DNA of 42,670 nucleotides, taken from Candidatus Zixiibacteriota bacterium (GTDB lineage Bacteria; Electryoneota; B3-LCP). The notes under the pieces were generated by a model. That model searched no databases. It was not told the origin of the DNA and saw only the letters and a list, made by a program, of their open reading frames with translations. Shown one piece after another: positions 1 to 42,670 of this stretch (positions within the stretch are counted from its first letter, which is position 1; each line of letters begins with the position of its first letter). The position numbers were made by a program, and so were the translations under genes. The stretch lies in assembly GCA_003599535.1 (NCBI GenBank), contig QZKQ01000132.1:1-42670 (forward strand). Reading direction: 5' to 3'.

Positions 1-383
1 GCGTCGAAATCGGTGCGAAGGGCGTAGAACTGCTGAGCCCCGGTGGTATCCCAGCGGGCCACCAGGGTGTGGTATATCCCGGTGCCGACGGTGGTGTAGA
101 CCTGGGCCTGGACTTCATAGTCGGTCAGGTTGATGGTGCCGGCCAGGGCGGTGCCCACCCCGCCCCCGGACAGTTCATTGCTGACCTTGCCCACCCAGCC
201 GTCCCCCGAGGGATTGCCGGTGACACTCTGCACCCCGATGGTGTTGCCGGGGGTCCAGGGGTCGAACCAGTTCAGGCTGGTGGTCCCGCCGGTGAAGTAT
301 TCCGCGTACAGTGTATCCAACTGCGCCCCGGCGCTGCCGGCGCACAGGAGGATCACAAACAGGTAGAGGGTGACGCGCTTCAT
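1..383 (-). CDS. Secreted protein, 5' part only (runs off left edge)
   Basis: This reading frame is absent from the ORF track because its stop codon lies outside the window. From ATG at 383 the minus strand stays open to base 1 (127 full codons). It begins with a typical Sec signal peptide, MKRVTLYLFVILLCAGSAGA, with likely cleavage before QLD. The mature part is rich in Gly, Thr, Trp and Asn, with alternating stretches such as INLTDYEVQAQVYTTVG that look like beta-strands of a jelly-roll (LamG/sugar-binding-like) fold. That fold is a guess and the function is unknown. A strong sigma70 promoter lies about 80 bases upstream and AAAGG precedes the ATG. The signal peptide, promoter and codon pattern make the gene very likely real. 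Confidence 0.75.
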   Translation of the reverse strand, partial: MKRVTLYLFVILLCAGSAGAQLDTLYAEYFTGGTTSLNWFDPWTPGNTIGVQSVTGNPSGDGWVGKVSNELSGGGVGTALAGTINLTDYEVQAQVYTTVGTGIYHTLVARWDTTGAQQFYALRTDFD

Positions 384-467
384 GATCGAACCTTTCTGCT
401 GGGAGGAGGGGGATAGCCAGGGCACCGCTGCACCGTCCCGGATCCGGTATGGCTGGGTAACACCTAT

Positions 468-496
468 AGTATAATAAGTTGTTAAGGTACAGTCAA
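468..496 (-). promoter_or_regulatory. Sigma70 promoter of the secreted-protein gene
   Basis: On the minus strand, TTGACT (bases 496-491) is followed after exactly 17 bases by TATACT (473-468). Both hexamers differ from consensus at one position. The predicted transcript starts near 461, giving an untranslated leader of about 78 bases before the ATG at 383. Confidence 0.75.
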
Positions 497-585
497 CAGG
501 AATGCTGCAAGATTCGCATGGAGATCGCGGGGAAGGTGGCGGGAGAGGCGGGGCAGTCGTTCTCAGTGACTGCCCCCAAATGCCG

Positions 586-610
586 CGCCCCCGAATTTGA
601 TTCGGGGGCG
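586..610 (-). terminator. Hairpin downstream of msrBA, probable terminator
   Basis: CGCCCCCGAAT and its exact reverse complement ATTCGGGGGCG form an 11-bp GC-rich stem with a 3-base loop, 55 bases past the msrBA stop. No clean T-run follows on the minus strand (CGGCATTT), so termination may be partial. It separates msrBA from the independently promoted secreted-protein gene. Confidence 0.5.
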
Positions 611-664
611 GGGAAAAGCGGAGCAAGCCGGTTCCCGGATCAGCCGGGGGGCGGGCGTACCCGG

Positions 665-1729
665 TCAGAACCGCTTGGTGTAACCGTGGCAGTAGGGGGT
701 GTGGCCGTTGTTCAGGTAGTAGTCCTGGTGGTACTCTTCCGCTTCCCAGAACTTGCCGGCCGGGGCGATTTCGGTGGCCACCTTGTAGCCTTTTTCCTTC
801 AGGATTCCCACCAGCTTGCGGGCGATCCGCTCCTGTTCTGCATCCACGGTGAACACAGCCGAGCGGTACTGCTCGCCCACGTCCGGCCCCTGGCGGTTGA
901 CCTGGGTGGGGTCGTGAATCTCGAAGAACTGCCGGGCCAGGGTCTCGTAGTCGGTGACGCTGGAATCGTACACCACTTCCATGGTTTCGGCGTGGCCGGT
1001 CTTGCCGGAACAGACTTGCTTATAGGTGGGATTTTCCTGGTGCCCGCCCATGTATCCCACCGCGGTGGAAAGCACCCCGGGGATCTGCTGCAGGTAGTAT
1101 TCCACTCCCCAGAAACAGCCGCCGGCGAAGTACGCCTTCTGCGCTTCGGCCGGGCCGGAGGCGGGCTTCACACTCTCTTCGGCGGCGGGGATGAATTTCA
1201 TGGAGATGGAGTTGACGCAATGGCGCACGTCCCTGGCGGTGAAGCCCTCCCCGGTGAAGACGTGCCCCAGGTGCGCGCCGCAGTTGGCGCAGATGATCTC
1301 CGTGCGCTGGCCGTCGGCGTCGGGGACGCGCCGCACCGCCCCGGGGATCTCATCGTCGAAACTGGGCCAGCCGCAGTGGGATTCGAACTTGTCCTGGGAA
1401 CGGTACAGGGGGGCATCGCAGCGCTTGCAGAGGTAGGTGCCCGCCTCCTGGTGTTCGGTGTACTCGCCGGTGAACGGCCGTTCCGTCCCCTTGTGGATGA
1501 TGACCCGCTCCTCTTCCGGCGTCAACGGATTATATTTCATAGCTTTCTCCTGCGATAACATGGTGGAAATCCGGCCCGGATCGGCAGTCGCCCCCGCGGC
1601 CGGGTCATCCCCGCCCGTGGCCGGGGACGGCGCCTGAAGGAAATACCCGGCGGCCAGCGCCAGCAGCGCCAAAGTCAGCAAACCCAGGGCCAGCCTCCGG
1701 CCGGCGCTCCGCCCTCTATTCACGTTCAT
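665..1729 (-). CDS. msrBA: Membrane-anchored methionine sulfoxide reductase, MsrB-MsrA fusion
   Basis: A 354-residue bifunctional enzyme repairing both stereoisomers of methionine sulfoxide. Residues 11-32 form a hydrophobic signal anchor after an Arg-rich start, so the enzyme probably faces the periplasm. The MsrB domain (about 63-182) has zinc-binding CKRC (101/104) and CANC (147/150) and the catalytic Cys171 in RHCVNS. The MsrA domain (about 198-354) has the catalytic GCFWG motif (Cys205) and a C-terminal resolving-type Cys347. The order B then A is less common than A then B. A second Met at residue 64 (MKYNPLT) could give a soluble form. Such enzymes protect against oxidants, which suits an anaerobe meeting oxygen. 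It diverges from the NifX-like gene; I found no clear promoter in front of it. Confidence 0.93.
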   Translation of the reverse strand: MNVNRGRSAGRRLALGLLTLALLALAAGYFLQAPSPATGGDDPAAGATADPGRISTMLSQEKAMKYNPLTPEEERVIIHKGTERPFTGEYTEHQEAGTYLCKRCDAPLYRSQDKFESHCGWPSFDDEIPGAVRRVPDADGQRTEIICANCGAHLGHVFTGEGFTARDVRHCVNSISMKFIPAAEESVKPASGPAEAQKAYFAGGCFWGVEYYLQQIPGVLSTAVGYMGGHQENPTYKQVCSGKTGHAETMEVVYDSSVTDYETLARQFFEIHDPTQVNRQGPDVGEQYRSAVFTVDAEQERIARKLVGILKEKGYKVATEIAPAGKFWEAEEYHQDYYLNNGHTPYCHGYTKRF

Positions 1730-1830
1730 ACTATGGCCTCGAAAAAACTTGTCCTTATTATTATTCTACGGCCGCCGGGTTAAGTTCCAGGCGGCGAACC
1801 GGGTGAATTTTTGGGAGATCAGAACTTAGG

Positions 1831-1859
1831 CGTCTGCTCCCGGAAATCCCGGGCAGACG
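1831..1859. other. Hairpin in the divergent msrBA / NifX-like spacer
   Basis: CGTCTGC and GCAGACG form a 7-bp stem around a 15-base interior rich in CCCGG, in the 259-base spacer between the divergent genes. No T-run follows on either side, so a terminator is unlikely. It might lie in the msrBA leader or be a protein-binding site. Confidence 0.3.
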
Positions 1860-1939
1860 GGCCGGGCCGCAGGTGTATTATCCCGCAACAGTAGCGTTGC
1901 AATACGCAACATTAGCAGAAAAAAACGCCCAAATCCTGC

Positions 1940-1968
1940 TTGACTCTCTGGCAGCGGCAGTTTATATT
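1940..1968 (+). promoter_or_regulatory. Sigma70 promoter of the NifX-like / DsrMK-like operon
   Basis: TTGACT (1940-1945), a 17-base spacer and TATATT (1963-1968). The start of transcription is expected near 1975, only about 14 bases before the ATG at 1989, leaving no room for a normal Shine-Dalgarno sequence, and none is seen. Confidence 0.7.
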
Positions 1969-1972
1969 TAAA

Positions 1973-1990
1973 TTGTGAATATTGTAGCAT
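1973..1990 (+). promoter_or_regulatory. 18-base motif TTGTGAA-N5-TAGCAT at the +1 region
   Basis: TTGTGAATATTGTAGCAT spans the predicted transcription start and runs into the ATG. The first seven bases equal the Rex half-site TTGTGAA. The same 13 fixed bases with the same spacing recur at 23397-23414 in front of the DASS transporter gene. A repressor bound here would block initiation. Confidence 0.4.
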
Positions 1991-2756
1991 GACGATGACG
2001 AAGATAGCGGTGCCGCGTTTCGCGGATGACATAGCCCCCCTGTTCGACGCGGCCCAGCGCGTGGCGGTGTACCGGGCGGATCGCGACCAACCGGTGCTGG
2101 TGGAGGTCATCCCGTTCTCCTCCCCACCCGGCCTGGACCGGGTACGGGCGTTGCGGGAGCAGGGGATCTCCATCCTGATCTGCAACGGGATCGGCAGCCA
2201 GGCCAAGAGCATGTTGCAGACCTGCGGCATCACCGTAATCAACAACGTGACCGGACCGGTCCAGGAGGCGCTGCGGGCCTACTACAGCGGCGAACTCTGC
2301 GGTTCCACCGGCGACCCCATCTTCCAGGTTCCCCCGGTCACCGCGGCCCTGTCCGAACGGATCTACCACGCGCGCAACCTGCTGGCACGCTTCGGCTGGA
2401 AGGTGTCGCCGGGCGAGGGTTGCGCTCCCTTTCCGGTGGACCTGGTGGCGGAAAACCGCTGCCCGGTATGCAAGGGACCCGTTCGCGCCGCGGTCTGCTG
2501 CGGCATGCACTCCCACCGCGTGGACGAGGAAATCCGCGAATTTCACCAGGCCGCCGCCGACCATTTCGACCTCCTGATCTATGCCCTGGCCGCCCCGGTG
2601 GAGGTGGAGAAAACCTGTTTCGAGTACGGCATCCAGATCCTGGATCTGAATGCAGACAACGCGGAAGACTGGTGGGCATACCGCCACCTCCTCCCCCTGC
2701 TGGAAGGCAAAATTCACGGACGAAGGTCCTGTGATACATCCCCGCGGATCGTCTGA
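1989..2756 (+). CDS. NifX/NifB-like (dinitrogenase iron-molybdenum cofactor fold) protein with Cys-rich second half
   Basis: A 255-residue protein. Residues 3-115 match the RNase-H-like DiNase_FeMo-co fold seen in NifX, NafY and the NifB tail: KIAVPRFADDIAPLFDAA at the start, then GISILICNGIG and the ALRAYYSGELC helix. Family members bind metal-sulfur cofactors, and many non-nif members lie near redox enzymes. The second half (about 120-255) carries CPVC (158/161), a CC pair (170/171) with HSH beside it, and further cysteines at 145 and 210, suggesting a metal or Fe-S site. No nif genes are in the window. The gene heads an operon with the cytochrome b/HdrD-like pair 47 bases downstream, so a cofactor or Fe-S role for that complex is a reasonable inference. 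The start at 1989 lacks a Shine-Dalgarno sequence. Confidence 0.78.
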   Translation: MTMTKIAVPRFADDIAPLFDAAQRVAVYRADRDQPVLVEVIPFSSPPGLDRVRALREQGISILICNGIGSQAKSMLQTCGITVINNVTGPVQEALRAYYSGELCGSTGDPIFQVPPVTAALSERIYHARNLLARFGWKVSPGEGCAPFPVDLVAENRCPVCKGPVRAAVCCGMHSHRVDEEIREFHQAAADHFDLLIYALAAPVEVEKTCFEYGIQILDLNADNAEDWWAYRHLLPLLEGKIHGRRSCDTSPRIV

Positions 2757-2803
2757 GGCACAGCGGTGCGCGGGTCCCCTTACGCTAACTCGAGGAAACG
2801 GCC

Positions 2804-3712
2804 ATGACGGTATTCCACATTCTGGCGTACGCCTCCCTGCTGGTGCTGGGGGCCGGGGTAATCGCCCGGATCCTGCGGCTGGCTTCCATGCCGCTGCACC
2901 TGCGCTGGGAGCTCTACCCGGTCCCCCATGAGAGGGGCCGCGCCGGGTACGGCGGATCCCGCCTGGAGGAGGTCAACTGGTGGACTAAATCCCACCGCGC
3001 CGACCATGTGACTGAGCTCCGCACCATGCTGATGGAGATTCTGCTGCTGAAGGGGGTGTGGGAGCACAACCGTCCTCTGTGGCTGAGCACTTTCACGCTG
3101 CACTTCGGCCTGTACCTGCTGATTGGCGAGGCGGCGCTGCTGGTGCTGGGCGGCCTCCTCATTTTGACCGGGGGGGCCCTGCCGCAAGCCCTGGGCGCCG
3201 TCATCCTCGCCCTGGCCTGGGCCGGGTACCTGATGGGCCTCGCCGGTTCCGTTCTCATGCTGGGGCGGCGGCTGTTCGATCCCAAGCTGCGGGCGTTCAA
3301 TTCGTCCGGCCACCTCTTCAACCTGCTGCTGCTGGGCGCCATCCACGCCACCGGGCTGCTGTGGATCGCCGGAGATCCCCTCTACATTTCCCGGCTGACG
3401 GGCTTCCTGGCGGGCCTGGCGGCGCCGGCCGGTCCCTTTAACCTGCCCATGCTGGGCTACTGGCATGTGGGCCTGGTCCTGTTCTTCTTCGTGTACTTCC
3501 CTTTCACCCACATGACCCACGCCTTTGTCAAGTACTTCACCTACCACAATGTCCGCTGGGAAGACGAGCCCAACCTGCCCGGCAGCCGTCTGCAGGAAAA
3601 GATCGTCCGGCTGGAAAGCCAGGCTCCGACCTGGGCGGCGCCGCACATCGGCGCCGACGGCAAGAAGACCTGGGTGGACATCGTCACCAAAACGGGGGAG
3701 GAGAAATCATGA
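2804..3712 (+). CDS. Membrane cytochrome b subunit, DsrM/TmcC/NarI-like
   Basis: A 302-residue integral membrane protein with about five or six hydrophobic helices (near residues 3-25, 98-120, 130-155, 170-192 and 212-235). Histidines in helices (for example TFTLHFGLYLL, GAIHATGLLW and YWHVGLVLFFF) are suitable for two b hemes, as in NarI-type quinol oxidases. The conserved FPFTHMTHAFVKYFTY near the C-terminal end is typical of DsrM/HmcE/TmcC relatives. It would pass electrons between menaquinol and the HdrD-like subunit, whose ATG overlaps its stop (ATGA). GAGGAAA gives a good ribosome site. A separate true dsrM lies at 41137-42147, so this is a second, paralogous complex. Assignment to a named family (Tmc or other) is open because no cytochrome c3 or TmcD partner is adjacent. 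Confidence 0.85.
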   Translation: MTVFHILAYASLLVLGAGVIARILRLASMPLHLRWELYPVPHERGRAGYGGSRLEEVNWWTKSHRADHVTELRTMLMEILLLKGVWEHNRPLWLSTFTLHFGLYLLIGEAALLVLGGLLILTGGALPQALGAVILALAWAGYLMGLAGSVLMLGRRLFDPKLRAFNSSGHLFNLLLLGAIHATGLLWIAGDPLYISRLTGFLAGLAAPAGPFNLPMLGYWHVGLVLFFFVYFPFTHMTHAFVKYFTYHNVRWEDEPNLPGSRLQEKIVRLESQAPTWAAPHIGADGKKTWVDIVTKTGEEKS

Positions 3713-5325
3713 GCCCGACCACACGCAAGGAGCCGCGCCGCATCAAGGACATGAGCCTCCCTTCCGAGCAGGTGGCCCACGTGGAACCGCAGGACCTGGT
3801 GCCGCTGCCTCCGCCCTATGACAAGCTCGAGGAGCAGCCGCGCTTCAAGCCTCTGTCCGATGATTCCCGCGCCAAGCTCGAGGCCAGCCTGGATGACACC
3901 CTCTGCATCGGCTGCCCCAAGCCGGCTTCAAAAGAGGAAGAGGAGCGCCTGATCCAGGCCTTCATCTCCGGGCTGCACAAGCTCTTCACCAAGGAAAACA
4001 ACTGGACCTTCCTGCAGCCCCTGACCCTGTCCATGGAGCACTGCGCCCGCTGCCAGACCTGCGTGGACGACTGCCCCGTGTACGAGGAAAGCGGCAAGAA
4101 CGAGGTCTACCGGCCCACCTACCGCTCGGAAATCCTGCGGCGGCTCTACTTCAAGTACGTCAAGCCGGGACTGCCGGGCTTCCAGACCTTCCAGAACGGG
4201 GGCATCGAGCTGAACTGGACGCTGATCTCCCGGCTGCTGGAGTTGTCCTACCGCTGCACCCTCTGCCGCCGCTGCGCCCAGAGCTGCCCCATCGGGGTGG
4301 ACAACGGCCTGATCACCCACGAGATCCGCAAGCTGTTCAGCTCGGAGATGGGGCTGACGGCCAAGGACCTGCATGAGAAGGGCACGGTGCAGCAACTGGC
4401 CGTGGGCTCCAGCACGGGCATGATCCCGGTGGTGGTCAAGGACAACATCGAGTTCATTGACGAGGACATGACCGACCGCACCGGCATCAAGGTGGAGACC
4501 AAGTGGGACGTGGAAGGCGCCGAGGTGCTGCTGCTCCATAATGCCGGCGAGATCCTGGCCTGGCCCGACAACCCCGGCTGCTTCGCCCTGCTGCTGGATG
4601 CCGCCGGCATCAGTTGGACCATGTCCAGCGACCTGGTGGGGTACGACGGCGTCAACTACGGCCTGTTCTACGACGACGTGCAGTTGGCCCGCATCGCCTA
4701 CCGCCATTTCGAGATCGCCAAGAAGCTGAAAGTCAAGAAGATAGTGATGGGCGAGTGCGGGCATGAGAGCAAGGCCCTGGGCGTCATCGCCGACCGGGTG
4801 TTCCAGGGCATCCCCCGGGAGACGGCCATGACCCTGATGGCGGACATCGTCTTCTCCGGGCGGATCAAGTTCGACCCCTCGCGCAACGATTTCCCCGTCA
4901 CCCTGCACGACCCCTGCAACCTGGCCCGGGCCATGGGGGTGATCGAACCGCAGCGCAAGGTACTGCGCTACCTGGCCCCGCGCTTCCGGGAAATGCATCC
5001 CCACGGGGTACGGAATTACTGCTGCGGCGGCGGCAGCGGCTTCGCCATCATGTCCCAGTTCAATTTCCAGGACTGGCGCCTGCAGATCAACGGCCGCCGC
5101 AAGTTCCGCCAGATCCTGGAGGCCTTCCAGGACACCGACCTGACGTCCAACGACCCCAAGTACGTCTGCGCCCCCTGCTCCAACTGCAAGGGGCAGATCC
5201 GCGACCTGTTCGACTACTACGGCGCCAAGGAGAAGTCGGGCCTGCACTACGGCGGACTGGTGGAACTGGTCGTCAACGCCATGGTGGACCTGAAGGAGCC
5301 CTTCATCAACTGGGAAATCATGTAG
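3709..5325 (+). CDS. HdrD/DsrK/TmcB-like iron-sulfur subunit
   Basis: A 538-residue cytoplasmic Fe-S protein. Two 4Fe-4S ferredoxin motifs are complete (C112/115/118-C122P and C183/186/189-C193P). A CCG-type domain follows, with HDPCN (Cys403), CCGGGSG (438/439) and CAPCSNC (487/490/493), the pattern that carries the non-cubane catalytic cluster in HdrD-class heterodisulfide reductases. An N-terminal extension has two cysteines in LCIGCPKP (66/69). Together with the upstream cytochrome b subunit it forms a DsrMK-like quinone-linked module. Its natural thiol/disulfide partner is unknown; DsrC trisulfide or another small disulfide is possible by analogy. The start codon overlaps the upstream stop, indicating translational coupling. 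Transcription ends at the hairpin 20 bases downstream. Confidence 0.88.
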   Translation: MSPTTRKEPRRIKDMSLPSEQVAHVEPQDLVPLPPPYDKLEEQPRFKPLSDDSRAKLEASLDDTLCIGCPKPASKEEEERLIQAFISGLHKLFTKENNWTFLQPLTLSMEHCARCQTCVDDCPVYEESGKNEVYRPTYRSEILRRLYFKYVKPGLPGFQTFQNGGIELNWTLISRLLELSYRCTLCRRCAQSCPIGVDNGLITHEIRKLFSSEMGLTAKDLHEKGTVQQLAVGSSTGMIPVVVKDNIEFIDEDMTDRTGIKVETKWDVEGAEVLLLHNAGEILAWPDNPGCFALLLDAAGISWTMSSDLVGYDGVNYGLFYDDVQLARIAYRHFEIAKKLKVKKIVMGECGHESKALGVIADRVFQGIPRETAMTLMADIVFSGRIKFDPSRNDFPVTLHDPCNLARAMGVIEPQRKVLRYLAPRFREMHPHGVRNYCCGGGSGFAIMSQFNFQDWRLQINGRRKFRQILEAFQDTDLTSNDPKYVCAPCSNCKGQIRDLFDYYGAKEKSGLHYGGLVELVVNAMVDLKEPFINWEIM

Positions 5326-5344
5326 CCTCCCCCCCGAAATGCAG

Positions 5345-5380
5345 AAGGGGACGGTTCACTGGAACCGTCCCCTTATTATT
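5345..5380. terminator. Perfect 13-bp hairpin terminator between convergent operons
   Basis: AAGGGGACGGTTC, loop ACTG, then GAACCGTCCCCTT and ATTATTTT. It ends the plus-strand DsrMK-like operon and may also stop the long minus-strand operon ending at 5469. The GGGGACGGTTC core resembles a palindromic repeat I recall from many anaerobe genomes, so it may be a dispersed element used as a terminator. Only one copy is seen in this window. Confidence 0.8.
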
Positions 5381-5468
5381 TTCTCCTGGCGCCGTCCTGG
5401 GACCCCTCCGAATAACTCTCCCAGGGGAAATAAATTCGGAGGCCATCCGAAGCGTTTTCCCGGGTGAA

Positions 5469-5999
5469 TCACAGCACCGTGGCGATGACCTCGTTCAGCG
5501 CGTCTTCCACGTACACCACCCCGACGATCCGGTCGTCCTTCATCACCGGCACGAAGGTCAGGTCGTGCTCGATCATAAGGTAGATGGCCAGCAGAATGGG
5601 GTCGTTGTATTCCACCATGATCTGCACCGGGGTCATGAGTTCGCTGATGGGGCGTTCGATGTGGTTCTTGATCTCCTGCAGGCCCTTCTCCGCGGAAAAC
5701 CCCAGGCGGCTCAGGTTGGGATCGGACTTGGTGGTGGGGTACGACGAGGCCAGCTCTTTGGTGCGCCCCGGTTTGCCTGGATTCAACCCCCGCAGGATGT
5801 CCTGGCGCTGCACGATCCCCAGGAACAGCCCCTGGGCGTCAAACACCAGGATGATCCAGGGGGAGCATTTCTGGGCGCTGCGCTGGGCCGCCGCTCCGCC
5901 CAATTCCGCCAGCGCCTGGCGGAGAGTGAACCAGTGAGGAATGTAAGGGAAGGACTCCAGCGGCAGCATCAATTCACCCGCGCACTTCATTCTCATCAT
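5469..5999 (-). CDS. CBS-domain pair protein
   Basis: A 176-residue protein with two CBS motifs (about 10-70 and 110-170; ILVFDAQGLFLGIVQRQDIL and FVPVMKDDRIVGVVYVEDAL). CBS pairs sense adenine nucleotides or other small ligands and regulate partner proteins. I chose the ATG at 5999 because AAGGAG stands at the right distance before it; the track start at 6020 has no such site. The gene overlaps the end of the PEP-synthase-like gene by 26 bases, implying coupled translation. It shares length, layout and the N-terminal motif ELMLPL with the CBS protein at 19476-20030, so the two are paralogues at either end of the same cluster. It may report energy state to the transporters or the kinase-like enzyme. 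Confidence 0.85.
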   Translation of the reverse strand: MMRMKCAGELMLPLESFPYIPHWFTLRQALAELGGAAAQRSAQKCSPWIILVFDAQGLFLGIVQRQDILRGLNPGKPGRTKELASSYPTTKSDPNLSRLGFSAEKGLQEIKNHIERPISELMTPVQIMVEYNDPILLAIYLMIEHDLTFVPVMKDDRIVGVVYVEDALNEVIATVL

Positions 6000-8541
6000 G
6001 TGACTCTCCTTGAAGCTCAAGGTTCAACTTGGCGGCGAATTCCCGGAGATACCACTGGGCCCGGGCGTCGCTGGACAGGGCCATGTCGAGCTGCTTGGTC
6101 AGGATGGTGATCCGGCCCAGCAGCCGCAACCGTCCCAGGATAACCTCCTCGGGCTGGTAGGCGATGGAGGAATCCAGGAAGTCGCCCTGGCTGGAGTTTT
6201 CGAAGCCCATCAGGCGCTGCAGTTCGCTGATCAGCCAGATGCGGCGGATGCGCCGTTCCAGCGGGGCCCCTCCCAGCTTGAACTGCATGCGGATGTAGTT
6301 CTTGGCCGGCTCCGGGGTGGCCATGGACTCGATGGTGGAGAAATGATAGCCCATGCGCAGGTTCAGGAGCATGTAGTCCTGGCTCAGGAAGGCGTAGCTG
6401 TTTTCGGAGAATTCGGGGTGATGGCCTTCCTGGATGTTGGTGCCCACCACCGACATGAAGCCCTTCAGGTCGGCGGGCACCTGGGACTGGGGCCATCCTT
6501 CTTCCAGGATGCCGCCCCACAAGGCCTGCATGGGCCGGGAATGGATCTCATGCTCCGGAATCCAGCGCCGGCCCTTCTGATCCGGTGGGCTCTGGTCCAG
6601 GTGGATGACGTTGACCACCAGGGGGATGCTGGTCTTCAGCCGGATGCCGATGCGATCCTTGTGCGAGGTGCGCTTCAAGGCGACGAAGATCTCTTCCATC
6701 GCTTTCTGGTGGAGGAAGCGCAGGATGTCGTGCACCGTCTGGCAGTTTTCCACCGTAAACCGCGGTTCGCTGGGGTGGATGACATTCAGGTGGACGAGGG
6801 GAAAGATCATGCTGTTGGCGGTCCGTTCGGCGCGGGGCGGCGCGGCCGCCTCCGCCGGGCCGGGGGCGGGATCCGCCCACTCGGGATGCAGGCCGGCGTA
6901 GATCACGCCCCGGCCGGCGTCCACGGTGACTTCGGATCCTTCCGGCAGTTCGCCGGCCCGGGTCATTCCCACGACGGTGGGCACCCCCAGCTCCCGGGCC
7001 AGGGTGGCCAGGTGGCTGGTATTGCCGCCCACGCTGGTGACCAGGGCGTTGATCTTGCCCATCACCGCCACCAGGTAGGGCGAGGGGTTGGGGGTGACCA
7101 GGACCGCGCCCCGAGGGACCCGGTCCAGGTCCTCCATGGAATTCAGGTGGAAGACGGCCCCCTGGCCCAGGCCGCTGCAGATGGGAACGCCTCCTTCCTG
7201 CAGGATCAGCGAATCGAACTGGGCGGGGATGGCGAACACCGGCCGGCTTGCCGGGATGTTCAGCGGCCGGGTTTGCAGCAGGAACAGCTTCCCTGAACGG
7301 TCCAGGGCCCATTCGATGTCCTGCGGGCAGCCGAAATGCTCCTCCACCCGCAGGGCGCAGTCCCGCAGAGCGGCCAAGTGCTCCTCGCTGAGTGAAGGGC
7401 GTTCCTGGTCCGCCTCCGGCACGGGGACCTGCTTTACTCCCAGAGTGTCGTCCAGAACCAACTGCACCGGCTTGGGGTGGAGACGGGAAGAGACCACCCC
7501 GTCGGCGCCGCGGGAGAGATGGAAGATGTCCGGCGTCAGGGTGCCGTCCACCAGGTAGCTGCCCAGGCCGTACACCGCGTTGACCACGACATATCCCTCG
7601 TCCGGGCGCAGGGGATCCACGGTGTACATTACCCCGCTGGCGGCGGCGTCCACCATCTCCATGCAGACCACCGCCATGCCCAGGTCCAGGTCGGCCAGGG
7701 AATGGCTCAGCAGGTAGTAAATGGCCGAAGGGGTGAACTTGCTGGCCAGGATCTGTTTGTAGCGATCCAGGAGCTCGTCGCGGTGGACGTTCAGGAAGCT
7801 CAGGTATTGGCCGGCGAAGGAGAAGGAGGTGTCTTCACCGATGGCGCTGGAGCGCAGGGCGCAGCCGGACCGCCCGGCAGTTGCGGCCAGAGCGTCGTAG
7901 GCCGCGTAGATGGCCCCGGCCAGATCCTCCGGGACCGGCTTGCGGGTCACCGCTTCCTGGATGTCGGCGCTGACGACTTCCAGATCCTGATAGCTCTGGA
8001 TGCGGATGTCCTTCAGGAGCTTGCCGAGGCGCTCGTTCAACTGGTTGGCGTCCAGGAAGTGCTGGTAGGCCCAGGCGCTGATGGCGAACCCCTCGGGCAC
8101 GGGGCAGGCCAGCTTCGATTTCAGTTCGCCCAGGTTGGCGTTCTTGGTGCCGACGGAGAAGGACCGTTCCCGGCCCAGGCGGTCCAGGGGGATGACGAAA
8201 TCGTCGCGGGAAATCGGCCGGCCCACCGGCAGTTGCCGCTCTACTTCGGCGGAGATGGCGGCCAGGCGGTCGGACAGCGGGGCGTACTTCTCCCCGCCCA
8301 GCCGCACCATGCAGGCCACGGCCTGGCTGACCTCCCCCCGGATCTTCACGAACTCATCCCAAAACGGCATGCCTTCCAGGCCGCCGTCCAGGTGCCGTTC
8401 TTCCAGGCGGCTGATGCGCTTCAGGGCGGAGTTGTGCAGGTCAAGCAGGTCCCGAAACAGTTGAAACTGTTGCTGAACCTCCTGCAGCCGCCCCTGCCGT
8501 TGCTCGGGCGAGGGGCCGAAGACTTTCTCCCACCACCCCAT
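5974..8541 (-). CDS. PEP-synthase-like phosphotransferase lacking the PEP/pyruvate barrel
   Basis: An 855-residue protein. A helical N-terminal region (1-115) precedes an ATP-grasp domain of the PPDK_N type (about 120-430), with GTKNANLGEL, ALRSSAIGEDTSFSFAGQY and DIEWALDRSGKLFLLQTRP. A swivelling phosphohistidine domain (about 440-550) follows, with GGNTSHLATLARELG and catalytic His510. The third domain of PEP synthase and PPDK, the C-terminal TIM barrel that binds PEP/pyruvate, is absent. Residues 560-855 instead form a different domain that I do not recognise. The first two steps (ATP to phospho-His) look possible, but the acceptor is unknown and may be a protein or another small molecule. 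It is flanked by a sulfite-type exporter and a CBS protein. AAGGAAA precedes the ATG. Confidence 0.82.
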   Translation of the reverse strand: MGWWEKVFGPSPEQRQGRLQEVQQQFQLFRDLLDLHNSALKRISRLEERHLDGGLEGMPFWDEFVKIRGEVSQAVACMVRLGGEKYAPLSDRLAAISAEVERQLPVGRPISRDDFVIPLDRLGRERSFSVGTKNANLGELKSKLACPVPEGFAISAWAYQHFLDANQLNERLGKLLKDIRIQSYQDLEVVSADIQEAVTRKPVPEDLAGAIYAAYDALAATAGRSGCALRSSAIGEDTSFSFAGQYLSFLNVHRDELLDRYKQILASKFTPSAIYYLLSHSLADLDLGMAVVCMEMVDAAASGVMYTVDPLRPDEGYVVVNAVYGLGSYLVDGTLTPDIFHLSRGADGVVSSRLHPKPVQLVLDDTLGVKQVPVPEADQERPSLSEEHLAALRDCALRVEEHFGCPQDIEWALDRSGKLFLLQTRPLNIPASRPVFAIPAQFDSLILQEGGVPICSGLGQGAVFHLNSMEDLDRVPRGAVLVTPNPSPYLVAVMGKINALVTSVGGNTSHLATLARELGVPTVVGMTRAGELPEGSEVTVDAGRGVIYAGLHPEWADPAPGPAEAAAPPRAERTANSMIFPLVHLNVIHPSEPRFTVENCQTVHDILRFLHQKAMEEIFVALKRTSHKDRIGIRLKTSIPLVVNVIHLDQSPPDQKGRRWIPEHEIHSRPMQALWGGILEEGWPQSQVPADLKGFMSVVGTNIQEGHHPEFSENSYAFLSQDYMLLNLRMGYHFSTIESMATPEPAKNYIRMQFKLGGAPLERRIRRIWLISELQRLMGFENSSQGDFLDSSIAYQPEEVILGRLRLLGRITILTKQLDMALSSDARAQWYLREFAAKLNLELQGESHDENEVRG

Positions 8542-8556
8542 AGCATTTCCTTGTGG

Positions 8557-8591
8557 CCGGGGCCGGAGAGTCCCTCCGCCCCCGGCCCCGG
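8557..8591 (-). other. Intercistronic hairpin between tauE-like and PEP-synthase-like genes
   Basis: CCGGGGCCGG and CCGGCCCCGG form a 10-bp GC stem with a 15-base loop, just after the exporter stop and before the ribosome site of the next gene. No T-run follows. It could mark an RNA-processing or stabilising site that sets different levels for the flanking genes. Confidence 0.4.
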
Positions 8592-8608
8592 AAGGATCAG
8601 GCTGCCGG

Positions 8609-9622
8609 CTAAGCCGCCTTGGCCTTGGCCGCTTTTTCCGCCCTGAAGCCGCGCGCCATCAGGGCCATGATGATCACGCACATGCTCAGCGCCGCTCCCA
8701 TGACCATGTATCCGGCCAGGCCGCCATAGCCGAACTGCTTCAGAGCCACCGAACCGCCGGCCAGGATGATCATGATGGCGAACAGCAGACGGATGCCGTA
8801 GCCGTGGATGTACTTAATGGCCGCCACCCCGATCTGGGCGCCCACCGCCGCCCCGCACAGCATGATCAGCGCGGCGATGATTTCCACCCTCCCCTTCATG
8901 GCGTAGGTGAAGCACCCGTACCCGCCGGTGAAGACCACGCTGAACAGGTCGGTGCCCACGGCGATGGCGGTGGGGCAGCCGATCAGGTAGATCAGCGCGG
9001 GCATGCGAATGAATCCGCCCCCCACCCCCAGAAATCCGGAGAGCCAGCCGGTGACGAAGAACACGCCCATGATGGTCCACAGTGAAGCCCGCACCCCGGA
9101 GACGGGGAAGTAGATCATGGGCGGGATGTTCCATTTCTTCTTCGCGACAGTCTCCGTACCGGCCGCCTGGGCCATGGCCCGCTGGGCCGCGCGCTTGTCC
9201 TTCGTCAGGTAATCGAACAGCATGTACACGCCCAGACTGAAGAGCAGGATCATGTAGGCGTAGCGCACCACCGGCCCGGCCATGCCCCGTTCCGTCAACC
9301 ACATGACGTTGCGCGCCCCCACTTCCACGCCGATCACCGATCCCACGATCGAGAGCAGCCCCATCTTCACGTCCACGTTGCCCATCTTGCCGTGCTTCTT
9401 GGTGGCCACGATGGATTTGCCGAAGATGTGCGCCAGGTCGGTGCCGATGGCGTAAGCCATGTTGAAGCCGAAGATGTTCAGCGCCGGGGTCACCACCCAC
9501 GCCCCGCCAACTCCGAAGAATCCGCCCAGGATCCCCACGGAGAATCCGATAGCCAGCAGGATCAGAACATTGAAGTGAATCCCGGCGATCGGCAGATAAA
9601 TGTCGAACAGACCCTTTTCCAT
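8609..9622 (-). CDS. Sulfite exporter TauE/SafE family permease
   Basis: A 337-residue membrane protein with about eight to nine helices in two homologous halves. Each half begins with the family's glycine-rich motif: GFSVGILGGFFGVGGAWVVTP (about 26-46) and GWLSGFLGVGGGFIRMPALI (about 190-210). TauE/SafE proteins export sulfite, sulfoacetate and related anions, or in some cases take up organosulfonates. A cytoplasmic stretch around 140-165 is rich in Ala and Lys. In a sulfate reducer the natural substrate would be sulfite or a related anion, but this is inferred. GGAGG lies 8 bases before the ATG. The small membrane protein gene ends 19 bases upstream, so the two are probably co-expressed and may interact. 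Confidence 0.85.
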   Translation of the reverse strand: MEKGLFDIYLPIAGIHFNVLILLAIGFSVGILGGFFGVGGAWVVTPALNIFGFNMAYAIGTDLAHIFGKSIVATKKHGKMGNVDVKMGLLSIVGSVIGVEVGARNVMWLTERGMAGPVVRYAYMILLFSLGVYMLFDYLTKDKRAAQRAMAQAAGTETVAKKKWNIPPMIYFPVSGVRASLWTIMGVFFVTGWLSGFLGVGGGFIRMPALIYLIGCPTAIAVGTDLFSVVFTGGYGCFTYAMKGRVEIIAALIMLCGAAVGAQIGVAAIKYIHGYGIRLLFAIMIILAGGSVALKQFGYGGLAGYMVMGAALSMCVIIMALMARGFRAEKAAKAKAA

Positions 9623-9641
9623 TGTCTTGCCTCCGGCTGGA

Positions 9642-9947
9642 TCACTCCTTGTGTTCGATCTTTCCCACTTCCATGCCCATCATCTTCAGGATGACGTCGG
9701 TGACCAGGGCGATGGCCATGCCCAGGGCGGCCATCAGCACCGTACAGATGACGGCATAGAGCAGCATGTTTTCATTGTAGGTTTTGGCGAAGAACAGGCT
9801 GATCCCGGACAGCCCTTCCAGGTTCACCGTGTTCTCCAGCGCTTCCGGGATGTCCAGCCCTTCGCCGCCGGCCCGGGCCTTCAGGGCCAGCAGCGGGACC
9901 GCCACCGTTGCGGCCAGAACGCAGCGGGCCCACAGACGCTTCAGCAT
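9642..9947 (-). CDS. Small membrane protein, partner of the exporter (unrecognised)
   Basis: A 101-residue protein with an N-terminal signal or first helix (LWARCVLAATVAVPLLALKARA), a short extracytoplasmic part, one further helix near 62-86 (LLYAVICTVLMAALGMAIALV) and a charged tail ending KIEHKE. I do not recognise the family. GGAGG precedes the ATG. Its position immediately before the TauE-like gene suggests an accessory subunit. It may start a sub-operon, because the 117-base gap upstream holds a weak promoter. Confidence 0.7.
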   Translation of the reverse strand: MLKRLWARCVLAATVAVPLLALKARAGGEGLDIPEALENTVNLEGLSGISLFFAKTYNENMLLYAVICTVLMAALGMAIALVTDVILKMMGMEVGKIEHKE

Positions 9948-9988
9948 CCTACCTCCACGATTGGATCGAGGGTGTTGTTTTATTTCTT

Positions 9989-10017
9989 GGTATAGTCAGG
10001 ACTTATATATTTGCCAG
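9989..10017 (-). promoter_or_regulatory. Possible weak promoter before the exporter sub-operon
   Basis: On the minus strand CTGGCA (10017-10012), 17 bases and TATACC (9994-9989) each match consensus at four of six positions, inside the only sizeable AT-rich gap (9948-10064) in this part of the cluster. A dedicated promoter here would explain the gap. Confidence 0.3.
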
Positions 10018-10064
10018 GATCATGTCGCCGCTCCGGAGGGCCATCTCCCGGAATTGCCGCGCCG

Positions 10065-10499
10065 TTACCACGCCTTGTTGTCCACGATCTTGCGGATTTT
10101 CTCCTCGTTGCGCTTTTCCACCAGGAGCACCCGGTTGGCCTGGGCCTTGCGGATCTTGTCCAGCAGCAGATCCAGGCGGGCGGGCTTTTCCAGGACGTCC
10201 ATGGCGCCCAGCTTCATCGCCTCCACCCCCTGCTGCAGGGTGGCGCGGCCGGTCAGCAGGATAACCTGCAGGTCCGGGTTCAGGTCCAGGAGCCGCTTCA
10301 GGGTTTCGATGCCGTCCATTTCCGGCATGGCCAGGTCGAGGATAACGGCATCGTAAGCGTTCTGGCCGGCCAGATCCAGGGCCTTCAGGCCGTTGTCGGC
10401 GACGTCTACGGCGAGCCCGCGGTGCGCGATGCGCTCGGACAGGGCGCTGACGAAATCGGCCTCGTCGTCCACCAGCAGGATTTTATCCGTGCCGCTCAT
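10065..10499 (-). CDS. Stand-alone response-regulator receiver
   Basis: A 144-residue CheY-like protein with the acidic pair Asp11/Asp12, phosphoacceptor Asp55 (VILDLAMPE), the conserved Thr in LLTG and Lys in LEKP. A basic helical tail of about 20 residues follows, but no output domain. I chose the ATG at 10499, which overlaps the stop of the upstream kinase-like gene (ATGA) and follows GGAGG; the longer track ORF to 11042 is an in-frame extension through that gene. It probably acts as a phosphoryl carrier or protein-binding regulator in the local relay. Confidence 0.9.
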   Translation of the reverse strand: MSGTDKILLVDDEADFVSALSERIAHRGLAVDVADNGLKALDLAGQNAYDAVILDLAMPEMDGIETLKRLLDLNPDLQVILLTGRATLQQGVEAMKLGAMDVLEKPARLDLLLDKIRKAQANRVLLVEKRNEEKIRKIVDNKAW

Positions 10500-11176
10500 G
10501 GCACCTCCTCGCTTATCTTTGGTATCGTCAGGACGATGGCGTACTTTCCTGCCCGGGCGGCCGTCCGAACGCGGCCTTCCAAATTCCACAGCGGCGGCCC
10601 CAGCCAGGCCCCCACCGCCGCCGGTAATTCCGCTTCCGGCAGGGCCGGCGCACCGGTGATGGTGATCTCCACTCCGGCGCCGCCTCCGGTCAACTGGACG
10701 GTGACGATCCCCTGGGCCGCCGTGCCCGCCAGCGCCGCGCTGACGGCCAGGAACACCGCCTGCTCCAGGATGAACGGCCGGGTGGTCAGGGTGACCGGCG
10801 CCCCGGCTGGTTCGAAAACCAGGCGCACCCGGCGCTGCGCGGCGAAGCGCTCCATCAGGGCCAGCAGGTTTTCCAGGAGATCGTTCATCTCCTGATTGCA
10901 GCAAGGCTCGTCGGCGCTGTGGGCGAAGCCGTTCAACCGCCGGACCAGCTCGGTGCCGCGCTGAACCTGCCGGGCGATCCGCTCGGTGACGTTCAGGATC
11001 TTGTCGCACCCGGCCGGGACGTCGGCCTCGGGGTCGGCGCACCAGTCTTCCAGCAGTCCCGCGGTCTGCTCGATGATGGAGAAAACATTGTTCAGTTCGT
11101 GGGTGGCGCCGGCGGTAACGGCGCCGAAGAACGCCAGATCGCTGTCGCGCCAGCGGGGGTCCGGAGACCAGGGCAT
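10496..11176 (-). CDS. Histidine-kinase-like protein with degraded ATPase domain (possible phosphotransferase)
   Basis: A 226-residue soluble protein. Residues 15-95 form a dimerisation/H-box region with His26 in GATHELNNVFSII, close in sequence to the H-box of the neighbouring kinase (HEINNPISII). The C-terminal part (about 100-220) has the layout of a GHKL ATPase, but the N-box asparagines are lost (EQAVFLAVSAALAG) and no DxGxG, F-box or GTGLGL is present. It therefore should not bind ATP normally. This is how Spo0B and ChpT look: His-containing four-helix dimers with a dead ATPase fold that shuttle phosphate between receivers. It sits between two receiver genes. A decayed pseudokinase without transfer activity is the alternative. 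Confidence 0.72.
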   Translation of the reverse strand: MPWSPDPRWRDSDLAFFGAVTAGATHELNNVFSIIEQTAGLLEDWCADPEADVPAGCDKILNVTERIARQVQRGTELVRRLNGFAHSADEPCCNQEMNDLLENLLALMERFAAQRRVRLVFEPAGAPVTLTTRPFILEQAVFLAVSAALAGTAAQGIVTVQLTGGGAGVEITITGAPALPEAELPAAVGAWLGPPLWNLEGRVRTAARAGKYAIVLTIPKISEEVP

Positions 11177-11180
11177 GGGC

Positions 11181-11558
11181 TTATCCTTTCACGGCGGTCC
11201 GGATTTTATCCACCAGGACCTGAATGTTCACCGGTTTATACAGAACTTCGCGAATGTCCGGCGCCGCGCCGCCGGGTAGGCGGGCCAGCTCCTCTTCCAC
11301 CCCCCCCTGGCCGGTCATCAGCAGGGTCTTCACGCCGGGGTGGGCCTGCTGAATCCGGCGCTGCAGTTCCAGGCCGCTGATGCCCGGCAGCTTCAGATCC
11401 AGGACCACGGCGTCGTAGTGGCGCTGCTCCAGCCGCTGCAACGCCTCGGGCCCGCTGGTGCACCAGTCCGCCTGGAGGCCCCGCATCGCCAGCCGCTCCA
11501 CCAGGGTAGTGACCAGCTCTTCCTCATCGTCTATGACCAGTACCCGGATGTCGTCCAT
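11181..11558 (-). CDS. Stand-alone response-regulator receiver
   Basis: A 125-residue single receiver domain. Asp10/Asp11 form the metal site, Asp54 (VVLDLKLPG) is the phosphoacceptor, and Thr in LLMTG and Lys in LYKP are present. An insertion-like stretch, EEELARLPGGAAPDI, replaces the usual alpha-4 region, so the interaction face differs from its neighbours. There is no output domain. It ends 4 bases before the kinase-like gene and starts 15 bases after the dCache kinase, so the three are almost certainly co-expressed. Confidence 0.9.
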   Translation of the reverse strand: MDDIRVLVIDDEEELVTTLVERLAMRGLQADWCTSGPEALQRLEQRHYDAVVLDLKLPGISGLELQRRIQQAHPGVKTLLMTGQGGVEEELARLPGGAAPDIREVLYKPVNIQVLVDKIRTAVKG

Positions 11559-11573
11559 GGCGGCACCTCGCGT

Positions 11574-13277
11574 CTAAATCCGCGCCTTGGGCAGAATGAC
11601 CGTAAAACACGTGCCTTCACCCTGGCGGCTCTCGACGGTGATGGAACCGCCCAGCTTGTCCACGATTTCTCGGGTGATGGACAATCCCAGGCCGGTTCCG
11701 AATTCTCCCTTGGTGGAAAAGAAGGGTTCGAAAATGTGCTTCAGGTCTTCCGGCGCAATGCCGGCGCCGCTGTCGCAGATGGTCACAGCGACGGAATAGT
11801 CATCCGGCTCTTGCAGGGCGAACTGAATCCAGCCGCCGTTCTGGGTGGCGGAAAGGGCGTTGTTAACGATGTTCAGGAACACCTGCTGCAACTGGCCGCG
11901 GTCGCTCTCGATGGTGGGGAAGTTGGGCGGCGCGTCGAATTTGATGGTGATGTTACGGTGCTCCGGCTCGCGTCCCAGGAACCCCACCACCTCCTTCAGC
12001 AGCATTTCCAGGTCGAGGGTCTCGATGTGGGCTTCCATGCGCCGGGCGAACCCCAGCAGGCGATGGGTCACGGCGCTGCAGCGTTCCACCGAGTGCAGCA
12101 TGGAGTTGACGAGGGCCAGGACCTTCTCCCGCTGGGTAAACTGGTCGGAGGAGTCCACGATGTCCTTCAGCAGCCCGGCCTTCTCATTGATGATGGAGAT
12201 GGGATTGTTGATCTCGTGAGCCACGCCGGCGGCCAGCCGCCCGATGGAGGCCATCTTGTTGGTATATTCCAGGTTGTGCAGGATACGGGCGCGGCGCGTA
12301 TCCGCCAGGCGGATGCGGTTGACCATGTAAGTGGAACTGCCCAGCACCACCAGCAGGATCAGTACGCTGCTCCCGGCCAGGAAGCGCAGGGGGTTGTTGC
12401 GCACCGTGCTCCAGATCTGCATCAGGTCCTGGGGGTGATGCACCAGGATCAGGACGAAAGGAGACCGCTCGATGGGCGCGTAACTCAGGAAGCCGGCCCG
12501 ATCCCCGCTGGCGAACTCCACCAGGGTGCGCATGCCCTGGGGGTGGTCCGGCAGGGGCAGGGCGGCCTTCTGCAAGAGAGCGCCGTGGTAGCGCGAATTG
12601 GTCTGCAGGATGCCCGAGCGGTTGATGAGGAACACGTCGCTGGAGGGCCCCAGGTCCAGGGAACGGATCTGCCGGTTCAGCAGCTCCATGTCAATGGTGG
12701 CGCGCAACACATAGAAATCGCCGTCGGGCAGAACGTGCTTGGCGGCGATGACGAAATGGGGGAAGTTGCGGTACCCCATGAACACGTCGCTGACATAGAC
12801 TTCGCGCAGGGCGACTTCGTGGAACCAGGGCTGGTTGTTGTAGTTGTTGCCTTCCAGGTTGTAGGGCCCCACATAGAACACCTGGTTGCCCTGGGAATCA
12901 ACCAGGCCCAGGTCCACGAATCCGCCGAAAATGCGGTTCAGGGTGGTGAAGGTGGAGGCCAGGCCGTCCTTGCTCCACAGGTCGTCGCGCGGCTTTTCGT
13001 GCACCACCAGGGTCAGGGCGTGCTTGTGCACGTCAATGACAGACTCCAGGCTCCGGCTGGTGTTGGCCAGCAACTGGGACACGGGGTAGCGCATCTCTTC
13101 CTGCAGGGCCTTCTGGTACTGCTGATTGCTAATGATGGTCATGATGATCAGGGGCGTCAGCGAGACCACCGCCATCAGCAGGACCGAGTAGCGCCACAGC
13201 CGGTGGTACCGGTGCCGGTCCTCCGGGCTGGGCTTCTCCTCCGCCGGGTGGGAATTTCGAAATTGTTCGCTTGCCAT
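11574..13277 (-). CDS. Membrane sensor histidine kinase with dCache-type sensor
   Basis: A 567-residue protein. Transmembrane helices near 30-50 and 299-319 enclose an extracytoplasmic domain of about 250 residues with dCache features (FVDLGLVDSQGNQVFYVGP, NYNNQPWF, VLRATIDMELL). The cytoplasmic kinase has H-box His354 (GVAHEINNP), N-box QVFLNIVNNALSA, G1 DSGAGI, F-box FEPFFSTK and G2 GTGLGLSI, all intact. dCache domains bind small molecules such as carboxylates, amino acids and amines; the ligand here is unknown. The second kinase at 20127-21809 has the same layout, so they are paralogues. It has no PAS or receiver domain of its own, and its likely partners are the receivers encoded around it. 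Confidence 0.92.
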   Translation of the reverse strand: MASEQFRNSHPAEEKPSPEDRHRYHRLWRYSVLLMAVVSLTPLIIMTIISNQQYQKALQEEMRYPVSQLLANTSRSLESVIDVHKHALTLVVHEKPRDDLWSKDGLASTFTTLNRIFGGFVDLGLVDSQGNQVFYVGPYNLEGNNYNNQPWFHEVALREVYVSDVFMGYRNFPHFVIAAKHVLPDGDFYVLRATIDMELLNRQIRSLDLGPSSDVFLINRSGILQTNSRYHGALLQKAALPLPDHPQGMRTLVEFASGDRAGFLSYAPIERSPFVLILVHHPQDLMQIWSTVRNNPLRFLAGSSVLILLVVLGSSTYMVNRIRLADTRRARILHNLEYTNKMASIGRLAAGVAHEINNPISIINEKAGLLKDIVDSSDQFTQREKVLALVNSMLHSVERCSAVTHRLLGFARRMEAHIETLDLEMLLKEVVGFLGREPEHRNITIKFDAPPNFPTIESDRGQLQQVFLNIVNNALSATQNGGWIQFALQEPDDYSVAVTICDSGAGIAPEDLKHIFEPFFSTKGEFGTGLGLSITREIVDKLGGSITVESRQGEGTCFTVILPKARI

Positions 13278-13298
13278 GATCGTGCACCGGTTACAGCA

Positions 13299-14531
13299 TC
13301 AGGATTTCGGCCGTGCCTGGGCGGCCTTCTTCTCGCTCACCTTGCGGTACGCTTCCCGCATGATGCGGGCCAGAGAGTCCACGTTCACCGGTTTCTGCAG
13401 GTAGGCGAAGGCGCCCAGTTCCCGGGCCAGGGCCTCTTCGCGCTGGGAACCGTGCCCGGTCAGGATGATCACCTCCACATCGGGATGCTCCTTCTTCACC
13501 CGGCGCAGGACTTCGATGCCGTCAATGCCCGGCATCTTCAGATCCAGGACCATGACCTCCGGCTCGTCGCTGGCCACCCGCATCAGGGCCTCTTCGCCGT
13601 CGTAGGCGATGGCCGGTTCCATGCGGCGGGTCTGCAACCGCTCGGACAGGGTCTGCACAAACTCCCGTTCGTCGTCCACCAGCAACACCTTGGTGGGCAC
13701 GGCCAGGTCCACGTCGCGGATGATGCCGGGCTGGGTGAAGCGGTTGCCCACCCGGGTTTCCACAGAGTGAACCCCGGGGACCGACTGGGCCAGGGCCTTC
13801 AGTTCCTGCTGCAAGGCCTCGACCCGCAGCACCGAGCGGTTGATCTCGATGCGGACCCGGCCGCCGGAGCAGGTGACGTCCAGCCCTTCTCCCTTCTCCA
13901 CCAGGGCCAGGCTGACGTGGGCGGCCAGGAGCGCGTCTTCCAGCGCCTGGAGCGAAGCGGGAGTGCAGCCCACCGCTTCCTTGGCCGCGTTCTCAGCGAT
14001 GATCTGCACCGCCTGGTCCACGGTGGTGCTGTGCATGGGGATGACGATGTCGTAGAGGCTCTCATCCCAAGGGCTGTCGCCGTGCAGCCGCCGGGTCCAC
14101 TCGGCGCAGGCCTCGTCGTCCTTGCGGAGGCGCTTGCGGGCCTCCTTGGCGGACAGGCCTTCCCTTCCGGCCTGCTCCAGGCGGTAGTCGGCGTTGGCGA
14201 TCAGGCAGACCCGCAGGACGTGGGCGATGGTCCGGTCCAGCAGCAGCCCCGCGGAGCCGCAGTACAGGAGATCGTTACTGCGGGCCATCTCCAGCAGGGA
14301 GATCTTCAGGCAGGCCAGGAGCCGATCCCGCTCCCGGGGGGGCATTCCGAACAAGGAGGAGGACCCGCCTTCCAGGGCGCGCAGGAACTTCTCGCGGGGC
14401 ACGTCCCAGCGGTCGGCGGCTTCGCGCAGCAGCCGTTCCTCCACCCGCTCATAGTTCAAAGTATCGCACACCGCCCCGGCGACTTCGGGGCCGTGGCAGA
14501 ACAGTCCGTAATGGAGAGCTATGACAGCCAT
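13299..14531 (-). CDS. Cytidylate-kinase-like / BON-like / receiver fusion protein
   Basis: A 410-residue protein of unusual make-up. Residues 1-190 resemble the cytidylate-kinase-like family (AVIALHYG..., GPEVAGAVCDTLNY, helical body), but the family's glycine-rich P-loop (SREYGSGG) is replaced by LHYGLFCHG, so nucleotide kinase activity is doubtful. Residues about 195-265 look like a BON domain, ending ALAQSVPGVHSVETRVGN. Residues 280-400 form a receiver with Asp286/Asp287, phosphoacceptor Asp330 (VMVLDLKMPG), Thr in ILTG and Lys380. I chose the ATG at 14531 because AGGTG precedes it and it begins the first beta-strand; the track start at 14756 runs through non-coding sequence. A phosphorylation-controlled binding protein is a fair guess. 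It sits between the SulP permease and the second kinase. Confidence 0.75.
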   Translation of the reverse strand: MAVIALHYGLFCHGPEVAGAVCDTLNYERVEERLLREAADRWDVPREKFLRALEGGSSSLFGMPPRERDRLLACLKISLLEMARSNDLLYCGSAGLLLDRTIAHVLRVCLIANADYRLEQAGREGLSAKEARKRLRKDDEACAEWTRRLHGDSPWDESLYDIVIPMHSTTVDQAVQIIAENAAKEAVGCTPASLQALEDALLAAHVSLALVEKGEGLDVTCSGGRVRIEINRSVLRVEALQQELKALAQSVPGVHSVETRVGNRFTQPGIIRDVDLAVPTKVLLVDDEREFVQTLSERLQTRRMEPAIAYDGEEALMRVASDEPEVMVLDLKMPGIDGIEVLRRVKKEHPDVEVIILTGHGSQREEALARELGAFAYLQKPVNVDSLARIMREAYRKVSEKKAAQARPKS

Positions 14532-14595
14532 ATCTGCACCTATGATGACATGCTTGTACGTATCCGGACCGCAACCGCCGGCCCGGGGGGACTCT

Positions 14596-16824
14596 CTACC
14601 CGGCGTTCCGGGCTTTCTTCCGGGGGGCGGCCGCTTCGGGAGTGACGGCGCGGGCCATGCATTCCAGCAGGGGGCAGGCGGTCTCCCGGGAATGCTCGTG
14701 GGTTTTGCGGTAGAGCGCGGCGACCGCCATGGCCACGTTCCCGTAGACGTGATCATCCCCGATCTTTTCCAGCAGGTAAGTGCGCCGCATGGTCTGCAGG
14801 ACCTTCTCGTTCACCCCGCTTAAAGAGACGTCGTGGCCGGCGTCCCGCAGGCGCGTGACGATCTTGGAGAGCGTCTCTTCGCCGGAGGCGTCCAGTTCGT
14901 TGATGGCGTTGCAGACGATGTGCACGTGCCGCAGTTCAGGCATGGCGTTCTGCAGTTCCAGGATCTTCTCCTCCAGGTAGGCCACGTTGGCGAAGATCAG
15001 GGAATTGTTGAAGCGCACCACGGCCAGGTGGCGGCACTTCTGCAGGCCGCGGCGGTCCGCATCGCGGAAGGTGCCGTCCTCGAATTTGGACAGCAGCGAC
15101 AGGTCCGGCTTGATGTTGCGCAGCAGGAAATGGACCAGGGACAGGCCCACGCCGATCATGATGCCCTTGTCCAGGTGGGGAGCGAAGGCCAGGGTCAGGA
15201 CGAAGGTGATCACCGCGATGATGCCATCGTAACGCTGGGTCTTCCAGGCGTGGATGAACCCGTGCACGTTGATCAGGCCGATTACCGCCATCATGATGAT
15301 GGCCGCCAGGGCCGCCTGGGGGATATAGTACAGCAGCGGCGTGAAGAACAGCAGCACCAGCAGGACCACGGCGCTGGCGAAGGCGCTGGAGAACCCGGTC
15401 ACGGCCCCGGTCTGGTAGTTGACCGCGGAACGGGAGAAGGAGCCGGATACCGGGTAGGCGAGGGTGAAGGAGCCGACGATGTTGGACAATCCCTGGCCGA
15501 TCAGTTCCCGGTTGGGATCAATCTGCTGCCCGGTGCGCGCCGCGATGGCCTTGGCGATGGAGATCGCCTCCAGGAAGCCCAGCAGCGAGATGATCATCAT
15601 CATGGGCAGCAGGTCGAGGATGACATTCAGGTGCAGCCCCGGCGGCTGAATGCTGGGCAACCCGCTGGGGACGAACCCCACGACCGCTCCGCCGCCGGTC
15701 AGGGTGAGCGTATCCTGGGGCACGGGGCGGCTGCCGACCTTCAGTCGCCAGCGGCCGGCCAGCTTCGGCGTCCCCGGCGCCAGGGCCTGGGGCTCGCAGA
15801 GGAGGGTATCCCCGGAGGCTTCACGGTAGGGCACGAACACCAGGCGGCGCAATTGTGCGCGTTCTTCGCCGGCCTGCTCCTTCAACCGGACAATTTCCAG
15901 GTCGCTGATGGTGATGTTGTACTTGGCGGTAACATCGTTGGGATCTTTCAGATCGTGGCACCCCTGGCACTTGGCCTGAGCCTTCAAGTGCTTGCCCAGT
16001 TCGATGCGGCGGGCCATGGCGCTGTCAATCTCGGTCAGGGCGTGGTTGTAGGCGATGATCTTTTCCTGGGTGGGGACGCACAGAGAGCTGAGCGGCGCCT
16101 TCATCTTGCGCTCCAGGCCCGCCCCCCAGGAGATCATGGTGGTGACCACCACGGCGATCAGGACGTTGGGGATCCGGGGATTCAGGTAGCGCAACCCGAA
16201 CATGATGGCGAAGGCCAGGAGGGCCAGTCCCAGGGTCGGCAGATGGGCCGAATGGGGTATCGCCGCCAGCACGTTGTACACGGTCTGGTAATGGTGCTCT
16301 CCCTTTTCCGCGGTGACCCCCAGCAGGTTGGCGAGCTGCGAGGTGGCGATGATGATGGCGGCGGCGTTGGTGAACCCGTTGACCACCGGGTGGGAGATGA
16401 AGTTGACCACCATGCCCAGGCGGAACAGACCCAGCAGCATCTGGAAAATGCCGACCAGCAGGGCCAGGAGAACGGCATAGGCGATGAAGGCTTCGCTGCC
16501 GGCGGTGGCCAGGGGCGCCAGGGCCGTGGCGGTCATCAGCGATACCACCGCCACGGGCCCGGTGGCCAACTGCCGGCTGGACCCGAACAGGGCGGCCACC
16601 AGGGGCGGCAGGAACGCGGCGTAGAGGCCGTAGTAGGCCGGCAGATCCGCCAACTGGGCGTAGGCCATGGACTGGGGGATCAGCACCATGGCCACAGTGA
16701 GGCCGGCGATCACGTCGGCGCGCAGGTGGGCCGGCGAATAGCCCTTCAGCCAGGCCAGGAAGGGGAGAAAGCGGTACACCACGCTTCCCGGGCCGGCAGG
16801 ATTTTTAGTCCCTTTTTCGCGCAT
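14596..16824 (-). CDS. SulP-family anion permease with CxxCH loop and STAS domain
   Basis: A 742-residue SLC26/SulP transporter. The N-terminal signature DVIAGLTVAMVLIPQSMAYA (37-56), the TNAAAIIIATSQ segment, GFLEAISIAKAIAARTGQ and PVSGSFSRSAVN identify the family. A C-terminal STAS domain (about 590-705) is cytoplasmic. Between the helix ending near 235 and GFVPSGLPS near 383 lies an insertion of about 140 residues not found in ordinary SulP proteins. It contains CQGCH (286-290), the covalent c-type heme attachment motif, plus Cys249 and Cys343. In the 7+7 helix fold this loop follows helix 7 and should face the periplasm, where heme c is attached, which supports the reading. Substrates of the family are sulfate, bicarbonate and similar anions. 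The start follows only a weak ribosome site. Confidence 0.88.
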   Translation of the reverse strand: MREKGTKNPAGPGSVVYRFLPFLAWLKGYSPAHLRADVIAGLTVAMVLIPQSMAYAQLADLPAYYGLYAAFLPPLVAALFGSSRQLATGPVAVVSLMTATALAPLATAGSEAFIAYAVLLALLVGIFQMLLGLFRLGMVVNFISHPVVNGFTNAAAIIIATSQLANLLGVTAEKGEHHYQTVYNVLAAIPHSAHLPTLGLALLAFAIMFGLRYLNPRIPNVLIAVVVTTMISWGAGLERKMKAPLSSLCVPTQEKIIAYNHALTEIDSAMARRIELGKHLKAQAKCQGCHDLKDPNDVTAKYNITISDLEIVRLKEQAGEERAQLRRLVFVPYREASGDTLLCEPQALAPGTPKLAGRWRLKVGSRPVPQDTLTLTGGGAVVGFVPSGLPSIQPPGLHLNVILDLLPMMMIISLLGFLEAISIAKAIAARTGQQIDPNRELIGQGLSNIVGSFTLAYPVSGSFSRSAVNYQTGAVTGFSSAFASAVVLLVLLFFTPLLYYIPQAALAAIIMMAVIGLINVHGFIHAWKTQRYDGIIAVITFVLTLAFAPHLDKGIMIGVGLSLVHFLLRNIKPDLSLLSKFEDGTFRDADRRGLQKCRHLAVVRFNNSLIFANVAYLEEKILELQNAMPELRHVHIVCNAINELDASGEETLSKIVTRLRDAGHDVSLSGVNEKVLQTMRRTYLLEKIGDDHVYGNVAMAVAALYRKTHEHSRETACPLLECMARAVTPEAAAPRKKARNAG

Positions 16825-16848
16825 CAGGCAGTCACCCGTTCAGTACGT

Positions 16849-17337
16849 CTACTTCTCTTCGTCATCCAGGCGCCGCAGCTCCCGCAGGATGCCCAGGGCG
16901 CTGGAACCGGTAGCCAACTGCAGGATCCGGTCGGTCTTTTCCCGGTCGGCTTCGAACTTGTTCCTGAGCCGCGCCTGGTAGGCGTCTTTCAGGATATCCA
17001 GCAGTTGCTCCAGTTCGTAGGGCTTGGGCAGGTAGCCGAAGGCCCCCAGCTTGGTGCACTCCACGGCGGATTCCAGCGACCCGTGGCCGGTCAGGATGAT
17101 GACTTCGATGAACTTGTGCTCCTTCTTCAGGATTTCCAGCACCTGGCGCCCGTTCATGCCCGGCATCTTCAGGTCGAGCAGGGCCAGGTCGAACTTGCGG
17201 CTGCGGGCCAGCGCGACCGCTTCCTGGCCGTTGGTGGCCTTGGTCACCTCCAGGCCGCGAATTTCCAGCCTCTTGGCGATGGATTCCAGGTACTTGATCT
17301 CATCGTCCACGATGAGCAGTTTGATGGCTTCGGACAT
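16849..17337 (-). CDS. Response-regulator receiver with short helical tail
   Basis: A 162-residue protein. Residues 5-122 are a receiver with Asp11/Asp12, phosphoacceptor Asp55 (LALLDLKMPG), Thr in ILTG and Lys in LPKP. The remaining 40 residues (ARLRNKFEADREKTDRILQL...) are charged and helical, possibly a coiled coil for binding a partner. No DNA-binding domain is present. AAGGAGG precedes the ATG. It lies 24 bases before the SulP gene and 31 bases after the receiver-DASS gene, so a regulatory role on either transporter is plausible. Confidence 0.9.
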   Translation of the reverse strand: MSEAIKLLIVDDEIKYLESIAKRLEIRGLEVTKATNGQEAVALARSRKFDLALLDLKMPGMNGRQVLEILKKEHKFIEVIILTGHGSLESAVECTKLGAFGYLPKPYELEQLLDILKDAYQARLRNKFEADREKTDRILQLATGSSALGILRELRRLDDEEK

Positions 17338-17368
17338 GGTCGCCCTCCTTGATAGGTCTTACCCCGGC

Positions 17369-19441
17369 TTAGAAGCCGATCCAGCGCCAATAACCGAAGA
17401 ACAGCCAGCCCCACAGCACCGCCCAGGACAGCAGCAGCACGATGAAGCCGTGCTTCATGAAGTCGCCCAGGGTGACCAACTGTTTGCCGGTGACGGGATC
17501 CTTGGCCATGGCGTAGGCGATGGCGTTGTTGGGCGTGCCGATCAGCAGCATGTGGGCGAAGGACGAGGCGAAGGCCGAAGCGAAGCCCACCATCCAGGGG
17601 TGGGTGCCGGTCAGGGTGGCCATGGGCACGGTGATGGGCCCGATGGCCGAGACGGTCGCCCCGTCGCTCATGAACTGGGTGCAGGTCCCGGTGAACAGGC
17701 TGCAGGTGACGGCCAGACCGACGCCGCTGCGCAGAAATTCGGGCATCATGTTGAGGAACACATCGGCCATGTAGAGCGCCGCGCCGGTGGCGGCCAGCCC
17801 TTTGCCCAGGGCGCAGGCGCTGGCGTACAGCGCCACCACCTCCCACTGAATTTTGCTCACGTCCGCCCAGGTGACGATGCGGAAAACGTTCAGCAGGACA
17901 ATGGCCAGGATCACCGGGCCGCCCATGCCCAGGCTGTCGCTGGCGGTGATCCACAGGGTCACCAGCAGGATCATGATGGCGGCGGTGATGTACTCCATCC
18001 GGTTCATGGGACCGATCTTCTCCGCCGCCTGGTGCACGATGGCGGAGACATTCAGGGTCTTGACCTGCAGCTTGCGGCGGAAGGTCAGGTAGAAGTAGGC
18101 GGCGATGACCAGGCCCATCACCGGGACGAAGGGCAGGCCGTAGGTGACCCACTGGCTGAAGGAAGGGGCCACCCCGTAGTCGCCCAGGATGCCTACCATG
18201 ACGGCGTTGCGCCCGCCCGCCGCGGGCGACCCCGGCCCGCCGCAGTTGGCCGCGAAGCAGAGCGAGAGTACCAGCATGACGGCCAGGGACCGGTCCTCCT
18301 CCACCCCGGCGTTCCGAATGGAGGAGGCGTACACAATCATGAACAACGGCATGATGAAGGCCACCAGCGCATGCTCGGACAGGAAGGCGCAGGCGATGCC
18401 GATCATGGGCAGAAACAGGAACAGGAGCTTGGGCAGGGAGGTGGAAGGCCCCAGGAGCAGCAGCCCGATGCGCCGGTTCAGGCCGGTCTTGCCGATGGCC
18501 AGCGCCACCACCAGCACCCCGAAGACGAAGATGACGGCATCCTTGGCGTAGGCCTGGGCGATGTCGTCGGGGCGCAGGACGCCCAGGAAATACATGAACA
18601 CCCCCACCAGCAGCGCGGTGATGCCGATGGGCAACGCTCCGGAGGCCCAGAACAGCGCCCCCACGGCCAGAATCCCCAGCATCACCTTGGCCCGGAAAGC
18701 AGCCTCCTCCGGCTTCAGGCCGCGCATCTCCACTTTCTGGCCGTACTCGTCCTTGACGGTGCGTTCCAGCTTGTAGGAGCGGCTGTAATACTGGGTGATG
18801 GTCTCCCCGGGCTTCATCTTGTTGTAGCTGGCGTACCCCATGATGGGGTCGGTGGGGTCGTCCACCATTTTCCCCGTGGCCGAATGCTCCACCAGGGGGC
18901 GCTTGCCCTGGGAGAGGATGTTCATCATCCGGTTGGGGGTGGGCATGAAGGAGATGAGGGTGAAGATCAGTATGCCCAAGGCCACCACCCCGGGGCGGTA
19001 GTTGTGGACGCCCACCAGCCACTTCAGCAGCGAACCCTTCTCAATGTGGGGGATCTCGTGCTTTTCCATGGCCCGCACCTTATGCTTGCGGGCGGCGTCA
19101 ATGGTGGTCACCAGCCGGTCGAAATCGTAGGGCTTTTCCAGGTAGGTGTAGGCGTCCAGCTTGCCCGTCTCCACCGCCGAATCCATGCTGCCGTACCCAG
19201 TCAGCATGATGACCTGCAGCTCCGGCTTGAACTGCTTGAGTTCGCGCAGCACCTGTTCACCGGTCATGCCCGGCATCTGGCGGTCCAGGATGACCACGTC
19301 AATGTCCGGTTCGCGGCGGATGGTTTTGATGGCGTCGTGACCGTTGTTCAGGGCGATGTTCTCGTAACCCCTCAACAGGAGCCGTTCCGCGAGGGACTGT
19401 CGGAATTTGTCCTCGTCGTCAATCAGCAGTACCTTGGCCAT
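17369..19441 (-). CDS. Receiver-DASS fusion: response-regulator domain joined to an SLC13-type anion transporter
   Basis: A 690-residue protein. Residues 1-125 are a complete receiver: Asp8/Asp9, phosphoacceptor Asp53 (VVILDRQMPG), Thr81 (MLTG) and Lys103 (LEKP). A short linker with basic residues leads to a DASS (divalent anion:Na+ symporter) body from about 150 with 11-12 helices. The body carries an extracytoplasmic insert around 172-260 (PNRMMNIL...SYKLERTVKDE) and family segments such as FVFGVLVVALAIGKTGL and HMLLIGTPNNAIAYAMA. Family substrates are sulfate, dicarboxylates and tricarboxylates; the setting favours sulfate. The receiver must be cytoplasmic, so phosphorylation could gate transport directly. 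A single uninterrupted frame and a shared start argue against a sequencing artefact. GGGGA precedes the ATG, within a 12-base tandem duplication. Confidence 0.9.
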   Translation of the reverse strand: MAKVLLIDDEDKFRQSLAERLLLRGYENIALNNGHDAIKTIRREPDIDVVILDRQMPGMTGEQVLRELKQFKPELQVIMLTGYGSMDSAVETGKLDAYTYLEKPYDFDRLVTTIDAARKHKVRAMEKHEIPHIEKGSLLKWLVGVHNYRPGVVALGILIFTLISFMPTPNRMMNILSQGKRPLVEHSATGKMVDDPTDPIMGYASYNKMKPGETITQYYSRSYKLERTVKDEYGQKVEMRGLKPEEAAFRAKVMLGILAVGALFWASGALPIGITALLVGVFMYFLGVLRPDDIAQAYAKDAVIFVFGVLVVALAIGKTGLNRRIGLLLLGPSTSLPKLLFLFLPMIGIACAFLSEHALVAFIMPLFMIVYASSIRNAGVEEDRSLAVMLVLSLCFAANCGGPGSPAAGGRNAVMVGILGDYGVAPSFSQWVTYGLPFVPVMGLVIAAYFYLTFRRKLQVKTLNVSAIVHQAAEKIGPMNRMEYITAAIMILLVTLWITASDSLGMGGPVILAIVLLNVFRIVTWADVSKIQWEVVALYASACALGKGLAATGAALYMADVFLNMMPEFLRSGVGLAVTCSLFTGTCTQFMSDGATVSAIGPITVPMATLTGTHPWMVGFASAFASSFAHMLLIGTPNNAIAYAMAKDPVTGKQLVTLGDFMKHGFIVLLLSWAVLWGWLFFGYWRWIGF

Positions 19442-19444
19442 GGC

Positions 19445-19468
19445 GATCCCCGTTTAGATCCCCGTTTT
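19445..19468 (-). repeat. 12-base tandem duplication covering the ribosome site of the receiver-DASS gene
   Basis: GATCCCCGTTTA is followed directly by GATCCCCGTTTT. On the minus strand this doubles the sequence AAACGGGGATC, so two GGGGA Shine-Dalgarno-like elements precede the ATG. It could affect translation rate or be a recent slippage product. Confidence 0.55.
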
Positions 19469-19475
19469 GGTTGTA

Positions 19476-20030
19476 TTAACCTGATTCGGCGCAGCTTTTA
19501 ATGCGATTGGCAACTTCCCGGTACAGATCGGACAAGCGCAGAATCCCCACTACCTCGTTGCGGCGCGTGACCAGCAGGGAGAGGGTCTGCCAGACGATGA
19601 TTTTGTGCAAGGCTTCGCCCAGGGTGGCGTTCTCGTCCACGCTTTCGGTCACCGGGCGCATGACTTCCCGAACGCGGGTGGTCCGGGCCCGGCGGCAGAC
19701 GTCCTCCAGGCTATCCTTCCACAGGTTCATGTTCTCCATCATGGACTGGATGAATTCGGTGCTGAGCCCCACCTGGGACAGCACTCCCAGGTCGCCCACG
19801 GAGCTGTACTTGGGTTCCAGGGCCTTCAGGAACGCCAGGTGCCCCAGCTTGCCCACGATCCGGTTCTGGGCGTCCACCACCAGCACGGCGCGGTGCGGTT
19901 CCAGGCCGGGCGGCAGTTTGCTCTGGGACTTCTCCAGGGCGAGGACGGCATCGAGCAGAGTGTCCTCCTGGTGGACGACGGCATATTCGTCCAGAGGCAG
20001 CATCAGCTCTTTGACCCCTCTCTGTTTCAT
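19476..20030 (-). CDS. CBS-domain pair protein (paralogue of 5469-5999)
   Basis: A 184-residue protein with two CBS motifs (about 8-70 and 120-180; VLVVDAQNRIVGKLGHLAFL and SLLVTRRNEVVGILRLSDLY). I chose the ATG at 20030: GAGGA stands 5 bases upstream, and the protein then begins MKQRGVKELMLPL, matching MKCAGELMLPL in the other CBS protein. The track start at 20105 adds 25 residues with no ribosome site. It is placed between a histidine kinase and the receiver-DASS transporter. CBS pairs often regulate transporters by sensing adenine nucleotides, so direct control of the DASS or SulP proteins is possible but unproven. Confidence 0.87.
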   Translation of the reverse strand: MKQRGVKELMLPLDEYAVVHQEDTLLDAVLALEKSQSKLPPGLEPHRAVLVVDAQNRIVGKLGHLAFLKALEPKYSSVGDLGVLSQVGLSTEFIQSMMENMNLWKDSLEDVCRRARTTRVREVMRPVTESVDENATLGEALHKIIVWQTLSLLVTRRNEVVGILRLSDLYREVANRIKSCAESG

Positions 20031-20062
20031 GGGATCCTCACGAAAGAGACGGTATATGGGAT

Positions 20063-20120
20063 CGGATCGGCAGCCCGATCCGGACTGCAAGATTTCGCAT
20101 AGCACGGCCGCCGGCGGCCG
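20063..20120 (-). other. Two dyads between the kinase and CBS genes
   Basis: CGGATCGG-cagc-CCGATCCG (20063-20082) is an 8-bp hairpin, and CGGCCGCCGGCGGCCG (20105-20120) is a 16-base perfect palindrome, in the 96-base gap between the kinase stop and the CBS start. No T-run follows, so processing or partial attenuation is likelier than full termination. Confidence 0.35.
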
Positions 20121-20126
20121 CCGGGG

Positions 20127-21809
20127 TCAACTGACCGGGAGTCTCACGGTGAAGACGCTGCCCTTGCCCGGAATGCTTTCCACCAGGATGTCGCCTCCCA
20201 GGCTCTTGACGATGCCGTAGCTGACGGACAGCCCCAGCCCGGTCCCCTTGCCCACCTCCTTAGTGGTATAGAAGGGGAGGAAGATCCGGCCCATCATCTC
20301 CTGGGTAATGCCCTTGCCGGTGTCGGCGATGGCCACCGACAGCCAGCCGCTGGCGCAGGAGGTGGCGATGGTGATGGCGCCGGGCGGCTCGATGGCGTCC
20401 GCGGCGTTGTTCAGGATATTCAGTAACACCTGGGTGAGCTGATTGGCGTCGGTGACGATGCTGGGCAGTTCGCAGCTGTAATTCTTCACGATCTGAATAT
20501 TGGAGACCGCCATCTCCCGGATCAGCAGACCATCCACCACGTCGTCCAGCAGCTGGTTGACGTCGTGCGGCTTCAGGTGAATGGCGTCTTTGCGCACGAA
20601 GCTCAGCAGCTTGCGGGTGATATCCCGGCAGCGGTACACCGCCTCCCGGATGTTGTCCAGGTGCGGGATCAGGTCGTCGAAGGTGGTGTGCATCTTGAAC
20701 TCGGGGTTCATCAGGTCCCGGATCAAGCCCACCTCTTCAGAGATGATCGCCAGAGGGTTGTTGATTTCATGAGCGATACCCGCCGACAGCTCCCCCACCG
20801 AGGCCAGCTTGGCGGCATGCTCAAACTGCGCCTTGGCGGTCTCCCGCTCGATCTGCATCTGCACCAGCTTTTTGGAGCGGAAGACGATGATGGACAGCAC
20901 CACCAGGATGGGCGCCAGGGAGAAAGCCATGACGCCGAAGAGGTTGCCCAGCAGGGGGACGCCGTTTTCCCCCTCGATGTCCCGGACGACGACTCCCCAG
21001 CCGGCGGTGCGCATCCAGGCGTAGGCGTAATCCACCTTTTGGTGCCCCCGCCGCACCCTCTGGTCGCCGATGCGGGGGGAAACCGGCGGCACCAGCGGCG
21101 AAGCCTGCATGGGCGTGCCGATTTCCGGGGTGGCCAGTTGCAGCGTGCCGCTGCGGTTGACGATGGAGAAGGCGGTGTTGCGGGATTCCCCCAGGGAATG
21201 GAGGTAATCGGTGATGGACTTGGGATCCAGGGTGGCCCGCAGGACGAAGTACTGCCCGCCGATGATCCGCCGCACCGCCAGGGTGAAATGGGGCTGCTGC
21301 CGCAGGCCCAGGTACACGTCGGTGATGATGAAGTTTTCCTCGCCGCTCCTCAGGCTGATGAACCAGGCCTCGTGGCTGTAATTACGGTTCTCCAGGTAGG
21401 GAAGCGGCCCGGCGTAGGCGCGCTGAATGCCGGTGGAATCGAAGAACCCTACGTCCACGAAGGAGGGGCTATTCTTCTGCAGGCGGTTCAGCAGCGCTTC
21501 CATCAATCCGGAGGTCGGCGGCAGGGGCAGCTTGGGGTCGTCAATCAGGTTGGCCAGGTTGACCACCCGCTCGCTTAAGAAGAGATCCATCATGTTGGCC
21601 TGGTGCTCGGCCACGGATCTCAGGTGCAGCCGCCGGCCTTCCCGGGACACCGCGCGGTACTGCAGGGTGAAATAGACCGTGAGCAGAATCAGCGGCGCCA
21701 GATAGGTCAGGGCCAGGCGCAGGAAATTCTTCCCCAGCAGTTCGCGGTAATAGCGTTCGCTCGGCGTGTCCGCGCCGGGCGGCGGAACCGATGATTCCTT
21801 CTCGGGCAT
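20127..21809 (-). CDS. Membrane sensor histidine kinase with dCache-type sensor (paralogue of 11574-13277)
   Basis: A 560-residue kinase. Helices near 30-50 and 288-310 flank an extracytoplasmic dCache-like sensor with FVDVGFFDSTGIQRAYAGP, NYSHEAWF and VLRATLDPKSI, the same landmarks as in the other kinase. The transmitter has His347 (GIAHEINNP), N-box QVLLNILNNAADAI, G1 DTGKGI, F-box FLPFYTTK and G2 GTGLGLSV, so it should be active. It lies immediately downstream of the second DASS gene (37-base gap) and upstream of the CBS and receiver-DASS genes. The likely circuit is sensor to one of the receivers nearby; the fused receiver on the DASS protein is the most attractive target. Confidence 0.92.
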   Translation of the reverse strand: MPEKESSVPPPGADTPSERYYRELLGKNFLRLALTYLAPLILLTVYFTLQYRAVSREGRRLHLRSVAEHQANMMDLFLSERVVNLANLIDDPKLPLPPTSGLMEALLNRLQKNSPSFVDVGFFDSTGIQRAYAGPLPYLENRNYSHEAWFISLRSGEENFIITDVYLGLRQQPHFTLAVRRIIGGQYFVLRATLDPKSITDYLHSLGESRNTAFSIVNRSGTLQLATPEIGTPMQASPLVPPVSPRIGDQRVRRGHQKVDYAYAWMRTAGWGVVVRDIEGENGVPLLGNLFGVMAFSLAPILVVLSIIVFRSKKLVQMQIERETAKAQFEHAAKLASVGELSAGIAHEINNPLAIISEEVGLIRDLMNPEFKMHTTFDDLIPHLDNIREAVYRCRDITRKLLSFVRKDAIHLKPHDVNQLLDDVVDGLLIREMAVSNIQIVKNYSCELPSIVTDANQLTQVLLNILNNAADAIEPPGAITIATSCASGWLSVAIADTGKGITQEMMGRIFLPFYTTKEVGKGTGLGLSVSYGIVKSLGGDILVESIPGKGSVFTVRLPVS

Positions 21810-21846
21810 AGCCTCGCCGTGTTGACCTTGCCGGACCGGAAAAGCG

Positions 21847-23373
21847 TCAGGGAGACGACAGCACCGGCAATCCCATCAGGGGCCAGAGGAATAAGACGAA
21901 CAGGCTCCACACCGCCAGCAGGATGAGGCTGGCGGGCACGCCGATCTTCAGGAATTCGGCGGGAGTGAACTGGCGGCTCTCATAGGCGATGGCGTTGGGC
22001 GCGGCACCCACCAGCAGCAGGAAGGGCATGCCGGCCGTCACCAGGGTGGTGAAGAAGACGATCTCCGGCGTCACCCCCAGGTAGGGGGCCATGAGCAGCC
22101 CGACCGGCAGCACGAAGGCGATGACGGCCACGTTCACCACCAAGTTGGTCAGCACCAGGATCAACCCGCCCAGGCAGAGGATGAAGACGAACCAGGGGGC
22201 GTGCTGGAACAGGGGCAGGCTCCGGACCGCCAGCCACTGGGCCGCTCCCGTCTGCCACAGGCACAGGCCCAGGCTCATGGTGCCCCCGAAGAGCAGGAGG
22301 ATGTTCCAGGGGATATCCTCCAGGTCTTGCAGGCTCAGCACCTTGAACACGAACAGCAACAGTGTGGTGGTCAGCAGCAGGCCGGTGCGGTCGAGCGGTT
22401 GCAGCCAGGGCACGGCCGAGCGCAGAATCAGGAGGGCCACGACTCCCAGGGCCAGGATCAGGACCAGTTTCTCGGACCGCTTCACGGGGCCCAGGCGGGA
22501 GGCGAGATCCCGGGCCCGGGTCTTCAGGCTGGGGATCACCTTCCGCTCCGGCTTAAAGAAGACCAGGACCAGCAGCCACAGCAGCACCAGCATGCACCAG
22601 CCCACGGGCAGCAGATACCAGGAAAATTCGGCGAAGCTGATTTCCCGCCCCGCGATGCCGTGGAAAAAGCCCGCCGCGATGATCCCGCGGGCCGCGCTCA
22701 GGTAGGTGACGATGCTGCTCCCCCCGGCGGCGAAGGCCATGCCGATGAACAACCCCTTGCCGAAGCGGGTGCTCTGGCCGTCCTCCTGGTACAGGGAATG
22801 GATGGCCATGAGCAGGGGGAAGATGGTCGCCGCGACGGCGGTGTGGGCCATGAACAGGGTCAGGACAGCGATCATGGCGAAGCTGCCCAGGTAGATCATG
22901 CTGGTGCGGTCCCCCGCCAGGGCCAGGATATTGTACGCCACCCGCTGGGTCAGGCCGGTCTTGCTGAAGCTCTTGCCCAGGATCAGGGTGGCGAAAATAA
23001 ACCAGATGGCCGGGTCGAAGAAACTGCCCAGGGCCGTCTGCGGGGAACGAATGGCGAACAAGACCTGGATCAGCCCCACCGCCACGCCGGTCACTCCGAT
23101 GGGCACCACCTCGAATACCCACCAGACCCCCGCCAGGAGGAAGAGCGCCAGAGTGGCCTTGCCTTCACGCGTCAGGGCGAAGTGCCGGCCCTCGGGGTCC
23201 ACCGCGTCCGCCCAGGGGGGGGCAAGGTAGACCGCCAGGAACAGCGCCAGGCCCAGCAGCAGGAGCGCCGCCCGGCGGAGCTCACCCGGGCTGAAGCGCC
23301 GGGAGCGCAGTCTCCGGGGGCGTTCCAGGATGGGGGTGGGCTGTTCGCCGCTGGCGGGCAGAGCAGAGGGCAT
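21847..23373 (-). CDS. DASS (SLC13-type) anion transporter
   Basis: A 508-residue membrane protein with about 12 helices. Family segments include FEVVPIGVTGVAVGLIQVLF, IWFIFATLILGKSFSKTGL, MSLGLCLWQTGAAQWLA and LLVGAAPNAIAYESRQFTPAEFLKIG. The two signature SNT positions read AHTAVA and TNLVVNVA, so the anion site is divergent. Substrate is likely sulfate or a dicarboxylate. I chose the ATG at 23373; the track start at 23658 adds 95 residues with no membrane or family features and would place regulatory sequence inside the coding region. No strong ribosome site precedes either start. The gene heads the long minus-strand cluster and has a Rex-like box 24-41 bases upstream. Confidence 0.83.
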   Translation of the reverse strand: MPSALPASGEQPTPILERPRRLRSRRFSPGELRRAALLLLGLALFLAVYLAPPWADAVDPEGRHFALTREGKATLALFLLAGVWWVFEVVPIGVTGVAVGLIQVLFAIRSPQTALGSFFDPAIWFIFATLILGKSFSKTGLTQRVAYNILALAGDRTSMIYLGSFAMIAVLTLFMAHTAVAATIFPLLMAIHSLYQEDGQSTRFGKGLFIGMAFAAGGSSIVTYLSAARGIIAAGFFHGIAGREISFAEFSWYLLPVGWCMLVLLWLLVLVFFKPERKVIPSLKTRARDLASRLGPVKRSEKLVLILALGVVALLILRSAVPWLQPLDRTGLLLTTTLLLFVFKVLSLQDLEDIPWNILLLFGGTMSLGLCLWQTGAAQWLAVRSLPLFQHAPWFVFILCLGGLILVLTNLVVNVAVIAFVLPVGLLMAPYLGVTPEIVFFTTLVTAGMPFLLLVGAAPNAIAYESRQFTPAEFLKIGVPASLILLAVWSLFVLFLWPLMGLPVLSSP

Positions 23374-23396
23374 GGTTGTATCGTCTGTAACAAGCT

Positions 23397-23414
23397 TTGT
23401 GAAATATTTAGCAT
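23397..23414 (-). promoter_or_regulatory. Rex-like box upstream of the DASS operon
   Basis: TTGTGAAATATTTAGCAT matches the Rex consensus TTGTGAA-N4-TTCACAA at 11 of 14 fixed positions, with a perfect left half. It lies 24 bases in front of the DASS start codon, a good place for a repressor. The fixed bases TTGTGAA-N5-TAGCAT are identical to those at 1973-1990. Confidence 0.45.
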
Positions 23415-23640
23415 AGCGAAGGCCAATTCGCGGCCGCTTCACTTCAAATGCAGGAGAATTCAGGAACAGTTCGAGTGCGGCTGGGAGAACGATAGAGGGG
23501 GAAGGGAAGGTCGTGTTCGGGCGCAGGAGAGAGAACCCCCTATCCCGCAAGCGGGCGCACCATGGCAGGTCCGCATGGCCACGAACTTCGGATCCGTCTT
23601 CGTTGCGTGCATGTCCTCCACGTAGGCTCTGGGGCCGCGA

Positions 23641-23658
23641 TTGCCAATATTTTAACAA
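23641..23658. promoter_or_regulatory. Second Rex-like box in the DASS/hemA-like spacer
   Basis: TTGCCAATATTTTAACAA matches TTGTTAA-N4-TTAACAA at 12 of 14 positions and TTGTGAA-N4-TTCACAA at 11 of 14. It lies 226 bases from the first box, which could allow looping. Confidence 0.35.
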
Positions 23659-23773
23659 TCACCCGACAAGGGCCTGGTCATCATGCCGTAAACGCTGAGC
23701 AAACGCCGTAATCGTTGGTTGGTGTGGACGCTGTTGGGGAAACAGGGAATTCTATCCGTTACAGGAATGTTCT

Positions 23774-23785
23774 TGTTGCGCAACA
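23774..23785. repeat. 12-base perfect palindrome TGTTGCGCAACA
   Basis: A perfect dyad, possibly an operator. A related arrangement, GTTGC-aatac-GCAAC, lies at 1896-1910 in the msrBA/NifX-like spacer, just upstream of that promoter. Confidence 0.35.
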
Positions 23786-24012
23786 CTAAGGTATGAAAAT
23801 TCGCCGTAGAATGCAAGAATTTATTCGTGCATTTCCCATGTGATATATTACGCGAACTCGCCGGGATTCCGGCGGCATGGTTTCATCGGAACCGGCGTTC
23901 TGCACTACTGATGTTGCATCGGTCGTTGCAGCGGGGAAGGGCGCCGGACTACTCCGCCGGGGGCGGCCATGCGGATCCCGCGGATCAAAACCGGCGTTCC
24001 CGGGGAAAACCG

Positions 24013-24041
24013 TTGCTTCCGGGCGGTAAAATGCGTATATT
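24013..24041 (+). promoter_or_regulatory. Sigma70 promoter of the hemA-like gene
   Basis: TTGCTT (24013-24018), 17 bases, TATATT (24036-24041). The -10 lies inside the imperfect dyad GGTAA-N10-TTACC (24025-24044), which may be an operator. Transcription would start near 24048, about 74 bases before the chosen ATG. A weaker extended -10 (23841-23849) could give a longer transcript. Confidence 0.6.
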
Positions 24042-24121
24042 ACCTCTGGCCGCGGTTCCCGGCCGCGCCGGCGCCGGCGCCTTCGGGGACCATGGCGTGG
24101 ATCTACCGTATCTCCGGCCCC

Positions 24122-25327
24122 ATGCACCTATCCGTTCTCGGGTTCAACCACCGCAGCGCGCCCCTGGAAACGCGCGAACCGTTCCAGTTGGGCCGCGCCG
24201 ACCTGGAAGCCGCCACCCGCCTGTACCGGGACCTGTCCCAGTGCGCCGAAGCCGCCGTGGTGGCCACCTGCCACCGGGTGGAATTCTACCGCGTATCGCC
24301 CCGCAAGGAAGGCCTGCTGCAGGACGCTGTCGCCTTTTACCGCCAGTGGGGAGCGCCGCAGCCGGAACGGCTGAAGGAGGTCACCTACCGCTTCCACGGC
24401 ACATCCGCGGCGCGCCACCTGTTCCGGGTGGCCTCGGGGCTGGATTCCCTGGTGCTGGGGGAAGACCAGGTGCTGCACCAGTTGAAGGAAGCCTACAGCG
24501 CCGCCTGCGCCGCCTCCGGGCCGGGCAAGGTGCTGCACAAGATCTTTCACCTCTCCTTCCAGGCCGGCAAGCGGGTGCGCAGCGAAACCGGTTTGGGAGC
24601 GGGCCCGCGAGGCCTGCCCGGCGCGGCCATGGACCTGCTGCGCCGCCGCTACGAGGGACAGGCGCCGAAGTCCGCCCTGGTCTGCGGGGTCAACGAAATC
24701 ACCGAGATCATTCTGGACGACCTGGCCCGCTGGGGCGTGCCCGCGGTACTGGTCAACCGCACCCTGTCGCGGGCGGAAAAGCTGGCCGGAGCGTTCGGGG
24801 TCCCGGCGCTGCCCCTGGACCGCCTGGGCGAAGCCCTGGGCCGGGCGGAAGTGGTGTTCTCGGCCACCGCGGCGCCGGGGTACGTCATTACGGAAGACCA
24901 CCTGGCCGGGGTCCCGGAGGGGGCCGGCCCCCGCTGCTTGGTGGACCTGGCCGTGCCCCGGGATATTGACCCGGACCTGGGCCGGCGGCCGGGGCTCGTC
25001 CTGTACGATCTTCAGGATCTGAAGAAGTACCTGGAACACACCGAGAACCAGCGCGCCCAGGAGATCCCCGCGGCGGAAACCATCGTCGAGGAGCTGGTGC
25101 GGCAGTATTCCACCTGGTGCGCCCAGGAACGCATGCAGGGGAAGATCCTGGACCTGCACCGGGATCTGAACCTGGCCCGCCGCCAGGAATTGGAACATTT
25201 CAAAGACGGCTTTCGGCCCAGCGAGCACCGCGCCCTGGAAGCCTTCTCCCACGCGCTGGTGCGCAATTTCATGCGGCTGGCCCCCCGGTTGCTGGAAGAC
25301 CCGCCGGAAGAAGCCGCGGGGGGCTGA
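24122..25327 (+). CDS. hemA: Divergent glutamyl-tRNA reductase-like protein
   Basis: A 401-residue protein with the GluTR layout: catalytic domain 1-155, NADPH domain 156-305, and helical dimerisation domain 306-395. Conserved features include MHLSVLGFNHRSAPLETRE, catalytic Cys50, His99, GLDSLVLGEDQVL and QAGKRVRSET. GluTR makes glutamate-1-semialdehyde for tetrapyrroles, including the siroheme needed by sulfite reductase. Two usual motifs are altered: the STCNRTE site reads ATCHRVE, and the NADPH-binding GAGEMG reads CGVNEI. It may be a divergent but active enzyme, or a paralogue with another job. I chose the ATG at 24122 because it gives the family's normal N-terminus; ATG 24092 in the same frame is possible. 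No other heme genes are adjacent. A strong terminator follows. Confidence 0.8.
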   Translation: MHLSVLGFNHRSAPLETREPFQLGRADLEAATRLYRDLSQCAEAAVVATCHRVEFYRVSPRKEGLLQDAVAFYRQWGAPQPERLKEVTYRFHGTSAARHLFRVASGLDSLVLGEDQVLHQLKEAYSAACAASGPGKVLHKIFHLSFQAGKRVRSETGLGAGPRGLPGAAMDLLRRRYEGQAPKSALVCGVNEITEIILDDLARWGVPAVLVNRTLSRAEKLAGAFGVPALPLDRLGEALGRAEVVFSATAAPGYVITEDHLAGVPEGAGPRCLVDLAVPRDIDPDLGRRPGLVLYDLQDLKKYLEHTENQRAQEIPAAETIVEELVRQYSTWCAQERMQGKILDLHRDLNLARRQELEHFKDGFRPSEHRALEAFSHALVRNFMRLAPRLLEDPPEEAAGG

Positions 25328-25354
25328 GGAAAGCCCCGCAGGGATACAGATGCC

Positions 25355-25382
25355 ACGGTCGGGCTACCAGCCCGACCGTTTT
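25355..25382 (+). terminator. Intrinsic terminator of the hemA-like gene
   Basis: ACGGTCGGGCT, loop ACC, AGCCCGACCGT followed by TTT: an 11-bp perfect stem 28 bases past the stop, with a T-rich tail on the plus strand. The convergent YkgJ gene ends just beyond it. Confidence 0.85.
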
Positions 25383-25410
25383 CATTTCAGCCCGGGGTGG
25401 AGGCCCCGGA

Positions 25411-26199
25411 TCAGCCGCGCAAGGCGGAAGGCTTGACCTTGATGGTCTTGTCGCCGAACAGGGCGAACAGCAGCCAGCGGAAGCCGAAGCGCAGCAGCTC
25501 CTCGTCGTCGGCCATGATCCGTTCCTCCTGGCCGGGTTCCAGATCGAAGCGCTGCAGGAACGTGCTTTCCCGGATGAAGCGGCGGAAGGTGTCCAGGTCG
25601 TAGCAGGCCATGTGGAACAGTTCCATGCGGCCAGCGTCGAGCTGCTTCTGGGCCCGGAAATAGCTGTGCAGGGTCAGGTCCTTGAACAGGCGGCCGAATT
25701 CGTCATAGGGCGTCACCCCCTGGTCTTCCCGCCACCGGGCGACGGTCCATTCGTCCTGCTCTTCGAAGCCGCGGCAGACCTCCTCGTGCAGCAGGAAGAA
25801 GAACTCCTCGTTGCCTCCTTCCCCTTCCCGGGGCGAGGCCAGCCCCAAAGGATAGTAGCGGCAGGCCCAGGGGCGGTCCTCGTACACCGAACAGCCCTTC
25901 TCCGTCACGAAGTGGCAGGTTTTGGCCTCGTTGTCCTGCATCTTCAGCAAGATGACCGGGTACTGCTGGTGCTCTTCAATGGGGACCAGGGTGTATTTCT
26001 GCAGGAATTCGTCGGAAGTCAATCCCAGGCGGTTCTTCAGCCGCAGGATGTCGTAGGGGGTCAGGAAAATGTTGACGTCGGCGCAGCAGGCGTTGAAACA
26101 GGGGACCCCGGGCCGGCAGGCGAAGCGGAAGGTATCGTTTTCCGCCAGCCGGGGGTATTCTGCCAGAATGGTCTGCTTGAACCGCTCCAGGGCATCCAT
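25411..26199 (-). CDS. YkgJ-family cysteine-cluster protein
   Basis: A 262-residue cytoplasmic protein. The family pattern is clear: FACRPGVPCFNACCADV (Cys28, 34, 38, 39) followed by NIFLTPYDILRLKNRLG, then CHFVTEKGCSVYEDRPWACRYYPLG. The cysteines probably bind a zinc ion or Fe-S cluster. The biochemical role of the family is not established. The C-terminal 110 residues are helical and acidic, with no known motif. The start codon directly follows the stop of the zinc-ribbon gene (TAGATG), with GAGGAG inside that gene's end, so the two are translationally coupled. It is convergent with the hemA-like gene. Confidence 0.85.
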   Translation of the reverse strand: MDALERFKQTILAEYPRLAENDTFRFACRPGVPCFNACCADVNIFLTPYDILRLKNRLGLTSDEFLQKYTLVPIEEHQQYPVILLKMQDNEAKTCHFVTEKGCSVYEDRPWACRYYPLGLASPREGEGGNEEFFFLLHEEVCRGFEEQDEWTVARWREDQGVTPYDEFGRLFKDLTLHSYFRAQKQLDAGRMELFHMACYDLDTFRRFIRESTFLQRFDLEPGQEERIMADDEELLRFGFRWLLFALFGDKTIKVKPSALRG

Positions 26200-26478
26200 C
26201 TATGTCTCCTCGTCTTCGATGATAAAGTTGCGTACTGCGGTCCGGGACCACACCGGCAGGGGCCCGGTGTCGCCGGTGGTTGGGTCCAGCCGGTACCGGT
26301 ATGAGGCGTTGACATTGTAGTTCTGCTTCATCCAATCCCAGCCGCGCTGGTAGTAGGGGCAATCGTCATTGAAACAGGCGTACTGGAAGAGGCCGTTCCA
26401 ACTGGAGCCGTCCGGGTTTTTCCACTTCAACATGGTGACGCCGCAGTGCGGGCAGGTCGGTTTGCTTTGATTGGTCAT
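26200..26478 (-). CDS. Small zinc-ribbon protein
   Basis: A 92-residue protein. CPHC (Cys9/12) and CFNDDC (Cys35/40) form a four-cysteine zinc ribbon, with the following YYQRGWDWMKQNYN resembling ogr/Delta-like zinc-finger proteins. The C-terminal half has no known motif. I chose the ATG at 26478 because GAGGA lies 5 bases upstream; the track start at 26502 lacks one. A perfect TATAAT (minus strand, 26571-26566) about 88 bases upstream may be its -10, though no good -35 is visible. It is coupled to the YkgJ gene; whether they share a function is unknown. Confidence 0.72.
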   Translation of the reverse strand: MTNQSKPTCPHCGVTMLKWKNPDGSSWNGLFQYACFNDDCPYYQRGWDWMKQNYNVNASYRYRLDPTTGDTGPLPVWSRTAVRNFIIEDEET

Positions 26479-26688
26479 CGTATCCTCGAAGGTATGAATC
26501 AATATTCCAGGTAATATTGCGGAGGTATCGGTTGCCTCCGGGTCAAAAAGCGACCAAAGCGCTTGATTATACAGGTAATACGAAAGACGGCACGGAAGGT
26601 CAAAACGGCCCGATCACCCTGCGATACCTCAAGTTACGGCAGGGGACAGCGAAAGTCAAGGCAAACTTCGTTGTTTTCTTCACAAAGC

Positions 26689-26720
26689 GACCTCCGGGCG
26701 GGTGGCCCCGCCCGGAGGTC
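26689..26720 (-). terminator. Hairpin terminator after aprA
   Basis: GACCTCCGGGCGGG and CCCGCCCGGAGGTC form a perfect 14-bp stem with a 4-base loop, 21 bases past the aprA stop. On the minus strand it is followed by GCTTTGTG, a weak T-tract. It ends the qmo-sat-apr unit. The spacer 26479-26688 beyond it holds only the zinc-ribbon leader. Confidence 0.7.
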
Positions 26721-26741
26721 TGGTGCTGCGTCGGGAAACGC

Positions 26742-28634
26742 TTACAGGGCCTGGTTGATGTACATGACCGGGCGCTTGATCATTTCCCAATTGTTGCTCT
26801 TGGGATCCCACTTGCAGTTGGCGAAGGCCAGCCAGTCTTCCTTCATCTTGGGAGTGTCGGAGCGGAAGTAGTAGCCGGGCCAACGGGTCTCTTCGCGGAA
26901 GAGGATGGTGCGGACGTGGGCTTCGGCCTGCCACATGCGCTGGATGTTCTCCCAGCAGCGCATCAGTTCGTGCAGGTCTTCGGCCGCCAGCTTCAGGCTG
27001 TCCTCCTTCAGCATGGAGAGCAGGACCAGGCCCTTCTCCAGCATGGCCTTAGAGGTCTTGAACTGGGCAGTCACGCCGCCGGCGTACTCGTCCATGATCT
27101 TCTGCAGGCGGAACATGAACATCTTGGGCCGGATGTATTCCGGATGGATGTTCGGATCGCTGCTGTACTTGCTGTTCTGGGCATAGATGTCCAGCGGCTT
27201 CAGGAGCATGGCCTTCAGCTCTTCGACCTTGGCGGCATCCACTTTGGGAGCTTCGGGATGGTCCACGATGTAGCGGATGGCTTCCTTGGCGGCGATGCGG
27301 CCTTCAGCGTGCGAGCCGGAGCTGAACTTGTGGCTCGAGGCGCCCGAGGCGTCGCCGGCGCAGAAGATCCCCGGAGTCGTGGCCATGTGCCCGTAACCCC
27401 AGAAGTACACCGGCTTGGTTTCCGAAGTCTGCAGGTCTTCCGGACCGCTGACCCACGCGCCGGAGGCGCCGGAGTGCGAACCGATGAAGTACGGCTCGGC
27501 GGCGGCGATTTCCGACTTGGCTTCTTCGGGAGCCACATTGGAGGCGGCCCACAGGATGGCCTGGGAGATGGTCATATCCAGGAAGTCTTCCCAGGCTTCC
27601 GATTCCAGCTCCTTCATCTTGGCCTTGTAGCCCTTGGGGTCGTCCTTGTACTGGTTGGCGATGTTGGCGATGGCCTCTTCGGTACGCATGAAGATGGGGC
27701 CCTTGCCTTCCATCACGTCCAGCATGCCCAGCCAGTTACGCAGGTTGGCGGGCACCGGCTTGACCTTGCCGTAGGGAACCCAGTTCTCCAGCTCGGGCTT
27801 GCGGGTTTCCATGTAGTTCTCATCCATGCCGTTGGTGGCACGGGACTTGAACAGCAGGAACCAGGCGCCCACGGGGCCGTAGGCGTCCTTGAAGCGGACG
27901 GGGATGAAGCGCACTTCCTGGCAGGTCATCTCGGCGCCGGCCTTCAGGGTGAAGTAGGCAGACGAGCCGGAGTTCCAGGGGGGATACCAGGCGCGGCCCA
28001 GGCCTTCGCCCGAGGAGCGCGGCTTGAACACGTGCACCGCGCCGCCCATGGCCACCAGCACGGCCTTGGCCTTGAACACGTAGAACACGTTCTCGCGGAC
28101 CGAGAAGCCCACCGCGCCGACGCACTTGTCGCCGTCCATCAGCGGATCGGTGATAAACACGCGCTCGTAGATGTTTTCCGGACCCAGGGCGTTCTTGGCG
28201 GCTTCGGCCACCACGACCTTGTAGGATTCGCCGTTGATCATGAGCTGCCAGCGGCCTTCGTGCACGTAGGCGCCCTTCTCATCCTTCCAAATCGGCAGGC
28301 CCCACTTCTCGAACAGGTGCACCGACGAGTCCACGTGGCGGGCGATGTTGGCCACCAGGTCTTCGCGGGTGATGCCCATCAGGTCGTTGCGGACGTAGTC
28401 CACGTAGTCCTTCAGGGTATTCTGGCCGTCCTTCAGGCCGACGTACTGGTTGATGGCGGACAGACCCATGGCCACGGCGCCGGAGCGATCCATGGCGGCC
28501 TTGTCCACCAAGGTAACTTTCAGGCCGTTCTGCTTGGCCCAGTAAGCCGCTTCGACCGCCGCACCACAGGCAGCCATGCCGCCACCCAGGATCAACAGGT
28601 CGGTCGAAACTTCGCGGGTTTCGAAATTAGCCAC
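26742..28634 (-). CDS. aprA: Adenylylsulfate (APS) reductase alpha subunit
   Basis: A 630-residue FAD enzyme reducing APS to sulfite and AMP in the cytoplasm. The FAD-binding N-terminus reads TDLLILGGGMAACGAAVEAAY, with DKAAMDRSGAVAMGLSAINQY next, and the AprA-specific segments RFKDAYGPVGAWFLLFK, RTEEAIANIANQYK and GSHSGASGAWVSGPED are present. The length is near the 640-670 usual for the family. It pairs with AprB, 27 bases upstream, which supplies electrons from QmoABC. AAGGAGG precedes the ATG. Codons and gene order show no sign of decay. It is the last gene of the qmoCAB-sat-aprBA unit, followed by a hairpin. Phylogeny of this gene would show whether the pathway is of the bacterial reductive type. 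Confidence 0.97.
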   Translation of the reverse strand: MANFETREVSTDLLILGGGMAACGAAVEAAYWAKQNGLKVTLVDKAAMDRSGAVAMGLSAINQYVGLKDGQNTLKDYVDYVRNDLMGITREDLVANIARHVDSSVHLFEKWGLPIWKDEKGAYVHEGRWQLMINGESYKVVVAEAAKNALGPENIYERVFITDPLMDGDKCVGAVGFSVRENVFYVFKAKAVLVAMGGAVHVFKPRSSGEGLGRAWYPPWNSGSSAYFTLKAGAEMTCQEVRFIPVRFKDAYGPVGAWFLLFKSRATNGMDENYMETRKPELENWVPYGKVKPVPANLRNWLGMLDVMEGKGPIFMRTEEAIANIANQYKDDPKGYKAKMKELESEAWEDFLDMTISQAILWAASNVAPEEAKSEIAAAEPYFIGSHSGASGAWVSGPEDLQTSETKPVYFWGYGHMATTPGIFCAGDASGASSHKFSSGSHAEGRIAAKEAIRYIVDHPEAPKVDAAKVEELKAMLLKPLDIYAQNSKYSSDPNIHPEYIRPKMFMFRLQKIMDEYAGGVTAQFKTSKAMLEKGLVLLSMLKEDSLKLAAEDLHELMRCWENIQRMWQAEAHVRTILFREETRWPGYYFRSDTPKMKEDWLAFANCKWDPKSNNWEMIKRPVMYINQAL

Positions 28635-28661
28635 TTGTACCTCCTTGTATGGCTTCGTTAA

Positions 28662-29105
28662 TTACTTTTTCAGGCTGGGAATGGTGGGCATGCCGGCGGA
28701 AGCCGGTTCGGTGAACAGCATCTGGTTCTTCAGGTTGGCGTCGCCGGGGCCGAACCCGCCGTCCGGGACGGCCTTGCCTTCTTCCGTGGTGCGGATGGGG
28801 AACTTGAACCGCTTCAAGGTCCCGTTGCGGAACTTCACCGTCCACATGATGGAGTCGGTGCCGCGCATGGGAGTCACAGCCGCTCCCAGAGGCACGAAGT
28901 CGGCGTAACCGCGCACTTCGACGGCCTGGGTGGGGCAGATCTTCACGCAGTTGTAGCACTCCCAGCACATCTCCGGTTCACGGTTGTACGCCTTCATCTG
29001 GACTTTGTCCAGGACCATCAGGTCGTTGGGGCAAATATGCTGGCATGCGGTCTTGTCCAGCGCCTTGCACCCATCGCACTTTTCGGTAATCACGAAACTG
29101 GGCAT
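28662..29105 (-). CDS. aprB: APS reductase beta subunit
   Basis: A 147-residue ferredoxin-like subunit carrying two 4Fe-4S clusters. Cysteines are at 10/13/21/25 and 47/50/53/57 (MCWECYNCVKICPTQAVEVRGYADF), the AprB arrangement with a wide gap in the first cluster. The C-terminal tail (about 80-147) wraps around AprA in known structures and ends here PASAGMPTIPSLKK. It transfers electrons from the Qmo complex to the FAD of AprA. AGGAGG precedes the ATG. The 92-base gap to sat contains only a weak 5-bp hairpin. Confidence 0.97.
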   Translation of the reverse strand: MPSFVITEKCDGCKALDKTACQHICPNDLMVLDKVQMKAYNREPEMCWECYNCVKICPTQAVEVRGYADFVPLGAAVTPMRGTDSIMWTVKFRNGTLKRFKFPIRTTEEGKAVPDGGFGPGDANLKNQMLFTEPASAGMPTIPSLKK

Positions 29106-29197
29106 TGGGTCCTCCTAAAATGGGTTTTGGGTGTTGATTATGGTAGTCGTTTTTCCGCTTTCACAGGGGAAAGAACGCGACACCCGGTGCGGCGGGC

Positions 29198-30427
29198 TTA
29201 CTTCTTGCCCGCGTCGCCGGTGGCGTGGCCGTGCAGTTTGATTTCCACCTTGGTCTCCAGCCCGGCGTAGTACTCCCGCAGGATGGCCAGTACTTCCGGA
29301 CGGCTGAATTCGGCCGGGATGTCCCCGCCTTCGGACAAGCCCTTGCGCAGCGCCGTGCCCGACAGCAGCAGACGGTCTTCCTTGCCGTGGGGGCAGGTCT
29401 TCATCGAAGCCATGCCGCCGCACTTGTAGCAGAAGAAGGTCCAGTCAATCTTCAGCGGCTGGCATTCCAGGGCGCCCGGCCACAGTTCGTCGAAGATCTT
29501 CTGGGCGTCGAAGGGGCCGTAGTAGTCTCCCACCCCGGCGTGGTCGCGGCCGATGATCATGTAATTGCAGCCGTAGTTCTGCCGGAACAGGGCGTGCAGC
29601 AGGCCCTCCCGGGGGCCGGCGTAGCGCATGTCCAGGGGATAGCCGCCCTGGATGGCGGTGTTCTTGACGAAGTACTTTTCCACCAGCACGTCAATGCACT
29701 TCACCCGCACGTCGGCGGGAATGTCGCCCGGCTTCAGCTTGCCCACCAGCTGATGGATGTAGAGCCCGTCCATCACCTCGATGGCGATCTTGCCCAGGAA
29801 CTCGTGGCTGCGGTGCATGGGGTTGCGAAGCTGCAGGGCGGCGATGTTCTTCCAGCCCTTCTCTTCGAACATTCTCCGGGCTTCGGCCGGACGCTGGTAG
29901 ACGCCGGCGAATTCCTTGGGGAAGGTGGACTCGGACAGGACGTTGACCGGCCCGGCCAAGTTGACCGCCTTCTGCTCCATGACCATCTTGACCCCGGGGT
30001 GATTGGGATCGGTGGTGCGGAACACGTGCTTGCACTCGAATTCTTTGTCAATGGTGTACTTCTCGGTCACCTTCATGGTGCCCATGATCTCGCCGTCTTC
30101 GGCGTTGACCAGGGCCACGTGGGATCCGACCGGAATGCCGTCGGCGACGGCCTGGTCGGCCGACAGGGTGATGGGGATGGGCCAGAACAGGCCGCTGGTC
30201 ATCTTCATGTTGGCGCACACGCCCTTCCAGTCGTCGTGGCCCATGAAGCCGGTCAGGGGGGTGAAGCCGCCGATGCCCAGCATGATCAGGTCGCCCACTT
30301 CGCGCGAGGTCATCATCACCTGCGGCAAAGTCTTGGCCCGGGCCAACTCCGCCTCGCGCTCCTTGCCCTCCAGCAGCAGGATCTTCAACTGGTCTGCGCC
30401 GTGGGGTTTAATTAATTTTGTCGCCAT
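29198..30427 (-). CDS. sat: Sulfate adenylyltransferase (ATP sulfurylase)
   Basis: A 409-residue enzyme activating sulfate with ATP to APS and pyrophosphate. Key motifs are [12 protein letters not shown] (199-210; the QXRNPXH active site) and [16 protein letters not shown] (293-308; the HxGH-type nucleotide site). A C-terminal zinc site is likely at CYKCGG and TCPHG (Cys333, 336, 345 and a histidine), as in dissimilatory homologues. The C-terminal APS-kinase domain of fungal enzymes is absent, as expected. It is placed between qmoB and aprB, 58 and 92 bases apart, so the three steps of sulfate activation and reduction are expressed together. It needs sulfate brought in by transporters like those in the 5.5-23.4 kb region. 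Confidence 0.96.
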
Positions 30428-30485
30428 GTTTGCTTACCTCACTTGATTGGGTGGTGATTGGCTGGCGTTCTTATTCGATTTGTGC

Positions 30486-32723
30486 CTAAAATCCTTTGTA
30501 GGGGTTGGGTCCCACGCTGTCAATGGCTTCCATGAATTGGTCGAAGACCTGCGGGATCTTCTCCCATTCGTTCAGGGCCAGCGTGGTGATCTGCACCCGT
30601 TCCTTTTCCAGTACCAACTGCTTCAGCTTCTCCTGGACGTTCTCCATGCGGCGGTTGGCCAACTCGCTGCCCTTGATGAAGTGGCACTGGTAGTCATCGC
30701 CGTGCTTGCAGCCGATCAGCAGCACTCCGTCAATGCCCGCCGACAGGGCGTCAGCGATCCACACCACGTTCATGGATCCCAAGCAGCGCACCGGGATGAT
30801 GCGCACGAAGGGGTTGAGCTTCATGTGGTGGCGGGCGGCGATGTCCAGCGAGGGCAGGGCGTCGTTCTCGCACATGAAGGCCAGCACTCTCGGCTTCTCT
30901 TCGTCCTCTTCGGGCACCTCGATGGACTTCAGCATGGAGCCGATCATGTGCACCGAGTAGTTCTTGAAGCTGACGATGCGCTCGGGGCAGGCCCCCATGC
31001 AGATGCCGCAGCGGCGGCAGCGGTAGGGGTGCGGCTGCGGAGTGCCCTTGACGTCCTCGTCCAGGGTGCCGAAGGGGCACTCTTCTGTACAACGCTTACA
31101 CTGGGTGCAGCGTTGCAGGAAGAAGTCGGGGTAGCTGATGTCCCCGGCGCGGGGATGCAGGGCCGCCCCTTTGGTCATCAGGTGCAGCGCCTGGACCGCC
31201 TTGACGGCTGCGCCCCAGGCGTCGTTCTCGGCGGAGGCCAGATCCATGGGGGCGCGCACAGCGCCGGCGGCGAAAATGGCGGTACGCTGGGTCTCATAGG
31301 GGAAGCAGATGTAGTGCGAATCGGGGAAGCCGTACTTCAGGGTGGGCAGGTCGGTGCCCTTGCGGTAGTTCAGGTTCAGGATGTGGGCGCCTGCTTCGGC
31401 GGAAGCTCCCGACTTCTGCTCGCTGGTCTCCTTGGATTCCGCCGCGGGCGCACCTTCGGACCCGGCCTCGCCGTTCTCCACCAGGGTGGTGGGCACCATG
31501 CCGGTGGCCAGCACCAGCATATCCGCTTCCACGGTGACGTTTTCCCCGAACAGGGTGTCGCTCAGTTCGATTTCCACCCGGTCGCCGGGCAGCCCGTCCA
31601 CCCGCACTACCTCGCCTTTGGTCAGGAAGACTCCTTCATCTCCCTGCACATGCTGGTAGAAGGCTTCGTACTGGCCCGGGGAACGCAGGTCCTTGTACAG
31701 GATGAAGACCTTGGCCTCGGGATAGCGGCGGCGGACATAGAGCGCCTGCTTCAGGGAGACGCGGCAGCAGACGGCGCTGCAGTAGGGGAGGTGATCCGCA
31801 TCGCGGGACCCGGCGCACTGGATGAAGGCCACGCTCTTGGGGGCCTGGCCGTCGGAGGGCCGCACGATCTCGCGGCCGGCGGCCATCTCTTCCATCTGCA
31901 GGTTGGTCACCACGTTGCGCAGGCGTCCGTACCCCAGCTTGCCCAGCTTCATGGGATCGTAGGGTTTCCAACCGCTGGCCTGGATGATGCTCCCGGCGCG
32001 CAGGGTCTGGCCTTCCCCGGCGCCCTGCAGCTCCACCTGGAATTTACCCGGTTCGCCGTCAATCTTTTTGACGGTGGTGGCGAGGTGCACGGTGATCTTG
32101 GGTTCGCTCTGGACGGCGCGGATCAGCTCCTGGACTCCGGATTCGACCGGTTCCTGATAGGGCGCCGCCTTGGGGAAGACCTGGGAATAGCGGGTGGCCC
32201 AGCCTCCCAACTGCGTTTCCTTTTCGATGATGACCGTCTCGTGACCTGTCGCGACTGTTGCCAACGCTGCGCGCATGCCAGTCACGCCTCCACCGATCAC
32301 GAGGACGGTCTCATCGATGGCCTCCACCAGTGCCTCGGGCGGCTCGCTGTTGCGCACTTTGGCCGCCCCCATGCGCAGATAATCCTCCGCGGCGGCCTGG
32401 GTATCCTCATGCTGGGGTTCCATGACCCAGGCGACGTGCTCGCGCAGGTTGACGCGGTCGGTCAGGACGGCGTCACCAAAGTAAAACTCTTCCGGCTTGG
32501 TGCGCCAGGAACAGCCCGCGACGATGACACGGTTCAGGTTCTCGGCGGCGACGTCCTGGCGGATCATCTCCAGTCCCGGCGCGGCGCACAGCTTTTCGTG
32601 CACCTTGCAGACCGGGATCTTCAGTTCGCCCTGCGCCAGTTTCTGCAAGGCGGCCACGTCCACCGCCTCGCCGATGCCGCATCCGGAACAGATATAGGCT
32701 CCAACTTTGGTTTCTATGGCCAT
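30486..32723 (-). CDS. qmoB: Quinone-interacting oxidoreductase subunit B (HdrA/MvhD-like)
   Basis: A 745-residue flavo-iron-sulfur protein of the QmoABC complex, which carries electrons from menaquinol to AprBA. The N-terminus has CSGCG, then an HdrA-like FAD domain (VLVIGGGVTGMRAALATV; CAGSRDADHLPYCSAVCC). Two 4Fe-4S motifs, CTQCKRCTEECPFG and CRRCGICMGACPE, lead to a C-terminal MvhD-like domain (PVRCLGSMNVVWIADAL, IGCKHGDDYQCHF). A low-complexity insert rich in Glu, Ala and Ser (about residues 405-430) is unusual. Flavin-based bifurcation has been suggested for Qmo in some organisms but cannot be judged here. It starts 4 bases after qmoA, so the two are coupled. Confidence 0.96.
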   Translation of the reverse strand: MAIETKVGAYICSGCGIGEAVDVAALQKLAQGELKIPVCKVHEKLCAAPGLEMIRQDVAAENLNRVIVAGCSWRTKPEEFYFGDAVLTDRVNLREHVAWVMEPQHEDTQAAAEDYLRMGAAKVRNSEPPEALVEAIDETVLVIGGGVTGMRAALATVATGHETVIIEKETQLGGWATRYSQVFPKAAPYQEPVESGVQELIRAVQSEPKITVHLATTVKKIDGEPGKFQVELQGAGEGQTLRAGSIIQASGWKPYDPMKLGKLGYGRLRNVVTNLQMEEMAAGREIVRPSDGQAPKSVAFIQCAGSRDADHLPYCSAVCCRVSLKQALYVRRRYPEAKVFILYKDLRSPGQYEAFYQHVQGDEGVFLTKGEVVRVDGLPGDRVEIELSDTLFGENVTVEADMLVLATGMVPTTLVENGEAGSEGAPAAESKETSEQKSGASAEAGAHILNLNYRKGTDLPTLKYGFPDSHYICFPYETQRTAIFAAGAVRAPMDLASAENDAWGAAVKAVQALHLMTKGAALHPRAGDISYPDFFLQRCTQCKRCTEECPFGTLDEDVKGTPQPHPYRCRRCGICMGACPERIVSFKNYSVHMIGSMLKSIEVPEEDEEKPRVLAFMCENDALPSLDIAARHHMKLNPFVRIIPVRCLGSMNVVWIADALSAGIDGVLLIGCKHGDDYQCHFIKGSELANRRMENVQEKLKQLVLEKERVQITTLALNEWEKIPQVFDQFMEAIDSVGPNPYKGF

Positions 32724-32727
32724 GACG

Positions 32728-33990
32728 TTATCTCCTCTGGGCTAACAGGGCTTGGATGACGGAACCGGTGGCCTGCTGCACACTGGCGGCGACGTCCGCG
32801 GGGCGCGAGGCCACGCCGGCTCCGGTTACACCGGAAGCGGAAGATCCCACGAATCCCCACTCGTCCAGGGGGGTATCCAGGGGGGGACGCTCCTGGGCGG
32901 TATTGGGCACCATGCCGGTGGCCAGGACCGCCATTTCCACCTCCATCTCGGTCACTTTGCCGGTCAGGGTGTTCTCTGCGGCCACGATCAGGTTATGGTT
33001 GGCGGCTTCGCGGATCTCGCCGACCTTACCGCGATGGAAGAAGATCTTGGCGTCCTTCTCCGCCCCGGCGTAGAAGTCTTCCAGCCGGCCCGGGGTGCGC
33101 ACGTCAATGTAGAACAGGTGGATTTCCGCCTCGGGGTACTGTTCCCGCACGTACTGCGCCTGCTTGATGGAGGCGGCGCAGCAGACTCCCGAGCAGTAGG
33201 GGAGGTGGTTGGCGTCGCGGGAACCGGCGCACTGCACGAAGGCGATCTTGCCGATGGCGCCCTGGTCGGAGGGGCGGCGGATCTTGCCCTCCGTGGGGCC
33301 GCCGGCCGACGCCAGCCGCTCCAGCATGACGTTGGTGACGACATTGGGGAACTTGCCGAAGCCCAGGGTGTCCAGCTTATTCGCATCGTAGGGCTGCCAG
33401 CCGGTGGCCCAGATGATCCCCTTGGCCTGGACCGTGACCGTGACCGGCTGCATGGCCAGGTCCACGGCCTCGTACTTGCAGGCGTCGCGACAGGCCTGCA
33501 GGCGCGGATCGCCGGCCAAGGCGGGATCCACCACGTAGAGCGGCGGGAAGGCCATGTCCCGGTAATACACCGCCTTGCGGGTGCTCAGGCCGAAGTTGTA
33601 CTCGTCGGGCACGTCCACGGGGCAGGCCTGGGCGCAGTCGCCGCACGCGGTGCAGTTTTCGTTGACGTAGCGCGGGTGGATGGTCAGGCGCGCCTCGCAG
33701 TTGCCGGGCCCGCCGGACGCCTGATCCACGGTGGTCAGGGTCAGGATTCTGACCTTGTCGTTGCCGCGCAGCCGGCGGTAGTTGATTTCCAGGCCGCACC
33801 AGGGGGGGCACATCTTGGGGAAGTATTGGTTGAACTGCGCCACCCGGCCGCCCAGGAACGGCTCCTTTTCCACCAGCACGACCTCCAGCCCCATCTCGGA
33901 CGCCTCGATGGCAGCGGTCATGCCGGCTATGCCTCCACCGACCACCAGCAGGTCGGCGGTGATCCTGGCGCCATTATCGGGAACGTTCAT
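32728..33990 (-). CDS. qmoA: Quinone-interacting oxidoreductase subunit A (HdrA-like)
   Basis: A 420-residue HdrA-like flavoprotein of the QmoABC complex. It shows a dinucleotide-binding motif (LLVVGGGIAGMTAAIEA), the QmoA/HdrA segment FLGGRVAQFNQYFPKMCPPWC, one 4Fe-4S motif CTACGDCAQAC (113-123) and CAGSRDANHLPYCSGVCC. The last region, GWQPYDANKLDTLGFG, is shared with QmoB, reflecting common ancestry. It works at the cytoplasmic face with QmoB and the membrane subunit QmoC. Here qmoC precedes qmoA, the reverse of the usual qmoABC order; the 58-base gap between them has no clear promoter. Confidence 0.96.
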   Translation of the reverse strand: MNVPDNGARITADLLVVGGGIAGMTAAIEASEMGLEVVLVEKEPFLGGRVAQFNQYFPKMCPPWCGLEINYRRLRGNDKVRILTLTTVDQASGGPGNCEARLTIHPRYVNENCTACGDCAQACPVDVPDEYNFGLSTRKAVYYRDMAFPPLYVVDPALAGDPRLQACRDACKYEAVDLAMQPVTVTVQAKGIIWATGWQPYDANKLDTLGFGKFPNVVTNVMLERLASAGGPTEGKIRRPSDQGAIGKIAFVQCAGSRDANHLPYCSGVCCAASIKQAQYVREQYPEAEIHLFYIDVRTPGRLEDFYAGAEKDAKIFFHRGKVGEIREAANHNLIVAAENTLTGKVTEMEVEMAVLATGMVPNTAQERPPLDTPLDEWGFVGSSASGVTGAGVASRPADVAASVQQATGSVIQALLAQRR

Positions 33991-34048
33991 AATCGCTTCG
34001 ACTCCCTATCTATTCGGTATCACGACGTATCTGGCCGGCAGCCCCGAC

Positions 34049-35248
34049 TCAGGCGGCCGCGGGTTTGGACTGCGGCGCCACCGGGGCGGCGGAGGCGGCC
34101 TGGGAGACCAGCTCCCGGCCGCTGCTGCGGGCATACACCAGCGCCAGGGTGCGGTAGAACATGTGCGCGAACTTGGAATAGGGCGCATACCACAGCAGGA
34201 AGAAGACCAGCACCAGGTGCAGGTAGTAATCCAGGTAGGCCACCACCGGGATTTCGGCCAGGCGCAGGGCCCAGGCCAGCATACCGGTCAGCCCCACCAG
34301 GGTGATGGCGATCAGGAAGAGCCAGTCCTGGTAGCCGGAAACGCTGTCGCCGGAAAGCCGGCGGGAGATCAGCATCCCGCCCCCGATCAGCATGGCGAGG
34401 CCGGAGGCCACCCCCAGGATCTTGATGGGGTTGGGCAGGTCAATGGGGCTGTGCAGGAAGAACGGGCTGCCCAGCGTTTCCAGGATAATGGTGAAGAACA
34501 GCGCCAGCCCGGCGGTGATCATGGCCCCGATGAATCCGTAGAAAATCAGCAAATGGCCCAACTGCCGGGGCTTGGATTCGCCGCACTGGCCAAACTTGCT
34601 GTGGGGCAGGATCTCCATCGCCACGCCGGTCATCGCGGCGAGGAAGCCGGGACTTCGCATCCCCGCCGGAGTGTGCGCCTTCATGGCGTTCCAGAAGCGC
34701 ATCAGGCCCACCGCGGCGAAGGCGAAGATCAGCAGGTTGCCGCCGATGAACAGCATTTCCAGCAGCCCGTGGGGGAAGGCGTGGGCGTAGTCCACTTCGC
34801 CGCTGCCGGCGAAGAGGTAGCCGAACTCGCCCTGCGATCCCACCGCCAGCACACCCAGCAGGATCAACGCCGGGATCAGCAACAACAGCGGCAGGGCGGC
34901 GGGGGAAGCCAGCGCCTGGCCCATGAACGAGGGGAAGGCGTAATGCCGAAAGGCCATGCTGCGCACCGCCGCCAGCACGTCGCCGGGCTTGGCCTGGCGG
35001 GGGCAGCGGGTCGAGCAGTCGTTGCACTGATGGCACAGCCAGATATCGGGGTCGCTGAGCAGGGCTTCCTTTAAACCCCACTGGGCCATCGCCATCTCTT
35101 TGCGGGGGAAGGGCCGATCCGGCGGGGCCAGCTTGCAGCTCACCGAACAGGTGGCGCACTGCATGCAGGTCTTCAGGTCCGCGCCACCGGCCTTTTTCAC
35201 CTGGCGGATGAAGTCCAGGTCGGGATCCAAGTGCATCGCACGAGCCAT
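34049..35248 (-). CDS. qmoC: Quinone-interacting oxidoreductase membrane subunit C (HdrC-HdrE-like)
   Basis: A 399-residue protein joining an HdrC-like Fe-S domain to a cytochrome b membrane domain. The 4Fe-4S motifs are CMQCATCSVSC (28-38) and CHQCNDCSTRC (72-82). Six helices from about 110 to 365 include histidines for b hemes (for example DYYLHLVLVFFLLWYAPYSKFAHM). It oxidises menaquinol and passes electrons to QmoAB. A tail of Ala and Pro ends the protein. It is the first gene of the qmoC-qmoA-qmoB-sat-aprB-aprA unit, an order unlike the common sat-aprBA-qmoABC. A GTGAA-N4-TTCAC dyad lies just upstream. Confidence 0.95.
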   Translation of the reverse strand: MARAMHLDPDLDFIRQVKKAGGADLKTCMQCATCSVSCKLAPPDRPFPRKEMAMAQWGLKEALLSDPDIWLCHQCNDCSTRCPRQAKPGDVLAAVRSMAFRHYAFPSFMGQALASPAALPLLLLIPALILLGVLAVGSQGEFGYLFAGSGEVDYAHAFPHGLLEMLFIGGNLLIFAFAAVGLMRFWNAMKAHTPAGMRSPGFLAAMTGVAMEILPHSKFGQCGESKPRQLGHLLIFYGFIGAMITAGLALFFTIILETLGSPFFLHSPIDLPNPIKILGVASGLAMLIGGGMLISRRLSGDSVSGYQDWLFLIAITLVGLTGMLAWALRLAEIPVVAYLDYYLHLVLVFFLLWYAPYSKFAHMFYRTLALVYARSSGRELVSQAASAAPVAPQSKPAAA

Positions 35249-35272
35249 GGGTCTATCGCGTCCTTTATCAGG

Positions 35273-35290
35273 AGGTGAATTATTTCACGT
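35273..35290 (-). promoter_or_regulatory. Rex- or HcpR-like operator upstream of qmoC
   Basis: AGGTGAATTATTTCACGT holds the perfect dyad GTGAA-TTAT-TTCAC, 25-42 bases in front of the qmoC start. The N4 spacing fits Rex (10 of 14 positions of TTGTGAA-N4-TTCACAA). Read as GTGA-N6-TCAC it fits the CRP/FNR family, including HcpR. Both regulators are known to act on sulfate-reduction genes in Desulfovibrio-type bacteria. Confidence 0.5.
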
Positions 35291-35359
35291 GTCGAGATTT
35301 AGAAGTCTCACCGGCGCCGGGCTGGAGCGCCGTTGCTCTGTGTCTGCAACCGCGGCCGG

Positions 35360-37039
35360 TCAACTCGGCGGCATCTCTTCCCAGAAGGCCAGGCCGCCCC
35401 CCATGTAGGTCGCCTCGAGGCCGTGTTCCTTCAGGATGCGCACCGATTCGGCCGCCCGGGGGCCGCGGGCGCAGACCAGGGCGATCCGTTCCCCCGCCGG
35501 AATTTCTTCGATCCGCGCGCGCAGTTGCGTGTAGGGGATGGTCAGCAGCCGGCGGCAGGGAGCAGGGAACGGCTTGGTTTCCCGCTCAGCCGGTTCCCGC
35601 ACGTCAATCACCAGGGACCCGTCGGCGTACTTGAGCAGGTCCTGGGGCGGGAAGGCGTTGACGTTCTCTTCCAACTGGGCCAGGGCGGCGTAGGCCAGGT
35701 AGTGCAGGGGGTCCAGCGGCGCGGCGTAGGGCGGCGCGTAGCCGGGCTCGAAGTCCCGCATCTGGTGCAGGGTCAGGCCGTCGCGAATCATGGTCGAAGC
35801 GGTGTTGATCAGGGTCACGGCCCGCTCCGAACCCAGGGCCTGGGCTCCCAGCAACCGGCCGGAATGGGCATCATAGACCAGGACGGCCCACAGGTCCTGC
35901 GCTTCCGGATAAAAGTGGGCCCGGTCGTGGAACGAGCCCCAGACCAGTTCCCCCTTGAACCCCTCGCGCACGGCGCGGCTGGCGGTCAAGCCCACGGCCG
36001 CCACGGTCGTGTCGAACAGCTTCAGGCAGACCGTGCCCAGCACCGGCCCCAGGGAATCGTCCATGCCGGCGATGACGTCGGCGGCCACCCGGCCCATGCG
36101 CGTGGCCAGGGAGCTTAAAGGCTGGTGGTGGGCCTTGCCGGTCAGGGCGTGGGCCACCTGGGCGCAGTCGCCCACGGCGAAGACGTGGGGCAGGCTGGTG
36201 TGCATGCGCGAATCCACCACGATCCCGCCGGTGGGGCCGATCTGGGCGCCCGCTTCCGCGGCCAGATCCACGCTGGGGCGCACCCCCATGGTCAGCAGCA
36301 CCCGGTCGAACCCGTCGAAGGTGCGGCCCGCGGCGGTGACCTGCAGTTTGCCGTCCTGCGCGGCGAGGCCTTCCAGGCGGTGTTCCAGGTGCAGCTCCAC
36401 GCCGCGGCGGCGCAGGAGGCCCGCCACGACCCGGCCCAAGGCCTGGCCCAAAATATCCTTCAGCACCTGGTTGCGCTCTTCGAACAGCACCACCTCGAGG
36501 CCCCACAGCGCTCGGAACGCCTCGACCATCTCGCAGCCGATAAAGCCTCCCCCGACCACGGCCACGCGGGAGATTTGCCCCCGTTCAGCGGCCTGGCGCA
36601 GGGCGATGGCCTCTTCCGGGCGGGTGAAGGGGGTGACGCCGGGCAGGTCTACGCCAGGGACGCTGGGCAATATGGGCCGGCCGCCGGTGGCGATGATCAA
36701 TTCGTCGTAGTGGAAGGCCAGCATCTCGCCGGAACGCATGTCGCGGGCTTCCACCGTCTGCGCCTGGGGATCCAACCGCAGGGCCCGCACCGCCGGCCGC
36801 ACGGTGATGCCCTTGGCGGCGGCGAAGTATTCCGGAGTCTTCTCCACCTTGTAGGGGGTGGTCAACAACGCCTGGAAGTCCTCGATGTCGCCCGACAGGT
36901 AGTAGGGCAACCCGCAGCCGGCCCAGGAGACGTAGTCGGTGGCTTCCAGGACGGTGACGTTGGCTTTCGGCATCAGCCGCCGCGCGCGGCAGGCGGCCTT
37001 CAGTCCGGCGGCGGAGGCGCCGATGACGAGAAGATCCAT
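35360..37039 (-). CDS. CoA-disulfide reductase-like flavoprotein with C-terminal rhodanese domain
   Basis: A 559-residue protein of the CoADR-Rhd/NADH-dependent persulfide reductase type. The FAD motif is LLVIGASAAGLKAACRAR, the redox-active Cys42 lies in SWAGCGLPYYLSG, the NAD(P)H motif is VAVVGGGFIGCEM, and the second FAD motif is HVFAVGDCAQ. The rhodanese domain (about 460-555) has Cys523 in VCARGPRAAES. Such enzymes reduce CoA-persulfide, polysulfide or CoA disulfide with NAD(P)H, releasing sulfide. It sits between dsrP and qmoC, suggesting a role in handling zero-valent sulfur or thiol persulfides made during sulfite reduction. The start is preceded by heptamer repeats instead of a Shine-Dalgarno sequence. 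Confidence 0.88.
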   Translation of the reverse strand: MDLLVIGASAAGLKAACRARRLMPKANVTVLEATDYVSWAGCGLPYYLSGDIEDFQALLTTPYKVEKTPEYFAAAKGITVRPAVRALRLDPQAQTVEARDMRSGEMLAFHYDELIIATGGRPILPSVPGVDLPGVTPFTRPEEAIALRQAAERGQISRVAVVGGGFIGCEMVEAFRALWGLEVVLFEERNQVLKDILGQALGRVVAGLLRRRGVELHLEHRLEGLAAQDGKLQVTAAGRTFDGFDRVLLTMGVRPSVDLAAEAGAQIGPTGGIVVDSRMHTSLPHVFAVGDCAQVAHALTGKAHHQPLSSLATRMGRVAADVIAGMDDSLGPVLGTVCLKLFDTTVAAVGLTASRAVREGFKGELVWGSFHDRAHFYPEAQDLWAVLVYDAHSGRLLGAQALGSERAVTLINTASTMIRDGLTLHQMRDFEPGYAPPYAAPLDPLHYLAYAALAQLEENVNAFPPQDLLKYADGSLVIDVREPAERETKPFPAPCRRLLTIPYTQLRARIEEIPAGERIALVCARGPRAAESVRILKEHGLEATYMGGGLAFWEEMPPS

Positions 37040-37041
37040 GA

Positions 37042-37069
37042 GTTGGTCGTTGGTCGTTAGTCGTTGGGC
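37042..37069. repeat. Four tandem heptamers in the leader of the CoADR-rhodanese gene
   Basis: GTTGGTC, GTTGGTC, GTTAGTC and GTTGGGC run end to end. On the minus strand (GACCAAC type) they abut the ATG by two bases and occupy the place of the ribosome site. The rest of the 189-base gap (37070-37228) shows no promoter or terminator I trust. Confidence 0.6.
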
Positions 37070-37228
37070 GTCAGGGACAGGGAGGAAACACCGGCCCGAC
37101 GAATCCAGCGGTTCGCCTGTGGGGTCGAATCTCGTTACGGTAAATGCCCCACCTCAGCACCCGCGACAATCTCTGAAGAATTTGGCCCTGCCTGTTTCGA
37201 GGCGCTCTTTGCGTCTTTGCAGTGATTT

Positions 37229-38383
37229 TTACACCAGGCTGCGGCGTACGCCCAGGGCGATCTTGTACAGCAGGGAGACCAGCAGCGCGCCCAGGGCGTA
37301 GATGCCCAGGGTGATGCCGATTTCCGGCAGCGTGGGGAAGTATTCGTTCACCAGACCCATGGTGGACGGCACGAAGCCGGTCACCACCATGCCCATGCCC
37401 TTGTCAATCCAGATGGCCACAAAGACCATGGCGCAGGCCAGGCCCAGCAGCCCTTCTTTGGCCCGGGTCTTGGGGTTGATCAACAGAATCAGGGTCAGCA
37501 CCGCCAGGATCTCGGAGGTCCACATCCAGGGGACCAGCGCCGACTTGCCTTCCAGCCCGAAGAAGAGGTACTCGAAGTGCAGCAGGTGTTCGGGGATGTT
37601 GCTGTAGGCGGCGGTGAAGATCTCCATCAGCACGAAGAAGACATTGACGCTCATGGCGTAGGCGACGATCACCGCCAGCTTCTGGATGGCTTCCTTGCCC
37701 ACGTCGTAGTTGGCCACCCGGCGCAGGATCAGGGCCAGCAGGATCAGCAGGGAGGGGCCGGAGGCGAACGCCGAGGCCAGGAAGCGCGGAGCCAGGATGG
37801 CGGTCATCCAGAAGGGGCGCGCCGCCAAGCCGGCGTAGAGGAACGCCGTGACCGTATGGATGCTGACGGCCCAGGGGATGGAGAGGTAGATCAGCGGTTT
37901 GACCCAGCCCGCCGGAGGCAGCCCCTTGCGCTCGGCCGACAGGGTGGCCCGGCTGATGACCACGTTCAGCACCAGGTAGCCCGACAGGGCGATGGTGTCC
38001 CAGAACATCATGGAATGCAGCGTGGGGTGCAGGAACATGTTCATGATGCGGAAGGGCTGGCCCATGTCCGCGAAGATGAAGAGCATGCACATCAACACCG
38101 CGGAGATGGCCAGGAACTCGCCCAGAATGGCCATCTTGCCGAAGGCCTTGTAGTGGTGCAGGTAGTAGGGCAGCACCACCATGACGGCCGACGCAGCCAC
38201 GCCGACCAGGAAGGTGAACTGGGCGATGTAGAATCCCCAGGTGACGTCGCGGGAGAGGCCCGTGACGGTCAGCCCATTGGCGAACTGGTAGAAATAGAAC
38301 AGCACGCCCATCAGGCCGACGGCCCCCAGGGCGGCCAGCCAGGTCCAGTATTTACGGTCACCGTAGAGCGCCTTTTCCAGCAT
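37229..38383 (-). CDS. dsrP: DsrMKJOP complex membrane subunit DsrP (NrfD/PsrC family)
   Basis: A 384-residue protein with about ten transmembrane helices (for example WTWLAALGAVGLMGVLFYFYQF and SGPSLLILLALIL) typical of the NrfD/PsrC quinone-interacting family. In DsrMKJOP it works with the periplasmic DsrO ferredoxin and DsrJ cytochrome to exchange electrons with the quinone pool. It starts 7 bases after dsrO and is the last gene of dsrMKJOP. No clear terminator follows. Confidence 0.95.
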   Translation of the reverse strand: MLEKALYGDRKYWTWLAALGAVGLMGVLFYFYQFANGLTVTGLSRDVTWGFYIAQFTFLVGVAASAVMVVLPYYLHHYKAFGKMAILGEFLAISAVLMCMLFIFADMGQPFRIMNMFLHPTLHSMMFWDTIALSGYLVLNVVISRATLSAERKGLPPAGWVKPLIYLSIPWAVSIHTVTAFLYAGLAARPFWMTAILAPRFLASAFASGPSLLILLALILRRVANYDVGKEAIQKLAVIVAYAMSVNVFFVLMEIFTAAYSNIPEHLLHFEYLFFGLEGKSALVPWMWTSEILAVLTLILLINPKTRAKEGLLGLACAMVFVAIWIDKGMGMVVTGFVPSTMGLVNEYFPTLPEIGITLGIYALGALLVSLLYKIALGVRRSLV

Positions 38384-38390
38384 GAGGTCC

Positions 38391-39146
38391 TCACACGATG
38401 TAGTACACCTGGGGTTGGGTGCCCAGGTTGGGTTTACGACGCAGGGTATAGCGCGACTTCAGCAGCTCCCGCACCGGGGAATCGGGGTCGCCCAGATCGC
38501 CGAAGACCAGGGCCCCGGCGGGGCAGGCTTCCACGCAGGCGGGCAACTGGTTGCGGGTCAGGCGCTCCTCGCACAGGGTGCACTTCTCCACCACCCCCTT
38601 GGTGCGGGTGGGGAAATCCTTGTGCGGTTCGGCCAGGTGTTTGCGCGGGTCCTGCCAATTGAAGCTGCGCGATCCGTAGGGGCAGCCCACGATGCAGTAG
38701 CGGCAGCCGATGCAGCGGTGCCAGTCCATCATGACAATGCCGTCGTCCCGCTTCCAGGTGGCCTGGGTGGGGCAGACGCGCACGCAGGGCGGGTTTTCGC
38801 AGTGGTTGCAGGTCACCAGGACCGGACCGTGGCGCAACTGCTCGTCCAGATAGGGGTGTTCCTGATCATGGAAGGTGTGGTGGAAAGACTCCTTCCACAC
38901 CCATTTGATCTCCTCGTCCGGCCGGTCCATTTTCGGCACGTTGTGGGCCTGGTGGCAGGCGGCGATGCAGACCTCGCAGTCGCCCGCTTCCTGGCACTTG
39001 CGCAGGTCCATCACCATGGCCCAGCGGCGCTGCGCCAGGGGCGAATGGGCGGGGATTTCCGCCGCGGCGAACAGGTCCAGGGCGGGGCGCGCGGCCAGAC
39101 CCAGGGCGCCCAGGCCGGTCAGTTTAACGAAGAGCCGTCGATCCAT
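38391..39146 (-). CDS. dsrO: DsrMKJOP periplasmic ferredoxin DsrO
   Basis: A 251-residue Fe-S protein of the DMSO-reductase B-subunit type, with cysteine clusters such as CNHCENPPCVRVCP, CIGCRYCIVGCPYG and CTLCEERLTRNQLPACVEACP. The N-terminus MDRRLFVKLTGLGALGLAARPA carries a twin-arginine (RRLFVK) signal, so the folded protein is exported by Tat, as known for DsrO. It links DsrP and DsrJ in the periplasm. GGGAG precedes the ATG. The gene overlaps the end of dsrJ by 23 bases. Confidence 0.95.
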   Translation of the reverse strand: MDRRLFVKLTGLGALGLAARPALDLFAAAEIPAHSPLAQRRWAMVMDLRKCQEAGDCEVCIAACHQAHNVPKMDRPDEEIKWVWKESFHHTFHDQEHPYLDEQLRHGPVLVTCNHCENPPCVRVCPTQATWKRDDGIVMMDWHRCIGCRYCIVGCPYGSRSFNWQDPRKHLAEPHKDFPTRTKGVVEKCTLCEERLTRNQLPACVEACPAGALVFGDLGDPDSPVRELLKSRYTLRRKPNLGTQPQVYYIV

Positions 39147-39540
39147 CCTTGGTCTCCCGGGCCCCGATGTGGCAGTCCCAGCAGTAGGGACTGACCGCCA
39201 GGGCGTTATGACAGCGGTCGCAGAACACTTCCTGCTTGTTGTGGCAATCCATGCAGGTGCGGTCCAGGCTGCGGTCGAAATGGCGGCCGTCCACGGTCAC
39301 GAAACCGCGCTCGCCGTCGCGCACTACCGTCTCGCGCCACTCGTTCAGCAGGTCCATGTGGTTGGCTTTCATGTACTCGGCCTCGCGCACGCACCGATCC
39401 TTGCCGGGCACGTCGCGGGTGGAGATTTCCGGGTCTTCCAGCGGCGCGGTGCCGCGCAGCAGGTTGGTCCACAGCGGCAGCGTGACCAGGATCAGGAAGA
39501 TCACCAGGCCGAAGACGATCTTGCGGAAATCAGGCGGCAT
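39124..39540 (-). CDS. dsrJ: DsrMKJOP triheme cytochrome c DsrJ
   Basis: A 138-residue cytochrome. An uncleaved N-terminal helix (IVFGLVIFLILVTLPLW) anchors it, and three heme-binding motifs follow: CMDCH (96-100), CDRCH (107-111) and CWDCH (120-124). Cys50 in DRCVREAEYMK matches the conserved cysteine reported to be the unusual axial ligand of one DsrJ heme. Its periplasmic partner redox reaction is not settled in the literature. The gene overlaps dsrK by 11 bases and dsrO by 23, showing tight translational coupling. Confidence 0.96.
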   Translation of the reverse strand: MPPDFRKIVFGLVIFLILVTLPLWTNLLRGTAPLEDPEISTRDVPGKDRCVREAEYMKANHMDLLNEWRETVVRDGERGFVTVDGRHFDRSLDRTCMDCHNKQEVFCDRCHNALAVSPYCWDCHIGARETKDGSTALR

Positions 39541-41155
39541 CCTGCACCTCCTTGGCCGGTTTGACCAACGGTTGTCCGCGCAGGTCGGTGTCGCGTTCCT
39601 TTTCGCCCTTCATGACCAGGGCGTTGCCGACCAGCTCGTGCACCCCGCCCACTTCCATGCCGGGAACCCAGTATTCCAACAGGGGCGGCAGGGTGGCTTT
39701 GTCAATGGCGCACATGCAGATCAGAATGTTGGCTCCCTTGCTGTCGCGCACGTGCTTGACCGCGTTGGCCCGGGGGAGGCCGCCGCGCAGGCGGTTCTCC
39801 ATGTTTTCGTCGGTGCCCAGCCCCGAACCGCTACCGCAGCAGAAGGTCTGCTCGCGGATGGTGTCTTCCGGCATTTCGTAATAATGGTTCATCACCCGGC
39901 GCATGATGTAGCGCGGCTCTTCGAAGAGCCCCATGCAGCGGGCCGGGTTGCAGGAATCGTGGAAGGTGGCCTTCCAATGGTCGTTGCGGCTGGGGTCCAG
40001 CTTCAGCTTGCCGTGGCGGATCAGGTCGGCGGTGAATTCGCTGATGTGCACCATTTTGGTCGAGGCGGCGTTGTTGAACACGGTGCCGGTCAGGGGCGAC
40101 TTAGGCATCTGGAGGAAGTCCGCCGGGCCGTTCATGGTGTCCATGTACTGGTGCAGCACCCGCCACATGTGGCCGCATTCCCCGCCCAGGATCCACTTCA
40201 CCCCCAGGCGCCTGGCTTCGGCGTAAATCTTGGCGTTCAGCCGCTTGATCATCTCGTGGGAATGGAACAGCCCGAAGTTGCCGCCTTCGGAGGCGAAGGA
40301 GCTGAAGGTGTAGTCCAGCCCGATCTCGTGGAACAGGGCCAGGTAGCCCAGCAGGGTGAAGTAGTGGGGGCTGGCGAAGTAGTCGGCCGAGGGGGTGACG
40401 AAGAGGATCTCGTGCCCCTTCTCGTTGATGGGCACCTTGATGGGGACGCCGGTCAGGTCGGACAGCTCGTCGGCGGCGAAATCCAGGCTGTCCTTGAAGC
40501 CGTGCGGCTGGATGCCCAGGTGATTGCCGGTGCGGAAGCAGTTGGCCAGCGGGGTATTGACCCATTCGATGGACAGGCCCAGCAGGTTCAGCAGCTCCCG
40601 ACCCATCATGGTGATTTCGGCGGTGTCAATGCCGTAGGGGCAGTAGACCGAGCAGCGGCGGCATTCGGTGCACTGGTAGAAGTAGTAGAACCACTCCTTC
40701 AGCACCTTTTCGTCCAGGTCGCGGGCGCCGACCATCTTGCCCATGATCTTGCCCGCCTTGGTGAATTCCCGGCGGTAGACCGAACGCAGCAGCTCGGCGC
40801 GCAGCACGGGCATGTTCTTGGGGTCGCCGGAGCCGATGTAGAAGTGGCACTTGTCGGCGCAGGCCCCGCAGCGCACGCAGATGTCCATGAACACTTTGAA
40901 GGTGCGGAAGCGCTGCAAGCGTTCGCGCATGCCTTCGAAGATGATCTGCTTCCAGTTGGGGGGCAGTTGCCAGTCGGCGTCGGAGGGCTGCCATTTCTTG
41001 GGTAAGGGCAGGTCCAGGTACTTCAGTGTATCCGGCACGGCGCCGTAACACCAGGTCCCCTTGCGAAATTCGACATCCGGGTCCATCCACCCCTTGGCGG
41101 GGGGCTGGTAATTTATCCGGGCGAGCTCTTCGGGTTTCAGCTTGCCTTGGGACAT
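39530..41155 (-). CDS. dsrK: DsrMKJOP catalytic HdrD-like subunit DsrK
   Basis: A 541-residue Fe-S protein at the cytoplasmic face of the complex. Two 4Fe-4S motifs are C93/96/99/103 and C162/165/168/172. The HdrD-like catalytic region contains HDSCNPARCMG, CCGSGSGLG and ILICMCAIDKATL. DsrK is thought to reduce the DsrC trisulfide or disulfide formed by DsrAB, so a dsrC and dsrAB must lie elsewhere. AAGGAG precedes the ATG, and the start overlaps dsrM by 19 bases. It differs clearly from the paralogue at 3709-5325, which has a longer N-terminus and the CAPCSNC motif. Confidence 0.96.
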   Translation of the reverse strand: MSQGKLKPEELARINYQPPAKGWMDPDVEFRKGTWCYGAVPDTLKYLDLPLPKKWQPSDADWQLPPNWKQIIFEGMRERLQRFRTFKVFMDICVRCGACADKCHFYIGSGDPKNMPVLRAELLRSVYRREFTKAGKIMGKMVGARDLDEKVLKEWFYYFYQCTECRRCSVYCPYGIDTAEITMMGRELLNLLGLSIEWVNTPLANCFRTGNHLGIQPHGFKDSLDFAADELSDLTGVPIKVPINEKGHEILFVTPSADYFASPHYFTLLGYLALFHEIGLDYTFSSFASEGGNFGLFHSHEMIKRLNAKIYAEARRLGVKWILGGECGHMWRVLHQYMDTMNGPADFLQMPKSPLTGTVFNNAASTKMVHISEFTADLIRHGKLKLDPSRNDHWKATFHDSCNPARCMGLFEEPRYIMRRVMNHYYEMPEDTIREQTFCCGSGSGLGTDENMENRLRGGLPRANAVKHVRDSKGANILICMCAIDKATLPPLLEYWVPGMEVGGVHELVGNALVMKGEKERDTDLRGQPLVKPAKEVQDAA

Positions 41156-42147
41156 GACTTCTCCTTATCCAGGGGCAAACCGGCCGCTTTCATGACCTCG
41201 TGGAATTCCTCTTCATATTCCTCGTAGGTATGCACTTTGACCGGATAATTCCAGGGATTCACATGCCGCCGCATGCGATTGTCGTTGGGCAGGTTGCGGG
41301 TGGGGCTCAGGAACACCCCGCCCAGGTGCATCAACTTACTGAAGGGGAGATAGACGATCAGGCTGCTGACCAAGAAGAGGTGGACGAAGAACATCGCCCC
41401 GACCCCTTCCGGCACCACGGGCTGCAGGCTGAGCAGGCCTACCGCCAATTGCTTCACGCCCAGCAGGTCCACCTTGAAGAAGTAGCGCATCAGCACGCCG
41501 GTGACGGCGATGGCGGCGATCAGCAGCAGGGGGAAGTAGTCCGCAGCGTGGGAGATGTAGCGCACCCGGGCGTCCAGCAGGCGGCGTCCCAGCAGGAAGG
41601 CCACCGCACCCAGCAGCAGGGCATCGGTGACGTACAGGACCGGCAGGCCGACCTGGAAGAAACCGTCCAGGCCCTGGATGGCCGTCACCCAAGCCGGGGT
41701 CGGTTCCACGAAGTACTTGAAGTGCCGCAGGAAAACCACCAGGAAGGCGTAGTGGAAGGCCAGGGCGGCGGCCCAGAGCCACTTGCTGGATCCATAGGCC
41801 AGTTTCGGCCCTTCCCTCAGTTCCACCCGGGTGTTGCGGAACAGGGAGCGGAAGCAGAGGATCTCCAGGGCCATGCGCCCGATCGTGCCCCAGGCGCTGT
41901 GAGGGTTGTCCAGGCGGCTGCTCTTGATCCAGTCCAGCGACTTCTGCTGCCCGCCGGCGGTGGGGATGCGGAAGGGCACGGGGACCCTGGCCCACCCCAG
42001 GATGCGGGCGGTGAAGCCGGCCAGGAAGATGGCCAGGGCGGCGTAGGGGATGACTACGCCCCAGAAGGCGTGGCCTCCCGCGGCGGCGCCGAGGGCAGGT
42101 ATGGCGATCAGCAGTGCGACGACGAACAGGGAAAATCCGAAGGTCAT
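41137..42147 (-). CDS. dsrM: DsrMKJOP cytochrome b subunit DsrM
   Basis: A 336-residue membrane protein of the NarI-like type that exchanges electrons between menaquinone and DsrK through b hemes. Helices near 5-25, 28-48, 120-140, 158-178, 195-215 and 238-260 are visible, with FHYAFLVVFLRHFKYF and FVHLFLVSSLIVYLPFSKLMHLGG giving suitable histidines. I chose the ATG at 42147 because GGAGGA precedes it and it overlaps the upstream stop (ATGA). The track start at 42450 adds 101 Pro/Arg-rich residues from a shadow frame. Confidence 0.95.
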   Translation of the reverse strand: MTFGFSLFVVALLIAIPALGAAAGGHAFWGVVIPYAALAIFLAGFTARILGWARVPVPFRIPTAGGQQKSLDWIKSSRLDNPHSAWGTIGRMALEILCFRSLFRNTRVELREGPKLAYGSSKWLWAAALAFHYAFLVVFLRHFKYFVEPTPAWVTAIQGLDGFFQVGLPVLYVTDALLLGAVAFLLGRRLLDARVRYISHAADYFPLLLIAAIAVTGVLMRYFFKVDLLGVKQLAVGLLSLQPVVPEGVGAMFFVHLFLVSSLIVYLPFSKLMHLGGVFLSPTRNLPNDNRMRRHVNPWNYPVKVHTYEEYEEEFHEVMKAAGLPLDKEKSCPKAS

Positions 42148-42670
42148 GTCTCCTCCCCGGTTGCGGGAGCTTCCGTCGGGTCGGCGGCGCCCATGCGCCG
42201 GGCCAGGTAGGTGCTGCGGCGCCATTCCCCGATCCTGATCTGGTACATCGTTTCCCGCGCCTCCATGTAACGGTCGAAGGCCGCCAGCAGCAGGCGGTCG
42301 AGGCGCATCTCCAGGTCCTGCAATTCGCTGCGTAAATTCTGCTGGTGAAGATCCGGCTCCAGGGTTTCCCGCAGAGCCTGTTTCAACAGGGGGATGAAAT
42401 TCAGCGCGACGGAGGGGTCGAACCCCTGCACGGCGCGGATCTTGATCCAATCGTCCGATAAGGCCGCGGAGTCGCTGGCGGGGTCGCCGCCGGCCAGGGC
42501 GTCCAGGAGAGCCTCCATCTGGCCGTCCAGGGCCGCGCCTACGGGATTCTGGAACCGGCTCCTGCGGTTGCCGAAGAAGGCCCGGGCGTCCGGGGGATAG
42601 CTTTCCAGGATGAGGCTCTGCCAGCAGTTGCGCAGGGCGGGCCGGCGCTGGGTCAACAGTTCACCAAGGT
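42144..42670 (-). CDS. RsbRD_N-domain protein, start beyond right edge
   Basis: The last 175 or so residues of a soluble protein. The frame stays open to the window end (LGELLTQRRPALRNCW...), so the TTG start in the track is not the real one. The region around SLILESYPPDARAFFGNRRSRFQNPVG matches the RsbRD/RsbT co-antagonist N-terminal type. Such proteins are common directly before dsrM in sulfate reducers, but their job there is not known to me. It overlaps dsrM by ATGA, so it belongs to the dsr transcript. The C-terminal part is helical and acidic. Confidence 0.75.
   Translation of the reverse strand, partial: LGELLTQRRPALRNCWQSLILESYPPDARAFFGNRRSRFQNPVGAALDGQMEALLDALAGGDPASDSAALSDDWIKIRAVQGFDPSVALNFIPLLKQALRETLEPDLHQQNLRSELQDLEMRLDRLLLAAFDRYMEARETMYQIRIGEWRRSTYLARRMGAADPTEAPATGEET

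Follow-up and report, generated by a model that had tools for sequence, protein, structure and literature searches.

The window, by which we mean the whole 42,670-nucleotide stretch of Candidatus Zixiibacteriota contig QZKQ01000132.1 analysed here, encodes a real, conserved, receiver-bearing pseudokinase-BON regulator which, in sulfate reducers, is linked to transporters of the sulfate type. This protein, CK2-BON-REC, joins a cytidylate-kinase-like (CK2) domain, a BON-fold domain and a receiver (REC). Taking up sulfate costs the cell energy and is a first step in a respiration of global importance. Because the gene adjoins sulfate-type transporters and a sensor kinase in about 30 related genomes, we suggest that sulfate-breathing bacteria adjust sulfate uptake through CK2-BON-REC. 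An initial annotation, made from the DNA alone, had described the domains; the function is pointed to by a gene cassette, a link to sulfate reduction and SulP-receiver fusions, all of which lay outside that annotation.

The gene is read on the minus strand from an ATG at 14531 to a stop codon ending at 13299. Its parts are as follows.

13299..14531, minus strand: CK2-BON-REC response regulator, 410 amino acids (Pfam, alignment, AlphaFold2 model)
13977..14531, minus strand: cytidylate-kinase-like (pseudo-NMP-kinase) domain, residues 1-185 (PF13189; 3hdt/3fdi by sequence and fold)
14484..14510, minus strand: degenerate P-loop region, residues 8-16, YGLFCHGPE (alignment with relatives)
13746..13961, minus strand: BON-fold domain, residues 191-262 (PF04972 of relatives, profile alignment, model)
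13326..13691, minus strand: receiver domain, residues 281-402 (PF00072, alignment, fold)

This architecture is kept, at 37-62% identity, across 16 full-length relatives in an alignment, and is thus neither chance nor an assembly artefact. It was sought in other genomes, as the initial annotation had proposed, and found: 35 REC-fused loci were compared (in one, L041, the contig stops short of the receiver). An assembly-made fusion of CK2-BON with REC is ruled out by the many independent genomes with the same architecture.

The N-terminal half is cytidylate-kinase-like, as first described. Cytidylate_kin2 (PF13189) matches residues 3-166 at 65.9 bits (Pfam cut-off 28; E 6.5e-18), and the nearest structures by both sequence and fold are 3hdt and 3fdi. 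These two also headed a Foldseek search with the CK2-BON model; CMP, adenylate and shikimate kinases came next. Profile searches, which the initial annotation had named as its refuting test, found the cytidylate-kinase relation directly and the BON relation through relatives.

The usual P-loop is missing, again in agreement with the first description. GxxxxGK[ST], the mark of an active NMP or cytidylate kinase, is absent from the window protein. Where the canonical Cmk of this genome has G-P-A-G-A-G-K-T, the window protein reads H-Y-G-L-F-C-H-G-P-E-V-A, and Pro stands in place of the Lys. An active CMP kinase is ruled out by the missing Lys. Retained kinase activity on a nucleotide or some other small molecule, with the receiver in control, is also extremely improbable. 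The fold and membership of PF13189 would be compatible with such activity, but the P-loop has no Lys, stand-alone forms have a lid-region Arg that is not kept here (D139-E-A-C-A-E-W145), and the PDB structures of PF13189 are of uncharacterised proteins.

Loss of basic residues goes with receiver fusion. We compared the 35 REC-fused proteins with 43 stand-alone CK2-BON proteins, most of which have S-R-G-S-Y-S-x-G-K/R, a GxxxxGK-like and Walker-A-like loop. At position 15, Lys or Arg is found in 28 of the 43 stand-alone forms and Glu or Asp in 27 of the 35 fused proteins; the window protein has Pro. Ser takes the place of the stand-alone Arg8 in 29/35 fused proteins, and Cys that of Arg109 in 29/35 and that of Ser12 in 32/35. 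The view that a degenerate P-loop is a trait of the whole Pfam family is partly right, as 3fdi also lacks the Lys; against a family-wide decay, the stand-alone sister proteins mostly carry Lys or Arg where the fused clade has Glu or Asp. One branch of a maximum-likelihood tree parts fused from stand-alone CK2-BON (99% SH-aLRT), and therefore one fusion event, or one loss, is enough. Tandem stand-alone CK2-BON genes occur in five loci (L115, L116, L119, L121 and L123), where the second copy is more degenerate at the P-loop.

The CK2 half of the fused protein is, judging by these replacements, probably unable to bind nucleotides. R117, D139, W145 and D161 are kept in both fused and stand-alone CK2, so some ligand site may remain. 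Together with the NMP-kinase fold and the presence of Sat, AprAB and Qmo in the same window, these residues would suit a CK2 half that senses AMP, APS or ATP and combines the signal of the neighbouring histidine kinase HK1 with adenylate status from sulfate activation; sensing of APS or energy status is speculated upon in PMC11887813, though via CBS proteins. We consider a nucleotide sensor unlikely, given that the phosphate-binding Lys/Arg position has become acidic in those 27 fused proteins and that the stand-alone R8 and R109 have been lost. A thiol or sulfide-responsive site is very unlikely: it would consist of C12 in the P-loop and C109 in the strand LRVCLIA, which are near-invariant in the fused form (32/35 and 29/35) and are Ser and Arg in stand-alone forms, but six fused proteins lack C109, some of them still with C12. 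The initial annotation had spoken of ligand or protein binding gated by phosphorylation; this fits, and the evidence favours binding of a protein over that of a nucleotide.

The BON segment that had been proposed stands through relatives, and part of the direct evidence was negative. Pfam finds no PF04972 in the window protein itself, the best fused relative reaches E 0.031, below the cut-off, and the segment alone returned nothing useful from Pfam, NCBIfam or PDB sequences. PF04972 is found at the matching place in stand-alone relatives, namely the genome's own paralogue on contig C90 and the L024 protein (E 4.6e-11 and 5.3e-10). The family profile aligns end-to-end with the latter (263 columns, E 3e-37, hhalign), which itself matches OsmY (8rjx) in the PDB. 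In an AlphaFold2 model made from 18 sequences (mean pLDDT 87.2 for the whole protein; pLDDT 91.6 and pTM 0.88 for the CK2-BON residues 1-270), residues 191-261 form helix, strand, strand, helix, strand, which is the BON alpha-beta-beta-alpha-beta order. The assignment of the window protein as BON-bearing is a prediction that holds by homology and modelled fold.

The receiver comes last in the protein, as originally noted. Response_reg (PF00072) matches residues 282-389 at 87.4 bits (Pfam cut-off 30.2), and the acid pair D286/D287, the phospho-acceptor D330, T358 and K380 are present and at least 90% conserved in the alignment. A fold search with the full-length model placed a Spo0F receiver first, and the matches listed were receivers only. 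Pfam matched no DNA-binding output domain of the OmpR/WalR, NarL or NtrC types, and no more than about 25 residues follow the receiver.

The window carries sat, aprA, aprB, qmo-like and dsrMKOP-like genes and is therefore a dissimilatory sulfate-reduction island. It also holds a second DsrM/DsrK-like pair (2804-5325, plus strand), separate from its dsr genes, which lie at 37-42 kb. CK2-BON-REC lies in a minus-strand run with short gaps, in the order DASS, HK2, CBS, REC-DASS, REC_c, SulP, CK2-BON-REC, HK1, REC_b, DHp-like protein and REC_a.

21847..23658, minus strand: DASS/SLC13 transporter
20127..21809, minus strand: second dCache histidine kinase, HK2 (Pfam)
19476..20105, minus strand: CBS-domain protein (Pfam)
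17369..19441, minus strand: DASS/SLC13 transporter with an N-terminally fused receiver (Pfam, locus comparison)
16849..17337, minus strand: receiver REC_c (Pfam)
14596..16824, minus strand: SulP anion transporter with STAS, directly upstream of CK2-BON-REC (Pfam, locus comparison)
11574..13277, minus strand: dCache sensor histidine kinase HK1, directly downstream of CK2-BON-REC (Pfam, locus comparison)
11181..11558, minus strand: single-domain receiver REC_b (Pfam, locus comparison)
10496..11176, minus strand: HisKA/DHp protein without recognisable ATPase boxes (Pfam, alignment)
10065..10514, minus strand: single-domain receiver REC_a (Pfam, locus comparison)

Promoter and terminator scans did no better than shuffles. 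The DHp-like protein is a candidate Spo0B/ChpT-like phosphotransferase or phosphatase, which we offer as a lead because H26, E27 and N30 are kept in 12/12 aligned sequences and none of these has N, G1 or G2 boxes. A PEP-synthase-like protein (PPDK_N and PEP-utilizers; 5974-8541) is encoded near the cassette, and homologues of it also occur near several CK2-BON loci of other genomes. A large insert between membrane segments contains a heme-c-like CxxCH motif (AKCQGCHDLK or AKCQACHDLK) in the window SulP and in that of L034; the five further SulP proteins that were read (L045, L073, L129, L131 and L132) do not have it.

The cassette recurs in related genomes. Homologous loci were matched to the window proteins, and neighbours were counted by reading match tables together with sequence. 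Home-phylum genomes again show the order transporter, CK2-BON-REC, HK1, REC_b, DHp protein, REC_a, as do loci named Desulfobacterales, Desulfobacteraceae, Desulfosoma and Syntrophaceae. SulP adjoins CK2-BON-REC in 27/35 fused loci (27/34 with readable flanks, the flanks of L076 being incomplete where a contig end cuts the locus), divergently in L035, and DASS lies within three genes in 6/35. HK1 is the next gene after CK2-BON-REC in 27 of the 35. One fused gene (L050) keeps HK1 and receivers and adjoins neither SulP nor DASS, which counts against a transporter model.

Some transporters in these loci bear receivers themselves. In L129, L131 and L132 the SulP adjoining CK2-BON-REC has a C-terminal receiver after STAS, which scores 180-193 bits on the CK2-BON-REC receiver profile, within the family's own range of 168-223. 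All other receivers reach at most 134 bits, save two small open reading frames (187 in L138 and 172 in L132). By profile score, these SulP-STAS-REC receivers belong to the CK2-BON-REC receiver subfamily. The receiver-DASS fusion of the window (17369-19441) is shared by L034 and, judging from open-frame lengths, by several relatives. In eight neighbourhoods, stand-alone CK2-BON genes come after a CitMHS/SLC13 permease with TrkA_C domains. Thus, from the SulP, DASS and CitMHS/SLC13 cases, the tie between CK2-BON, receiver and anion transporter recurs with three transporter types. In L107, the gene before CK2-BON, on the opposite strand, looks by eye like an APS kinase (CysC).

These fusions also bear on the idea of indirect transcriptional control, in which CK2-BON-REC would sequester or activate a regulator other than itself. 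PMC11887813 proposes response regulators on promoters and TetR repressors on sulP, which would accommodate such a role. However, Pfam recognised no DNA-binding domain in any receiver protein of the window cassette, where the outputs are CK2-BON or a DASS transporter, and receivers are fused to the transporters themselves. We regard indirect transcription control as quite improbable.

The presence of CK2-BON-REC tracks aprA. The home-phylum sample comprised 39 genomes, including Candidatus Hatepunaea (NCBI: Candidatus Electryoneota), and the fused gene was found in 16 of them. aprA was over the cut-off in 15/16 carriers and 4/23 non-carriers (Fisher p 2e-6). In a second phylum (148 genomes), aprA accompanied any CK2-BON (E below 1e-40) in 31/35 genomes against 31/113 (p 9e-11), and the fused form, told apart from the stand-alone form by open-frame length, in 12/15 against 50/133 (p 2e-3); all these Fisher tests ignore the shared ancestry of the genomes. 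Exceptions run both ways: the fused gene occurs without aprA in three second-phylum genomes and in one home-phylum genome that is 80% complete, and four aprA-positive home-phylum genomes are without it. Across a broad sample, a strong CK2-BON match was found in only 26/386 genomes.

That CK2-BON-REC belongs to a transporter signalling cassette is far more certain than the mechanism by which it might act there. We give roughly even credence to a phospho-switched docking of the protein on the adjacent transporter. CK2-BON-REC would be a response regulator without DNA binding, within a sulfate-type transporter signalling cassette. HK1 is the likely phospho-donor to D330 of the receiver, perhaps via a relay of the single-domain receivers REC_b and REC_a and the DHp-only protein. 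Phosphorylation at D330 would alter the presentation of a rigid CK2-BON half, in which CK2, its nucleotide-phosphate site lost, would serve as a docking domain and BON may bring the protein close to the membrane or let it self-associate. Once phosphorylated, CK2-BON-REC would bind the adjacent SulP (DASS in some genomes) and alter its activity or stability, in either direction. Family membership and the location in a sulfate-reduction island suggest sulfate both as the transported substrate and as the signal. CK2-BON-REC may also have partners outside the cassette.

More generally, sulfate reducers could control SulP and DASS after translation through receivers, both fused ones and a docking, phospho-switched pseudokinase-BON adaptor, with no DNA-binding step; we hold this tentatively, with the balance leaning somewhat against it. 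How sulfate reducers control sulfate uptake has been proposed but not worked out (PMC11887813). With its transporter-borne receivers and its own pseudokinase regulator, this conserved cassette provides named genes and proteins for study. We found no paper in the open-licence literature that links a cytidylate-kinase-like protein with a response regulator, or with BON and two-component signalling, and titles and abstract openings there gave no receiver fused to SulP/STAS or another transporter. PMC5840216, a sulfate transporter survey, has no response regulator, two-component or histidine kinase terms.

The closest known relatives are the stand-alone CK2-BON proteins (PF13189 and PF04972; for example C90, L024/L134 and L119), which share the CK2 and BON modules in about 260 amino acids. 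Many of their genes adjoin anion permeases (CitMHS/SLC13 with TrkA_C) together with a separate receiver and a histidine kinase. They differ in having no receiver and, in 28/43, a Walker-A-like G-S-Y-S-x-G-K/R, and they form a sister group. CMP kinase (Cmk; 2cmk, 2h92, 1kdo) shares the P-loop NMP-kinase fold, but has GxxGxGK[ST], whereas CK2-BON-REC is without the P-loop Lys and has BON and REC in addition. The Cytidylate_kin2 structures 3hdt and 3fdi, the closest solved ones by sequence and fold, are without BON or REC.

Among signalling systems, the clusters of Desulfobacteraceae described in PMC11887813, a survey of sulfate reducers, combine a SulP or DASS transporter with Cache histidine kinases, response regulators and CBS proteins, and the window has the same components. 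Those clusters are modelled as sulfate-uptake control with promoter-binding regulators. The main text of PMC11887813 places WalR-type regulators on promoters, gives no cytidylate-kinase-like regulator or receiver-transporter fusion, and does not contain the word "cytidylate". Response regulators that do not bind DNA are known, an exopolysaccharide regulator being one example by the title of PMC12802240. CheY and Spo0F, single-domain members of this kind, share with CK2-BON-REC an intact receiver and a presumed protein-contact output; CK2-BON-REC adds a CK2-BON output module, and would thereby add a degenerate nucleotide-kinase domain to the known outputs of response regulators.
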